Assembly: GCF_963576615.1 (NCBI RefSeq)
Contig: NC_088708.1
Location: 65,450,672-65,514,671, forward strand
Origin: Watersipora subatra
Taxonomy: Eukaryota > Bryozoa > Gymnolaemata > Cheilostomatida > Watersiporidae
DNA length: 64,000 bases
Reading direction: 5' to 3'
Shown here: one piece after another, positions 1-64,000 of the stretch
Position numbering within the stretch: position 1 is the stretch's first letter
Layout of the letters: every line of letters begins with the position of its first letter
The notes under the pieces: generated by a model
Seen by the model: the letters and a program-made list of their open reading frames with translations, nothing else
Database searches by the model: none
Told to the model about the DNA's origin: nothing
Translations under genes and position numbers: made by a program

Positions 1-356
1 AAAGTGAGAAAGGCAAAAGCATAAAATGGGTTAACAATCAGCTCTACAAAATTAGATGCCATTACAAGTTCATATAACTTCAAAAAATGCATATGGAGAC
101 AGATTAATCGAACATTCGAATGCAAAATGAAAGAATGTGGTTAAATTACGAGTAATGATTTAAGCAGGTACTATAAAACCTCTAATTGAACGCCATGGCG
201 CTATATTTTATTGGCGGTCAAATAGTGTGACGTTCAAATAGAGGTGGCATTCAATTAGAGGTTTTACGGTAATTACAAATAGAAAATTGACTAGAAACAA
301 CTGTTAGCGAATTAGTGAATGAAGAAATAAAAGATACTAGGATGTGAAATACTCAC

Positions 357-3300
357 AGTGCTAATAGGCACCACAAGGTTGTCCACCTTAGCAAGAATGC
401 TATTGACAAGTTTGACCTCCCCCGTCACATTTTTCAAGTCACTGTTGAATATTGTCTGGAACTCGTGAATAGCCTGGGAACAAAAAGTTTACCATGGAAT
501 TTTTGATAAACATTGAATCTTAGACACAAAAAACTGGCTAAAATAATGAATATTGACACAAATAAGTTGTTTATGCCAACAACTCATATAGTAAAAACAA
601 AATATCATCAACAATTAATGGACATTGGCCACTGTTGCTAGTGATAACTAAAGCTGGAATAAATATGTTGTTTTTATATAACAACTACTTACTCAATAGG
701 TGATTAGGAATTGATACCAGAATATTAACCTTTATTGAGACTCAATCTTAAACAAATGCAGTTATACCAAAAAGACAGTGAATAATGTTGTGGATATTAT
801 AGACCAATAAAACATGTCTAAAGGTGTTTCTACCACAAAAACTGTTTGTTATTGGCTGGTTATCTCAAACAGCCAGCCTGGCGCAACTGTATGGACGTGT
901 CAACCACATGCACCCTCTAATAAATGCTTCGAATAATAGTAAAGCAATGGGTACCTAAACAAGCCAATCTATTTGTTGTATAATCTAGTCTTCTGCATAA
1001 AAATATGCTATAAGGTCAATGGAAAGAGGGTCGAACGACCTTAAGAAAAGGGGTTAAATGGTTGAGAGTTCAGACACCTTGCACCGGAAGGAAGGCCCTG
1101 TCCATAGGCTCTGCAGAACCATGCACCAAACAGAGCCACAGTTCATGACATAGATTGGATCAGCAAAAGATGGATACGTTACAAGATCAATAGAAAGATA
1201 AGCATGGGCCGACATGATATTGACTAAGAACATCAGAAACTAGAGCTTAAAGCTTGAAAGCTCAATCCTATCAAGAAAATATCGCTCATGTAAGAATTGA
1301 TGGGGTCAAAAAGTAGCCATAACATCACAAAGTAATAGCTATGGCTGACAATTTTCAGACATCCAAGTACCAGCTGAGCCAACCATTGAGGCTGCCAATC
1401 TCGTGACATCATTAGCCTAATCCTAAGTTATTATTTTAACTTTTATCATCACACAGAATGGGAGACCTTAGATTCAAATGTCAAGGTCAAAAGGGCAAAT
1501 ACCCTAACTTTAGATTTTACCGTATCTTTTAGAAGATCGATCTACTGTTAATCAAGGTGCATATATGGGAGCCATATAGGTAACAAATAAGTAGAACAAC
1601 GCTACATCGAGTATTTAACTAGTATTCTAAGTGTCTTGCAATTACTCCCAAACTGTTGAGCCATCTGAATAGACAAGCAGACGAGACATTTACACTTGTC
1701 TGGTAACCAAATATGTGTTGGGAGAAAAACGTCTATAAGTAATATTGAACTTGCCAACTGTTTGTTCATGTCATCAAGATGACAGCGACTGCGAAAAGAA
1801 TAGTTTCCCACTTGCATCAGAAAAGCATGTAGATTCAACAAATTAATGCTGTTAAAATGCAGCCTAATCAACTGAAAGGCTTACAAAACAATCACAACAG
1901 CTGACACAACATGTTTGATGAATTAATAATATTTTTTTTGTTAGACATTAACAAATGGCAGTTTGAAAACTTCCATAACATGATTAAACGAGACCCTCAA
2001 CAGGGATATGTATTAATATATGAATTGTAATATGTAGGCATGAAACAGTACAACCCACCCTAGCAATATTCGCAAGGTGTTCACATATCTTAGACATATA
2101 ATCTGTCCTCTCAAATAGCCTCTTTCTATCAAATTCCCATCGAGAGTCTCGGCCTGAATCTTCGATCTTAGCCCGAGTTTGAAAATATGATGACCTCCAC
2201 ATGTCTAACATTCTCTTTGCATCTAGGCACTTCTGAGTGACAACTTCAGGTTGTTCCCTGCAATAGAAGTAAACCATTTATAGATAGGTTTGTACCGTCT
2301 TAACAGTTGGAGTCAACCAGCAGCTAAGGTACATACTCAAAGAGTGTGCTGACATTGATGACCCTCTTGACCCTCTCACACAGCTGCCAGGCTATTCTCT
2401 CTAGCAAAGGAACCATCCTGTTGTCTGTGTTATAATACCTGCAGGATCAATTCAACGGTATATCATCATCAGCATATGCTAACATTAAAGGTTGGCTTGC
2501 AGCAAAATTCACATTACAGTTATTTGGTATCAAAAGATTCACCATGTCTTACCCTGTTGTGTTGTAGGTGCCAAATATGTGGAAATGCGATTACAAACTC
2601 TTAAAAGCTGAAATACGAAAAGCCGCCGTAGATTGGAATCTCTTCATTTATCTGAAGCATTCATTACAGTTTGCTATTGTCTTGTCACGTGATGTTTTCA
2701 CGTGAATTGAAAGGCCAATAAAAAGCTCAATATAAAACTTATCGTAGCAATAGTATCAAATCCCTAAGTAACAAATCAAATCAGACCCCGTATCAAATAT
2801 AGATGCTCGCTACTTTACAGTTTTGCTTCGGCTTGGTCTAATCGGCAAGTCATAATCTGATCATGTGACCCAATACTTCGCAAATAATTTCTGCAGCATT
2901 TTTCGATTATCACAGGTAACCAACAGGCTCGTCATGATTACCAGACAATGATATGTACTCCTTCGAGCTAAGGTTAAAAAATTAAACAAATTTTTACGGT
3001 AAGTTATAAGATATCACTGCTAAAAGTGACAGCATTACAATGACGATAAAACAGACGCGTAAGAACAATAGACATGGTTTTATTGAATGCGTGAAGTATA
3101 TTTGTGAAAATATTTCGGCGAATAAGGTTGCATGAAAGTGTAAACAGAAACCATCTACCACAACTACGTCACATTTGAGCCGTTTTGGAAAGAGAATCCA
3201 AACTATGGCGGTCTCGTGATGGCTGCGATTAACTGTTCGTTTTTAGCTTTAAAGAGCTTGTAATCACATTTCCACATATTTTGCACCTACAACACAACAG

Positions 3301-6300
3301 AGTAAGACATGGTGAATCTTTTCATATCAAATAACTGTAATGTGAATTTTGTTGCAAGTCAACCTTTAAAGTAGGCGTTATAGAGGCAGAGTCGACCTAT
3401 TTTATGAAAATGACTATTAGTCAAACAACTTATATTAATTTGCATTACTATCACGCTTAGATTTTTAGATACACATTGTTAAGGATTCTATGTCTATTTC
3501 ATTCCACTGTCTAGTAAATATTTCAAATCAGTAGGCATACACATGGCATATCCTATTTTTTAGCTACTCCAGAAATATACAAACCGCCATTTAAAAAAAA
3601 TTTCCTATACATTTTTATATGAAATCTTAAATGAACCTTCAGTTGAACTCTCAGTCAACTTAGATAGAAATAATAAGCATACCGCTGCTGATATGAGCAT
3701 CACCAGCATGATATACCAAGTTAAAATGATAGTAAAATAAAGAGTGATGAACTGGACAAGAGACCAGCTAGTACCGTCATATTAAAACAGTCCAGAGTAG
3801 TGCCCAATACAACTAAAACTTAAATATATAATAGTACAATAAAAAGGCTGAAGAAAACGTTGGTTCCTGTATGTTATTGACTACACAAATGTATGTGAAA
3901 CACTCATTACATCGTAGAAGTAATGGTAGACACATGGAGAAGACTACCATGCATCTAACATCCGAAACATGGAAAGACAAGGAAAGTTGGAAAGACAAGG
4001 AGTAGTAGTTGTAAAAAATATGTTATCAAATAAGATCAAGTGTTGTATGGTTTCTACCAAAGCTTTAGTAGACAGGACCTGCTAGTTAAGAAGGGAAACA
4101 ATGTCTCAAAGGTCGACCAACATAGGGCCAACCCAATCGAAGACCCTAAACACAGTATAGAACAAGTAACATAAAAATTTTTAAGAATATAATCGTTGAG
4201 TGAACAAAGATAATACCTAGAGATTATCCAAACCATTCTCAAGGCTACCATCAAGTTGGGTAGGGTCTCTGTAACCATAGCAAAGGTAGAACCATAAGTT
4301 ATATTCTTCATGTGTCTGTCAACAGTACTGAGGAACCGTGCATTGTCCTTGGCTTCTGTGAAGTACTTGTGTATGTCCTCTCGTAGGTACTCCAAACTGT
4401 TGTCTACTTGACTGTTCACCTGAACAAGTGATAATTTCATCATAGCTATGAAGCAAGTAATGACATGATATTCAAACCCTAATCAAATCGCAAAGATAAC
4501 CTGCCCAATACTCCACAGTAAATATACAAGATACCATCGTATCACAAAAATAACTCATTCAGCACACCAAAGTGTTGATACAGAATCTCAACTCATCACA
4601 AGTAAAACTTACCCAGGACACCAGAGTGAAAGTACAAGATACTGTACCATCACATTACAAAGATAACCAACCCAGTACACTACAGCCAAAGACATGTATC
4701 ACTCTACTTGATTTATTGCAAAAGCTTATGGAAAGTGTTGCATCACGAGGAGTAGGTTTGAAAAGTAAGATTTATACATGCTTAACATGGAAAGGAATTT
4801 TAAAAATCACATATTCTATAATTGATGTTAAAGAATAGAGAAAGCATAATATTATTATGATTTATTAGTTATCTTGAGGTGTTGACTGATGTTCTGAAAA
4901 AAGAATCAAGGAGATTGACCCCCTAGAAGCTGAGATATAGACAGCCAAACACAGGTCTACCTAATAAAGAATCAGAGGAAAACCCTTCGAAAATCCCGAA
5001 AACTATGACGTATAAAATCGACTTAATGGTCATGTGCCGGAGTTGCGCACCCTTACCGCCGTTACTTATAATGATTGTTTTGGCTACGAGATGTGAAACG
5101 CTTCTCGCGATAGTAAATAATTTACATACTAGCTCTGGTTTCTCAGGAAAATCATCCAAACATTGTGTGGTAAAGGCATTTGCCCACAACCCCTCGTCAT
5201 GATTTTTTAAAGCAGAAGAGCAGATTTTGACTATTGTGCTTCAAATTTTAACTCGATCTCCACGGATATGCTCCGAAGATCATCTGTTCAACGAACGGCG
5301 CGTGTATAGTCTATATGCGATATCCGCGATTGCAGTTTTTTTAGAATACGAAATAGGAATGGGACTTTTTGTTCCTTCATCATTTTTCTACTGTGTATCT
5401 ACTGCAGCATTCAGTTGATTTTCATGATTATCGTCACTATTAACAGACTGGAAGTTCACTACAGCCATAATCTTAAAAAGACTAACTTGACCGTGCTGCT
5501 CTTGCTATAAGAAAAGAAAACGATAACTTTTGCTTTGATTTTTCTATTGATCTATTATCTTATCTATGATTATTTTTTATGATTTATATAATATTCATAA
5601 TGCATATTATACAAAATAATAATATAACTGCGTATAGAATAAATGATGTAACTAATATAATTTGTAGAAAATTCCAAATGATAACCGAGATTGATTTAAT
5701 TGATTCTATTTATTAGCTATAGTTAAAAAATCTGAACAACGCTAAAGATGAGTCTGAATAGGGAAGCTAAGTAGGAGAACAACAAAACTGAGCTGAACTA
5801 GCAAGATAGCGAAATGTTGCGAAATAATAGATGCGTGTAATTATTTTATGCTAAAACTAATCTACACGTCAGAGGGACTGGTTCGGAATTCTAGGAGCGA
5901 TGATTGTTAGGCCCAATTTGATTGTTCTATACTTCCAGGGATTAAACCAATTAAAACGCCGTGATTGTTATAGGAGAGCGCATTAGTTGGCTTAATTGAC
6001 CAATGACACACAAGTCGATTTCATACGTCATATATTGATGATTACCAAAACACTTTTGTTTTTTGGTAGACCTGTGTTTGGCTGGCTATATCTCAGCTTC
6101 TGGTTGGTCAATCTCCTTGATTCTTTTTTTAGAACATCAGTCAACACCTCAAGATGAATAATAAAGCATAATAATATTATGCTTTCTCTATTCTTTAACA
6201 AGAACAGAAATACAGGTGAGAGGAGGTTCAGCAGTAAACACAGACGAAAATGATAAACTCAAATGGGTCAGATATTAAAAACAACAAATCTACCAGGTTG

Positions 6301-9300
6301 AGTTTTTAAATGCATAAATGTTTTTAAATGCTGTTTGACGAACTATTTATTCCAATATGCTTTATAAGCTGGAAAGGAGCAATAGATTCAATGTGAGACA
6401 CTGCCATATTTTTTTGTGACAGCTAGAGACCGGATCATAAACAAAATTGAACGGCTTGAGTTTCAGCTATCCTTAATCACACACTGAAAATCTGTTTGTG
6501 TGTTTTCAGCATATGTTAAAACTTCACCTTGATTATCTCCTGAACTCTTGGTCTCTTAAGCTGCTCACTGAGAGCGCTCAAGTTGGCATGCCGCTCCCTC
6601 CAGTAGGCTATCTCAGCAAGAGGACCGTTAGCCTTCGGTTCACCCTGATTGAGAGCAGCCAAAGCGGTAGACAGCTTGCTGAACCAGGTACCACAGGTTT
6701 CAGTGACTGCTGTCATCAATTCATGGTTGGCAGCATTTTCTTGAGGATTGTCACTGATTTGGGCTGGAAGTGTCGGAAGGTCCAGAGTCACAGTACCTAA
6801 TGTTAAAAAGCGTGTTACACACCATTGTTGCTGTTGCTATTACCATTTGATGTAAGGATAAAAGGTAGATAAAGTGAAGTAGGAAATGTTATGTGTTAAT
6901 ATTGCTGCACCTTCCAGTTGTTCAGAAGTTTGCTTCATTATATTAGAAAAACGTAACATCGCTCCATAAAACTCATCTCTTGTGTTGGTCATGGGTGTAC
7001 CATTTTTGGCATGCTGTTTTGCCTCTCCTTCATGCATGCTGTACCTTTTAGAGTCATAGGCTAGCATTGGGATGTAGAGCTGTAAGAAACAAGAAACTCG
7101 GACTAACTCGAAATGTATCATTACACACTGGTGGACATAACGTTATATGTAGAAGTTTCTGGCATCGCTGTATCTTAAAGTCAAATCTCTGTCAGCTCAC
7201 TTCCCCAACTGTCATTCTACCCTTCTGCCAACAAATCTCACATTTTATATCTCCGTCTTTTATCGACAAGCATATACCTTAGCAAATTTAAAGTCTACGG
7301 AATCATGGAAATGTGCAGAAAGTGGTTGCTCCATAGCTTGCGTAAATTGCCAAAGATTTCATATTTTAAACAACATACAACAAGCAAACTGAATGGTCTA
7401 TTCCAGCATATTGAGAGCCAAAGGCTTGCAACTTTAGCAATCGAGCAGCTTTCCTCTATTCTAACGTTTGTGATGATTTACAAACTTAAAAAGTACCCAA
7501 AATCCTTTTTACGGTTACTTTGACTTTATACCTGACACTAAAACTATTTTTGATCACTTTCAAAGTAGGACGATATTTGTGTACCATGGACTACTCTATG
7601 TCAGTGACTACTCTATGTCAGTAATTACTCTATGTCAGTGATTACTCTATGTCATGGACTTCTCTACAGTCAATGTGTATGCATTTAATGTACGTATGTT
7701 GTAAAAACAAATTTTGGAAAAATAACTATAAGTTAATCAAAGTAAAGTTATGAATTTCTTGTGTTCAGGACGCTCGCATACAGGAAATGAATGGCAAAAA
7801 TTACTAACTGTTGTAGTAACAACTACTAGTAGTTATGGCAATGGCCTGTTCTTGTTGTTATAGCAAAGACCTACTGTTGTTATAGCAATGGCCTATTGTT
7901 GTTGGGCAATGTATCCAACAATTTATCCAGCTACATTATGCTTTTAGCAACACAGCATTATCACCCAGATTTTTTGTTGCACATGGGCTAATACAAGTGA
8001 AGAAAACAAATCCCACAGTCCTAATTGTGCATTTGTCGTTACCAAGTTTCAGTGCCAAGTCAAGTCGATTATGTGGCTCTGTCAACTGATATGCGTTATA
8101 TTACATCACTGTTGCAATATTTCAAAAGGCGTTTTCAAATTTATTTCAAATTATATTATAGCTTTTTGATAACAAACTCATTTGAATATTGTGAGAACAA
8201 CATATGCAATTTAGTGGCCTAGGAACATAAAAACAATCCAAATTTTTACTGCATGCTTTTAAAAATCAGCGGTTCATATCATTCACATATATCAAATTCA
8301 TATCATTGCGCAAATGGCAGGCCAACATAACCATCTACATTTGGCTTTGACATAACTCAAAATCTAAAAAGTGGTGCAAAATTATTGGGTCACATTTCTT
8401 GATTGAGCCAATTTATCATGGTGTAAGTGATACGCTTTTTGGATTTGATTACACCTCACTCTATATCTTAAGTTAACAAGAAACATATCAAAGGTGTGCT
8501 ACACTGGTGTCTCTCAACTCGTATGTAGGAGAAAGTAGTAAGATTAGCTGAAATACAATGCAAATATTTACCTGTTCCAACAATCTATCTAAATCAGCAA
8601 TATTCTTTGTGCGAAAAGTTCCCATTTCTAGACCTTTACACATAAAGGAATTGGCTTCCTCGGGAGTGGTAGCATCGGGAATGAACCCCTCCCCAACCCT
8701 GCTGAAGTAGACTGCATGCTCAGCCTCACAGATTTCTGTGTTAGGATTTCCCAGGACCATGTGAATGTCAGTGCTCTCTTTTACCACTCTTCTCACCTCC
8801 TACAACCATAGACACTCTACCATTACTCCAAGATAACATGAACATTTAAAAGCTTCAGTTAAGAGTAACAACGTAAATTAAGAAATATAACTTACCTCTG
8901 TGGTTGGCTGAAAGACAGGCAGTGCAATAGGTTCTTCGATTTCTGTAGGAATATCTATTTGGGGCAGGTCAAGTTGAGGCAAACTCACTTTGTTCACAAC
9001 CAGGGTGCTTCCCTTGCCTTTTTCTTATATAGGAAACAGAAAGACTAATCTATCAACAAATTGACAGCTAGTTACATAGAAAACAAGGTTTAACTAATAG
9101 TTATGAGCAATTAAAAGGGGCTTTTCAGTCGGAAATCAAACTGGTCATACAAGACAATGGTAAAAAAGGTACTTACTTTTACCAGGCTTGACCTTTTTGC
9201 TACGACTACGAGCTGTCGTTTTCTTCCCTTTCGTTTTGGCGGAGGCTGCAGCCCGCCCACCTGAATTGCTTCTAGCTGCTGCAATATCCCCACTTGCAAC

Positions 9301-12300
9301 ATTCTCATCCCTGCTCTTACTACGACTCCTGCTCCCACTTTTGCTTCTGCTTCCACTCAATTGGGCTTTGAGTTTCGCCTTTTTGTTTCTTTGTTTTACT
9401 GTAGAGCCAACAGAAGCCGTGCCTTTCAAGTCATGGTCAGTAGATATATCTGTTCTGCTAGACTCTGCATGACCTTGACTTTCTCCAATCTCAAGCTCAC
9501 TTCCTAAAAAAGATCCTTTAAAAATGTGCTTTTATGGTTGTTATTTAAAAACAAACCTGGTCAACATACTATTATAAAACCATTTCAAGTTTTATTTAAA
9601 AAGTGTATTATATATGTTATAAGCAACAAACTTGAAATGGTACAATATGTATATATATAGCTTAATGAGAAGAACTACAGCATCCTTGATTTTGAGAGTA
9701 GCTGAAAGCTAAGTACAAACCATTACTTCAAGGTTGACTTGCAACAAAATTTACAGTACAGTTATTTTGTATCAAAAGATTCACCCTGTTTTATTCTGCT
9801 GTGTAGTAGGTGCAAAATATGTGGAAATGTGACTACAAACTCTTAAAAGCTCAAAAGTGAACAGTTAATCGCAGCCATCACAAAAATGCCGTAGATTGGA
9901 ATCTCTTTATTTCGACGACGTGCTCAGACATTGTGGTTATTGTTTTTGATCACGTGAAATTAAAGGCCAATAAAAAGCTAAATATAAAACGTCTCGTAGC
10001 ACTAGTTTATGACAAACACTTCGGGGTTCTACTGAAAAGCTCTTATCAAATATAGATGCTCGCTATGTTACAGTTTTGTTTCAGTATGGTCTAATCATCT
10101 AGTCGTAATCTGATCATGTGACCCATACTTTTTGCGAAATGGCGCGAACAATTTCTGCAGCATTTTTCGACTATCACAGGTGATCAACAGGCTCGTCATG
10201 TTTATTAAAGGATGATATACACTCCTTCGAGTTAAGATTAAAAATTAATTGAATTTTTATGGTAGGTTTTGAGATATCAGTGCTTAAAGTGACAGTATTA
10301 CAATGATGATGAAATAGACGCATAAGGGCAATAGCCATGGTTTTATTGAATGCGTGAAGTATATTTGTGAAAATATTTCGATGGATGAGGCTGCATGAAA
10401 GTGTAAACAGAAACACATCGTGTTCATCTATGTCCCATTCGAGCCATTTTGAAAAGGGATTCCAATCTATGGTGTTTTCGTGATGGCTGCAATTAACTGT
10501 TCGTTTTTGACCTTTCAAAAGCTTTTAATCACATTTCCACATATTTTGCACCTACAACACAGCAGAGTAGGACATGGTGAATTTTTTGATACCAAATAAC
10601 TGTAATGTGAATCTTGTTGCAAGTCAACCTTTAAATCATTTATTAAGATATTTAACTAGATACAACTCAAATAACTAGATAAGATTTGCTTGGTACAACT
10701 AAAATTTGTGGTGCCAGCTACATTGCTGTTAAACGCTTGATGGTTTGGCAAGATGGCCGGGTGTAGAGGCGGTACTTATGAATCCCCGAAAAGATAGTCA
10801 CGTGCCAACCTCCGTGATGTGAATTCATGGCTTTTATTTGGTGTTGGTAATACTGGTTTGAACATTGTAATATTTTTGCTGATAGACATAAGTTGTAGCA
10901 GTTGCTTTCCAATTAATATCAAAGTTTTGTTTTTGTTTTCAAATTTCATGTATTTACTTAATTTTGTTTGGTTTAGTTCACTTTTCTGGTTGAATCAAGC
11001 TTTATTGTCATTGTATCTGGATTCGATTTCTGTTGCACTCAATCTAATGTTTGATTATGTTTTCTTGTTGGTTACATTTGTTACATTAGCTTTATAACTT
11101 ATGTTTTTGGTAATGAACTTTGTAAGAAAAATTTCACAGTACCAGACTGTTAGCGGTGACCCTCCAAACCTCCCCCTATGTCACTCCTACTCTACCTGCG
11201 CGTCTTGCCAGAAAACACCGTAGTGCCAGACTACTCTAAGAGATAATATAACCACCAGTCACCAAGACCCAAACAGACAAGAAAAGATAGTTTATCTGTA
11301 ACAGCGAAAAAACACCGCGAAGGTCTCAAATCACGAGCTAACTAAACAGTGCCCTTTACCAGAATGCAACATGGCCGACTCTCTACATCAGGTGGTGAAT
11401 GCCGACAAACTTGTACGAGCTCCCCTCGAGCACCACGTGACTATCAACTCGCATACTTATTATTGTCTAGTGCGCATTTGTCTCTTTGTCTGCAATTGCG
11501 TCTTTGCTTGATTTATTGTGTTTTTCTTAGGTGAGTTTAATGCTTTGTGCATTTATTACGCTGTTCATATTTGGGATGCACGAGTAGCTGAGTTTTGCCA
11601 TGTGCTGGCTTAAGACTTTGTGCAAAATGTTCATTGCGGAAGCATTAGGCAATATTTTGAATGTTCTTTTCTGTTGGTTGTAACATTTGATTTATATGGG
11701 TGTTGTACCACATTGTTTTGCATTGTCTACTGTTTTTGTAGTTGTTTCTGTTGTGTATTGAAGTTGGTGGTTATAGCCACTTTGTTTAACTGCACCTTGG
11801 TATGGTTGTTTCATCTTGTTGAATTCCTTTGTTTGATGAATGTGTGCTTAGTTGTTTATGTCTATACCAATGTTACTGATGACGGTTTTGTATGGTTGCT
11901 CCGTTTATGTACATATATTATGCGATTGTCTGGTTTTAGGTAGGGAGTGTGCGGACTTGCCATTAAGTTGAAAATTACATCAAAAAAATTGAAATTTGTT
12001 TCTTTGCTTCGATTTTTAGTTTTAGGTTGTTGCTTGCTGGTTTTACAGATTAATTTTTGTTCTCTCTACCTGCTTTGTATTTCTTTTACATAATGTGAGT
12101 CCATCTCTGTAAATCCGGTGCGTGTTGATAGTTTATTTGGGAGTGGTCAAAGTAGATATATGCCTTCTAGTTTATATACGGTATATTCATACTTGTGCTT
12201 CATCAAATTAACCATTTTAAGACTACCTTATTGTGTACTCGCCAGCTGGTAGATTGGCATGAATTAGCAGGAATTGCTCAATCTTGCAGCTGGTCCATTA

Positions 12301-14416
12301 CCAGTGTCAGACAATTCCCCAATTGCCCAAACCGTCTCACACAATTTTTTGTGTCTCACTAAAAACTTCTAAACCAGCTATAGTGGCAACTAAATTGTTA
12401 TCCTGAACTCATACTTCATGCTTTTCCATTAATTTTGATGTTGGACATGTTTGAATAGCCAATATTTATTGCTTCACAAATTAAGATTGTTTTCAGTGGG
12501 TGGTCATTAGCAGCCTAATGCAACCTTTCACCACTTCATATTTTTCTGTCGACATTAGTCGTACCATGAGCTTTGGAGGAGTTTATCTCATTGTAATTAA
12601 AAAAGCTGGCAATAATTACGACACGGATATCTCATCATTGTCATCGCAAAATAGAAGTCTTGAGACACAAATGGTGGCCTTGAGGAAGGCCGAGATGGGA
12701 AAAGAGAATGAATAAAATGACTATCAGTTAATACCCGTATTTACAGGCTGCCAGTGTGCGTAATAAGGTTGGTGATTCGTTCCCTAGATAAGTCTATAAC
12801 TCGGCCGCTCTAAATTGCTGACTCTATGCGCTTATATTACGTTGTATGAAATTTGATTTATCCCAGTTTATTTAAATTTGAATAGTTAATTACAATGCGC
12901 TCGCTTAACATCTGTCCGATGTAGTATATACAAGTATATATATGGTTTATAATAGCAATTTTTATGTTGACCATTTATTACCATACTGTTTTAGGATTTG
13001 CGTGTTACTATATAAATACTCAAAAAATTGTTAATATTCGAGTTACACGATTAGTTAGTGACAAATATTATCGTTTTTGTGTTTGAAATATTTTATAGTG
13101 GCAACAATTATTATTATTATTATAACTTAAACATTGTGCAGCCAATTGCCTGTGGATTTTTCCCTTGGTTTGCTATATAACTTTTCAGATTCACCATTTC
13201 TGGGTGTTTTACTGCTTGCGCTGTGAGTTATAGTACCAATAGAGATACTGCGTTCTTTAACTAGGCTATCAGTCATATACAAAATTCAAAAAAGTCTACA
13301 ACCTTTAATTTCAACAAATTGGTGGGTAATATGTATCCACATGGGTTCCTATAAATTCAGTTGTTTCTCCAGAATGGTCTATGAACTAGAAATGAAAAAC
13401 CAAAAATTGTGCCATTTCACCTCACTCCCACCTATAGCTCTGCTTGATTTGCCAAAGGAAAGTAGAGTATCAAATTCTTGACACTGTTTCTGACTTTAGC
13501 ATTGTGATATCAGCCAGCGAATCATGGCAGCATTCACCGTAAGTGCTATTGACTGAACATCAAAAACTATTACATTGGTTTACCAGGGTGTAGAATTTGG
13601 GAAAAGGCATCCAAGAGTCTGTTTCGGCTCACCCTCAAGTCTGTTTATCGGCTTACCCTCGAGTCCGTTTATCGGCTCACCCGCAAGTCTGTTTATCGGC
13701 TCAGTCTCGAGTCTAGTGCTGGCTCGCCATTGCACTGGGAATTGTCTACCTGGCCTAGTACGTTCACTTCACCATGTTATTCTTCTTTGTTTATTTTACA
13801 GTAATTATCGAGTGTGAATTATTATAGTCGGGTAATCAATCATTTATGCGTAATTTATGCCATGACTGGCACAGCGAGGTAGGAAACTATTGCCATCTCA
13901 TTAGCATCGTAGGAGTGACAACTCTTATAAGTACGTATTTATCTATGGGGCAAACAAGCTGCCTTTTTGCAAATTTGTTACATATGTATATTAATCTAGT
14001 AATGCACAGACTCGAACTCTTACACGCTATGTAATCATTACATGAAAATTATTTCATGGGCATAATTTGTGATACGGGTTCCTTGCAACCTACAACGTGG
14101 AAACCTTGTTAATAACAAGCTTTTAACAAGCAAAAACTTTCTTCTTTTTTCGTAAACACGCAATATGCGTGACATTATAAAATAAATTACCTGCGGGTAC
14201 TGTTATTAATTCTTCAGTTTCAACATGAGACGTTTGCTTGTAGAAAAATACGGTCCTTGAATTACGCTCCTTGCTTGGATTAGGATTTGAAAGAAAACGG
14301 TTCAAGTCCTCTTCGTTGTTGTCTCGCAATAAAAATTCTTCAAATATTTGGTTATCTTTAACATCAAGAGCTAAATTTACTTGTTTCATTAGCCATCCCA
14401 AGCGTAAGTCATCCAT
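357..14416 (-). CDS. DNAH10: Axonemal dynein heavy chain, DNAH10-like, N-terminal tail (3' part outside window)
   Basis: Ten exons read leftward: 14416-14191, 9503-9177, 9023-8896, 8799-8572, 7079-6911, 6796-6528, 4419-4217, 2438-2337, 2257-2059 and 473-357. All junctions are GT-AG, all phases agree, and they sum to 1968 nt (656 codons). The gene continues past base 1, so the AAA motor is not seen. The start is the ATG of MDDLRLGW. Exon 2 encodes a basic Ser/Arg/Ala-rich stretch. From exon 4 on the protein follows the dynein heavy chain N1 tail: GPLAEIAYWRERHANL (exon 6), AKDNARFLSTVDRH and ALRMVWIISR (exon 7), YNTDNRMVPLLERIAW (exon 8), GRDSRWEFDRKRLFERTDY (exon 9) and IHEFQTIFNSDLKNVTGE (exon 10). 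These combinations fit DNAH10, an inner-arm (I1/f) heavy chain that binds intermediate chains through this tail. Dynein heavy chain is what I see; the paralogue assignment is from memory of the family and is less sure. Another axonemal paralogue such as DNAH2 is the alternative. Confidence 0.85.
2485..3369. mobile_element. TTAA-flanked inverted-repeat MITE, family 1 copy 1
   Basis: TTAA at 2485-2488 and 3366-3369 bounds a roughly 880-bp element. Its ends are long inverted repeats of over 100 bp that start AGGTTGRCTTGCARCAAAATTC. The same ends recur at 9727-10634 and 47433-47780. Duplicated TTAA is the target-site signature of piggyBac-type transposases, so this is probably a non-autonomous piggyBac-like element. 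It lies in an intron of the dynein gene and no transposase is present. Confidence 0.8.
4828..6198. mobile_element. TTAA-flanked inverted-repeat MITE, family 2
   Basis: TTAA at 4828-4831 and 6195-6198 bounds an element of about 1.36 kb. The arms (about 4832-4963 and 6066-6194) are inverted copies starting AGAATAGAGAAAGCATAATA. Its ends differ from family 1 but the target site is the same. Open frames inside, for example minus 4923-5189 (88 residues), have no recognisable domain and cross the terminal repeat, so I do not call them genes. It sits in a dynein intron. Confidence 0.78.
7589..7656. repeat. Short tandem repeat, about 18 bp x 4
   Basis: Four imperfect copies of a unit like GACTACTCTATGTCAGT lie head to tail in a dynein intron. 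The following 7800-7905 stretch has looser repeats of GTTGTTATAGCAA. Confidence 0.8.
9727..10634. mobile_element. TTAA-type inverted-repeat MITE, family 1 copy 2
   Basis: About 900 bp, homologous to the element at 2485-3369 in the same orientation. The right flank keeps TTAA (10631-10634); the left flank reads TTCA, a one-base decay. The inverted arms contain TCAAAAGATTCACC and its complement. A 114-residue minus-strand open frame (10174-10518) lies inside and into the arm. It has no recognisable transposase motif and I treat it as non-coding. The copy is in dynein intron 1. Confidence 0.75.
10820..12130 (+). other. Strand-skewed G/T-rich tract in dynein intron 1
   Basis: Much of this 1.3 kb is strongly T- and G-rich on the plus strand, apart from a more balanced block near 11140-11450. 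Long open frames here are rich in Leu, Phe, Val and Cys, as expected of composition alone. No RNA gene or transposon end could be recognised. Confidence 0.4.
11371..12715 (+). CDS. Possible small nested plus-strand gene (two candidate exons)
   Basis: An ATG in good context (CAACATGGCC, 11371) opens a frame MADSLHQVVNADKLVRAPL that stays open to 11511 and has a possible GT donor after LEHH. At 12497 a strong acceptor (GATTGTTTTCAG) opens a frame ending SLETQMVALRKAEMGKENE and a stop at 12715, with AATAAA overlapping that stop. The tail looks like a short coiled coil or charged C-terminus. Both pieces lie inside dynein intron 1 on the opposite strand. I cannot show they join, I recognise no family, and chance open frames remain likely. 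Confidence 0.22.
13612..13714 (+). repeat. 24-bp tandem repeat, 4.3 copies
   Basis: Copies start at 13612, 13636, 13660, 13684 and (partial) 13708, with unit CAAGTCTGTTTATCGGCTCA plus CCCT. The period is a multiple of three, so one plus-strand frame repeats an eight-residue motif like SPSSLFIG. No splice or start context supports translation. Confidence 0.85.
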
Positions 14417-14929
14417 TGTGCGTGATCATTATTAAACGTACATGTACAATACTTTTTGTAACTCGCGGTCAAAAGTAATCGCAGCACGTGGAGCTTTACG
14501 TTTTTGTATCACTACGCGTATCAGCAAGCAGCTTGCGGATGCATACTGTAGAACCTGTCGAGCAGAAGTGACCGAACAACCGTTCGTCAATCGTTAGCAG
14601 GAAATGATAACTCTTATTTCGTTTTGTTACTCCAACTTCATGTTAATGCAGTGATTCTCAATTATTTTCTGTCATGCCTCGCCCTGCGCCCCTCTCCCTC
14701 CTAAGAAAAAACATCTCCTGCCTCCACCGCTACAACTAGAAATAGAGTCATTGGTAAATACAAATTGTTATAAGTGCACCTTTACATAACATTGTATGTG
14801 TGTATCTTCAACAACATAAAAGAGAAGAAAGAAAGAAATACGGACCAACTTACAAAATAATAACTATAATAACTGTAACAGAAATTATTTAACACTTCAT
14901 ACTTTCAGTGTAGACAAAACCCCTACACC

Positions 14930-15190
14930 AAAGAATGAATGGTTCTGTGCATACTCTGCCAATGAGAGTGCCACTGCCCCCTAGTGTAATGGAGATACTG
15001 TGGTGAACGCCGAGTTGCCAAGGCCAGAGCCGGATCTGAGAGAGAAGCCGACCCCGAGGTGACTGATGCCAGGATCGGGCCGAGTCCTGACTTGGCAGAC
15101 AGCACGCCCCCGCTGATACCTCCAGTCGGAGAAGGGTCGGTTGCCGAGTCAACCATACTGCTGAGGGGCGGTGCCAAGCCAAGATGAAGC
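14930..15190. other. GC-rich block upstream of the dynein gene
   Basis: About 260 bp with far higher GC than its surroundings. A minus-strand frame (15279-14923, 118 residues) rich in Ser, Gly, Ala and Leu spans it, as does an overlapping frame of 97 residues. No domain is recognised. It may be an exon or UTR of an unseen gene, or a remnant of a retroelement. The rest of 14417-17744 shows no gene; it contains the hairpin at 15393-15592 and a 20-bp duplication near 15809-15847. Confidence 0.4.
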
Positions 15191-15392
15191 GCTATTAAAA
15201 ACGCCGTAGAAGCGAGTAAGCCGCTTTTGAGTATTATGCAGTCATTTTCAAATGCAGCATGCAAATATATTCTGATCAATCAATACGCGGCAGTAAAAGT
15301 TTGTTTGAAGTATTAATGTGAGTAAATAACAGTTTGTTAAGCATTATTATAACTTTGAAGAGATTAATAAGGCCTTTCAGAAATGCGTGTCA

Positions 15393-15592
15393 AGTTTTAT
15401 TTTACTGGTTTAAAAACATTGATAAACAGAATTACTAGCTGGGCTTGTTATTCTAATTCAAAAACATTACACAAGAGAAAACGAGGTACTTCATAGTATC
15501 TCGTTTTCTCTTATGTTATGTTTTTGAATTAGAATAACAAGCCCAGCTCGTAATTCTGTTTATCAATGTTTTTAAACCAGTAAAATAAAACT
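15393..15592. repeat. 200-bp near-perfect inverted repeat
   Basis: Arms of about 95 bp face each other around a centre near 15492 (TACTTCATAGTA). The left arm begins AGTTTTATTTTACTGG and the right arm ends with its complement. The outer end abuts TATC repeats. It is probably a fold-back transposon and has no coding capacity. Confidence 0.9.
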
Positions 15593-17744
15593 ATCTATCT
15601 ATCTATGACGGTAGCTGCAGAAATAATAATACCCCACAATTAAAGTTTGCTTGCATTGCAAGCTTTGTGTTATTTTTACCGAATTTGTCAAATGGGAGGA
15701 AGCGTGGTTATTTGAGAAACAAAGCTATAATGTGTAGGTGAAGACAACTTTGGTTTCTTAGCTGTTTTGGAAAATAATAGTCAGCAACTGTTTTACTGTC
15801 AGCAATGTCATATAGTACTGAGGCTATGTCATATAGTACTGAGGCTCATCAGCAACCTATTACGTAAAGCTAGTTCTTTTCTGTAACAAGACACAGTATG
15901 TCAGTTTTTCCACTCTGACAAGGAACGAGATTACATTGATCACTCTCAAAAGGAATATGTGAATGTTCCCTTCGCCATCAACTCCCGATATTTGCTGTTA
16001 GCAGCTCCAATCTGCTAACATCCATGCTAGTATGCACTGCTAATAAACTTTTATCATTTGAGTTGAGAGCAAATTTTAGGCTGGTTATAATTTGTTTAAA
16101 ACTCCATCCGCTTGTATATTTGAGAACTTGCTTTATACATTTCACATCACACATGAAATAGCTAAAATACTACAGTATAAAAGTTTTATTGTCACGCTGA
16201 TATCATTTGCAAACCGCAGAACAGGTTTTCAAATATCATTCTATTACATTTTTGTGAGCTTGTTAATAAGTCGTCTATGATTGGTTGTTGCATAACATTT
16301 ACGTAAACCAGCCTACTTGATAAGAAAAGAACTAGATTGAATTCCTTCTAGGAGCTGGAATGAGTTCTTTGTGCTCAGTAACAAGAGCTCTATTCAGCTC
16401 TGCTTATAGACCAACAGTTCAACTTTTCAACTGAAACTCAATACGCACTAATATACCTCATTATCTTATGTATTGTGTTGAAACAGCTCCTAGTGTACAC
16501 ATTCAAGATATATTGCATAGCTACCAGCGGCCTATAGCAACAGTAACCCGTACATGCTTACAAGCTAGTAGTGAACCGAGCACTTGGAGCACTTGGCATG
16601 TCGTGTCATGTATAGACACTTCACTTGACATGTTTGGTAATCAATAACACTCGGTGAAAAAGTGTTCAAGAACTCGGCTCATTTGCAAGACTATGAGCTG
16701 AATCTGTGTGGCTGTTTCATTCTGGATAACTTATTAAACTTCTGATTTTAAATTACAGGTATTACTTATCTTCTGCTACTAAAATATTGTTTTTACATTA
16801 GAAAAGTTGAAGGTTGGAGTTTTCTGGAGTTACATAGACTAAGATCTATGCAACATAATAAAGAGCGCAGGGCCTAGTCCCTGCTTGCAATTCAGAAGAT
16901 AGATAATAGTGTTGATCTGTGCTTCATCAGTCAGTTACCTAGATAGGAGTTATTTTTCAAATTTAATGCTTTTGGCATGGATTATGGCTCAACTCTAAAG
17001 TGTTAAACAGCTGCATAGACTCAATCCGTGTCCATTAATGGTTCAAGCACGTGTTTTGTTTCTTAGCTACGCAAAAGACAACGTAAACACTTATTTGCAA
17101 AATATGTGTTTTAAAAACCTAGTTTTTTCTGTTTGAAGTTGCTTATACAAATCAGCAGTTTAAATTTTTCATCCAATAAGAATAGAAAAACTAACAAAAC
17201 TGCTTTTTTCTTTTTATTAAAATCATAACAATTCGGCGAGCCGGTCATTGTCTCGCAAAATATTTTTTCAACTGCTCGATGTATGCTGGAGAAAAACTTT
17301 AAAGTGCTTTGCTCTTACATCATACATTTATCTGAATTTTACTATAGAAAGTGGCTCATGAAAAAGTATCCTTCTCTTGGTACCTAGTATTTGTGATGTG
17401 TAGTACTGCTATACATTGCATCATAAATACTTGCTAGTTGTTACTTATATCATTGCAATCTATTGAATCAAGTGACAGTTTGCGGTACATGTATATTAAA
17501 ACTTTGTGTTTTCACATCCACAAGGACAAAGTGCCAACGGTAAAAATGGCTCAAAATTTAAAGATATTAAAAGGGAGGATTACATTTGAAGCCCAACAAA
17601 GCAATTCAAACCAACTCACCAGAACCTTAGGCTAAACCAAAATAGTTTGTTTTACATATTTTCAAAGGCTGAGCCTCCTGTTTATATAAAGTCTGTTGAG
17701 CTATATGTTAACTTACAGGAGTCTATATCTGTACATACTTACCA

Positions 17745-17790
17745 AACTAAAAACTATCAACTCAGTGCACTGAGTTGATAGTTTTTAGTT
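17745..17790. repeat. Perfect 46-bp palindrome
   Basis: Two 23-bp arms, AACTAAAAACTATCAACTCA then GTG and the exact complement, meet with no spacer at CAGTG|CACTG. It ends 64 bp before the first coding ATG of the downstream gene. Confidence 0.95.
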
Positions 17791-17853
17791 GTATATTACT
17801 GTATGATATACATGTGTATCACCATCATACCTGTATCTCTATGTAGGTCAGAC

Positions 17854-20800
17854 ATGGCAATGTCAAGTCTCTCTCCAGGAGTTCTTTTCAAAGCTCCAGG
17901 TCTGAACCGACGGCACACACCCACCCAGATCACAGCCACCTCTGACTTAGTCAAGTCCAAATACCGCAGGTTGGTAAAAAAACACGCACATAATGTATTG
18001 TAGCCTGTGCTTTATGCACTACCAATTAGAAGTGACACATTGATAGGATCCAATACTGCAGAGTACAGCAGTATTGCAGAGTACTGTAGAGGTATAATAC
18101 TGTAGAGTACAGTGTGTAGGGATATAATACTGTAGAGTACAGTGTGTAGAGATATAATACTATAGAGTACAGTGTGTAGGGATATAATACTGTAGAGTAC
18201 AGTGTCTAGGGATATAATACTGTAGAGTACAGTGTGTAGGGATATAATACTGTAGAGTACAGTGTGTATAGATATAATACTGTAGAGTACAGTGTGTAGA
18301 GATATAATACTGTAGAGTGCAGTATGTAGAGATATAATACTGTAGAGTACAGTGTGTATAGATATAATACTGTAGAGTACAGTGTGTAGGGATGTAATAC
18401 TGTAGAGTACAGTGTGTATAGATATAATACTGTAGAGTACAGTGTGTAGGGATGTAATACTGTAGAGTACAGTGTGTAGGAATATAATACTGTAGAGTAC
18501 AGTGTGTAGGGATATAATACTGTAGAGTACAGTGTGTAGAGATATAATACTATAGAGTACAGTGTGTAGGGATATAATACGGTAGAGTACAGTGTGTAGG
18601 GATATAATACTGTAGAGTACAGTGTGTAGAGATATAATACTGTAGAGTACAGTGTGTAGGGATATAATACTGTAGAGTACAGTGTGTAGAGATATAATAC
18701 TGTAGAGTACAGTGTGTATAGATATAATACTGTAGAGTACAGTGTGTAGAGATATAATACTGTAGAGTACAGTGTGTATAGGTATAATACTGTAGAGTAC
18801 AGTGTGTAGGGATGTAATACTGTAGAGTACAGTGTGTATAGATATAATACTGTAGAGTACAGTGTGTAGGGATATAATACTGTAGAGTACAGTGTGTAGG
18901 GATATAATACTGTAGAGTACAGTGTGTAGGGATATAATACTGTAGAGTACAGTGTGTAGGGATATAATACTGTAGAGTACAGTGTATATAATGGATCCTG
19001 TGTGTATTGATGAGTGTCATCACACAAGCATGTAACATCAGAACAGCTGTATTCAAGCTGTTAGCATAAAATTAAGTAGAAGCATAAATAAACAGGCACA
19101 TTTTGTAAATGCGCCTGTTTATGTAAACGCGTATATTGATGTAATACGAGAGGAAGTGCACAAGCTTTTGCTGTTCATAGCCTGAAAAGGTAATGAGCCT
19201 ATTGTTCTTCTCGCACTAAGCCATCTGAGTAACCAGGATCACCATTACTTCCTGTTCTCAGTGTCACACATTGGATTATTTTTAACTGATGTGATGATAA
19301 TTATTATATCTCATTACTATGTCTACTCCGCATTTCCAATTAATCTGTTGCATTGATAAATGTTCAATCAATACAATCTCTTAGCCGAAATACATAGAGG
19401 GCTTTGCTTAAGGCAACACAGTAAATTGATTTCGAATTGTTTCAGGTGTTGTTTACAGTAAAAGGCTTCATAGCCTCAGGCTTATTCACTAGTCTGCAAT
19501 CTCATAGACATAAATGGGTAACATTGTGAGTCTTGCCTTTGCAACCAAAAAAGCAACAATTCATTCAAAAGATTGTAAAAAGAAATGAGTATTGATTAGT
19601 TTACAGTTAAATGTTTACATAAGATGAATGCACTTTGATTATTCTCAAAGAATATATATATTGGACAGTTTTTTCTGCCAAGCTCACTTACTTTGTCAAT
19701 CAGAGCTGGTAATACACTCTTGTTCAGTGGTTCAATATTGTACAGGACACAGCTTTGTGCTGAACGCAAAGTTTTTGTCTCATGTTTGTAAATTATTATT
19801 TTGTATTACTCTATATTACTTTGTAGTATTGATTTTGCAGAGCAAGCATTCCAGAAAAAGACTGGCCACCAGAGAGCCCTGTTGCCCAGATATATGACAT
19901 CAGGAACACTTCCTCTAACCTCATTATTCTCAACAACAAGATGCGGAAGGTAAGGTACTTACCAGAGAGGTTTAGACTCAAGTAAGTACTGTTTGTTACT
20001 TACATTCATATTCAAAGGCTGCTCAATAAGTTTTTCTCTCTCTTCAACTGCACAACTAGCCGGGTTGTCATACTGTGAATAAGCGGCTGTCAACAAGTGG
20101 TATATGGGCATTTATAGATTACATATAATATGTTTATGAATTAGTGTTTACCATGATATACCTATTGACTATACTATATTAAGTATAGTTAATAGGTCTA
20201 TGGCGTCTACTTTGGTGCAGTTTTAGATGCTAGTTATCTTTTCCTTACAGAAAAGTCATCTGCGTGTTCAGTCAGGGAGATACCAATCGTCTTCTGACAG
20301 GTCTGTGCATCAAGTTATTTGCTGCTTATTTGAAATTATTTTAGCATGGTGTCACAAAGAGTCTCTGCATGAATAGCTGATTTATGTAAATTTATAAATA
20401 TTTATGTGAGTGACTGGTAGCTTTCTTCTGATTGGTTCGATAAACACTGAGTGTAGGCCTACATGCATTACTAAAATAAAATGCTAGAAGCTATGTTGTT
20501 TTGGAATTTTTAACAAGCCGATTTTTAGCTAAAATTGACGAAGCATACTAAAGATGGTTTGAATAAATATGTTTTTGCAAAAATATTATCATTTCTATCT
20601 TAGGGTTACTGTTTGTATAATTATTATTATAGCCCTGCTATTAGACTTACCACTGTTCCGCTATTTTGCAGCAGTGAAGAGAAGGGAACCGCTGCTGATC
20701 CCAACCAACCTACTGGAGGTTAGTAAAATCTTTTAGCCAACATAGGCTCTGTTCATTCTATGCTATACTCACATAAATATATTATTTAGCCCAAGTTTTA

Positions 20801-23800
20801 GCCAATCGTTTCTTTTGACAGAGCTATAGACATGCGTGTATGACTTCCTGTGTTGTCTTTCAGACAGTTTAAACAAGCCCGACAGACATGAGGCCTGCAG
20901 AGATTCAACTTCTCCCATATTTTACCCCACCCCTCTAAGACCCCCAACTTCCGGTGGTGATCACACTGTACTAAAATATCGGTACCCCGCTACTCCTGGA
21001 TCTCCTCAACCTAGAGAATGGCACCATTACAGCAGTCAAGTAGACCGGCCCAGCCGTGTGTACAGCGCACCTCCTGTACGAAGCAAGTCTGCTGGTCGTA
21101 AATCTAAGGCTATAGAGCCGCCTCCTTGCTTCAGGTGACAGCAATGACATTATGTGTCCGAAATTGTAACTTGACATAAAAATGAAACACATATGACGAA
21201 AACGCCTTAATACCGTAGGTTTAAGATATAGATTTGTAAAATGGTGTGATTGACATTTCAATCTTTGATGAGCTAGTGAATGACCTTCAAATTTTAAATT
21301 ATCATAATCATTGAAAAAAGGTTAAGACCTTCCTGTTGAGGTATTTTGTGCATTAAAATTGTCCTGTGCAGCTTTATATTCATCTGTCTATTTGTTCTTT
21401 TCTTTCTGTGCACTTTAAGTGCTGGTGAAAAATTCTAGTACACCGGTTTAAGCTCATTTCATTTCAGGTGCTTATAAATAATCGTAATATACTAAAACAC
21501 TCTCTATATAAATTTTGTAATTACATGTACTTGTTAGGCAAGACAAGAAATGGTTGCAACACCCTGACATGACTTACGGTCAGAAGAAGTACATGAACTC
21601 AATAGCATGTACCTACGACGTGACGCACATGAAGCAGCTAAAACAGGCCCAGTATTTACAGCTTATTTACCGAGAGCAGCAAAGAGGTTGGTTTCGCAGC
21701 ACCTGCTGCTCATGTTTTACAGTATTGCAAGCATGGCACTCAAATAGTACCTCCCTCTACTAGTTACGATTTGATATTGCTAGTCTCATGTTGTTATAGC
21801 AAGAGGTTGGTCTCGCAACACCTGCTGCTCATGTTTTACAGTATTGCAAGCACGGTACTCAAATAGTATCTCCCTCTACTAGTTACGATTTGATATTGCT
21901 AGTCTCATGTTGTTATAGCAAGAGGTTGGTCTCGCAACACCTGCTGCTCATGTTTTATAATATTGCAAGCATGGCACTCAAATAGTAACTCTCTCTACTA
22001 GTTACGATTTGATACTGCAAGTCACACAATTTTATAATCAATAATAACCATTATCAACATTTTTATATATTTTTACAGCTCTCTGTAAGTTTATGCTGTT
22101 CACACTGACTGCTTTAGACAATTGAGCACGCATTGATTGGCTTTTTAGACGCTTATTTATTTTATGGAGTGGATTTGCTGCATGAATCTTGAGCTCACGC
22201 TAACAAGGCATTGAGTCGAAGTAAAAAAAACGAATTCTAGTTATTTTTGGATGAACTTAAAATGATATTTTTGTTTTGTCGATTAGAGAATGGACCTAGG
22301 TTTGTTTTGCCTAATACACAAAAAAAGAAGAATGTTAGTTGGACTTGACAAAGTTTAAAGAATCGTGTTATCCCCTGTAGCTGTCAGTAAGACACATAGT
22401 AGCTATCACTTAAGGTGTATTCACAGAGTGACCCGAGTGTTAACTAATACATGGCAACAGAGATAAGCATGATTTGCCATAGAAAAGTTTGAGAATGCTA
22501 ACACGCTGTTGGATAGGAATGTTTGCCGTGGTGCTGGTTGATAAAAACTATCTTTTGAGGCTCAACTGATAAAAATCGCTGGCTAATAGTCTTGCTTCAC
22601 TGCACAGCTGCCGACAGCATTGTATAACAATTGCTTAACTACTCAACAGATTTCTTCACCCCGGAGGAGTATACCAAGTATGTTAAATATCTGAACAGTG
22701 AGCGCACAAGGCAGTTCAACAGTAAACCCCCGCCTCCAGCTTATTACAGATTTCCCGCTTCGAAATCATCTCGGAAATATGTCAACAAATTTCCGAACAA
22801 TAGGAGATCAGCCTCTGCCAGAAATGATCAGAAAGAAAGAGATTTGGAAGTTAGTCCAAGGCAATCTGCCCCTAAACCATTTGAGCAGCGCGCTCCTGCA
22901 GTTCAGGAGTCTACGGCCCATCAGAGGGAAGACAAAGATTCAGAAAGGCAAGCAGGAATGAAAAAGTGAGTAGGCTAAATGTTTGTTATTATCAATACCG
23001 TATTGATGGTTTTTGTAGATAATTCACACTATTTCATGGACACTGTTATACAGCTTCGATTGTGCTTAGCGAGTTTCAAGCATTGCAAAACTGATTTACA
23101 TTCTGTACAAACCACAAGCTTTTAAAACAATCTTGTTGGTAGCAGAAATAAGAACAACTTGTTCATACAATACCTTTAAAGAAAGCCTATTGTGATGACC
23201 AATGTATTGAAACAGACAATGAAACCAGATTTTTGTTTGGCAAGAGGCTTGAGCTAACCAAGGGTTTTTGAAGGACTTATTTGATGTCTGTATCATCTTG
23301 TTGCCACACTTCGTTGCTGGTGTTATCTAGGCCTGTGGATACTACCACTGAGTATATGATGTACTCAGAACCTGACAGTCCAAAGAGAGAGAATTCTACT
23401 GAATTCCGCAGTCGTAGGCCAAAGAGTTCCAAGTTCAGAATGCGAAATGAACAAACGAGCAATGCGCCTCCTCACCATTCCGATGAGGAGAGGACTGCGG
23501 AAGAAGAGTATAGTATTGATTCGTTCAAACTGTCTCACCGTTGTGCCATGGCTCACTCCTAAACTTTGAACCCCTGAATTTGTTGTCTGATTGAATTGTG
23601 CATTTCAATTCGGCGAAACCCAAATTTCAATTTGCATAAGCAGTTTGGAGTTGACTGTGCAAGGCCAACGCAACAAAAAATTGACTAAACCCACACAGCT
23701 TATTCTAGTCTTCTTTCTGGCATTCGTTAGCAGGGCTATCCAGATCTTATGTAATACGGTTGAACTTGATACATAAAGAGGCATCATTCATTCGTTTGCT

Positions 23801-24484
23801 TTTCATTTTTCAGATCGGATGGGTTTTGGCAGCAACCACCTCCTCCTGTCAGAGAAACTGAACCAGGTAGGCAGTTTTACCAGTAATCGCACAACTGACC
23901 CGTATTTAAGCACAGATTCCAACAAGCAGTCAGAATTTGTTTTTTGTAAATAAGTTGTTCTACTTGTACATGAAACTATCTGTTATCAACTCAAGTACAT
24001 GTGGTGGCTCCTGAGATGTAAATAGGCTGTATGGACAGTGTTAATTTTACAAGTTGGTTTATGGTGACACATTTTACAGATGGGACAGGGTTGAACATGA
24101 CAAAGGATGGACATCTTAGCAAAGATGGGCAAGCTATAGAAGAAATCTCCTCAACAGAAAACCAAGAAGAAAAGCAATCGCGCGAAACGAAGAGTGTGTA
24201 GAGCAAAATGAAAGCTTCTGTTTTCATTTTGCATTTCCATCTTTCACTTTATTTGCTCATTAAACTCTATTAACATTTCAGAGAATAACTCTATTGGTAA
24301 CTCTATTGACATTTCAGGGAAGGAAGATGAATCAGGGAGTGAGAAGGATGAACAGACCTATGATATCAAGCATGAAGACGGGACCAAAACCCGAGTTTAT
24401 GCACCGCCCTTGCACAAATCAACTACAGAAGATATTCCAGTAGTGACAGAAGAGAACAAAGATGATAGGGAAGTGAGAGAGTAA
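17854..24484 (+). CDS. Unidentified 522-residue basic, Pro/Ser-rich protein (11 exons)
   Basis: Exons: 17854-17969, 19841-19949, 20251-20300, 20672-20718, 20864-21134, 21538-21686, 22650-22965, 23331-23507, 23814-23866, 24080-24193 and 24318-24484 (stop). All boundaries are AG/GT and phases agree throughout (1569 nt with stop). The weakest donors are 23507 and 24193; the exon ending at 23507 could instead run further. The start is the first ATG after an acceptor; a 5' UTR exon may lie upstream. Features: DWPPESPVAQIYDIRNTSSN near residue 45, RSKSAGRKSKA near residue 190, a dense conserved-looking core WLQHPDMTYGQKKYMNS, LKQAQYLQLIYREQQRDFF and EEYTKYVKYLNSERTRQFNS at about 200-280, then RRSASARN and a Glu/Lys/Asp-rich tail. 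No signal peptide or membrane segment. The mix of Tyr-rich core and disordered basic arms resembles cytoskeletal or ciliary proteins, but that is only an impression. The gene is convergent with the TRIC gene. Confidence 0.75.
18058..18990. repeat. 30-bp minisatellite, about 30 copies
   Basis: Unit GATATAATACTGTAGAGTAC plus AGTGTGTAGG, nearly invariant over 930 bp in intron 1 of the 522-residue gene. Each unit carries the short inverted repeat ACTGTA-GAG-TACAGT. Unit ends vary as TAGG, TAGA or TATA, and some units read GATGTAATAC. As the period is ten codons, long minus-strand frames (273 and 168 residues, repeating YTLYSTVLYP-like decapeptides) stay open. These are artefacts of the period, not genes. 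Confidence 0.97.
19091..19122. repeat. Small hairpin
   Basis: AACAGGCACATTT and AAATGCGCCTGTT pair with one or two mismatches around a short loop, inside an intron. No function is evident. Confidence 0.5.
21682..22025 (+). repeat. 119-bp tandem triplication starting in an exon end
   Basis: Copies begin at 21682, 21801 and 21920, each starting AAGAGGTTGGT and ending in GTCTCATGTTGTTATAGC. The first copy starts with the last five coding bases and the donor of exon 6 of the 522-residue gene, so the donor AAGAG|GTTGGT is present three times. The last copy decays after about 105 bp. Confidence 0.92.
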
Positions 24485-24604
24485 CTGAAAATGTTTGGCG
24501 ATGGCTAATAGACTATTGTGAACCCTATTACCTGAAGTCCTGCCCACCTCGTAGACAAAACTGATTGGCAAATGGTTGCACATACCACAAACAACATTAC
24601 ACTG

Positions 24605-24610
24605 AATAAA
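24605..24610 (+). promoter_or_regulatory. Poly(A) signal of the 522-residue gene
   Basis: AATAAA lies 121 bp after the stop at 24484, in the gap between two convergent genes. Position and strand fit 3' end formation. Confidence 0.6.
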
Positions 24611-25507
24611 TATGACTGATTCAATGCTAGATTTTATTTTGTTTGTTCTATTGCGTCTGCGCCCTTCGATGATTGTTAGTAGAAAGCTGTAATTAATCTG
24701 CATATCATTCATAGAGGTCTGTATATTTTTCTAAACATGAAAGGCAGTCCATGTCTTCCACAATATTATAAAATACAATTTTAACATCTTTCATACAACA
24801 CCTCTCTGAACATATAATAATCTTTAAAACATAGATTATAATAATGATCTGAATTCTCTGTATAAATGGACGAACTAAACGGTGCATAGCGTGTGATCAA
24901 AATAATAGACCTGCTGTGCGGACTCTGAAACTATTGATGAAGCTTATCTAGCTGCACGAATAATGTAATAGACCTTCACTACTAATGTAGCCTGTATAAA
25001 CTATTATGGTAATTGCTAGAAATAGCTAGTTAGCCTCAGATCTTACCGATAGGTTGAGCAATTCTAAGATAATGGCTACAAGATGCGTTAATACGAAGTC
25101 CTAGAACTGCTAAAAGCACCAAATCTATTCGTTACTAACATAGCAATATAATATGGCACAAACCAATAACTCGTAAATGTTCTAACTTTTACATATGTTG
25201 CATGTGGGAGAAACAACTCTAATGTACAGCTATTAAGCTATCATCCGGTTAAACCATAGAGCTCATTTACGTTTTCAACTTGAGAAGGACATCGGTATGA
25301 AAATACTTAGTTGAGCTAGGACAACACAAATCTTATTTTAAATAACCGGGTTGTAAAAGTTTGTTTGATATATGCATCGCTTATTTGGCTAGAAACTATC
25401 AGTGAAGAAGGATTTAAGTAGAACTATTCCACGAGCAGCCCTGGTGAACCAACCAGAAATATTCACCTACACCATGAATATACAAGCTGCCAATAAATAG
25501 AATAAAA

Positions 25508-28500
25508 TCAACTGGTTTTCATTTTTTGATGATGAACGGCTCCATTAGCCTGTGTACCCTTTCGATCTTGCCTAACAACCAGCTTATAGGCATCCCACAT
25601 CCCTCCGAAGACTATGGCACAAAACAGGTTCTCAAAAGGCACAAAAGGATCGGCTATGACGCCGAGAATCATGAGAATACGCAAGTATATGAGAACCGCG
25701 ATGGTGCAGGAGAATAAGACGCTGTGGTTGACCTGTATGTATGAATAGTGCTCCAAGCAAAACATCGCAGACACCAATGCACTCGCCTTGAACAAGCTAC
25801 AAAATATAAATAACACTCTGCTACCATTATGCGCTTTATGCCACCAACAAATGTACTTAGTCGTACACACTGATAGCCACAGCATATAATTATCATACAC
25901 TATCACTCTTGTATTCAATGAAAACATTCTACATGCGATCAGGGTTGGCACAAAAAACCAAATGATTCAAATTGTAGATTCAATTAATGATTTTTTACGA
26001 AAAAATCAACGTTTATTAATTTTTTATAATTATGCAAAAATCAGTGTTGCTTGACAAACAATCTGGTTTTTGATGTATGTGTAATAAATTTGTAAACGTT
26101 TCTTTGTCATGAATTACCAAGTGTGAGGGAGGTAATTGATTATATGTGCAGTGCAATGCTACGGAAGGACCTCTGAAGTTAGGACCTATGAGTTTATTTA
26201 ATAAACCTTAAAGCAGGAATAATTGTGAGATAGCAACTATAACCGGTACAGTTCCTCCTCACTACTCTGTTAATAAATGGCATGACGTGAAACTTTAATA
26301 CCGCAATCAGCTCGGATGCATTGAAAGAGTATTGTTCTTTTTATTCCAAAATAACAAACTGATACTAAAAGAGCTGACAAGCTGGTATTTGGATTTAACA
26401 TGATCAAGTTTGATCACATATCAGAATGCTGGTGAATCCAGTCTTCAGTGCTAGTAACTTACAAGCTTTAATTTGACAAATTCTTATATTTATCACAGTC
26501 AACAGTCATATAAAGTCATATTGTGGAAAATACACGTAAATCAAGGACATGAAAAAGTGGTATGAAATATTCAAGACACTTTCTTCCTTGGTGTGATCGA
26601 TGCAGTTCATCGGATCAACTGCATCGATCACACCAAGGAAGAAAGTGTCTTGATTTTCATTCGACGTTTGTGTAAAGCTGCTAGTAGCTCAACTCCACTA
26701 CCTTAAATGTGTTTTCCACAATATAATTTTATATGACTGTTGACTGTAAGGAATATAAAAAGCTGTCAAATTGAAGCATGTAAGTTACTAGCACTGAAAA
26801 GTGGGCTTACCAGCATTCTGATGTGCGATGCGCTACACATACAATTCGCATGAGCAAATATGAGCAAAAATCAACTTTATGAAAAAAATCATAAACATTA
26901 AAAAATTGACCAAATCGATTTAGAGCAAAAAAAAAGATTTTTCGATTTGTTAAAAAATCATGATTTTTTCCAACCCTACATTCATTATTATATTTCCACG
27001 TGCATCACCACCAATTAAATAAGTGTGCGGAACTCCATGCAATAAAACCCGCATCATGCACAGCTTAAGCTTAAAGCTTGATTATTATATTTCAGTAATC
27101 TGCCCACATGAGAGGGCCACACAGTGAGATAAGAGCAGCGGATGCTGTATTCTCACATGTATCAGCCGTACATGTACACAGGACAGGCTGAATAAAGTAT
27201 AATACAGTCCTTGCACTGAAAATGTAAACGATTGTATGATAGCAGACTGACGAATGAAAGTAGTTAATCACATACAGAAAGGTCTGAAGAACAGTCAAGT
27301 CTGAGTGAAATCCAAGTGAGTCATATTACAACAACAAACAAAAAGTTAATGTACACAGAAAATTGGGCTTAGCTTATTGATTATGTTTAACAGACAGTAA
27401 TTAGCTACATGGCATGTTAAGTACCTCGGTCTAGGACTTTCTGATGCAGGACTTTGTGGTTCCAGACTTCATAGTATTCTTATTTTTACACCGAAAGATT
27501 ATTTACGGGTTATACAGTAAAAAAATAACACCTTTATAATAACATGAAAATGTAAAAAAATTTTAATCGTGATACATACACACATAAAAATATACATACA
27601 CACATGAGAAATAAATAAGAGAAAATGAACAGAAATTTTTAGTTCGGTTTGCCATACTTTACTCGGGAGTTTTATTGCACATTTAGCTTGAGTAGCTTCA
27701 AGTAATGATCCGTGGCCATTCCTTTTCGCTTTTAATCACTATTTCGTTAATTACATGAAAGTATACGTTCACATCGCCAAATTCGACTAAAGGATCTTGT
27801 GAACTACATCTGTCAAATATGTGAATGTAGCTGTTATGTAAAATATTTCTTTTCCCGCTTTGCTTAAAATTTGTTTGTTGAACCGTAATAACTCGCGATG
27901 AAAGATAGATAAATTGAGCTCATAACCTGTGACAAAATGTCCACGCCAGAAATTGTCAGGCCAAAAAGTCCCATTCCGTATGTAAGGCATAGACATATAG
28001 GGTGTAAGGGTGCTCCTCTTGCGAGTTGAACAGAAATATCTAAAGATTTTCTAATGTACATTATACATACTCACAATTTTCAAAGCGTATAAGGTAAAAA
28101 TTAGTGAATAGCTGAGCAGATGTGGTCAAGCATATTTTTATATAAAAATTAAAATTTATATAAACACAGCAATAAGGAGTTGATAAACTAATGCAAGTAC
28201 AATAATGCTTTGAGTCCTTGACTTAGCCATGTTTGAATAACTGCTTCAAAAACTCCTACAGATCTTAACCAGCCATCTATTAATCGGATTTGTTTGAATG
28301 ATTTTTCTTGTCAACACCAAAAGTTGGCTCAATAATAATCAGTCTCATATATGGCTTAGCAAATATTTTCAATTCTTTTAATCAATCTTATGAGTTGTCT
28401 GCACAGTATACTCATAAACAACACAGTGGATGGCGCTGGTAAAATAAGATTATCTGCTCACAATTTGATATCTGCTAGAAACTTTGTGGCTAAAAAGGTT

Positions 28501-31500
28501 ACACTTTATGACCTAAAGAAATGAGCGCGTAGCGCAGACAATAGCTAAATTTACTAAATAACCATTAGCTATTAGCATATTGTAAACCATATTTATCTGG
28601 ATATGGTTTGTTATCTCTATCCTTGCACATTAGACCGTGTCTAGATGGACCCTGAACTAAAACAAAACCGCTGTCTCTCTACAAGACACATCACAACACA
28701 AGTCTCACAACACAGGATTAAATCATGAACAGTGTTAGCTTAGCAAATACAAGCCAGTCAGTACTTACCACGAGGGGAAAAGAAATCTGCAAAAATATTC
28801 ATACAGTATAGATTTGAATTTGATTGCTTAAAGATTCTATGAGAAACAACGCTGAGCGTTAATCATTCAACGGGTTATCATACATACTGCAGCCAAAACA
28901 TTACTTAATACCGTGAACTTATGATATAAACTCTCTGCGTTAAAAGCAGTTAATAATTTTGGAATAAATTTTTTTTATTGTAAAGGTTAGTTCAAGAGAC
29001 GAGATCTAAAAACTACAGTTACTGAAAATGATTTCATTATTCTACAGCAAAGAGGAGCCAAACAAACTGCAATGAACCAGCTGTGGCAATCATGAAACTC
29101 AAAAATAGTTAGCTTGCCATCTTTTTTATGAGCAGGGAGATAATACCAGGAAAACAGTAAGCTTTCCACAAAAAGTTTTGATAAATCATCCACATACTTG
29201 GCCAAGATCTCTTCAATTGAATTATCTCTATGATAATTCAATTGAAGAGATGATCTGCTATAATTATTCAATGATAATCAGCTATTTCAGTCTTAACACC
29301 ATTCCAAAGTAAACACAACTATGTAATCATAATGTCTTTAGGACATCTGGTTCATGAAGCATGTCTTATCTAGATTCAAATGAATTCAAACTGAAAGCCA
29401 TCCAATAAATGGAGTTGTGTTCTCTCCCAAAAAGAGAAAGAGAGAGAGAGTGTGCCAATAGATAAACCAACCACCTATGCGATGGAAACAGTACAAAACT
29501 TACACGTTGGGAGAGACAGTCTGTGCTGTATGTACTTTTATAATGCCAGCTAACAACCTAGCGAAGACCATCATTATTTCCGAAGCTGTGCCTACAGATA
29601 CCCATATGCAACGTTCAACTATATGACAGACAAAGATAGGCAAGGTCATTTACTATAGCCACAGCTGACGCTGCCCACAAGTGTCATAATTGATAAGGTA
29701 AAGAAACAAAGAGTACAAAACAGAGTGAAATTTTTCTATAGAATACGTGAGGGATGGCAAAGGAGGCCTGGTTAAGGAAACATCCACTGCGGTGTTGTTG
29801 CAGAGCATGATTCAATGTTTGCCAAAGAAGCATAACCTAGTCGAACCTCTACATATGAATTTTTCAAGGTAGTACGTTAAGTTTGAGCAAATATTTCTCT
29901 TGACATACAAAATAATTTCCAATATTATTAAACGATGTTTCATACCCTCATTTTTTGTTTTAAAAATGAGTTTTAAAATCATCGATTGAAAAAGAAGGCG
30001 ATGCTTTTCTCATAATCAAAGTAAACAATTTTAGGTAAGAAAACATCAACTCTTTAAAAAGAAATCTAAGAAGGCGTCTAGTGGATATCGCGAGGAAGAA
30101 AGTGAAGATGCAGATAAATACAAGCAATTAGAAGTAGAAAAACTGAATGTGACAATTACAGATAAAAATATGAAAAAAATGAGGTATATTTAATATTCCA
30201 ATAAACTGAATTAGACCTCCACATCCCTATAATCAACACAGCGTGTCTCTTTTATCATAAAAGTTAAAACAGACACGCGGTTCAACTTACTGTAAAGGCA
30301 AAGAGACAATAAAGACTTCCTATTAGTTTAATCCAGAAGTTTATATACAGTCAAACATGGATAACTCGAACTTCACGGGACCGAGCAAAAGTGTTCGAAT
30401 TATCAGAGCGTTCAAGTTATCAGAGCACTGTCACAAGTCCATGTATTTACTTATTTATTAGTAGATACATGTACATATGCAAACTATAATATAAATCAAA
30501 AGCACAAATGGCTTGTTTCAAATTAAATGCTTCTAATGTAAAGTTTAAAACGTTTTTATCAAAAAGTATAGAGATTTTTCTATCACTTGAGATTGGTTTG
30601 TTGTTTGAGGTGATGTTATTGCCAGGACGTTTTTTTAGATTGACATTGGAAAAACTTGATCGTTGTTGAAATGCTCAAAAGAAAAGACATCTTTTTCTTT
30701 TGAGCGTTTTACCCACGATCAATTTTGCCAATTTTTCTTGAAGTTTATGCAACTTCAAGAAAAAGTTACCAAAGAAAAATCCCTTACTTTACCTGGGATT
30801 CGTTAAGAGCAACACTCCGAGGCAGTTCAATTAAAAGTTTTACGAGGTTTAACGGTACATTGTATATCACTCACGCTTTTTGAATGGATACTTATTGAAT
30901 GTACACACGTATTCTGTGTTTAGGTCAAACGATGAATAGTTTTTTAGCTAAGACAACGTATACGTTTAATAAAAACAATTTTTAAGACGTTTTAAACATT
31001 CAACATTCCGACGTTGATTCAACACGGAATCAACGTCGGAAAACTATTCGTCACGGGCTAGCCAGGTCACGCACTCAAGGATTTTCGCCACGCACATACA
31101 AAACAACATGCTGTTTTTGTTTTGTATGTGCGCGGCGAAAATCCTTGCGCGTGTGACCCGGCAAGCCCGTGCTATTAATCGTATAGCAGTATAAATCAAA
31201 TTTGACCAAACCTTTAGAAAAGTCGTTGACAAAATTATTTTGCCGATGGTGGTAATAACAACGCTTATGAATTACGAAAAGATGAGGTTTACCTCTATGG
31301 CTTTGAATAAAGTGATTTTCTAAAGCGATAACAACCGTTTCGGTAGCCGTTGGGCAAAAAAACAGTTCGAATTAACAGTGTTGAGTTCGAGTTATCTATA
31401 GCAATTTATCATTACGTGGGAACGGACCAAAGAAACCGTTCGAATTAACCATGTGTTCGAGCTATCCGTGGACGAGTTATCCATGTTTGAATGTACCTAT

Positions 31501-31558
31501 AAACTTATGCATACCTATAAACTATGCATTACTATAAGTTCATATAGTAATGCATTTG

Positions 31559-31608
<50 letters not shown>

Positions 31609-34600
31609 TAGTTGAATGCCCGGCATTGCTCGATTGATAAGTCTCTGCACAGAAAAATTGTTTTTATTTAACATATAACAACAGTTACCATTCTAACTTT
31701 CAAACTTCATACCATGAAAAGTGTTTCGTGAAGTTTAAATAAATTAACAGAAAAAAATAAAGACAACTGTAAAGGTTTTCAAACTTTGTCAAAGAACCGT
31801 AACATGCAAACTTCATATCATGAGGAAAATTTTTGTTGATTTGGTGTAGGTCAAATAAATTAAGAAACCAAATAAAAGAACTATAAAAGAGTTTAAATGT
31901 AAATGTGAAATAATTAGCAAGTAATAGCTAAATTAAGTCTGTCTTGTTCCAATTACAATAAAAGATGATTTGGGTACGATACAATTAATACGAACTGAGA
32001 AAAAAATAAAAACTCTGAATATGTTGAATTAATAATAACAATTCGTGCATAGAAGTGTGTATAAAAAAAGGTTACTGTTCCACCAGAAGCTATCCATCAG
32101 AACTTTGAATACGACGACACTGGTATCTCTCAATACTGGTACAAATTTAAACATGAGATATCGTACTGTTATTGTCTCACCGAAGGGAGAGAGAATGTCG
32201 AGGCTCTTCCTACGGAGATAATATAATTGTCTGCATGAAAAGAGTTGGCCTTTTCCGCGGATATAGCAATTGAACCTTATGGAAAACCAAAAATAGAAGT
32301 TCGAAGGTGAGTTCAAACTTCTATATTCGGTTTAAAAAAAAACCGAAAATAAAAGTTTCTCGCATCGTGTTTCATAGTTAGTAAAATTCATAGTTTCAAA
32401 TAATACGTCATTTAGGGTGTGCATACGCTATACGGTATATGATAACATGTTTGATCAATACGCCTTGTATAGCTCAGTGAGTTCAAATCCATCATAATAC
32501 GAAATTTTAAATTTCTAGATTTTAATAGCTATAGGCGGACAAACACAGACAGACCAACTGAGAATTATATATATAGACATACTTTATCGCTAAATTTTTA
32601 AGTTATAAAATAAATTAAAGAAAATAAAGTGTATTTCGATAAGAATATTTGCTCCAACATAAAGTTTAGGAATACCAAGGAAATCTCTGTTAGGATTAAC
32701 CTTGTTTAATTTTGTGTCTGGCGGTTTGACAATATTCTGAAATAAAGTTCAAACAAAATTAAAGTACAAACTTGATAGCTTTTAGATATATTATAATCAA
32801 TGAATTAACCTTAAATATATATATATATATATATATTGCGTTGATCGCCCATCAGCCATGATAGACAGAAATGACATAAGCAGATGAAACAGACCTCTGA
32901 TGAACCCCAGTGTGAATAGGACCACATAATAGGAGGAGTACAACTGGCTTGCCTCCTGCACACCCCCATAAACACCATAGACTCTCTGCACCTCCTTAGC
33001 GGACACGAGGAGACAGGTAATCCAGCGGTTAGTGAGCAGAGTGAACACTCCAGGTACATAGTTTACTGCATACCTGAACATATAGATAAGCAATATTTTA
33101 GGAGACTCCAAAATGGCTGTCTTGGAATGTATTGTATAACATAAATTGTATAAACTGACAGCCGGCGATACCCACCAGACTAGAGTAGATACGGCAATTT
33201 TTTCTGGGCTCTTGAGTATGATGGCAAGAGGCTTCCCCAAATATAGACACACCAGAATAGGGCCAGCGTTACAGAGTAGCATGGTGGTTATCCAAGAGGC
33301 AAGAGGGTGCCTTCTCTCGAATGCGAAAGCAACTAAAACAAATTCAATCCATGCTGCAAGCAGAAGAAATGAAAAGCACGCTCTGCTCATGCTTCTAGAA
33401 ATATTCACAAACACTATGCAAGCACCTGAGGTAAGGTGCAATGTGCACTAGTAAAAACTATATAAACACTGTTGTAGTTCCGATCGGACTTCTCTAGGTT
33501 TGAACTTCCTCTAAAAACGTATAACCATAATGTCTCTTTGAAAGCTGTAACATGAAACAACGTCTAGGTTTGAACTAAAACAAATGTGGCTGAAAAGTTG
33601 TTGAAGAAACTCGCGAAAAGGTTTCGCTAGGATTTCTAGTTTTACAAGAAATGTAGGAGCAATCAGATCATGCGTGACTCAAACAATATATTCCACATTG
33701 CCATTATTTGTGCTACAGTTCTAAAAATTGTTACAAAAGAAAAATGTTTAACAAATAGTAACTTTTCAAAACTACGACAAACTTTTCAACAAACTAACAA
33801 AAACTTTTTGAAAACGTTTCAAAACTACAATACAACAAACTTTGAAGAATAATTTGGGTGACAGAGAGAAGACTGAAAGAAACCAAAATTATTGCATGTA
33901 TCTGAGATGACAAAACTCGTACACGCACTACCATTATTTTTACAAGAGTTAACCATTAGTTTTACGCTACTAGTAAGATGAAAAGTAAAGATGGAAACTT
34001 GCATATTATTCTAGTGTCGGATTGCAGTCTGGCATGCATATAAACCTATCTACACTGTATAAAGTTATAGTTAGCTGTAACAAACGTCTTAAAATAGGAA
34101 GTTGCTGCAAGTAAATAAACTGATTTTAATAATCACAAAACTACCCAATAAACCGGCAATACAATATGAACTTAATACATTGGCCCAATTCTAACATCTG
34201 GAAAACGAGGCGTTAGTGTTGCACATACTTATCACCGGTATGGTAGTGTCTTAGTCATGCGCAACCGTTTATAACTTCACACTTAACTTTATACTTTACT
34301 GAGATGCACACAAATGGTGACACCAGAAATGTCAGTGACTACTGACTAATTCGCCGGTTGATAGTGAAGTAAAGGAGCCATGTGCCCTTCCTAAGCAAGT
34401 AGTGCAGCCAAATGGAGGGTGATCAGTTGGCTGGCATCATATCAAGGCACTCAGTATTAGCAAGGTAACGTTTTCGTCGCGGATTTTGATGAGTAACGCT
34501 AACACATAAATCGTAATACATGTTTAATATAATTAGGTCGCTCACCACACTAGCAAGAATATAACAAGCCATCAAACATCAGAACCTAGAGCATTAGTGA

Positions 34601-34998
34601 TAATGAAAAAAGGGCCTCAATAAAACACACTATAGTTTTTATGTCGTGACACAAGCATATGTAGTTGGCTTCATCGTTTGGTTGTCAAGTATAATAGAGC
34701 ATATCAAATGCCATCTTTGTTTTCTTGCTGAGCAAAAACAGATCCAAGTAGATTTACCTGAGCCCTGAACAAATGTGAGCTTCGTGCTTATAAAGTATGT
34801 TCACAATAAGGGTAGGAATGTTTCATAACTACCATTGTAGCAACCAAGGTAAGGCCGCTGTTGAACCTCAAACTTACCCGAAGTACTAAGCTCCCTTTTC
34901 ATATTTAAAGCCATCAAAATGTAATGCACAACATCAAAAACGGGCCACATTTGCAAAAGCGTAAAGGCTTCACAAATGCTGTAAAAGTTCCAGTCCAT
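25508..34998 (-). CDS. TMEM38: Trimeric intracellular cation channel (TRIC, TMEM38 family)
   Basis: Six exons read leftward: 34998-34878, 33332-33176, 33073-32895, 29591-29504, 28769-28786 (18-nt microexon, read 28786 to 28769) and 25796-25508 with stop TGA. They sum to 852 nt and 283 residues, close to the usual 280-300 of the family. Phases (1, 2, 1, 2, 2) agree at every GT-AG junction. Matches to TRIC-A/B run the full length: MWPVFDVVHYI (helix 1), ERRHPLASWITTMLLCNAGP (helix 2), AKEVQR at residues 118-123 (the conserved KEVxR that in solved structures binds PIP2 beside the pore), LGFIRG, and a C-terminal LFKASALVSAM and FENLFCAIVFGGMWD. TRIC forms a homotrimeric K+ channel in the ER/SR membrane that balances charge during Ca2+ release. 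A and B paralogues cannot be separated by eye. Introns hold fold-back and transposon sequence at 26408-26830, 29207-29251 and 30346-31495. Confidence 0.93.
26408..26830. mobile_element. Fold-back element with perfect central hairpin, in TRIC intron
   Basis: Imperfect outer arms share CATATCAGAATGCTGGT, CAGTGCTAGTAACTTAC, CAACAGTCATATAA and GTGGAAAA with their complements on the other side. The centre (26572-26652) is a perfect inverted repeat of two 36-bp arms around nine bases. Simple A/T tracts with ATTTTTT lie further out. A fold-back or MITE-type transposon is likely; no protein is encoded. Confidence 0.8.
28769..28786 (-). CDS. TMEM38: 18-nt microexon (exon 5) of the TRIC gene
   Basis: Acceptor TTTTTGCAG and donor GTAAGTAC flank ATTTCTTTTCCCCTCGTG on the minus strand. 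Its phase joins exon 4 (...SPNV) to exon 6 (LFKASAL) and adds six residues ending FPSC, at the place where vertebrate TRIC has a similar segment with FPTKAS. Because 18 is a multiple of three, skipping it would keep the frame. Confidence 0.8.
29207..29251. repeat. Perfect 20-bp-arm hairpin near TRIC exon 4
   Basis: ATCTCTTCAATTGAATTATC and its complement flank TCTAT. It lies 253 bp from exon 4 on the intron side. No transposon arms were recognised around it. Confidence 0.9.
30346..31495. mobile_element. 1.15-kb inverted-repeat DNA transposon, non-autonomous
   Basis: The ends TACAGTCAAACATGGATAAC and, inverted, TACATTCAAACATGGATAAC match over about 23 bp. Degenerate GTTCGAATTA motifs continue inward on both sides. 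TA at each end fits a mariner/pogo-type target site. Inside are further hairpins: about 30650-30715, CCGACGTTGATT/AATCAACGTCGG at 31009-31040 and a long one at about 31054-31171 (GGATTTTCGCC...GGCGAAAATCC). No transposase frame survives. Confidence 0.8.
31562..31607. repeat. (TA)n microsatellite
   Basis: An uninterrupted TA run of about 46 bp lies just outside the transposon at 30346-31495. Shorter TA runs occur at 32816-32836 and 48911-48940. Confidence 0.95.
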
Positions 34999-35109
34999 TG
35001 TAGAAGGTTGCTTTGAAATTGAATGATGTTATTTTATTAATAAGCAAAGGCAGCGATAGCACCACGTTCGTTCTTACGGACTGTTATAGCCGATAGCGAC
35101 CAAACCGAG
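34999..35109. promoter_or_regulatory. Possible shared promoter between TRIC and a divergent gene
   Basis: The TRIC ATG (34998, minus) and a plus-strand candidate ATG (35110) are 111 bp apart. The stretch from about 35050 to 35180 is unusually rich in CpG for this AT-rich window. No TATA box is obvious. This is inferred from position and base composition. Confidence 0.3.
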
Positions 35110-38100
35110 ATGCGCCGCTTCGATTTTAGATACAAGTTTTCTATGGTAGGACGCTCATTGGTCTACGGTAGCGATATCGCGAGTCAATTGGACAGTCAAT
35201 CTATCAAGGGCCAACAACCTCTGCTACATCGGTAGAATCTTTACTCTTGCCACGTTTATAAGCAACCAGAGAAAGCAACTCCGATTTTACACAGGATACT
35301 TGTTCATTCAACAGAAAGTTAAGAAAAAGTGATTATCTCTCTACAAAGTTCAACTGAGCGGAATATTTTAAACAGACGCTGCATCAATACTAGTTCATAA
35401 ATCTGAACAATTATTGTAGTTATGTCATTAAAAATGAAAGATTTCATTGTAGGAGCTCCTTGGTTGTGAATGGTTACACTTGGAAGTTGTCTTGCCACGC
35501 TGAGTGCATTTCCTTCTTTCTGTGAGATATTATGTGAAAATCCGAGGTTAATGCAAAGGCTGGTTTGCATAGAAAGTCAGGGCTTCTGAAAAGCTAGCTT
35601 TTCACAAAAAAGACCATCTCACAGGTCTCGCTATATAAACAGGCATGAATTAGATGGTGATGCGGAAAAACCTCAGTGAGGAGAGCCAGTTAAATGAGCT
35701 TATGAGTGGTCGTGCCTTTGCTGACAGGAAATCTGGGTGTGGTAGTCTGGTCACAAAAGACTATCGTATGGCAGTGAGGCTGCTGATTTAGCTTGGGCGC
35801 AGGTTGACAGTAGAGACTGCTGTGAGATTGGTGACAGCAGTCGGCTGTGGGCGTGTATCGCTGTGGTGGTGAAGGCTGGTGGCGAAGAGGAGGTTGTTGT
35901 GCTATTATTGCAGCTTGGTGCTGCGTGCAACTTTTCAAAAGTGTTGAATATATCGTTCAAGTATCGATGGTATTTCTATCTATAGAATAATAATGGTAAG
36001 AGCTAGGCCATAAAAATTCCAATGGAAACTTTGAGTGTGAAGAAAATTTGCTTTCAAGCTTTTCAAGATTATTTATGCAATATGATTAATGTATTTTATT
36101 TAATTTTCTTTAAAAGATTTTTAGTAGTTTAAATAAATCAACTGTACATCAACATGGCGAAAACACTTTGTTCAAGCTAAACATTGCTGCAGTTATGTTA
36201 GCACCAGACATGCCAGTTAGGACATACCTGCTATTTTAATTATGGATATTGTTATAGCTAAAGATTTGTAAACATATTTGTAAACATAAATATATTTAGT
36301 CAAACCTACAAAAATTTGTTTTGTTAGCCAAAAGGTTAAGTCCACTTCGGTATTAAAACATAACAACAACATCATATATGTGAACTTCATAAATTCAGTA
36401 TGATTTAAATTAAAAGCATTCATTTTAGTTCTCGATGCAAACGGTTAGCTCAGACTCGACAGGTATTTTGTCAACAGCATTCTGTGTGCTAAGGTGATCC
36501 ATAAAGATGACCAAGTAACTGCAAAGAAGAGCTTTATTACAAGCTGATATCTCAAGCTAGCTGAGTTGTGTTATCTTTATGAAAGTGAAAAATTATGGCT
36601 TTAGATTATTAAAAGTTTAGCCAAGGCTGTGGCAAGCGCTAAAGACATGTTGGCAGTAAGCTTAGATAAGCTTTTAAATTATGTTTTTCTATTTCCGAAA
36701 CAATGGCTCCATGATAAAAGGTTTATTGTCTAATGCTGACCCACTTTCTTATGTTTATGATTAGATTGAATTATCTTTGGTTTGTGTTCATAGATTATGA
36801 CTCCAACTCATTTATTAATCACTCAACTTTTTTTCCTTTTTTAATTAAATTTTTCTCTTTGATTATCAATAAGGAGAAAAATATCCACAGGATTAGACAA
36901 ACATCCCAGACTTTTTCGACATTTACTTTTTATGACACTCGAGTGCCATGAGTATTTCCGTAATAAACGCATAGGCTTACTTTAAGTAGGCAATATAGCT
37001 TAGCTCAGGCGGAATCTGCAGACCTCTGTAATATAATCCCTTATACATCTTTACTAAATCCCTTTTAATAGCATGATAACTTTAAATCTCATTTGATGAA
37101 AAAATAATAATAAAGTAAATAATAATAACTGAGCCTTCTAGTGTTGGAACAATTGTATTTCAATAGTTTTAGTAAAGCTGACATAACGGAAGTACAAAGT
37201 CGTGTCATGGTATTGTTTAGATTAGCTTTATTAATCTTTATTTAAGTATAGTCATAAATAAAGCGTAATAAAATTGCCTGTGAAAGTTCTTGCAATCGAC
37301 AGCTAGACGATAATAAGCATATTTTTTAACTTTTTTTTATAGCAATCTTTTCTTCTTCTAACTCTCTCCTTTTTTCCACATGCTTTCAGCAACCATGTTT
37401 TGTTTCTTCTCCTATCTCCTCCACGCCTAGCCATATCTTGGTTTAAAAACTTCCACTTTATATTGCAATAATGGCTCAAGAATAAAAATAGCAAGATAAG
37501 TGATTTAGTAGCCACAGAATAGATTTATTTTCTTCTCGGATTGGGAAATCAGTCTTTTAACATAAACTCTAGCGTAGGTAATATTTTAACTTACTCTCTT
37601 GTCTCAGCCTAACCTGCCAAGCCTGCTACCACAATAATAACCTAATGGTGTATTTTTTGTTAATTAATTTTCTAGCAAGAAAAGACATTAAGGCAGTGCA
37701 TTGGACATTCAAAGACAGGTGGTAAGCAGGTGAAAGATTTAGCTAAAGCCTAGCCCCTGTTAGTTCAATTTTACTGTTTGAAATGGAAGGTAAAACAGGG
37801 CATGATAAATGTCAATTCATTCAGCTGGCAGGAAGTAGCTATAAGGCTTCAATGCCCTGGTACACATTTGTGTGTGTGCATTAAACTATACTATATATAG
37901 ATGATCTGCATATACATGTATTAGCGCTTGGAAGAATTAGTAAATCAAAGCAACACTTGCCAATATCTACTTGGAAAGTATTCATCAACTACTGGCTAGT
38001 TCATTCGGATTAAAATAATGTTTTTTATGATGTGATATTTTTATTAGGTTCCCATCAAGAAGGTTTTGTCAAAGTGCTTTCAACTTTGAGAGGAAGGCTA

Positions 38101-38968
38101 CATCTTTGTACGTATAGTCGATAAACTCCAACATGGAGAAGTAGTGTTTAACACTTAGTTTTCAGTGAGCAGAGAAAGAGTTGTTTAACAAGAAAGTCAG
38201 TGAACAAATTTTTGTTTGAGTGACACGAAAAACCCTCAAATAATCGCGATATCCTAAACAAGAAAGCAAGCATTTTATAGTGAATACAGTCTGTTGTAAT
38301 GTTTGTACATACAAACGCATGTACAAAACGTATGTACATACAAACGTATGTATGTTTGGGCATACAAAAGTAGGTTAACTGCAAAAGGTTATTAGAGAGT
38401 AAGTTGATATAAAAAATACAAACTATAACATATTTGCTGAAATATGAGGTTGTGTACATTGTACCTATAACTTGTAATTTTGTTTTTCTGCATGACGAGC
38501 TTCCAGTAGCGATTAGACCTGCTAGTTGTCCTCTCTTTTTAGGTCAGCACGCCTACAAAGAAAAGCCGTTCTTCGGCTTCCGTGAGTCGCATTTATCTGC
38601 TAATTGAGTTAAAATCGGCCTCTTTTTTCTTGATTATGTACAAGTTGTAAATAATCGTTAGTTCAAAGCTATGGAAGACACAATCAGACAAAGATGGTAC
38701 GACTCCCTTATAAGCTATCATCATATAATACGGATCATTGTTATTATCGTAAGGGCCTGATTAGTTAGTAGTTGCCTAAATTGTAGCAGCGCTGACAGCA
38801 CAGCGACACAATGGTTAGCTCTTTAGGGGTGTAACAGGCAGCAAATCCTTGTAATAAATAGTGGGGTGTGGCAGTAAGCAGACTGCATTTATAGGAGAGG
38901 ATGCATCGTGCTTTACGTTTCATGCTATGAACACACAGAAATCTGGTTACAGCTGTCAGCTGACAGAA
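35110..38968 (+). CDS. Candidate multi-exon gene of unknown function
   Basis: Candidate exons: 35110-35145 (MRRFDFRYKFSM), 36429-36462 (FSMQTVSSDST), 37676-37721 (RKDIKAVHWTFKDR), 38048-38111 (FPSRRFCQSAFNFERKATS), 38543-38581 (VSTPTKKSRSSAS) and 38882-38968 (TAFIGEDASCFTFHAMN). Each has AG/GT edges, those at 37676, 38048 and 38543 with long pyrimidine or T-rich acceptors, and the phases join in one open frame of 102 codons. The last exon's acceptor is poor; an alternative at 38895 has a different phase. Exons 3 to 5 are the best supported, as two consecutive junctions agree. No family is recognised and the 3' end was not found. It could overrun towards the P450 gene or be chance. Confidence 0.38.
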
Positions 38969-39221
38969 GTAAGACAACTACTACAATGCCTCGTTTATCT
39001 ATACAATGCATCGAAACTTATAATTACTAGAGCTTTTTATACATCTAGTCACATGAACTGTCTGTTAATTTGCTGCTGAAGTCTACTTAGAGTCATTTCA
39101 TTTGCCGCTTTTAGACACTCTAATAGAATATATTTTGCACCTCAGTTTTATGGTAATTAACTTTGCCTGCAATAATTATCTCTGCTCATAGGGAAACCCT
39201 AGCAAAGGCATTTCACTCGAC

Positions 39222-39563
39222 TAAAGCCTGGTTCCCATATCGAATGCAAAACCTTGACGGTAATCTTGCGCAGCAGAACACCTGCGACGCTAGGTTCGGC
39301 GTCTTCTGTTCACATAAAGCTGCATCGCTACTAATCGCATAATAATGTTCGCTCGCCATACCGTTTCAATAATACTGACCTTCACCTGTACAGTGCCTTT
39401 CCGAAAGGTTTTGCCTGCGGCTCTTCGCAAAATTTGAACAGCGCTAAACTCTTGCGTTGACCGCCAACACTTACCGGCGGTACTCGGCGCATAGGTCCAC
39501 ATTTCACCATTGATAGCCTGTGGCACTGTTGCCAGTGCTTGTGGCGTATATGGGAACCAGGTA
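39222..39563. mobile_element. GC-rich MITE, TAAAGCCTGGTTCCCATAT family, copy 1
   Basis: About 342 bp with ends TAAAGCCTGGTTCCCATAT and ATATGGGAACCAGGTA. The interior shares TTTTGCCTG, CAAAATTTGAACAGCGCTAAA and GTTCGCTCGCCAT with the element at 58534-58887 in reverse orientation. Open frames in it (minus 39290-39601) come from the element and are not genes. Confidence 0.85.
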
Positions 39564-40217
39564 TATGCGTAACCCTTATAGAAAAAATATTCACTCAACA
39601 CATTTTTAAATTTATTATTATAAATCTGTGATAACCGTTGAAAACATTAAAGTGGAGATAGAAAACAGGAATGTGGTGAACTTCAACAGTTTGGCTACAA
39701 AGTCAAGTCTGTCACGTGTATCTTCACCCGTATATTGTTAACTTTAAGGGTGAGGCTGCATCCTCCCCTTGCCCCTTTTTATGAGCTCTCAAGCCAGATC
39801 ATTCACCCTTATAGCAAAGTAGGCCTCCCAGACTCATCTAGACAGCGCATCCCCCCTTCACAATGATAGGCTGTCCTACAGACTGTTTATAGGTAGATAT
39901 CGTTATAAATAGATCAGGGGTATTCAGTGGTTATAGAAAAGTTGCTTACTTCTGTTTGGTGTACTATCAAACCCTAATAAATGTTTTCTTGCTGACACGT
40001 ATATTGCAGTATAAGTGTTCGTGTCTTCCTTATTGGCGGCGCCCAGCCGTCTTCCATCCTCCCACAACTATTCTCCCAATGCATAGATTTCTAGAAATAA
40101 TATAAGAACGCGCTCAACCTTCAAAGAGAAATGGCAAAGATTATAATAAGTACATGAAAGACTCCAATTTACATACAGTAAACAAAGTACAATAGCGCAT
40201 ATATATGGGCTGGATAT

Positions 40218-40735
40218 TTAATTAATTATTCTACAAAGCAAAAAGGGTTGTCAGAGAAAACTAATAGTGGTGCCTAGGAAAACAATGAATACCCATTTCT
40301 CTAACAAGATGATGCAATATCTCTGTCCATAGTATTCTACATAGCACCATCTCTGATACATGTGATGGTTAGCTACCATTCTAGCAAGGCAAAGGTAGGG
40401 TGATAAACTTATTTTATCTCTTTTTTATAGTTTTTTCTGTTTCTGTTTATCTGCAAAAATATAATTTAATCATGTAATTAATTATTCTAGGCTACAAACC
40501 AAAAATGGTTGTCAGATAAAACCAATAGAAGGTGCCTAGGAAAACAACGAATACCCATTCTTACAAGATAATGCAATATCTCTGTCAGAGTATTCTACAC
40601 AGCACCATATCTGATACATGTGATGGTGGGCTACCATTCTAGCAAGGCAAAGGTAGGGTGATCAACTCATTTTATCTCTTTTTTTATAGTTTTTTCTGTT
40701 TCTTTTTTTTTGCAAAAATATAATTTTTGGAATTT
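40218..40735 (+). repeat. Tandem duplication, about 255 bp x 2
   Basis: Copy 1 starts about 40218 and copy 2 about 40477. Shared blocks include GGTGCCTAGGAAAACAA, GATACATGTGATGG and CTAGCAAGGCAAAGGTAGGG, with roughly 90% identity. Each copy ends in TTTTATAGTTTTTTCTGTTT. No coding function is seen. Confidence 0.9.
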
Positions 40736-41375
40736 TTGGTATGTCTTTTTTGCCAATTTATGCAGTTGTCATTACTAAGTTATGAAATATTTATTCAGCT
40801 TCTTTGTAATCAATACATAACAGCCCTGAAACTAAGGTATTTCAGGGTCACTGCTGAAAAACTAATAGAATCCCCAGCGTGAATTCAATATTTTACTACT
40901 TTCAGCCAGATAAAGTACTCAAATCTTTTTTGAGCCATACAGTGATAACAGCGTACCAATGCTGTCGTATAAACACTTATGTTCTAGTGTTATTATGATG
41001 CTACTATGTCCATGACTTGATGTTACTATAGTGTTACTATGGTATTGCAGGAGTGAAGTGACCGCAATAGCTTGAGTTAGTTAATACCCTGCCAACGACA
41101 AGTAATTGCTATGATTTTAATTAATAATGACATAAGCCTTTGAGTAGAGCGCATTATTAAGAGTGCGCACGTGATAGAGTCAAGATCTACAAATATCAAC
41201 TGCCGCTAAATTTCTATCTCTTTATTGTAAACACTTATACTGTACTTGACAACGACTAGCTTTCTTCAGACTAGCAAACAAAAATAATATATTATAATAA
41301 TTGTGAAGTTATGTACAAAATGTTAGATTTCCATTAAAGATGTGATATAACTTTAAATGATTAAAAATTATATAG

Positions 41376-41381
41376 TTTATT
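41376..41381 (-). promoter_or_regulatory. Poly(A) signal of the P450 gene
   Basis: AATAAA on the minus strand, about 120 bp past the P450 stop codon. Confidence 0.6.
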
Positions 41382-41499
41382 ATCAGTAGGTTTCAAGAAG
41401 GGTAAAATATAAAAAAAAAGCTTTTGTATTAAAAAAAGCTTTTGTATCACAGAAAAGCTTTTGTATAAACACTATTTACAGTATAATTCACTATTGAAA

Positions 41500-44400
41500 T
41501 CAGCACCGTGGCTTTGCGACTATGCTATAGTCATGGATGTCAAACACAATCTTAAGTTTGTAATCTCTTGCATCACAGCTAGGGAGGGGGCAGCTCTTGT
41601 CAGCTTCGAAAGTGAAGTTCTGCATCAAGGTACAAATACTGAGGAAGAGTCTGTTCTTGGCTAGGTTTTCTCCTATACAGCTCCTTCCACCCATTCCAAA
41701 TGTCACCAGGCTACAAGCACAAACATCAATTGTCAAAACATAAAACACTCACTTTGGCAGCTACTCAATTACAAAAATTAAAAATATTGCTAAAACAGTT
41801 TTCGCTATCAAATATGAGTGCTTATATAAACAATTTTGCAACACTTTGCTTGACCGCACTAACATTTGATTGGTTGTAGCATATTTTGCATGCCAAATTA
41901 GTGTTAAATTAGAATCTGCGCATGCCGCGGCAGGTGCCTTGACAGTTAATTACTTTTAGTGCAGGCAAATACTATGACAGTTACACAACCAACCTTTTGC
42001 GTGCGATATGCTCTTGTGGCAGTATTTGGCCTTCAGTGTCGAGGAACCGGGAAGGTTTATATGACATAGAATCTGGATATAAATTCTCATCGTGGTGGAT
42101 AGCCCAAGAGTTGGTGTAAACCTGTGATGACACAAGCAGTTTGTTTTTAATAAAGCAAACAAAATCAGGCTAAGATCATAAAACTAGGGCTATGTCAGAA
42201 CTGATCATTGAAATATTTTAAGCCAACTTAACTCTTTTAGTTCGATCTTTACTATCAAACATTTCTTAAAAAATAAACTTACCCAGGTTCCTTTTGGTAT
42301 CTCGTATCCGCATAGCTCGGTATCGCTGATGGTCTCTCGTGGTACTAGTATGGGAAGAGTGCACTGGTATCGAAAAAGTTCGAGAAGACAAGCTTCCACG
42401 TAGGGCAGCATCGGTCTATCGCATATTCTAGGATGTCTGTCTTTGCCGATGATCTCATCGACATCACTCTGTAGGCGCTCCTGAACCTTTGGTAAATGAG
42501 CGAGGATGAGAAGAAATCCATAAAGTGTGGTCGCTGTTGTCTCTACACCGCCAACGAAATAGTCTATCAAAAGCCCACAGACATTCTCATCAGTGATTTT
42601 TCCGGAATTCACTTGTGAGATGTATTTGTCTATAACACCTCTCTCATGACCTTCTATATAAGTGCTCTAAAATAAACATGGAAATAGCCGTAAGAAACAA
42701 GGAGGTTAGATGCTTGTAAAACTGAATGCTTTGCGTATGAGATACTCCGGGAAAGGTTTATGTTTCTTTGGATGTCTTTGACTTGTCTGGTGATAGGTTT
42801 GTTGAGAATGGTGTGAGTATTTAATTCTGTTGAGCTTTCCAAAACAGGCCAACCAAATTTTAATTATTTGTCAACTTTTATTATAAGGATTTTTAGCATT
42901 TGAAGTTGCTTTATCAGGCTGCTACTTACAATGAGAGTTGTCCGCTTTTGTTAAAATGCTAAATTTGTTGCATTAGATAGCCTTTGTTTATAGCTGGTCA
43001 AAAAACTAACCTTATATTTGAGATAGAGAGGCATGATGTTTTTGTCAAAGACCTCGCGACCTTTCACACTCAGAGCATAATTTGGATTAAAGTGTCGAGT
43101 CCAAGTCCAGACATCGACATCTTCTCTACCAATAGTGGCAACTTCTACTGCTACCTTGTTGAACTCAATGATTTTCTCCAAAATCGGGTCGTCACTGTCA
43201 ACTTTTTCTCCGAAAATCTACAAAAATTTTACAAAAGCTGTCAAATAAGAATGCAAACATAAGTTGTCAATAAAATCTCAGTGTCTGTGCCACAAGTTTA
43301 GCAGCAGTTGTCTCCACCTACCATAGATAGTATGACGTTCACTAGGCACTTTTTGATCAGTACTTTGGGGTTGAAAGCTTGTCCATTTTGGGCTCTTATC
43401 ATCTTCGTGAGGTCAGCAAGGTTCTCATTGATCGTGCTGCTCAGATGGTCGAGGCTCTCCATACGGAGTGCCTTTATCCCTTCTGTCCTCAGGTGTTTCT
43501 GCTTTTCTGAGTACCCCTGCACAACACAAAGACCATGAAATTGCACTTTTTATCAACAGCACACTCGATAGAGGCTTTTTCAAGTCTCACTGTGACAGAG
43601 TTGATTAATGAATGATATTTTTGTGGTTTTTTACCGCAAAGTAGAATTGTCATAAGACCCATATATTTATAAAATATTATTATTTGTGTTTTACGTAAAT
43701 AGACTTGAGAGAACTATAACGGATTAGTGACACAGCTAGTGGATACACTATCTATTCTCATCGAGACAACTTGGTTGGATGTTTCGACATTTCCGTCCAT
43801 CCAGCGTGTAATCTTAATCCATTATGCTACCTTCCGTTTGTGATTCACGCTAGCACCCAAGCTTTACAACTCGTGTCACAATCATTAGTCATATCCTTTT
43901 TAACAAGATATCAATCATTTCACAGGTGCATCGCGCAGACCAAAATTATTGTTAACGCTTTCAAGCTTTCAATTGCAACAAATAATTTGAGGTAAAATGT
44001 TTTGTTGTATATCAATCGCGTTACGTTGCTTGGTTGCTGGCTAATTGTGTATAGTGGTGGCGTAGGAACATAATAATATTTTTAATATATTTATGTTTAA
44101 AAAAAATTTATTTATAACAACGAAAATCTGATCAAAAATCAACATTTTTGTTCAGGATTCAGAGATTCGTTATATTCTCAGCAAAAGTTTATCTATGGCA
44201 GTGAAGAAAAATGCAGAATTAATGAGTGCTGAGTGCGCATCTTATGCTTGCTGCTTGAATTTAAGCACTGTCTGCACTCAAACAGAGACTTCCATAATTT
44301 AAATCGTTACAATAGACTCGGAATATTAGAATAGGAATTGTTTTGCTGGGTACAAGTGATGTTAATGTGATGCCCTGCTTCAATAGTGGCAGTTATTCAG

Positions 44401-45460
44401 GATAAATCTCTCTAGCAACTAGAGGAAGGGCCCACCCTTGGTGAGCTTATCAAAGCATTCCTGTTCTTACAAATTGTGGGAACAGTTTTTTGTGAGTTTG
44501 GCATTACAACTGAATGGGAGCCTCCCTTGAATGTTTGAGAGAGAACTGCATTTCCTTGGTTTCGGATAACCTAGTTAGAAAAGGCTTATAGCTAAAACAT
44601 TTCCCCCCCCCTCTGGCACCTGGATACCACAACATCCTTAACTGTTACATGTATTTATGTCTCTGTGATAAAACCATGTTACGCTTCTTTACTGCACCAT
44701 GTCTATTGCTATATTTCCTAGCTAAAAATGAAAAAATATATATATTTGCATATTATATATTTTATCTATTATATTTGAGTTATATTATATATATACTATA
44801 ATTTAAAAATTGCCCAAAGATCACTTTTAGTCAATCACTACCAATTTGTTTTAAGCAGATTATGGACTGCTCTCATCATGTGATAACTTCAGCTCATTTC
44901 CTGAAGTTGTCATTCGATGAAAGCGGGTAAAACTAACTTGCAGTGATTGGCTGACAGCTATGTGCTCTTTATATTGTAGTAGAATTCACTCTGCACTTAG
45001 TGTATTGAACGCTCCTTATTATTCTTTACAAAACTAGTGGCTTTAACGATAATACATTACTAAGTAGGAATTAGCCTCCGATACACCATACATGTATATG
45101 TAACAAATACTGGTGACTCACCTGGAAAGCAATGCCTTTATCAGCTCTGACGACTTCAAATCTTAGCATGTGTGGTCGACCAATAAAATGCTTGCCCTTC
45201 TGCAAGTAGGCTTCTTTCAGAGCTGCGTAAGAATTTATCACTATCGCTGGCTGGCTAAGAATCTGTATTCGGAAGACATCTCCGTAACGCTGCGCAAACT
45301 CAGTAAATTGCATGTGCATTCTCGGAAAATTAAATTGAATGTTTCCAAAAATGGGTAAACGAAAGGGTCCTGGAATTCGATTGAGTGGATCAGTTTTTCT
45401 CTTGACAACCCAAAACAAAAGTGCAACCACAGTTATCAAACTGATTGTAATCAGATCCAT
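41500..45460 (-). CDS. Microsomal cytochrome P450, CYP2 clan
   Basis: Six exons read leftward: 45460-45122, 43516-43322, 43217-43011, 42666-42283, 42121-41994 and 41710-41500 (stop TGA). They total 1464 nt and 487 residues, normal for a microsomal P450. All junctions are GT-AG; phases are 0, 0, 0, 0, 2. An N-terminal membrane anchor (about 3-19) is followed by a basic stretch and the proline hinge RIPGP (28-32). The I-helix oxygen-binding motif is GGVETT (286-291), the ExxR pair is E343 and R346, PSRF is at 398-401, and the heme loop is FGMGGRSCIG (422-431) with thiolate ligand C429. All catalytic signatures are intact. It should be an ER-bound monooxygenase using P450 reductase electrons; the substrate (xenobiotic, steroid or fatty acid) cannot be told. 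CYP2/CYP17/CYP1-type clan 2 is inferred from overall pattern; the subfamily is not assigned. Confidence 0.93.
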
Positions 45461-45550
45461 GTTGCCTCAAAATCTCTCAACCCAGCAGTTTTGCTCAGGC
45501 TTCGGCTTCGTTTACATGCACAATAAATATCCACCGGTGAGGCTACAGCC

Positions 45551-45556
45551 TTTATA
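45551..45556 (-). promoter_or_regulatory. TATA box of the P450 gene
   Basis: TATAAA on the minus strand about 91 bp upstream of the P450 start codon (GCGTATAAAGGC), a normal distance for a short 5' UTR. From 45557 to 47432 I see no gene or mobile element. Confidence 0.6.
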
Positions 45557-47432
45557 CGCGATTGACTCCGCCCACTGCACGGTTCATGTCTAATGTTTGA
45601 GATTAATGGTTTGTAACAATAGGTCCATATATTGGCAGGTCTGTTAATATAATCAGAGAAATATAAATAGGCTGCTGCCATAGCCATCCATTTGTTGAAA
45701 AGAAACAACACGCCGAGTAACATGACTGCGTCATGTGTTAATTTTGCCTAACCGTTTCTCTCCCATCTTCCTACCTCAATTACGCAATTAATAATATATC
45801 TAAATCTATGATGCTAACATGAAATTATTTATAATAATGAGACTAGATAAGTTTTACTTGATGCCAAACAACTTTGTACGATCATTTGCCGCTTGTCTGG
45901 ATTTACCCTCTAAAACAATTTAGCACCGTCTACAGCTTTGAGGTGATTTTCCCAGAACAACCTACGACTGTGCGGTTAGTTTTAAAGAGAATAACATCAT
46001 TTAATGACAAAACAGGATAATGGTAGAAATTGCAACAGGAGTTGTATATCTATTGTCACGAACCACTAAACGCAACTGTAGCGTAATCTAGCCTGGTAAT
46101 GCCCTTATACATGTACATATTCACGAAATCAATTAATTCTTTAACTAAATCATCTACTGCAAGTAGCTATAGTTATAAAACATGTGGCCGGATTCAAAAG
46201 GCAAACACGATTTATAATCATAGTTTGTTCAGAGAAACACGGAGCTATTACCATAACCATTAAATGTCCTTGTATCGCAATTTGATATGTACCCAGGTTA
46301 AAGAGTTGGTCAGGTACTCTAAATACATTTACCTTCACGTAGGTGAGTGAAACAACTTGTCAGGTTCCTTAAACGCCTTCATAAAGGTAGATGAACAACT
46401 TGTCAGCTACCTTAGATATGTTCATAAGGCAAAATGAAACAGATTGTTGTCTTCCCTGGACAGCGCTGTTGGATGAAACAAATGTAACATTCGGTACCTT
46501 ATATAGTGTTAATGTTAACGCCCCTTTCTAATTGCTGCCTGAACTTCAATTAAACGAAACTTGATTCTAGTTTTATGATAAATTTAATTCAACTTGACTG
46601 GTTGAATATTTTTCATGAGCCCAATTTGTTCCTTTTTGTGAATTCTGAATTAGTAGATAAAGCGCAAAGGTGTAGCTGGGCACATGTATGTAATAGATCT
46701 GTAACCTTGCCAAAGCTGTCACTATTTTACTTCTTGAAATGACTGCAAAAAGGAAAAGTGCATATTGCTCTCATGAGTTTTGGAATTCGTGTATATTTAG
46801 TCACAAGGCCAGCCAGCTGCCAGAAATTGTCAGCATTGATGTAGGTTAAACAATGTTGTGCATAACGCCCTTGTCATAGCAGATTTAACATCGCCCATTC
46901 CAGCCCCTTGCATCTGCCAGAAAGATTTCATTCATTTTATCTAATGCCTTACAGCCATAGCAGAATTCTACTGGACTAAAATATTTTAGCTGATAAATTA
47001 GATACAACATTCTGGCACTCAGTCAATAACAGTTGAAGGGTACAAAAGCAAGGAAAGTGATACTGAAGAACAAAAAAGGAAGGAAACTGGGAAAGAGATG
47101 GTAACACAGCATTTACACAGCTAGACAGATTCAAGGAAATGGAAAAATATTGGCTAGAATGACCAAGAACTCGTTAAACCACAGAGATATAGGTAACATC
47201 AAAGTAAGCTCTGGGAAGAGAAAGTCATGGAAGTGCAAGTGGAGCAGAGTCCTGATCATATTAGCCATGACCTTGACCTCCCCAACTATAGTTGTTTATT
47301 AATGGACAATGCGCTCATAGTAAATATTAGGCTCATATAGAAACACTTCAATTTTAATTTGCATTCTAAAACATTTTTTTGTATCATCATTTGAAAATAG
47401 ACCTATTTATAGAAATACTAAAATGAACGATG

Positions 47433-47780
47433 TTAAAGGTTGACTTGCAACAAAATTCACATTACAGTTATTTGGTATCAAAAGATTCACCATGTCTTAC
47501 TCTGCTGTGTGGTAGGTGCAAAATATGTAGAAATGTGATTACAAGCTCTTAAAAGCTCAAAAAAGAACAGTTAATCGCAGCCATCTTGAAAATGCTGTTG
47601 ATTGGAATCAATTTATTTCTCTGACGTAATCAAACAATTTGGTTATTGTTTTGACACGTGACAAGAGCTTGTAATCACATTTCCACATATTTTGCCCCTG
47701 CAACACAGCAGAGTAAGACATGGTGAATCTTTTGATATCAAATAACGGTAACGTGAATTTTGTTGCAAGTCAACCTTTAA
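47433..47780. mobile_element. TTAA-flanked inverted-repeat MITE, family 1 copy 3 (internally deleted)
   Basis: TTAA at 47433-47436 and 47777-47780, with the same terminal repeats as the elements at 2485 and 9727. It is only 348 bp because most of the interior is missing. Confidence 0.85.
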
Positions 47781-48029
47781 GAGTTTGTGTTGCCTGTTGA
47801 ATCCCAGGGTTAAGAACATAATTCTTTTATATTTTATTAGCTGCTGAGCTAAAGGCTGGATATCAGCAGGTGGCTAACAGGTGCAGAATTATTTGAAGAT
47901 CGCTAGTATATGCCTATCCGTTTTGTTTTTACCCAATGATGCATCACATGACAGCTTTTGACGGTGGGTGTGAACCATATCACTCCGAGATAGAAATTAG
48001 AGAGCTTCCACATAGTAGGATCACGGTGT

Positions 48030-48400
48030 TAAATTATTCTTTCTTACTTGAAAAATCGTCATCAGATGGTTAACTTCAACGATCTTCAGTGCCGTAAACT
48101 TACCATTGTAATTAGAGTTCCGCAATGGTCTGTACTTCCTGTAACTTTATTTTTGATATACATGTATATCAATGATCTTTTAACAATTAGATTGCCCTCT
48201 ACAGCATATGCTATGCTGATGACACAGTTTTTTTTGATTATTTATTATTATTCATTTTTATTTGATCACATGTTGACTTGAGAGAACTTGAACAGCAATG
48301 TAATAAAGACCTGAATGCAATCCAAGTGTGGTGCTATAGCAACAAGATGACCATAAGCTTGAAAACAATCACATTCTGTACAATTCTTCAAGTATAGTGA
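48030..48400 (+). pseudogene. Broken non-LTR (LINE) reverse-transcriptase fragment
   Basis: A plus-strand frame starting near LKNRHQMVNFNDLQ continues RVPQWSVL, LFLIYMYINDLL, matching the RT core around the GVPQGSVLGPLLFLIYINDL motif of jockey/CR1-type LINEs, with Trp in place of the first Gly. The YADDT catalytic motif (codons around 48210-48226) is present but one frame away, so at least one frameshift lies between. A downstream stretch resembles the usual LEQQCNKDLNAIQVWCYSNK thumb region. It is a dead fragment; the remaining RT and the endonuclease are not seen. Confidence 0.8.
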
Positions 48401-48473
48401 TACAACTTGTGAGTCCAACTGATAATGGTTTGTGTATATATGCATATATGCATATATATGATATTATATATAT

Positions 48474-48632
48474 ACCCGAGTTAGAGCAGAAATTATCACC
48501 CACATGGGTTAACCGGGGTGATGAAACAATATATATATATAACCGGGTGATAAAACAATTTATATATGTATATAAATTGTTTTATCACCCCGGTTAACCC
48601 ATATGGGTGATAATTTCTGCTCTAACTCGGGT
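48474..48632. mobile_element. 159-bp fold-back MITE
   Basis: Arms of about 57 bp start ACCCGAGTTAGAGCAGAAAT and end with the exact complement. The core holds a second inner inverted repeat (CGGGTGATAAAACAATTTAT). It is inserted next to TA-repeat DNA just after the LINE fragment. Confidence 0.9.
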
Positions 48633-48910
48633 CTCCTACTAGAGACCTGGGAGTTTGAGCACTTGCCTCAAGATCTTAGCTGTTCCCATTAGCGCACTTT
48701 TGTACAACTCAACTTATATATATACATGTATATATATATATATATTTGAAAAATTATTGCGAAAAAAGTAAACTTTTAGTATTTGCGTTACAAATTTGTT
48801 TCGTGCGAAGCACTCCTCAGACGCAATTGAACTAAAATCCTTTGGGTTTTAAAACTTTTGGGTTTTTAGTGTAGAGTTCTCTTTTTATATGCTTTTGCAC
48901 TTGCTTTTAG

Positions 48911-48942
<32 letters not shown>

Positions 48943-49637
48943 CAGGCTGTGTAGATCCAACTTCATACCACAAAACAACTTAGCTTGAAGATTAGTTAAT
49001 TCATCAATTAATGTTACACATTGTAGCAGCAATAGGTAGCCTTATACTGTCGTTTGTACAATGATACAACTTGCAGTCAGCCAATGCAAGCACTGCCCCA
49101 ACATGTCACACACATCTATATACATATGTTACTACCTTTGTAAAACCCTCAAGAGAAAAGGTGTTGATAGACCTGTCTTCACTTATGGATAAGAAAAGGT
49201 AGATCTGTCACTAAAGCGAAGCAAGTTTTATCTATATTGTGTATACTAACCTACTGATCATTGATATAGTTGACACGAACTTTGAATATTTCAAATATGT
49301 GTTACAATAATCTATATTTGGTAATCTAACAAATTAGTTAGCTACATACTAAAGAATGATTGATTGATCAGAGTGACTCACTAAACTTGGAACACAAAAA
49401 ACCTATTTCAGTGAACTACTTGAATTCTTGCCAAAGAATTAGTAGCCCACCCAACCATAAGCTGGGACAGCCTTGTAGCCAACTTGAATATTTAGTTTAA
49501 ACTGGGCGAATAGAATGGAGATATTCCACCTACGCCTACAACTACGGTGACATTTTACATAACTGCTATCATCAATTATCTAAACAATGACGCGTGGAGT
49601 CAGTCAGAGTGTTGACCTTTGACTCTCAAGACTCAAT

Positions 49638-50318
49638 CACTATGTTTCCATGGTGCGCAGTACTGCGAAGCAGCCCCCTCCGAAGTCGAAGGGATTGCAC
49701 GTTTCCATGCTGCGCAGTGGTTTTCAGCAAATACCGCAAATTAGCCAGAGAAGAGAAATTGTATAAATCGAATCGCCTGATGGAGAAATAGAATCGATCA
49801 CGGATACCGAACGTCATAAACAGTCTTTTTTATTATTCTGTCGTCATTATACTTTTATTTACAATACACATTCACAAGGTTTTACAAACCTTAACACACT
49901 TTTTACATAGTAATATATTTTTAATAAGTATTTTTAAGTAATATATTATTTAAACGTTAATTTAGGACTTGCCACCTATTTTTCGAAGTGTTGGCATCGA
50001 TAACAAAGTCCAGGAAAGTAATCACCTCATCATCCTCGTGAATGCAGACTATAATTAAATTTATGTGAAAGAAGATCGGAAGAATAGTGAAAAAAACAAG
50101 ATTAGCAGGACAACCTTTGTACTAGTTTATGGCCATCGTAAAATCTGTCTCCACGGCATGAGAGCTATGCGCAGCCACTGCGCAGTCGCTGTTTCCTTGC
50201 TGCGAATTTGCACTGGCTTCGCACTGATCAGTGCGCAGTGATTTCAGTGCGAAGACGCCGTTTCCATGATTCGGAGATAGCGCAACTCCGAAGCACTGCG
50301 CATCATGGAAACATAGTG
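49638..50318. mobile_element. 681-bp inverted-repeat element, CACTATGTTTCCATG family
   Basis: The ends are CACTATGTTTCCATGGTGCG and its near-complement. Several internal copies of TTTCCATG followed by TGCGCAGT sit in subterminal positions on both sides, a pattern of hAT-type subterminal repeats. The open frames here (plus 49594-49791, minus 50122-50334) follow the repeats and are not called genes. Confidence 0.75.
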
Positions 50319-50445
50319 AATAAGGTCCTGACAATCACACAAATCTAGTTGATAAAGCATAGACACACATAAACACATAAACATAGAATATTTACTATAC
50401 TAAGAGCTGTGTTCGTCTTTCATCACGGCTAAGAATGTTAGGAAA

Positions 50446-50530
50446 AAAAGATTGCACTACACGGGAATCAAACCCAGGTATTCAGTTTTCACTAACTACA
50501 CCAATCACACCACCAACTGTGCTCCTCCAT
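50446..50530 (-). ncRNA. tRNA-derived or SINE-like remnant
   Basis: Minus strand: TGGTGTAGTTAGTG resembles a pol III A box and GGGTTTGATTCCCG is a good B box / T-arm. A T-run (TTTTTTTCC, about 50449-50441) follows as terminator. The A-to-B distance is only about 14 nt, so it cannot be an intact tRNA. It is likely a degraded tRNA gene or SINE head. Confidence 0.4.
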
Positions 50531-50535
50531 CACTT

Positions 50536-52975
50536 TGCTGCAACTTGGAATAATTATCCATATACGGTACCTAGTTATTACACCTCATGATCCCTCACGC
50601 TGCATGAGATTGCAAGCTTATTGATAAAAATCGTGGAACGAACAGAAATTATATCGCACAATTAGATTGATACAATTTGAAAGATCGTTTTGTCGGCAAA
50701 ATACTGCTCTAAAAAAGTCAGTCTTGAAAGATCAACCAGATAGTGACAAAAAGTAGTCGCAACGTGACAGAGCAATAAATGTGACGGGCGTTTCGCAGAC
50801 ACGCAAAATTGAGTCATCTATTGTTGTTATTGACGTGGATATTCCTCATCGCAGAATGAGACGTAACAGACTGGATTAAAAAAAGATTCGATCTTATGAC
50901 ATCCCATGAACCAGCCAACAAATCACTTCTTCAGAATTCACTGAAAATCATCCAATTTTGTCATAGACAACAATATAATTGATGCTCAACTGTCATTGGG
51001 CCATTTCAAAGAGCGATTTGGCAAGCAGTGTTAAGCTCATAGTTCGCTTCCCGCGTATCTAAAACGAGATGTATGACTTTTGTGTTCCAACTTAAAAACT
51101 AATTTTGCTTTTTCAAAAACAACACTAAAGATCTACACCCATCGAGTATTAGCTAATGGGTAGCGCTGATGCTGAAACATTTAATAGATAAATTAATAAA
51201 CCTTTTACGCTTTGCGTCACTGATGCATCCTGGGATTAGCACAAGTCAAAGATAAAGCTAAGGTAGACAATGAAAAACAAATAAACTAGGTTTAATTAAT
51301 AAATATGTGAATCATTGGGATTACCAGAACTCCTATCCTCTAGCTGGCATCATGAACATGATGCAGTCCTGCATGGCAGCCCTGAATATCGTTGACGTTA
51401 CAGAGAGTCAGGTGATAATCACACATAAATGCTTCAAGTACATTTCAAATTATATAACGCCTTCAGAGGCTTTCCTGTCGCTGATGATATGAGCCAAATA
51501 ATTATTTATGTGCATTTGCTATCTGATAGCTTGTTGATTTCCTGAGCAAAAGTTATCAGTGCCACAGTTGAGTGAGAACCATTACAACTCGCTGCACAAT
51601 TTGATATGCAATCAGAAGTTTTCGAAGGAAAACGCAATAATTATCGAAGTACCTATCAAAGAAGCATGGAGGGGATGTTTACGCATTAAACTTCATTCTC
51701 TAGCAAAGAAAAACACTGCATAGAGTATAGATAACTGCATGACTTACAGAGACATAATCACACAAACATGATACCTTGTTCAGATGAACGAAGAGATAAA
51801 AACCAGAATGCTGAACAGCGATAGTATGATGGTTACCCGTGTTTAGCCTGGGAACCTTAGAGACGGAAAGGTGTGCTGAAAAAAGTGATAGTAAAATGAT
51901 TGTCCATAAAAAATGAAAAATTTATCTTTTGACAACATTGAATTTACCAAAAAATTGAAAAACTACAAATTCTTGATGGACTGGTATGGACGGTTGTTTG
52001 TTTAGTGAGATCAGATAATGTTCAGATAATTCTAAAGGAGACGAGGAACGAAAATATCTTTAGCCAGGGCGTGTCTCACTTTTTTGGCATCACGAGGCTG
52101 TTAGTAAATCTCTTTCAACGCATGAGAGCTGCCACTCCTTTCTCTCATCGGCAGGCACCATCTGATAGGCTACCTACAAGGCATCATGTCAGCAGTCATG
52201 TAGCATGCTAGAACAACGGACAAGAACTTATCACAAATAAAAGTTGAAACTGGAATGGATGTCTGGAATGGATGTAAGAATTTTTTTATATATTCTGAAA
52301 ACAGATAAACTAAAGCCATTGAATAAATAAATTACTAAATTAAATAAACCTTCAGCAGGCCATGAGAGAATACAGAGGGAGAAATGGCTAGCAATTCTAG
52401 AGAGCTATTTGTAGAATAACCCATTAAAAAGATGAATAAGCTAGAAAAGCCATTGCCAAACGCATTCTAAAAACTGTCAGCAGAACCAACCAGAAAAGAA
52501 GACACTATCAGGTGGTGTGAATTTGTTCAAGTAAAATAATTGGCCGGAAGGAATGCCAATTACCAACCAATGATTTTTCCTTAGATAAATAGCAGTAAAA
52601 TTGAAACAGCTGAACCTAATAGGCTATAATTGGATATAAAGTGCAAAAAAATAGAAATTATTCTGAATATCTCGTACAAGGCTGAATCAACCAGGGCTAT
52701 ATATCACCTCCGAGAGACTTAGCGCCGAGGCACCTACCACTCTTGCTGCGGCTAAATAAACGCTAACGAATACATTTTTATTATTAAGTGGTACACTGCG
52801 ACATCCAAAAAAATGATAGAATATATAGAGTAAAGATAAAAGTGATGGGAATAGATATAGAGTTAAGACTATTGCGCGTGCTTTATCTCATAAATCAAAA
52901 ACGATCAACCATAGATTGAGACGTGCAGAGACGCACGACCATCAGTAAACCGCTAGAGAAATACAAAAGTCTTAC
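50536..52975. other. Gene-poor stretch
   Basis: I see no supported gene. One plus-strand frame from ATG 51307 (MNHWDYQNSYPLAGIMNMMQ) with even codon use runs to a possible donor at about 51412. It may be a first exon, but nothing pairs with it. Confidence 0.3.
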
Positions 52976-53083
52976 CATGAAACTAGTCGCGGGAACAGGG
53001 AAGATCTGACTGAGGGATTTAGGATTGGACTTGACGTTCTTGCTAGCGCTGCAGTCCAAGTTAACGGTGGCCCGTGTTGGCAA
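52976..53083 (-). CDS. Isolated candidate exon
   Basis: 108 nt, phase 0 to 0, with acceptor TATTTGCAG and donor ATG|GTAAGA. It encodes LPTRATVNLDCSASKNVKSN then PKSLSQIFPVPATSFM and is richer in GC than its flanks. No family is recognised and no partner exon is proven. Confidence 0.4.
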
Positions 53084-53128
53084 CTGCAAATAGATGAACT
53101 CTCTACTTTGAGGTGGAGAAATATAACC

Positions 53129-53470
53129 TTAAAGATGAACTTGAAACAAGATTTTAGTAGATGTTATCCGAAAATATCGGTATTTTCCATCATTTAAGGT
53201 TGTTTTCGACGTTTGAGGTGATTGCCAAAATGTTTCTAAATTAAAATCGACAAAACGTGATCGCGGTTAAAATGCTCAGAAAAGATAATGTGCCAAAATG
53301 ATGTCACTAGTTGTGGGGCTGCCTGTCTCTCTCATTATCGATATCGGCTATTGCATCTCTCTATTCTCTCGAAATTTTTGCCGAAGTGCAACTATAGACA
53401 TCATAATCGCACTTCTGAGCGATAAAAAAAGAATCTCATTCAGACTCTGGACTGAGTAGGTCTATAAAGA
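53129..53470. mobile_element. TTAA-type element, family 3, left-arm copy
   Basis: After TTAA (53129-53132) comes AGATGAAC, then GTTTGAGGTGATTGCCA, AAAATCGACAAAACGTGATC and GTTAAAATGCTCAGAA. These are shared with the element ending at 56395 and, more distantly, with 30600-30720. The right end was not found. Confidence 0.6.
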
Positions 53471-55959
53471 TAAAATTACACCAAATTGAAGCTTATGTCT
53501 TAGCTTTACATCGATACTACTTTCATTTACAATACTTCAATGGTGTAAGCTCATCTTCACTAAGAAATTACTGAACCATATTTCTTACTACACTGATGTA
53601 AACAAGAACACGTGTTGGTTTACTAGATCGAGGCACCAAGTAGTCATTGCTGGAATGACCAGTTTAGTCAGGGCTAGTACACCCAACTTGCAGAGCTGGA
53701 GCCCAGGAAATATTTAGAGAATGATCATTGGCTCAAATCTATTCATCAGCCAAGTAGACGCTGAATAACAGAATGAAGAATGCATAAATGAAGATTACAA
53801 CAAGATGATACATGTTTACAATACAAGCAAATAATGTGACAAGGTAAAGAGGTGATGGAGAGGCCACCCACAAACCTTGGCACAAACAACCAACAAACCA
53901 AGCCTAAGGTACATTGCTCGTGGTAAAGCAAGGGTGGAGGGTGAAGGCGGTACAAGTTGTGAAACTCGGGCCAGAGCGGTACTGCCAGATGCTAAAGACA
54001 GTTGGCTAATTGAAGAGGAAATGGCTGACGATCAAAGCCAGACCTCATGAGAAACAGTCGAGTATGGCTGATTCGGTTAGTTTACAGACCCTTCCAACCA
54101 GCGAGAACTCTGAGACTTGTAGGCGTTTTGGTAGCTCTGGCACGTTATCTAACATTACATAATAATCGAGCGTGAGAAGACTTTCATAAATGGCTCCTTT
54201 CCAAAATAACCAGACATGAAAGAGTTTGCTTAAAGTGCAGCGCTGATTCATACCCTTGATAACTTGTAATATATAATATTCTAAGTGTTCGCGGGAGGAA
54301 AATACGCTTGTTGAACATTAAAGGGAAGACATTGGGCCTAACATCTCCGCTACCTGTTTCCTCTGTCCAAATATAAATGTCCGCTACACCTACTTCGGCA
54401 ATAGCCTTCGCGATTCATTAAAGGGGGAGGAAACTATCAGCAAGATAACTGGCATCAGAACAAAGTGCATCTATTAATGGAATAGCTATAATTACTAGCG
54501 GTCAGCGGCTATGACGAGCGCTGCCTATTGTTACGTACTAAGTATATAATACCAACACTCTACAGACATTTAGAGAGTTATGAGCTATAAGGTATATCAG
54601 CTACTACATATGAATTTCTATAAGAAGACAATAAACTAGGTGTGGCTAACCGAACTTCCATCAGCTCAACAAACTATATAACACACTGACAGCAGTCTCC
54701 AAGTATAAAATATATGTCAGTTTTACTGCCATGTATAGGTATGAGTATACGCAATGTACTAAAACACATATAACCTGCACTAATAATATGAACAGTATAA
54801 GTGGGAGTGGCAGTCGCGGTGGAGGCGATGTGAGTGCATCTTAGCTGAGCGAGACATAAGTGAAAATCTTGTTCCTACTTGGTAACAAGACCTAAGGCTA
54901 CTTCTCTTTGGGTGTCAGCCATGTTGATACAAGGCAACCTGGAAGCTTCATATAAGTTTCCTTTACTATTCCAGATTGTATTCCTGATATTAAAGATGGA
55001 AATAGAAGATTATAAGCATCCTATACAAGTGAAACAATCGAACTTACTGGAAACCCAAACACCACTTGTAACGATCAAAGTGCTGATTAATTTCCTTCTC
55101 AGGCACAGACAGCTGGGCTGCCTTTACTAAGATACAATCAGCAGACCAAAAAGAAAGCAATTTATCATTATCATTATTTTTCTGTTAACTCTAATTTATA
55201 GAAACCAACTATTAGCTGTATGCCAAAGAATATTGCTAAGGTAGTTTTGCTCAAGAGCCTCCTTAAATTAGCATGACATCTCTAATATTGTTGATTTCTG
55301 TACTATTTTAGATGTATGACAGGTAAAACAGGTGTCTGTTAACTATAGTCTCGAGTGCCTCGCTTAATACTGATATAATTCTTTTTTCCAAAATTCTAAA
55401 TTGATCACTTTTAATTGCTAGCTTTCTGTACTTCTGTTGTTATTGTTACTATAACAACTTGGCTAATTTGTAGACTGGTTTATGGCAAACATATTCCTAG
55501 CTTATTACTAGACTTAAGGTGTCACTAGACTTATAGACTTATGGTGTCACTAGATATATATGTGAGGGTAGACAGACTCCTTTATCAGACCAAAAATATT
55601 ATAATAGCTAAAAGAAAGGCAAAAGTGCAAACTTTGCTGAGTCCGCAGACAGAGCCTGTTATTTGTAATTGGGCAGGGAGAAAATGCTGTCGACAGCTGT
55701 CATTGTGTCATATTACACCATAGCTTTTTCTCACGCTCTCAAGAGTTCACTCTCTGTAGGCGCGCCTCTTCACCCTCAGATATGCCTGAAGAGTGATGAA
55801 AAACACAACATAAGCTCACTATCCTTCCTCCCAAGTTCCACTGAAAGTTCAAGGACAATACCCAATGAGGTCTGCACCAGCAAGAGGGTAAGGATAGAGT
55901 ATCTGTTCCTTATGGCAATGGCTTGTGCGCTACCTTGCCAGATGGTTATAATGATGAGC

Positions 55960-56395
55960 TCACGGAAAGTTTTAGTAAATTTGATAAGTATCAGTATTTT
56001 TTTATCATTTGTGATTGTTTTTGATGTTTGAGATGCTCTGACAGCCAGGATGTTTCAAGATTGAAATTGAAAAACCCTGATCACAGTTAAAACGCTCAGA
56101 AGAAAACTACGTGCAAAATGACCCGACTAGTTGATATCAGTTGATATCAGTTGATATCAGTTGATATCAGCTATTGCATTCAATTTGCAGCGTTATGCAT
56201 CTCTATTCTGTCAGCCTCTTTGCAACTATAGATGTCATAATCACACTTTCGCTTGATATGAGCATCTTTAACTGTGGTCAAGTTTTGTCGATTTTAATCT
56301 TGAAACATCCTGGAAGCCGGATCATCTCAAACATGAAAAAAATACCGATACTTTCTGATAAAATCAACTAAAATTTAGTGTACGTTCATCTTTAA
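55960..56395. mobile_element. TTAA-type inverted-repeat element, family 3
   Basis: The right end is GTTCATCTTTAA with TTAA at 56392-56395. Arms of about 130 bp contain GTTTGAGATGATCCGG and CCAGGATGTTTCAAGATT (left, right inverted). The left TTAA is lost. The interior has four copies of TTGATATCAG (56131-56170). Confidence 0.65.
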
Positions 56396-57204
56396 GCATT
56401 CATATTCGTATTTAAAACAGGTAAGTGCAGCTTGGTGCACCAATATCAGTTGAGGCAAAATGAAAACACGATTCCTTTCCCCTCATAAATCAAACTAGTT
56501 TTGCATCGAAACTTTAACTACAAACGTTTGTATATTGCAAATCTTAAGAGCGAGACAGCTGTAACAAGATCAAACTGTTTGAAATATCAGGCCATAATTG
56601 ATATGCACTAGCCACAGGCCGAGGGAGCCCAAATCATAAAAAACTCATGATTGTTCATTGAATCTGTCACTTTCAGATGACGGAGCCTCAGGCCAATTAG
56701 ATGAACAATACAATAGAACATACGATACCAAAGCTATAGTATCAGACAGCCTATTGTTTTCCAATATTCTTCCAGCCGGTACCAAGTAATGAACAGGAAG
56801 AGACACAACCATCCTTTGCCGTGGTAAACATTGCATTAAAGGAACTTATAGTATCGCTAGATGTCATCCCTGTGACAGCGTCTCATTATGCCGCGCACAC
56901 TCGGCAGCCCCTCACATTAGATGAACAGACTGAAGAGAGACACCGCTATGTTATGGCGTCACAAAAAAACAATAGATATTATCATGCTGCCGGCCAATGA
57001 CAATGCCTTGGAATGCGCTTCTGCACTCTATCACTCAATACACTTACTACTAAAACAATCACAAGATCTGGCATCGCTGTTAACTAAATAATAGTAAGGG
57101 CAAGCATAATACCAGATCGGCTGATAAAGAAACAATGACCTTTCTAGCCTGCTGCCAACAAGCTGAAGAGGAAACCAGTTCCGCTGACTCACTCTCTCTC
57201 CTAC

Positions 57205-57321
57205 CTTATTCTCAATAGCCACGGCTGCTGATGTCTCCGTTTCGTATATGTAGATACCCACATCCCTATCATTGCCCGATGACCTGGCAGCACGACTCCG
57301 GTTCTCGGAAGGTATCAACTC
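57205..57321 (-). CDS. Isolated candidate exon
   Basis: 117 nt, phase 0 to 0, with acceptor ATTATTCAG and donor AAG|GTAGGA. It encodes ELIPSENRSRAARSSGNDRD then VGIYIYETETSAAVAIENK. The phase and strand match the candidate at 52976-53083, so both may belong to one minus-strand gene. The product is unknown. Confidence 0.42.
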
Positions 57322-57912
57322 CTGAATAATTGATCATTTGATGTAAACTTCATATCGCCATAGATGAATATATATCTTATATAGTAACATCTCTACTGGT
57401 TTCACTCTCATCGGAGTATAAAATCTTATATAAGGTATTTATAGCAAACACTAAAGAGCTGGAATTACAATTCAAAATTACAGGGAGAGATAAGAAATAA
57501 ATGTTATGAATGCTCACGGTTGCTCACTTAACAAGCAGGGGCAACTCCAACTCGCTAAACATTGACCATGTAAGAACAGAATATACACATCTGCTGTTAT
57601 TTCTAACACCAACAACGTGGCCATCACTAAAAGTCTGAACAAGCTCACAATGAATAAGAAATAGTAAGCTTCATTGCTTTTTAAAAAATACATTGCTTGT
57701 AGGGGAAGAACCACTTTTCAAAACCACTTTTCAAAATGTGGGAAATCAAAACTTTAAAATTGCTACTAGTAAATAATATAATTCCTTGTTTGTTTAATGC
57801 ATAAGGCTTGCCAACTGAATGCCAAAGAGCCACTGACATGAGTGATTCCTGAATCAGGCTGAATAAGCACTGCCGCAATCACTGGTGTTACGCTATATGA
57901 ATTTTTGAGCTT

Positions 57913-57982
57913 CGAAGTTGTGGTTTTGGTTGTAGGAATGAGGAGGACGAAGTTGTGGTTTTGGTTGTAGGAATGAGGAGGA
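57913..57982 (+). repeat. 35-bp direct tandem duplication
   Basis: Two exact copies of CGAAGTTGTGGTTTTGGTTG plus TAGGAATGAGGAGGA. From 57983 to 58533 I see nothing else. Confidence 0.95.
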
Positions 57983-58533
57983 CGGATCTATATGATACGC
58001 AGGAGTGGTCACACAGCTCTCAATTGTTCGCAGCTGACGAGTTTACACACTACGAAAAAATTGTTGCATAATTCCACGTTTTCAATATTAGCCTTTTGTG
58101 CTTTTAGCTAGAGTGCGGCACAAAATTTATGTCGCGGTTGACACGATTAAAATGAGTCCAAGGTCAAATATCAATGTCAGAATGTGAAAAAAAATTCTTT
58201 TAAATTCAAAGTTAATATTTATTTCGGAGATAATATTTTTGAAACAAACGCGTTAAATACAGAGGTGCGTAGGAATGCTGTAAGGACATCAATAATAAAA
58301 ACCCAACCTCCGATCGAAAAGATTTATGCCATAATACGAATATTGGTGTTTACATCATGCGCAGTACTACATTGTTGATACGATGTTTATACAAATAGCC
58401 TACCCTCCTTGAATCAGAGATTTGAATCGCTACGAAGAATTAAATATGCGACGTTCGAAACCATTTACATGATTTGAAGATGAAAAATCCGACAAAAATT
58501 CGTAGCATGTAACACTAGTGATTGTCATCAATG

Positions 58534-58887
58534 TAAAGCCTGGTTCCCATATACGTCGCAAAGCACCGGCGACAGCACCGCAGGCTACTAGGGGTGAAAT
58601 GGGAACCTACGCGTCGGGCCCCGCCGATAGTTGCCGGCGGCATCGCATTAATTTAGCGCTGTTCAAATTTCGCAAAAGACAGCAGGCAAAACCTTCCCAA
58701 AAAGCACCGTACGGGTGAAGGTCACCATTATAAAAATGGCATGGCGAGCGAACATTTTATTTGATTACGCGATTGTGTTTAGCGATGCAGCTTATATGTG
58801 AACATGTCACCGAGCGTAACGTCGCAAACGTTTTGCTGCGCAAGTTACCGCGGGAGTCCCGCAATCTATATGGAAACCCAGGCTTTA
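58534..58887. mobile_element. GC-rich MITE, TAAAGCCTGGTTCCCATAT family, copy 2
   Basis: 354 bp with ends TAAAGCCTGGTTCCCATAT and ATATGGAAACCCAGGCTTTA. It matches the element at 39222-39563 in the opposite orientation. The two plus-strand frames inside (58518-58718, 58798-58992) are by-products of the element. Confidence 0.88.
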
Positions 58888-59154
58888 ATAGCGCTTAAGT
58901 CTACCACAATGACATCTATACAGCAGACAGTCAAACCTTGTCTCGCAATTACCTCTCCATCCAAATTTATCAGTAAAGTTGAGCATTTTTAACATACGAC
59001 ATTCGAAGATTCTTGAAAAAACTGCAGTTTTGTAAGCCAGTAAAAATGTGTGCAAGTTTCCTTTCAGTGTTCTGTGTTATGTTGATATGCTGCTCAGACA
59101 ATACTGAACATTTCTCTGTCTTAGAATCAGTGATACCAAAAACACTATTGTGAG

Positions 59155-59456
59155 TAATGGTAGTAGCAGTGGTAGTAATAATAGTAGTAATAGTAGTAAT
59201 AATAGTAATAGTAATAATAGTAGTAATAATAATGACAGTTGTAGTAGTAGTAATTATAGTAGTAGTAGCAGTGGTAGTAGTAGTAGTAGTAATAGTAGTA
59301 ATAGTAATAATAGTAGTAACAGTAGTAGTAACAGTAGTAATAATAATAGTAGTAGTAATAGTAATAATAATAGTAGTAATAGTGACAGTTGTAGTAGTAG
59401 TAATAGTAGTAATAGTAATAATAATAGTAGTAATAGTGACAGTTGTAGTAGTAGTA
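59155..59456 (+). repeat. AGT/AAT trinucleotide microsatellite, left half
   Basis: About 300 bp of AGT repeats with AAT, GGT and GAC interruptions, open in several frames as poly-Ser/Asn, poly-Val/Ile or poly-Leu. These are composition effects. A second half lies at 60698-60985. Confidence 0.97.
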
Positions 59457-60697
59457 CCCTAGGACACTTATGTATTCGCGGCATCTAACTTTCGCGTTTT
59501 CGCGGTGTAATCCTCTCGCGAAAATTTAATGAGCGAAACTAAACTATCATAACGAACGAGCGAAAACGCGAAGTTAAATAGCTTTGTTCGTTGATATCCA
59601 CAATAAAATCGTAATATTAGACATGCAGGCAACTTTCGTCTGTGGTTAGGATAAATGGGAAATTTCTGGTAAACTCATTATAGCTAATACACCAACTGAG
59701 CAGCATGGCAAAGCAATATCAGTTTAGTCACCGAATTTGTAACTGATGATAATGAAAGTCTGGTAGGTGAAGTCGTAAAATTGAAGAATAATTATTGCAG
59801 TGATGAATTTTATTACTATCCAAAAACAACATCAACCCTCATCAGGTCCAACCACATTATCTCTTTCACTGCCAATCATGTACAAATTCGTTACCGGCCT
59901 AGTGCCAGCCATTTTACCGAAATTGCCGATATTGCTTCATGATATGTATACAGTATTTTTCAAGTTCTACTTTAATTATCTGTATAATCACGAAAATCTA
60001 AATTGTCTGTTATGTCATCAACAACTAATTACCTGTTTTATGACTCGCGCGGGGTAGTTAATGAACTCACAGAAAAATGTTCGCTTTTAGATTAGAAATT
60101 CTCAAACAAAAGTTTAAAATTGCTTCGTTGTTTTAGGCTGATTTTATAGAGAAAATCTTCGGACAACACAGTCAATTTCATAAAACACTTAAAGACCGTG
60201 GGTTATGTGGTCAACAAATAATAAAATCAGGTTACCAGACAATTGCTGAGAAAGTCAGAAAATGCGTTTATGTCAGTGGCCCCTAGAAAACGCATAAATG
60301 CGTTTATGGCAGCGTAAGGGTTATACAGTTTTGGTTGTGAAGTTGGTTGTTACCTATCTATTTTCTTCTTCTTGGGATTCGAGTGTGAAAGTCACGGCGG
60401 GAGGGACCTAGACGTCATTGATAGTCTAAGAAACAAATGGCAGCAAGTGGTCAAATTGAATTGTCGATCTCACCCACACATTTCAGCCCGTGGTTTACAA
60501 ATACGAACTATTCCCAAATTGAATTTTTTTCTTATTAGTGAACTGAACCTGAGGAATGTAATGTTTTTTCCACTGCATTTATTTTCACACCACTATATTT
60601 TCGAACTCATCAGAGCCGCGAAATTAAGTTGCAGCGAAATTTTACTCTGTGTGCTACTCACGAAACTAAATACTAGCGAAATATAAGTGTCCTAGGG
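59457..60697. mobile_element. 1.24-kb DNA transposon inserted in a microsatellite
   Basis: The ends CCCTAGGACACTTATGTATT and ATATAAGTGTCCTAGGG are inverted repeats, flanked on both sides by TA, the mariner-type target. Subterminal GCGAAA motifs recur on both sides (TTTCGCG / CGCGAAA). The plus frame at 59800-60057 (85 residues) has no transposase motif. Confidence 0.85.
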
Positions 60698-60985
60698 TAA
60701 TAGTAGTAATAGCAATAGGAGTAGTAGCAGTAGTAGTAGTAGTAGTAACAGCAGTGTAGTAGTGGTAGTAGTAGTGGTAGTAGTAATGGCAGAAGTAGTA
60801 GTAACAGCAGTGTAGTAGTGGTAGTAGTAGTAGTAGTAATGGCAGAAGTAGTAGTAACAGCAGTGTAGTAGTGGTAGTAGTAGTGGTTGTAGTAATGGCA
60901 GAAGTAGTAGTAACAGCAGTGTGGTAGTGGTAGTAGTAGCAGTAGTAGTAATAGCAGAAGTAGTATTAGTAGTAGCAGTAGTGAC
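60698..60985 (+). repeat. AGT microsatellite, right half with higher-order units
   Basis: After the transposon the AGT array resumes and is organised in four units of about 54-57 bp that begin TAACAGCAGTGTAGTAGTGG. The left half lacks this higher-order pattern. Confidence 0.92.
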
Positions 60986-61054
60986 AAAAGGAAGACAATG
61001 CTTCTCTGAAAATTTAACTAACAAATAATGAAAAATGTGAGTAAACATTTTCAC

Positions 61055-62591
61055 ATTCTATAAAAACACTCTGAAGCTGCCTAGCAGTTGTTAGAGAAAA
61101 AATGATGGGAAAAAAGACAGTCAGAAAGGAGTAAAAGTGGTGAGGCAGGGCATAGTAATTTAGAATAAAATTAAAAAAATAAAATATAAAAACACAAATT
61201 TATAAATTAGGTTAATTTATAAAGTTCAGTTAGTCTGAACTACATTAGCTCCCTATCGTGACCTTCACCTAAACTAAACGTCGCTACCTAAACACTGTCC
61301 ATTTCCCGTAGTGTCAAGGCAACACCTTGACTTGCCTATCGTTAATGTAAAGGCGGTGAACAGTAGAAATCTCTATTACTTTTTATTGATGATTAATAAC
61401 TTTATTGATCTAGCTAACAGGATGAAATTTAGTTTTTTCATATAGTTTGTCTTTATGTAATATTATATAACACATTCATTATAATGCAATATGTAATTAC
61501 GAGAGAAATTTATTGTTAAGCTGCTTTGGGATAAGAACCAATTTAATGAAATATAATACAGTCTTATAGAAATATCTGCTCTAACATACAACATGAAGCA
61601 AGTATCAAAGGCATTAAGTTCTTATGTTGAGATATCAAAATCCTGCCTAAACTATGCCCAGAATATTTGTATATATCCTTCCACACGTATGACAAACATC
61701 ATTTTCTATTCCGTGACACAAACATACTACATCCACCATCGTATGTTCCAGTTTATGAACTCTCTGTTACTATAACCTTCAATTCACTATCCCGACTCCT
61801 CGGTAATACTATTAGACTAACAACTTTCAAAACACAAATATTCAACTCACCTAATAATTTTTGATTATTGATTAATAAATAATAATTAATGATTTCACTT
61901 AAGTGTTTTCCCTTTTTTGTTTTCTTTCTTTTAGCACGGAATAAAAAACATCATTTCGTTAGCGACTACCAATCCAGTTGAAAAGTTATACATACAACAA
62001 GAAACTAATAACATAGACAAAAAATTTAAGAACTAGTAGACTGCTGACCTTTGACCTGACCTTTGATCTGTTGAAACAGCAATTTAATATTGTTTTTTTT
62101 GACAGGCAGTACTTGGCTACAGACATATTCCTAAACATCACATACACGGACGTGATAGGTGAAGTTAGACAACAACAAGTCTACAATTGTATTAGCCGAC
62201 GACGGGAATGTTTTCATGACAAACAGAAAAACAGCAATAATGTATAGCTTATAGATTAAGGGCTTTGTTAGCCTGGAGACAGCATAAAGACAATAACTCT
62301 GTTTATCGCTGATCAACGCTACTGCTCGCGGGCAAGTGTGCTGAATGATTATAAAGTATTTCATTAGAAAATAAACCTGATTAAAATAGAGTTGTCTGTA
62401 CAGCAACCGCATATACCTGTACCCACTACCTGCTACCTCTTAGAGGAGGTCTATTAGTGCTTTGGTACTGTGTACCGGAGTGCAAACACAGCGTACTCGC
62501 GTAAACGATGAAATACTAGTCTCGCAGCAACTGTCATTGAGGAGAATAAAGATAAAGATATGTGTGACAGCCAATCACCACCACTGAAGCA
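61055..62591. other. No gene recognised
   Basis: AT-rich DNA with no splice-bounded frame, repeat or transposon end that I could support. Confidence 0.4.
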
Positions 62592-62881
62592 CTACATATT
62601 ACACAGACTGGTGTGGATGCTAGGTAAACTATTGGGAAAGGTTAGCAGCTGAAATCTTTCCCAAAGCATCCAGATTCCCTCGACAATGCATTTGGTTTGC
62701 GATGCACCTAGTCGACGAATAATCGTGGAAAAGGCAACTCCGATATACGGCGAAATAATGTAAACCATCGACCAAGGAAAATCCAGCAAGAGCACCATGA
62801 TCTTTAAACAACCGAGACTAATTCTCATCGGCCAACCTACTTGCCAATGCAACACGCCGTTTAATAGCATTAAAATGTGTA
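62592..62881 (-). CDS. Possible hydrophobic exon, membrane protein fragment
   Basis: A minus-strand frame opens after acceptor GATGTTTGCAG and reads WLHILMLLNGVLHWQVGWPM, then two hydrophobic spans and PYIGVAFSTIIRRLGASQTK. The last part is faintly like the loop after a helix in major facilitator transporters. Base composition is richer in GC than around it. No donor or partner exon is established, and an overlapping frame is also long. Confidence 0.2.
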
Positions 62882-62899
62882 GCCACTGCAAACATCTAC

Positions 62900-64000
62900 G
62901 AGTCGGCTATGCACTTTGCCGATGCGTAAGTAAGCCAGCCGTTATACTCTTACCCCCTTGCTGGTACAAACTTCCTTGAGTGCCATTCTCAGACTTTTAG
63001 ACCTGGAACTTAGGAGAGAAGGTAGAGGGCTGAGGGTGTGTTCTGCATCCCCCTCTAAACACACCTCCAAGGTGAAGGGGTACGCCTACAGAGAGTACAA
63101 ATGAGAAGACATCACCCTGACACAGTTGTGGCATGTGACATGTGATAAGACAACGACGGCTGTCGACAGCAATTTTCTCTTTTCACTTGTGGCTAACAAT
63201 ATCTACCCATCTGTCAGCGAGCCTACATGGTTTGCAACTCAGCTTTGTGTGTCTAGACCACAGTGTTGGCCTTACAGAGTTCACAAAGACTTTCCCTTAC
63301 TTCCAATGAATCTCTGAACCAAGCATTACAGTCAACGAGTTTTTGAGAAATACATGGCGTGCGTTGAGATGAAATGTAAAAAAACAGCATTTTCGTGGAA
63401 AAAACTGTTCAATTTTATAAATTTTGCAAAAAAGTAATTTCTAAAAAATATTTATTAAAAACTCAATGGGAATAAATAAAAAAATAAAATGGATAAATCC
63501 ATTTCATAATCTGGCCCATCGAGCATCATTGTTATAACAGTAGATTGATTCGGTGTTTTCCTGTTACGTTTGGTAAAGCGTGAAAGTGCGAAGTGCTTGA
63601 AAGACCTATCATGTCTCTTAAACGACCTCAACCCTCCAAATCGTCCAATAAAATTAAGGAAAGGAGGAAAATGTTTACAATTAATGAAATAGTGACTTGA
63701 AAAAATTAGCTTCCATTTTGCTGATTTTCACTATTCCTGGGAGGGGAGGGGTTATGCCCATCCTGATTAATTGAAAAAAATGAGGACGCACTATGAGTGT
63801 GTTTAAACATCTGTGCATCAGTGTTATGAATGACGAGTAAACTATTGAGTTTATTGTCACATTCCTCTATACTCTATAGAGAGCGGAGCTATTAGGAAGA
63901 GAGTCAGCCTAACAGGATAATAAATATACAACTTGGGAAGATATGCATGTTATCACAAGAGTAACAAACTTCTTCACCTCTAACACGGCAAGTTGAAAGA
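62900..64000. other. No gene recognised
   Basis: No splice-bounded exon, RNA gene or inverted repeat that I can support. A plus frame at 63126-63317 has no recognisable motif. Confidence 0.35.

Follow-up and report, generated by a model that had tools for sequence, protein, structure and literature searches.

FAM216 proteins in animals

FAM216A and FAM216B belong to a family that has a name but has been little studied functionally. In the passages of published papers that bear on them, Fam216b serves as an ependymal marker (PMC12594593), FAM216B is found mainly in the fallopian tube and in parts of the lung and brain (PMC6872636), and a gene list for nasopharyngeal carcinoma places FAM216B together with DNAH9, RSPH, CFAP and TEKT1 genes (PMC6444505). 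A passage in a preprint counts FAM216B among the genes for ciliogenesis and ciliary beating (PMC12139823). Other passages associate Fam216b also with astrocyte endfeet (PMC8453861), include FAM216B within a long gene list (PMC7962432) or, in a scoliosis study that sought links to cilia, give FAM216A as 'Not Annotated by BiNGO' (PMC6071588). FAM216B was not found in the main text of PMC10662950, and among the papers listed for the two names, few of them from subscription journals, none has FAM216A or FAM216B in its title or abstract.

As to distribution, the relevant part of one study lists the FAM216B domain for sea anemones and for none of the corals that it examined (PMC6214176). The sea anemone record means that an invertebrate FAM216 domain is already known and is not new here; the coral record implies that the domain is dispensable in some ciliated animals.

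A FAM216-family match in Watersipora subatra

The window, a 64,000-nucleotide stretch of the genome of the cheilostome bryozoan Watersipora subatra, had been predicted to hold on its plus strand a complete eleven-exon gene for a 522-residue protein of unknown family. When the full 522-residue protein was compared with Pfam, its sole match above cut-off was to PF15107 (FAM216B), at 27.1 bits (E 4e-6); the curated cut-off of this profile is 27 bits, which the full protein passes by just 0.1 bit. The core (residues 199-273, 75 residues encoded by exons 6 and 7) scored 30.1 bits (E 4.9e-7). The alignment pairs core residues 7-62 (205-260 of the protein) with columns 33-86 of the 111 in the profile; columns 1-32 and 87-111 are unmatched by the Watersipora protein. 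A resemblance to NOP19 (15.1 bits, cut-off 25) was rejected as falling below the cut-off.

Taken singly, exon 6 (49 residues) scores 25.5 bits to PF15107, below the cut-off, and exon 7 gives no PF15107 match in the Pfam scan. That the join raises the score from 25.5 to 30.1 bits supports the exon 6/7 junction independently of how the splice sites were chosen, and bears out the claim in the original prediction that the core crosses one exon boundary. The core is also Tyr-rich, as had been said: it has 8 Tyr in 75 residues, and the whole protein has 23 in 522.

Is this likeness merely a convergence of a short Tyr/Gln-rich stretch in a gene of some undescribed family? The marginal full-length score and the coverage of only half the profile would fit such a reading, but the core reaches an E value of 4.9e-7, its PF15107 match is split in frame over two exons, and none of ten control cores (nine shuffles and the reversed sequence) matches PF15107; we consider convergence very improbable. 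Two of these ten controls had weak matches in other families, below the cut-off, with E 0.057 and 0.098. The gene thus very probably belongs to the FAM216 family. Since its Tyr-rich core matches FAM216 it is, as judged from its sequence, a new and longer member of that family and not a new family. The earlier description of the family as unknown accordingly does not stand, although what replaces it is a named family that is little studied, and not a well-known one. A gene that had no place is given a name.

Only one place in the W. subatra genome (783,720,542 bases, 239 contigs) was found by a six-frame PF15107 search, among the best candidates scored, and it is exon 6 (27.6 bits); the same search gave no match in 14 control genomes. 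A protein search of the genome with the core returned, again among the best candidates scored, only the core's own two exons. The gene would then be the only FAM216-family place found in this bryozoan genome, where a divergent second copy may nevertheless exist. Human FAM216A is adjacent to GPN3, and this microsynteny, used as a test for a FAM216A orthologue, was not found: none of nine GPN-family (PF03029) matches lies inside the window, and two of the nine are on the same contig as the FAM216 gene, about 4.8 Mb away.

Gene model

The eleven joined exons (Table 1) amount to 1569 bases, that is, 522 codons and a TAA, running from the ATG to the stop with consistent phases and with GT-AG boundaries at 10 of 10 introns. 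The complete gene that had been proposed was therefore rebuilt exactly. Exons were joined by reading the three plus-strand frames and picking splice sites partly so as to keep phase. The agreement of phases cited in the original prediction is seen at every join but, because site choice was partly guided by it, is weak proof by itself.

Table 1. Features of the FAM216-family gene and its surroundings (window positions)
Feature	Position	Strand	Basis or remark
Apparent DNAH10 gene, 5' part	4054..14416	-	phmmer matches in PDB, chains labelled dynein axonemal heavy chain 10
Exon 1, with ATG	17854..17969	+	joined reading frame; homology support none
Exon 2	19841..19949	+	joined reading frame; alternative donor gives end at 19981
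Exon 3	20251..20300	+	joined reading frame; chance open frames this long common
Exon 4	20672..20718	+	joined reading frame; chance open frames this long common
Exon 5, basic arm with SKSAG	20864..21134	+	joined frame; open-frame control 0/4011 in introns
Exon 6, putative FAM216 domain, first part	21538..21686	+	PF15107 25.5 bits alone; six-frame genome match 27.6 bits
119-base tandem repeat, 2.9 copies	21682..22023	+	copies at 21682, 21801, 21920
Exon 7, putative FAM216 domain end and basic arm	22650..22965	+	joined core 30.1 bits; open-frame control 0/3135 in introns
Exon 8	23331..23507	+	joined reading frame; open-frame control
Exon 9	23814..23866	+	joined reading frame; chance open frames this long common
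Exon 10	24080..24193	+	joined reading frame
Exon 11, acidic tail and TAA	24318..24484	+	joined frame, charge count, open-frame control
AATAAA, candidate poly(A) signal	24605..24610	+	pattern match; starts 121 bases past stop

How often a stretch as long as each exon is open by chance was assessed at every placement, in three frames, in the introns minus two repeat arrays. The exon 5 length (271 bases) was open in 0 of 4011 intron placements and the exon 7 length (316 bases) in 0 of 3135; the fractions were 0.021, 0.008 and 0.012 for the lengths of exons 6, 8 and 11, 0.05-0.06 for exons 1, 2 and 10, and 0.27-0.32 for exons 3, 4 and 9. With the same exon lengths, a second control region, intergenic 14500-17800, gave 0 of 9093 and 0 of 8958 for exons 5 and 7, then 0.042, 0.018 and 0.025 (exons 6, 8 and 11), 0.10-0.12 (exons 1, 2 and 10) and 0.37-0.42 (exons 3, 4 and 9), fractions that are all above those of the introns except for the zero counts. 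Random sampling with the repeats included gave values mostly slightly below those of the repeat-free control. By these controls exons 5-8 and 11 are beyond chance, exons 1, 2 and 10 are weakly so, and little is proved by exons 3, 4 and 9. A codon-usage score, for which 451 codons from neighbouring genes served as the training set, ranked the chosen frame first in only 5 of the 11 exons; it is too weak to help the gene model.

Exons 1-5 and 8-11 found no homology support in the Pfam and PDB comparisons; it is their splice sites and open frame that speak for these outer exons. They could be wrongly chained, with exon 2 longer and exon 3 absent, with other ends, or with two genes run together, any of which is compatible with whatever function the protein has. 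An in-frame alternative of this kind exists (exon 2 extended to 19981, exon 3 skipped), exons 3, 4 and 9 are short and lack proof, and the codon score is as poor as just noted; against this, all ten introns are GT-AG, one frame continues throughout, and the stop is followed by AATAAA. We regard a chaining error as rather unlikely, and the eleven-exon gene as probably real.

Two repeats lie within the gene. The 119-base tandem repeat begins just inside the 3' end of exon 6, and the exon 6 donor is repeated twice more in the intron (21801 and 21920); splicing from either of these would lengthen exon 6 by 119 or 238 bases and shift the frame. A 30-base minisatellite of thirty copies (18085-18985) makes up about half of intron 1.

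A DNAH10-like neighbour

DNAH10 is a ciliary dynein gene whose product is part of the inner dynein arm. Upstream of the FAM216 gene, three of four minus-strand frames compared with PDB chains by phmmer have a DNAH10 chain as their best match: 14123-14425 (chain residues 1-68, E 6.3e-5), 6516-6836 (residues 275-363, E 2.1e-12) and 4054-4482 (residues 374-436, E 5.4e-18). The DNAH10 label is to be read with the caveat that an equal-scoring chain in the same PDB entry carries a different label. The fourth frame (8488-8799) had no significant match to PDB, and the minus-strand frame 6840-7142 had no Pfam match. The DNAH10 gene appears to start at about 14416 and to run away from the FAM216 gene. 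The two genes therefore stand head-to-head, their start codons 3.4 kb apart, an arrangement that can be due to chance.

Four loose patterns for the X-box (RFX site), our own choice, were searched for in the 3.4-kb gap. Together they gave 4 exact matches, none of them to the strictest pattern, against 0.94 expected; of 300 Markov sequences, 3 had at least as many. Matches with one mismatch are many across the whole window, in a scan made without a control. The sequence thus suggests, weakly, a mild X-box excess upstream of exon 1.

On the minus strand, a TRIC-channel exon (PF05197, 79.6 bits) is found downstream of the FAM216 gene at 32797-33447, and cytochrome P450 exons (PF00067) at 42205-42666 and 45071-45466. 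A minus-strand open frame at 25508-25966 looks membrane-spanning by eye and has no Pfam match. Thr-, Ser- or Tyr-rich open frames at 58970-59525 (both strands) and 60692-61057 (minus strand) are repeat-like and probably not genes.

Possible role

The protein would combine a single conserved segment, some 55 residues in length, with long charged arms. The arms are net basic up to the core and immediately beyond it, and net acidic at the C-terminus, which confirms the charges given in the original prediction; the disorder ascribed to them there can be read only from composition, by which they would be disorder-prone. The SAxR and SKSAG motifs noted earlier are both present but sparse: there is a single SAxR (SAGR, residue 183), and it overlaps the sole SKSAG (residue 181). 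SASAR is found at residue 301.

Our preferred explanation, held with moderate confidence, is that this sole FAM216-family gene found in the W. subatra genome encodes an accessory protein of motile-ciliated cells. The expression of mammalian FAM216B and the head-to-head DNAH10-like gene are the reasons for favouring a role in ciliated cells, which we think somewhat probable; the mild X-box excess counts weakly on the same side. The gene would be expressed in cells bearing motile cilia (tentacle, larval or sperm cilia), the core would dock onto a partner in the cilium or basal body, and the basic arms might touch microtubules or other acidic surfaces; that they contact microtubules in particular is doubtful. 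The original prediction had suggested a search among ciliary proteins, and this direction finds indirect support in the same two observations but not in solved structures: neither the full protein nor the core has a match among PDB chains at E up to 10, those of solved ciliary structures included.

Several points count against this explanation. The full-length score clears its cut-off by 0.1 bit and covers profile columns 33-86 of 111 only; and the astrocyte endfeet, the unannotated FAM216A, the lack of a structure match and the absence from corals all speak against a ciliary reading. A FAM216 protein with a non-ciliary role, for example as a general scaffold whose disorder-prone charged arms bind nucleic acid or proteins, is quite possible, though we give it less credence than a ciliary one. 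In its favour are the passage tying Fam216b to astrocyte endfeet (PMC8453861), the high charge of the arms, the loss of the domain in corals recorded in part of one study (PMC6214176), and the fact that no ciliary structure contains the protein by sequence (PDB, E up to 10). It fits poorly with mammalian FAM216B being reported, in the passages cited above, from ependyma, fallopian tube and ciliary gene lists.

A bolder version of the role in motile-ciliated cells would make FAM216 an ancient motile-cilia accessory, kept from anemones through bryozoans to mammals and lost in corals, that in W. subatra is co-regulated with DNAH10 through a shared head-to-head region with RFX sites and acts with the DNAH10 inner dynein arm or its docking. 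We think this very improbable; a functional link between FAM216 and DNAH10 would, if true, be the strongest novelty of this locus. Given the DNAH10-like neighbour and the places where mammals express FAM216B, it would be reasonable to test FAM216 for a function in motile cilia.

Comparison with known systems

The W. subatra protein may be likened to the SPMIP/CIMIP class of inner proteins of ciliary doublet microtubules: what they probably have in common is that they are small accessory proteins with long disorder-prone stretches in ciliated cells. They differ in that the W. subatra protein has no sequence match in PDB at E up to 10. The closer comparison is with FAM216B and FAM216A themselves. 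Human FAM216B and FAM216A are about 139 and 273 residues long, so that the W. subatra protein, at 522 residues, is longer than either; what it shares with them is the part of the 111-column profile from column 33 to 86, with a score above the cut-off.
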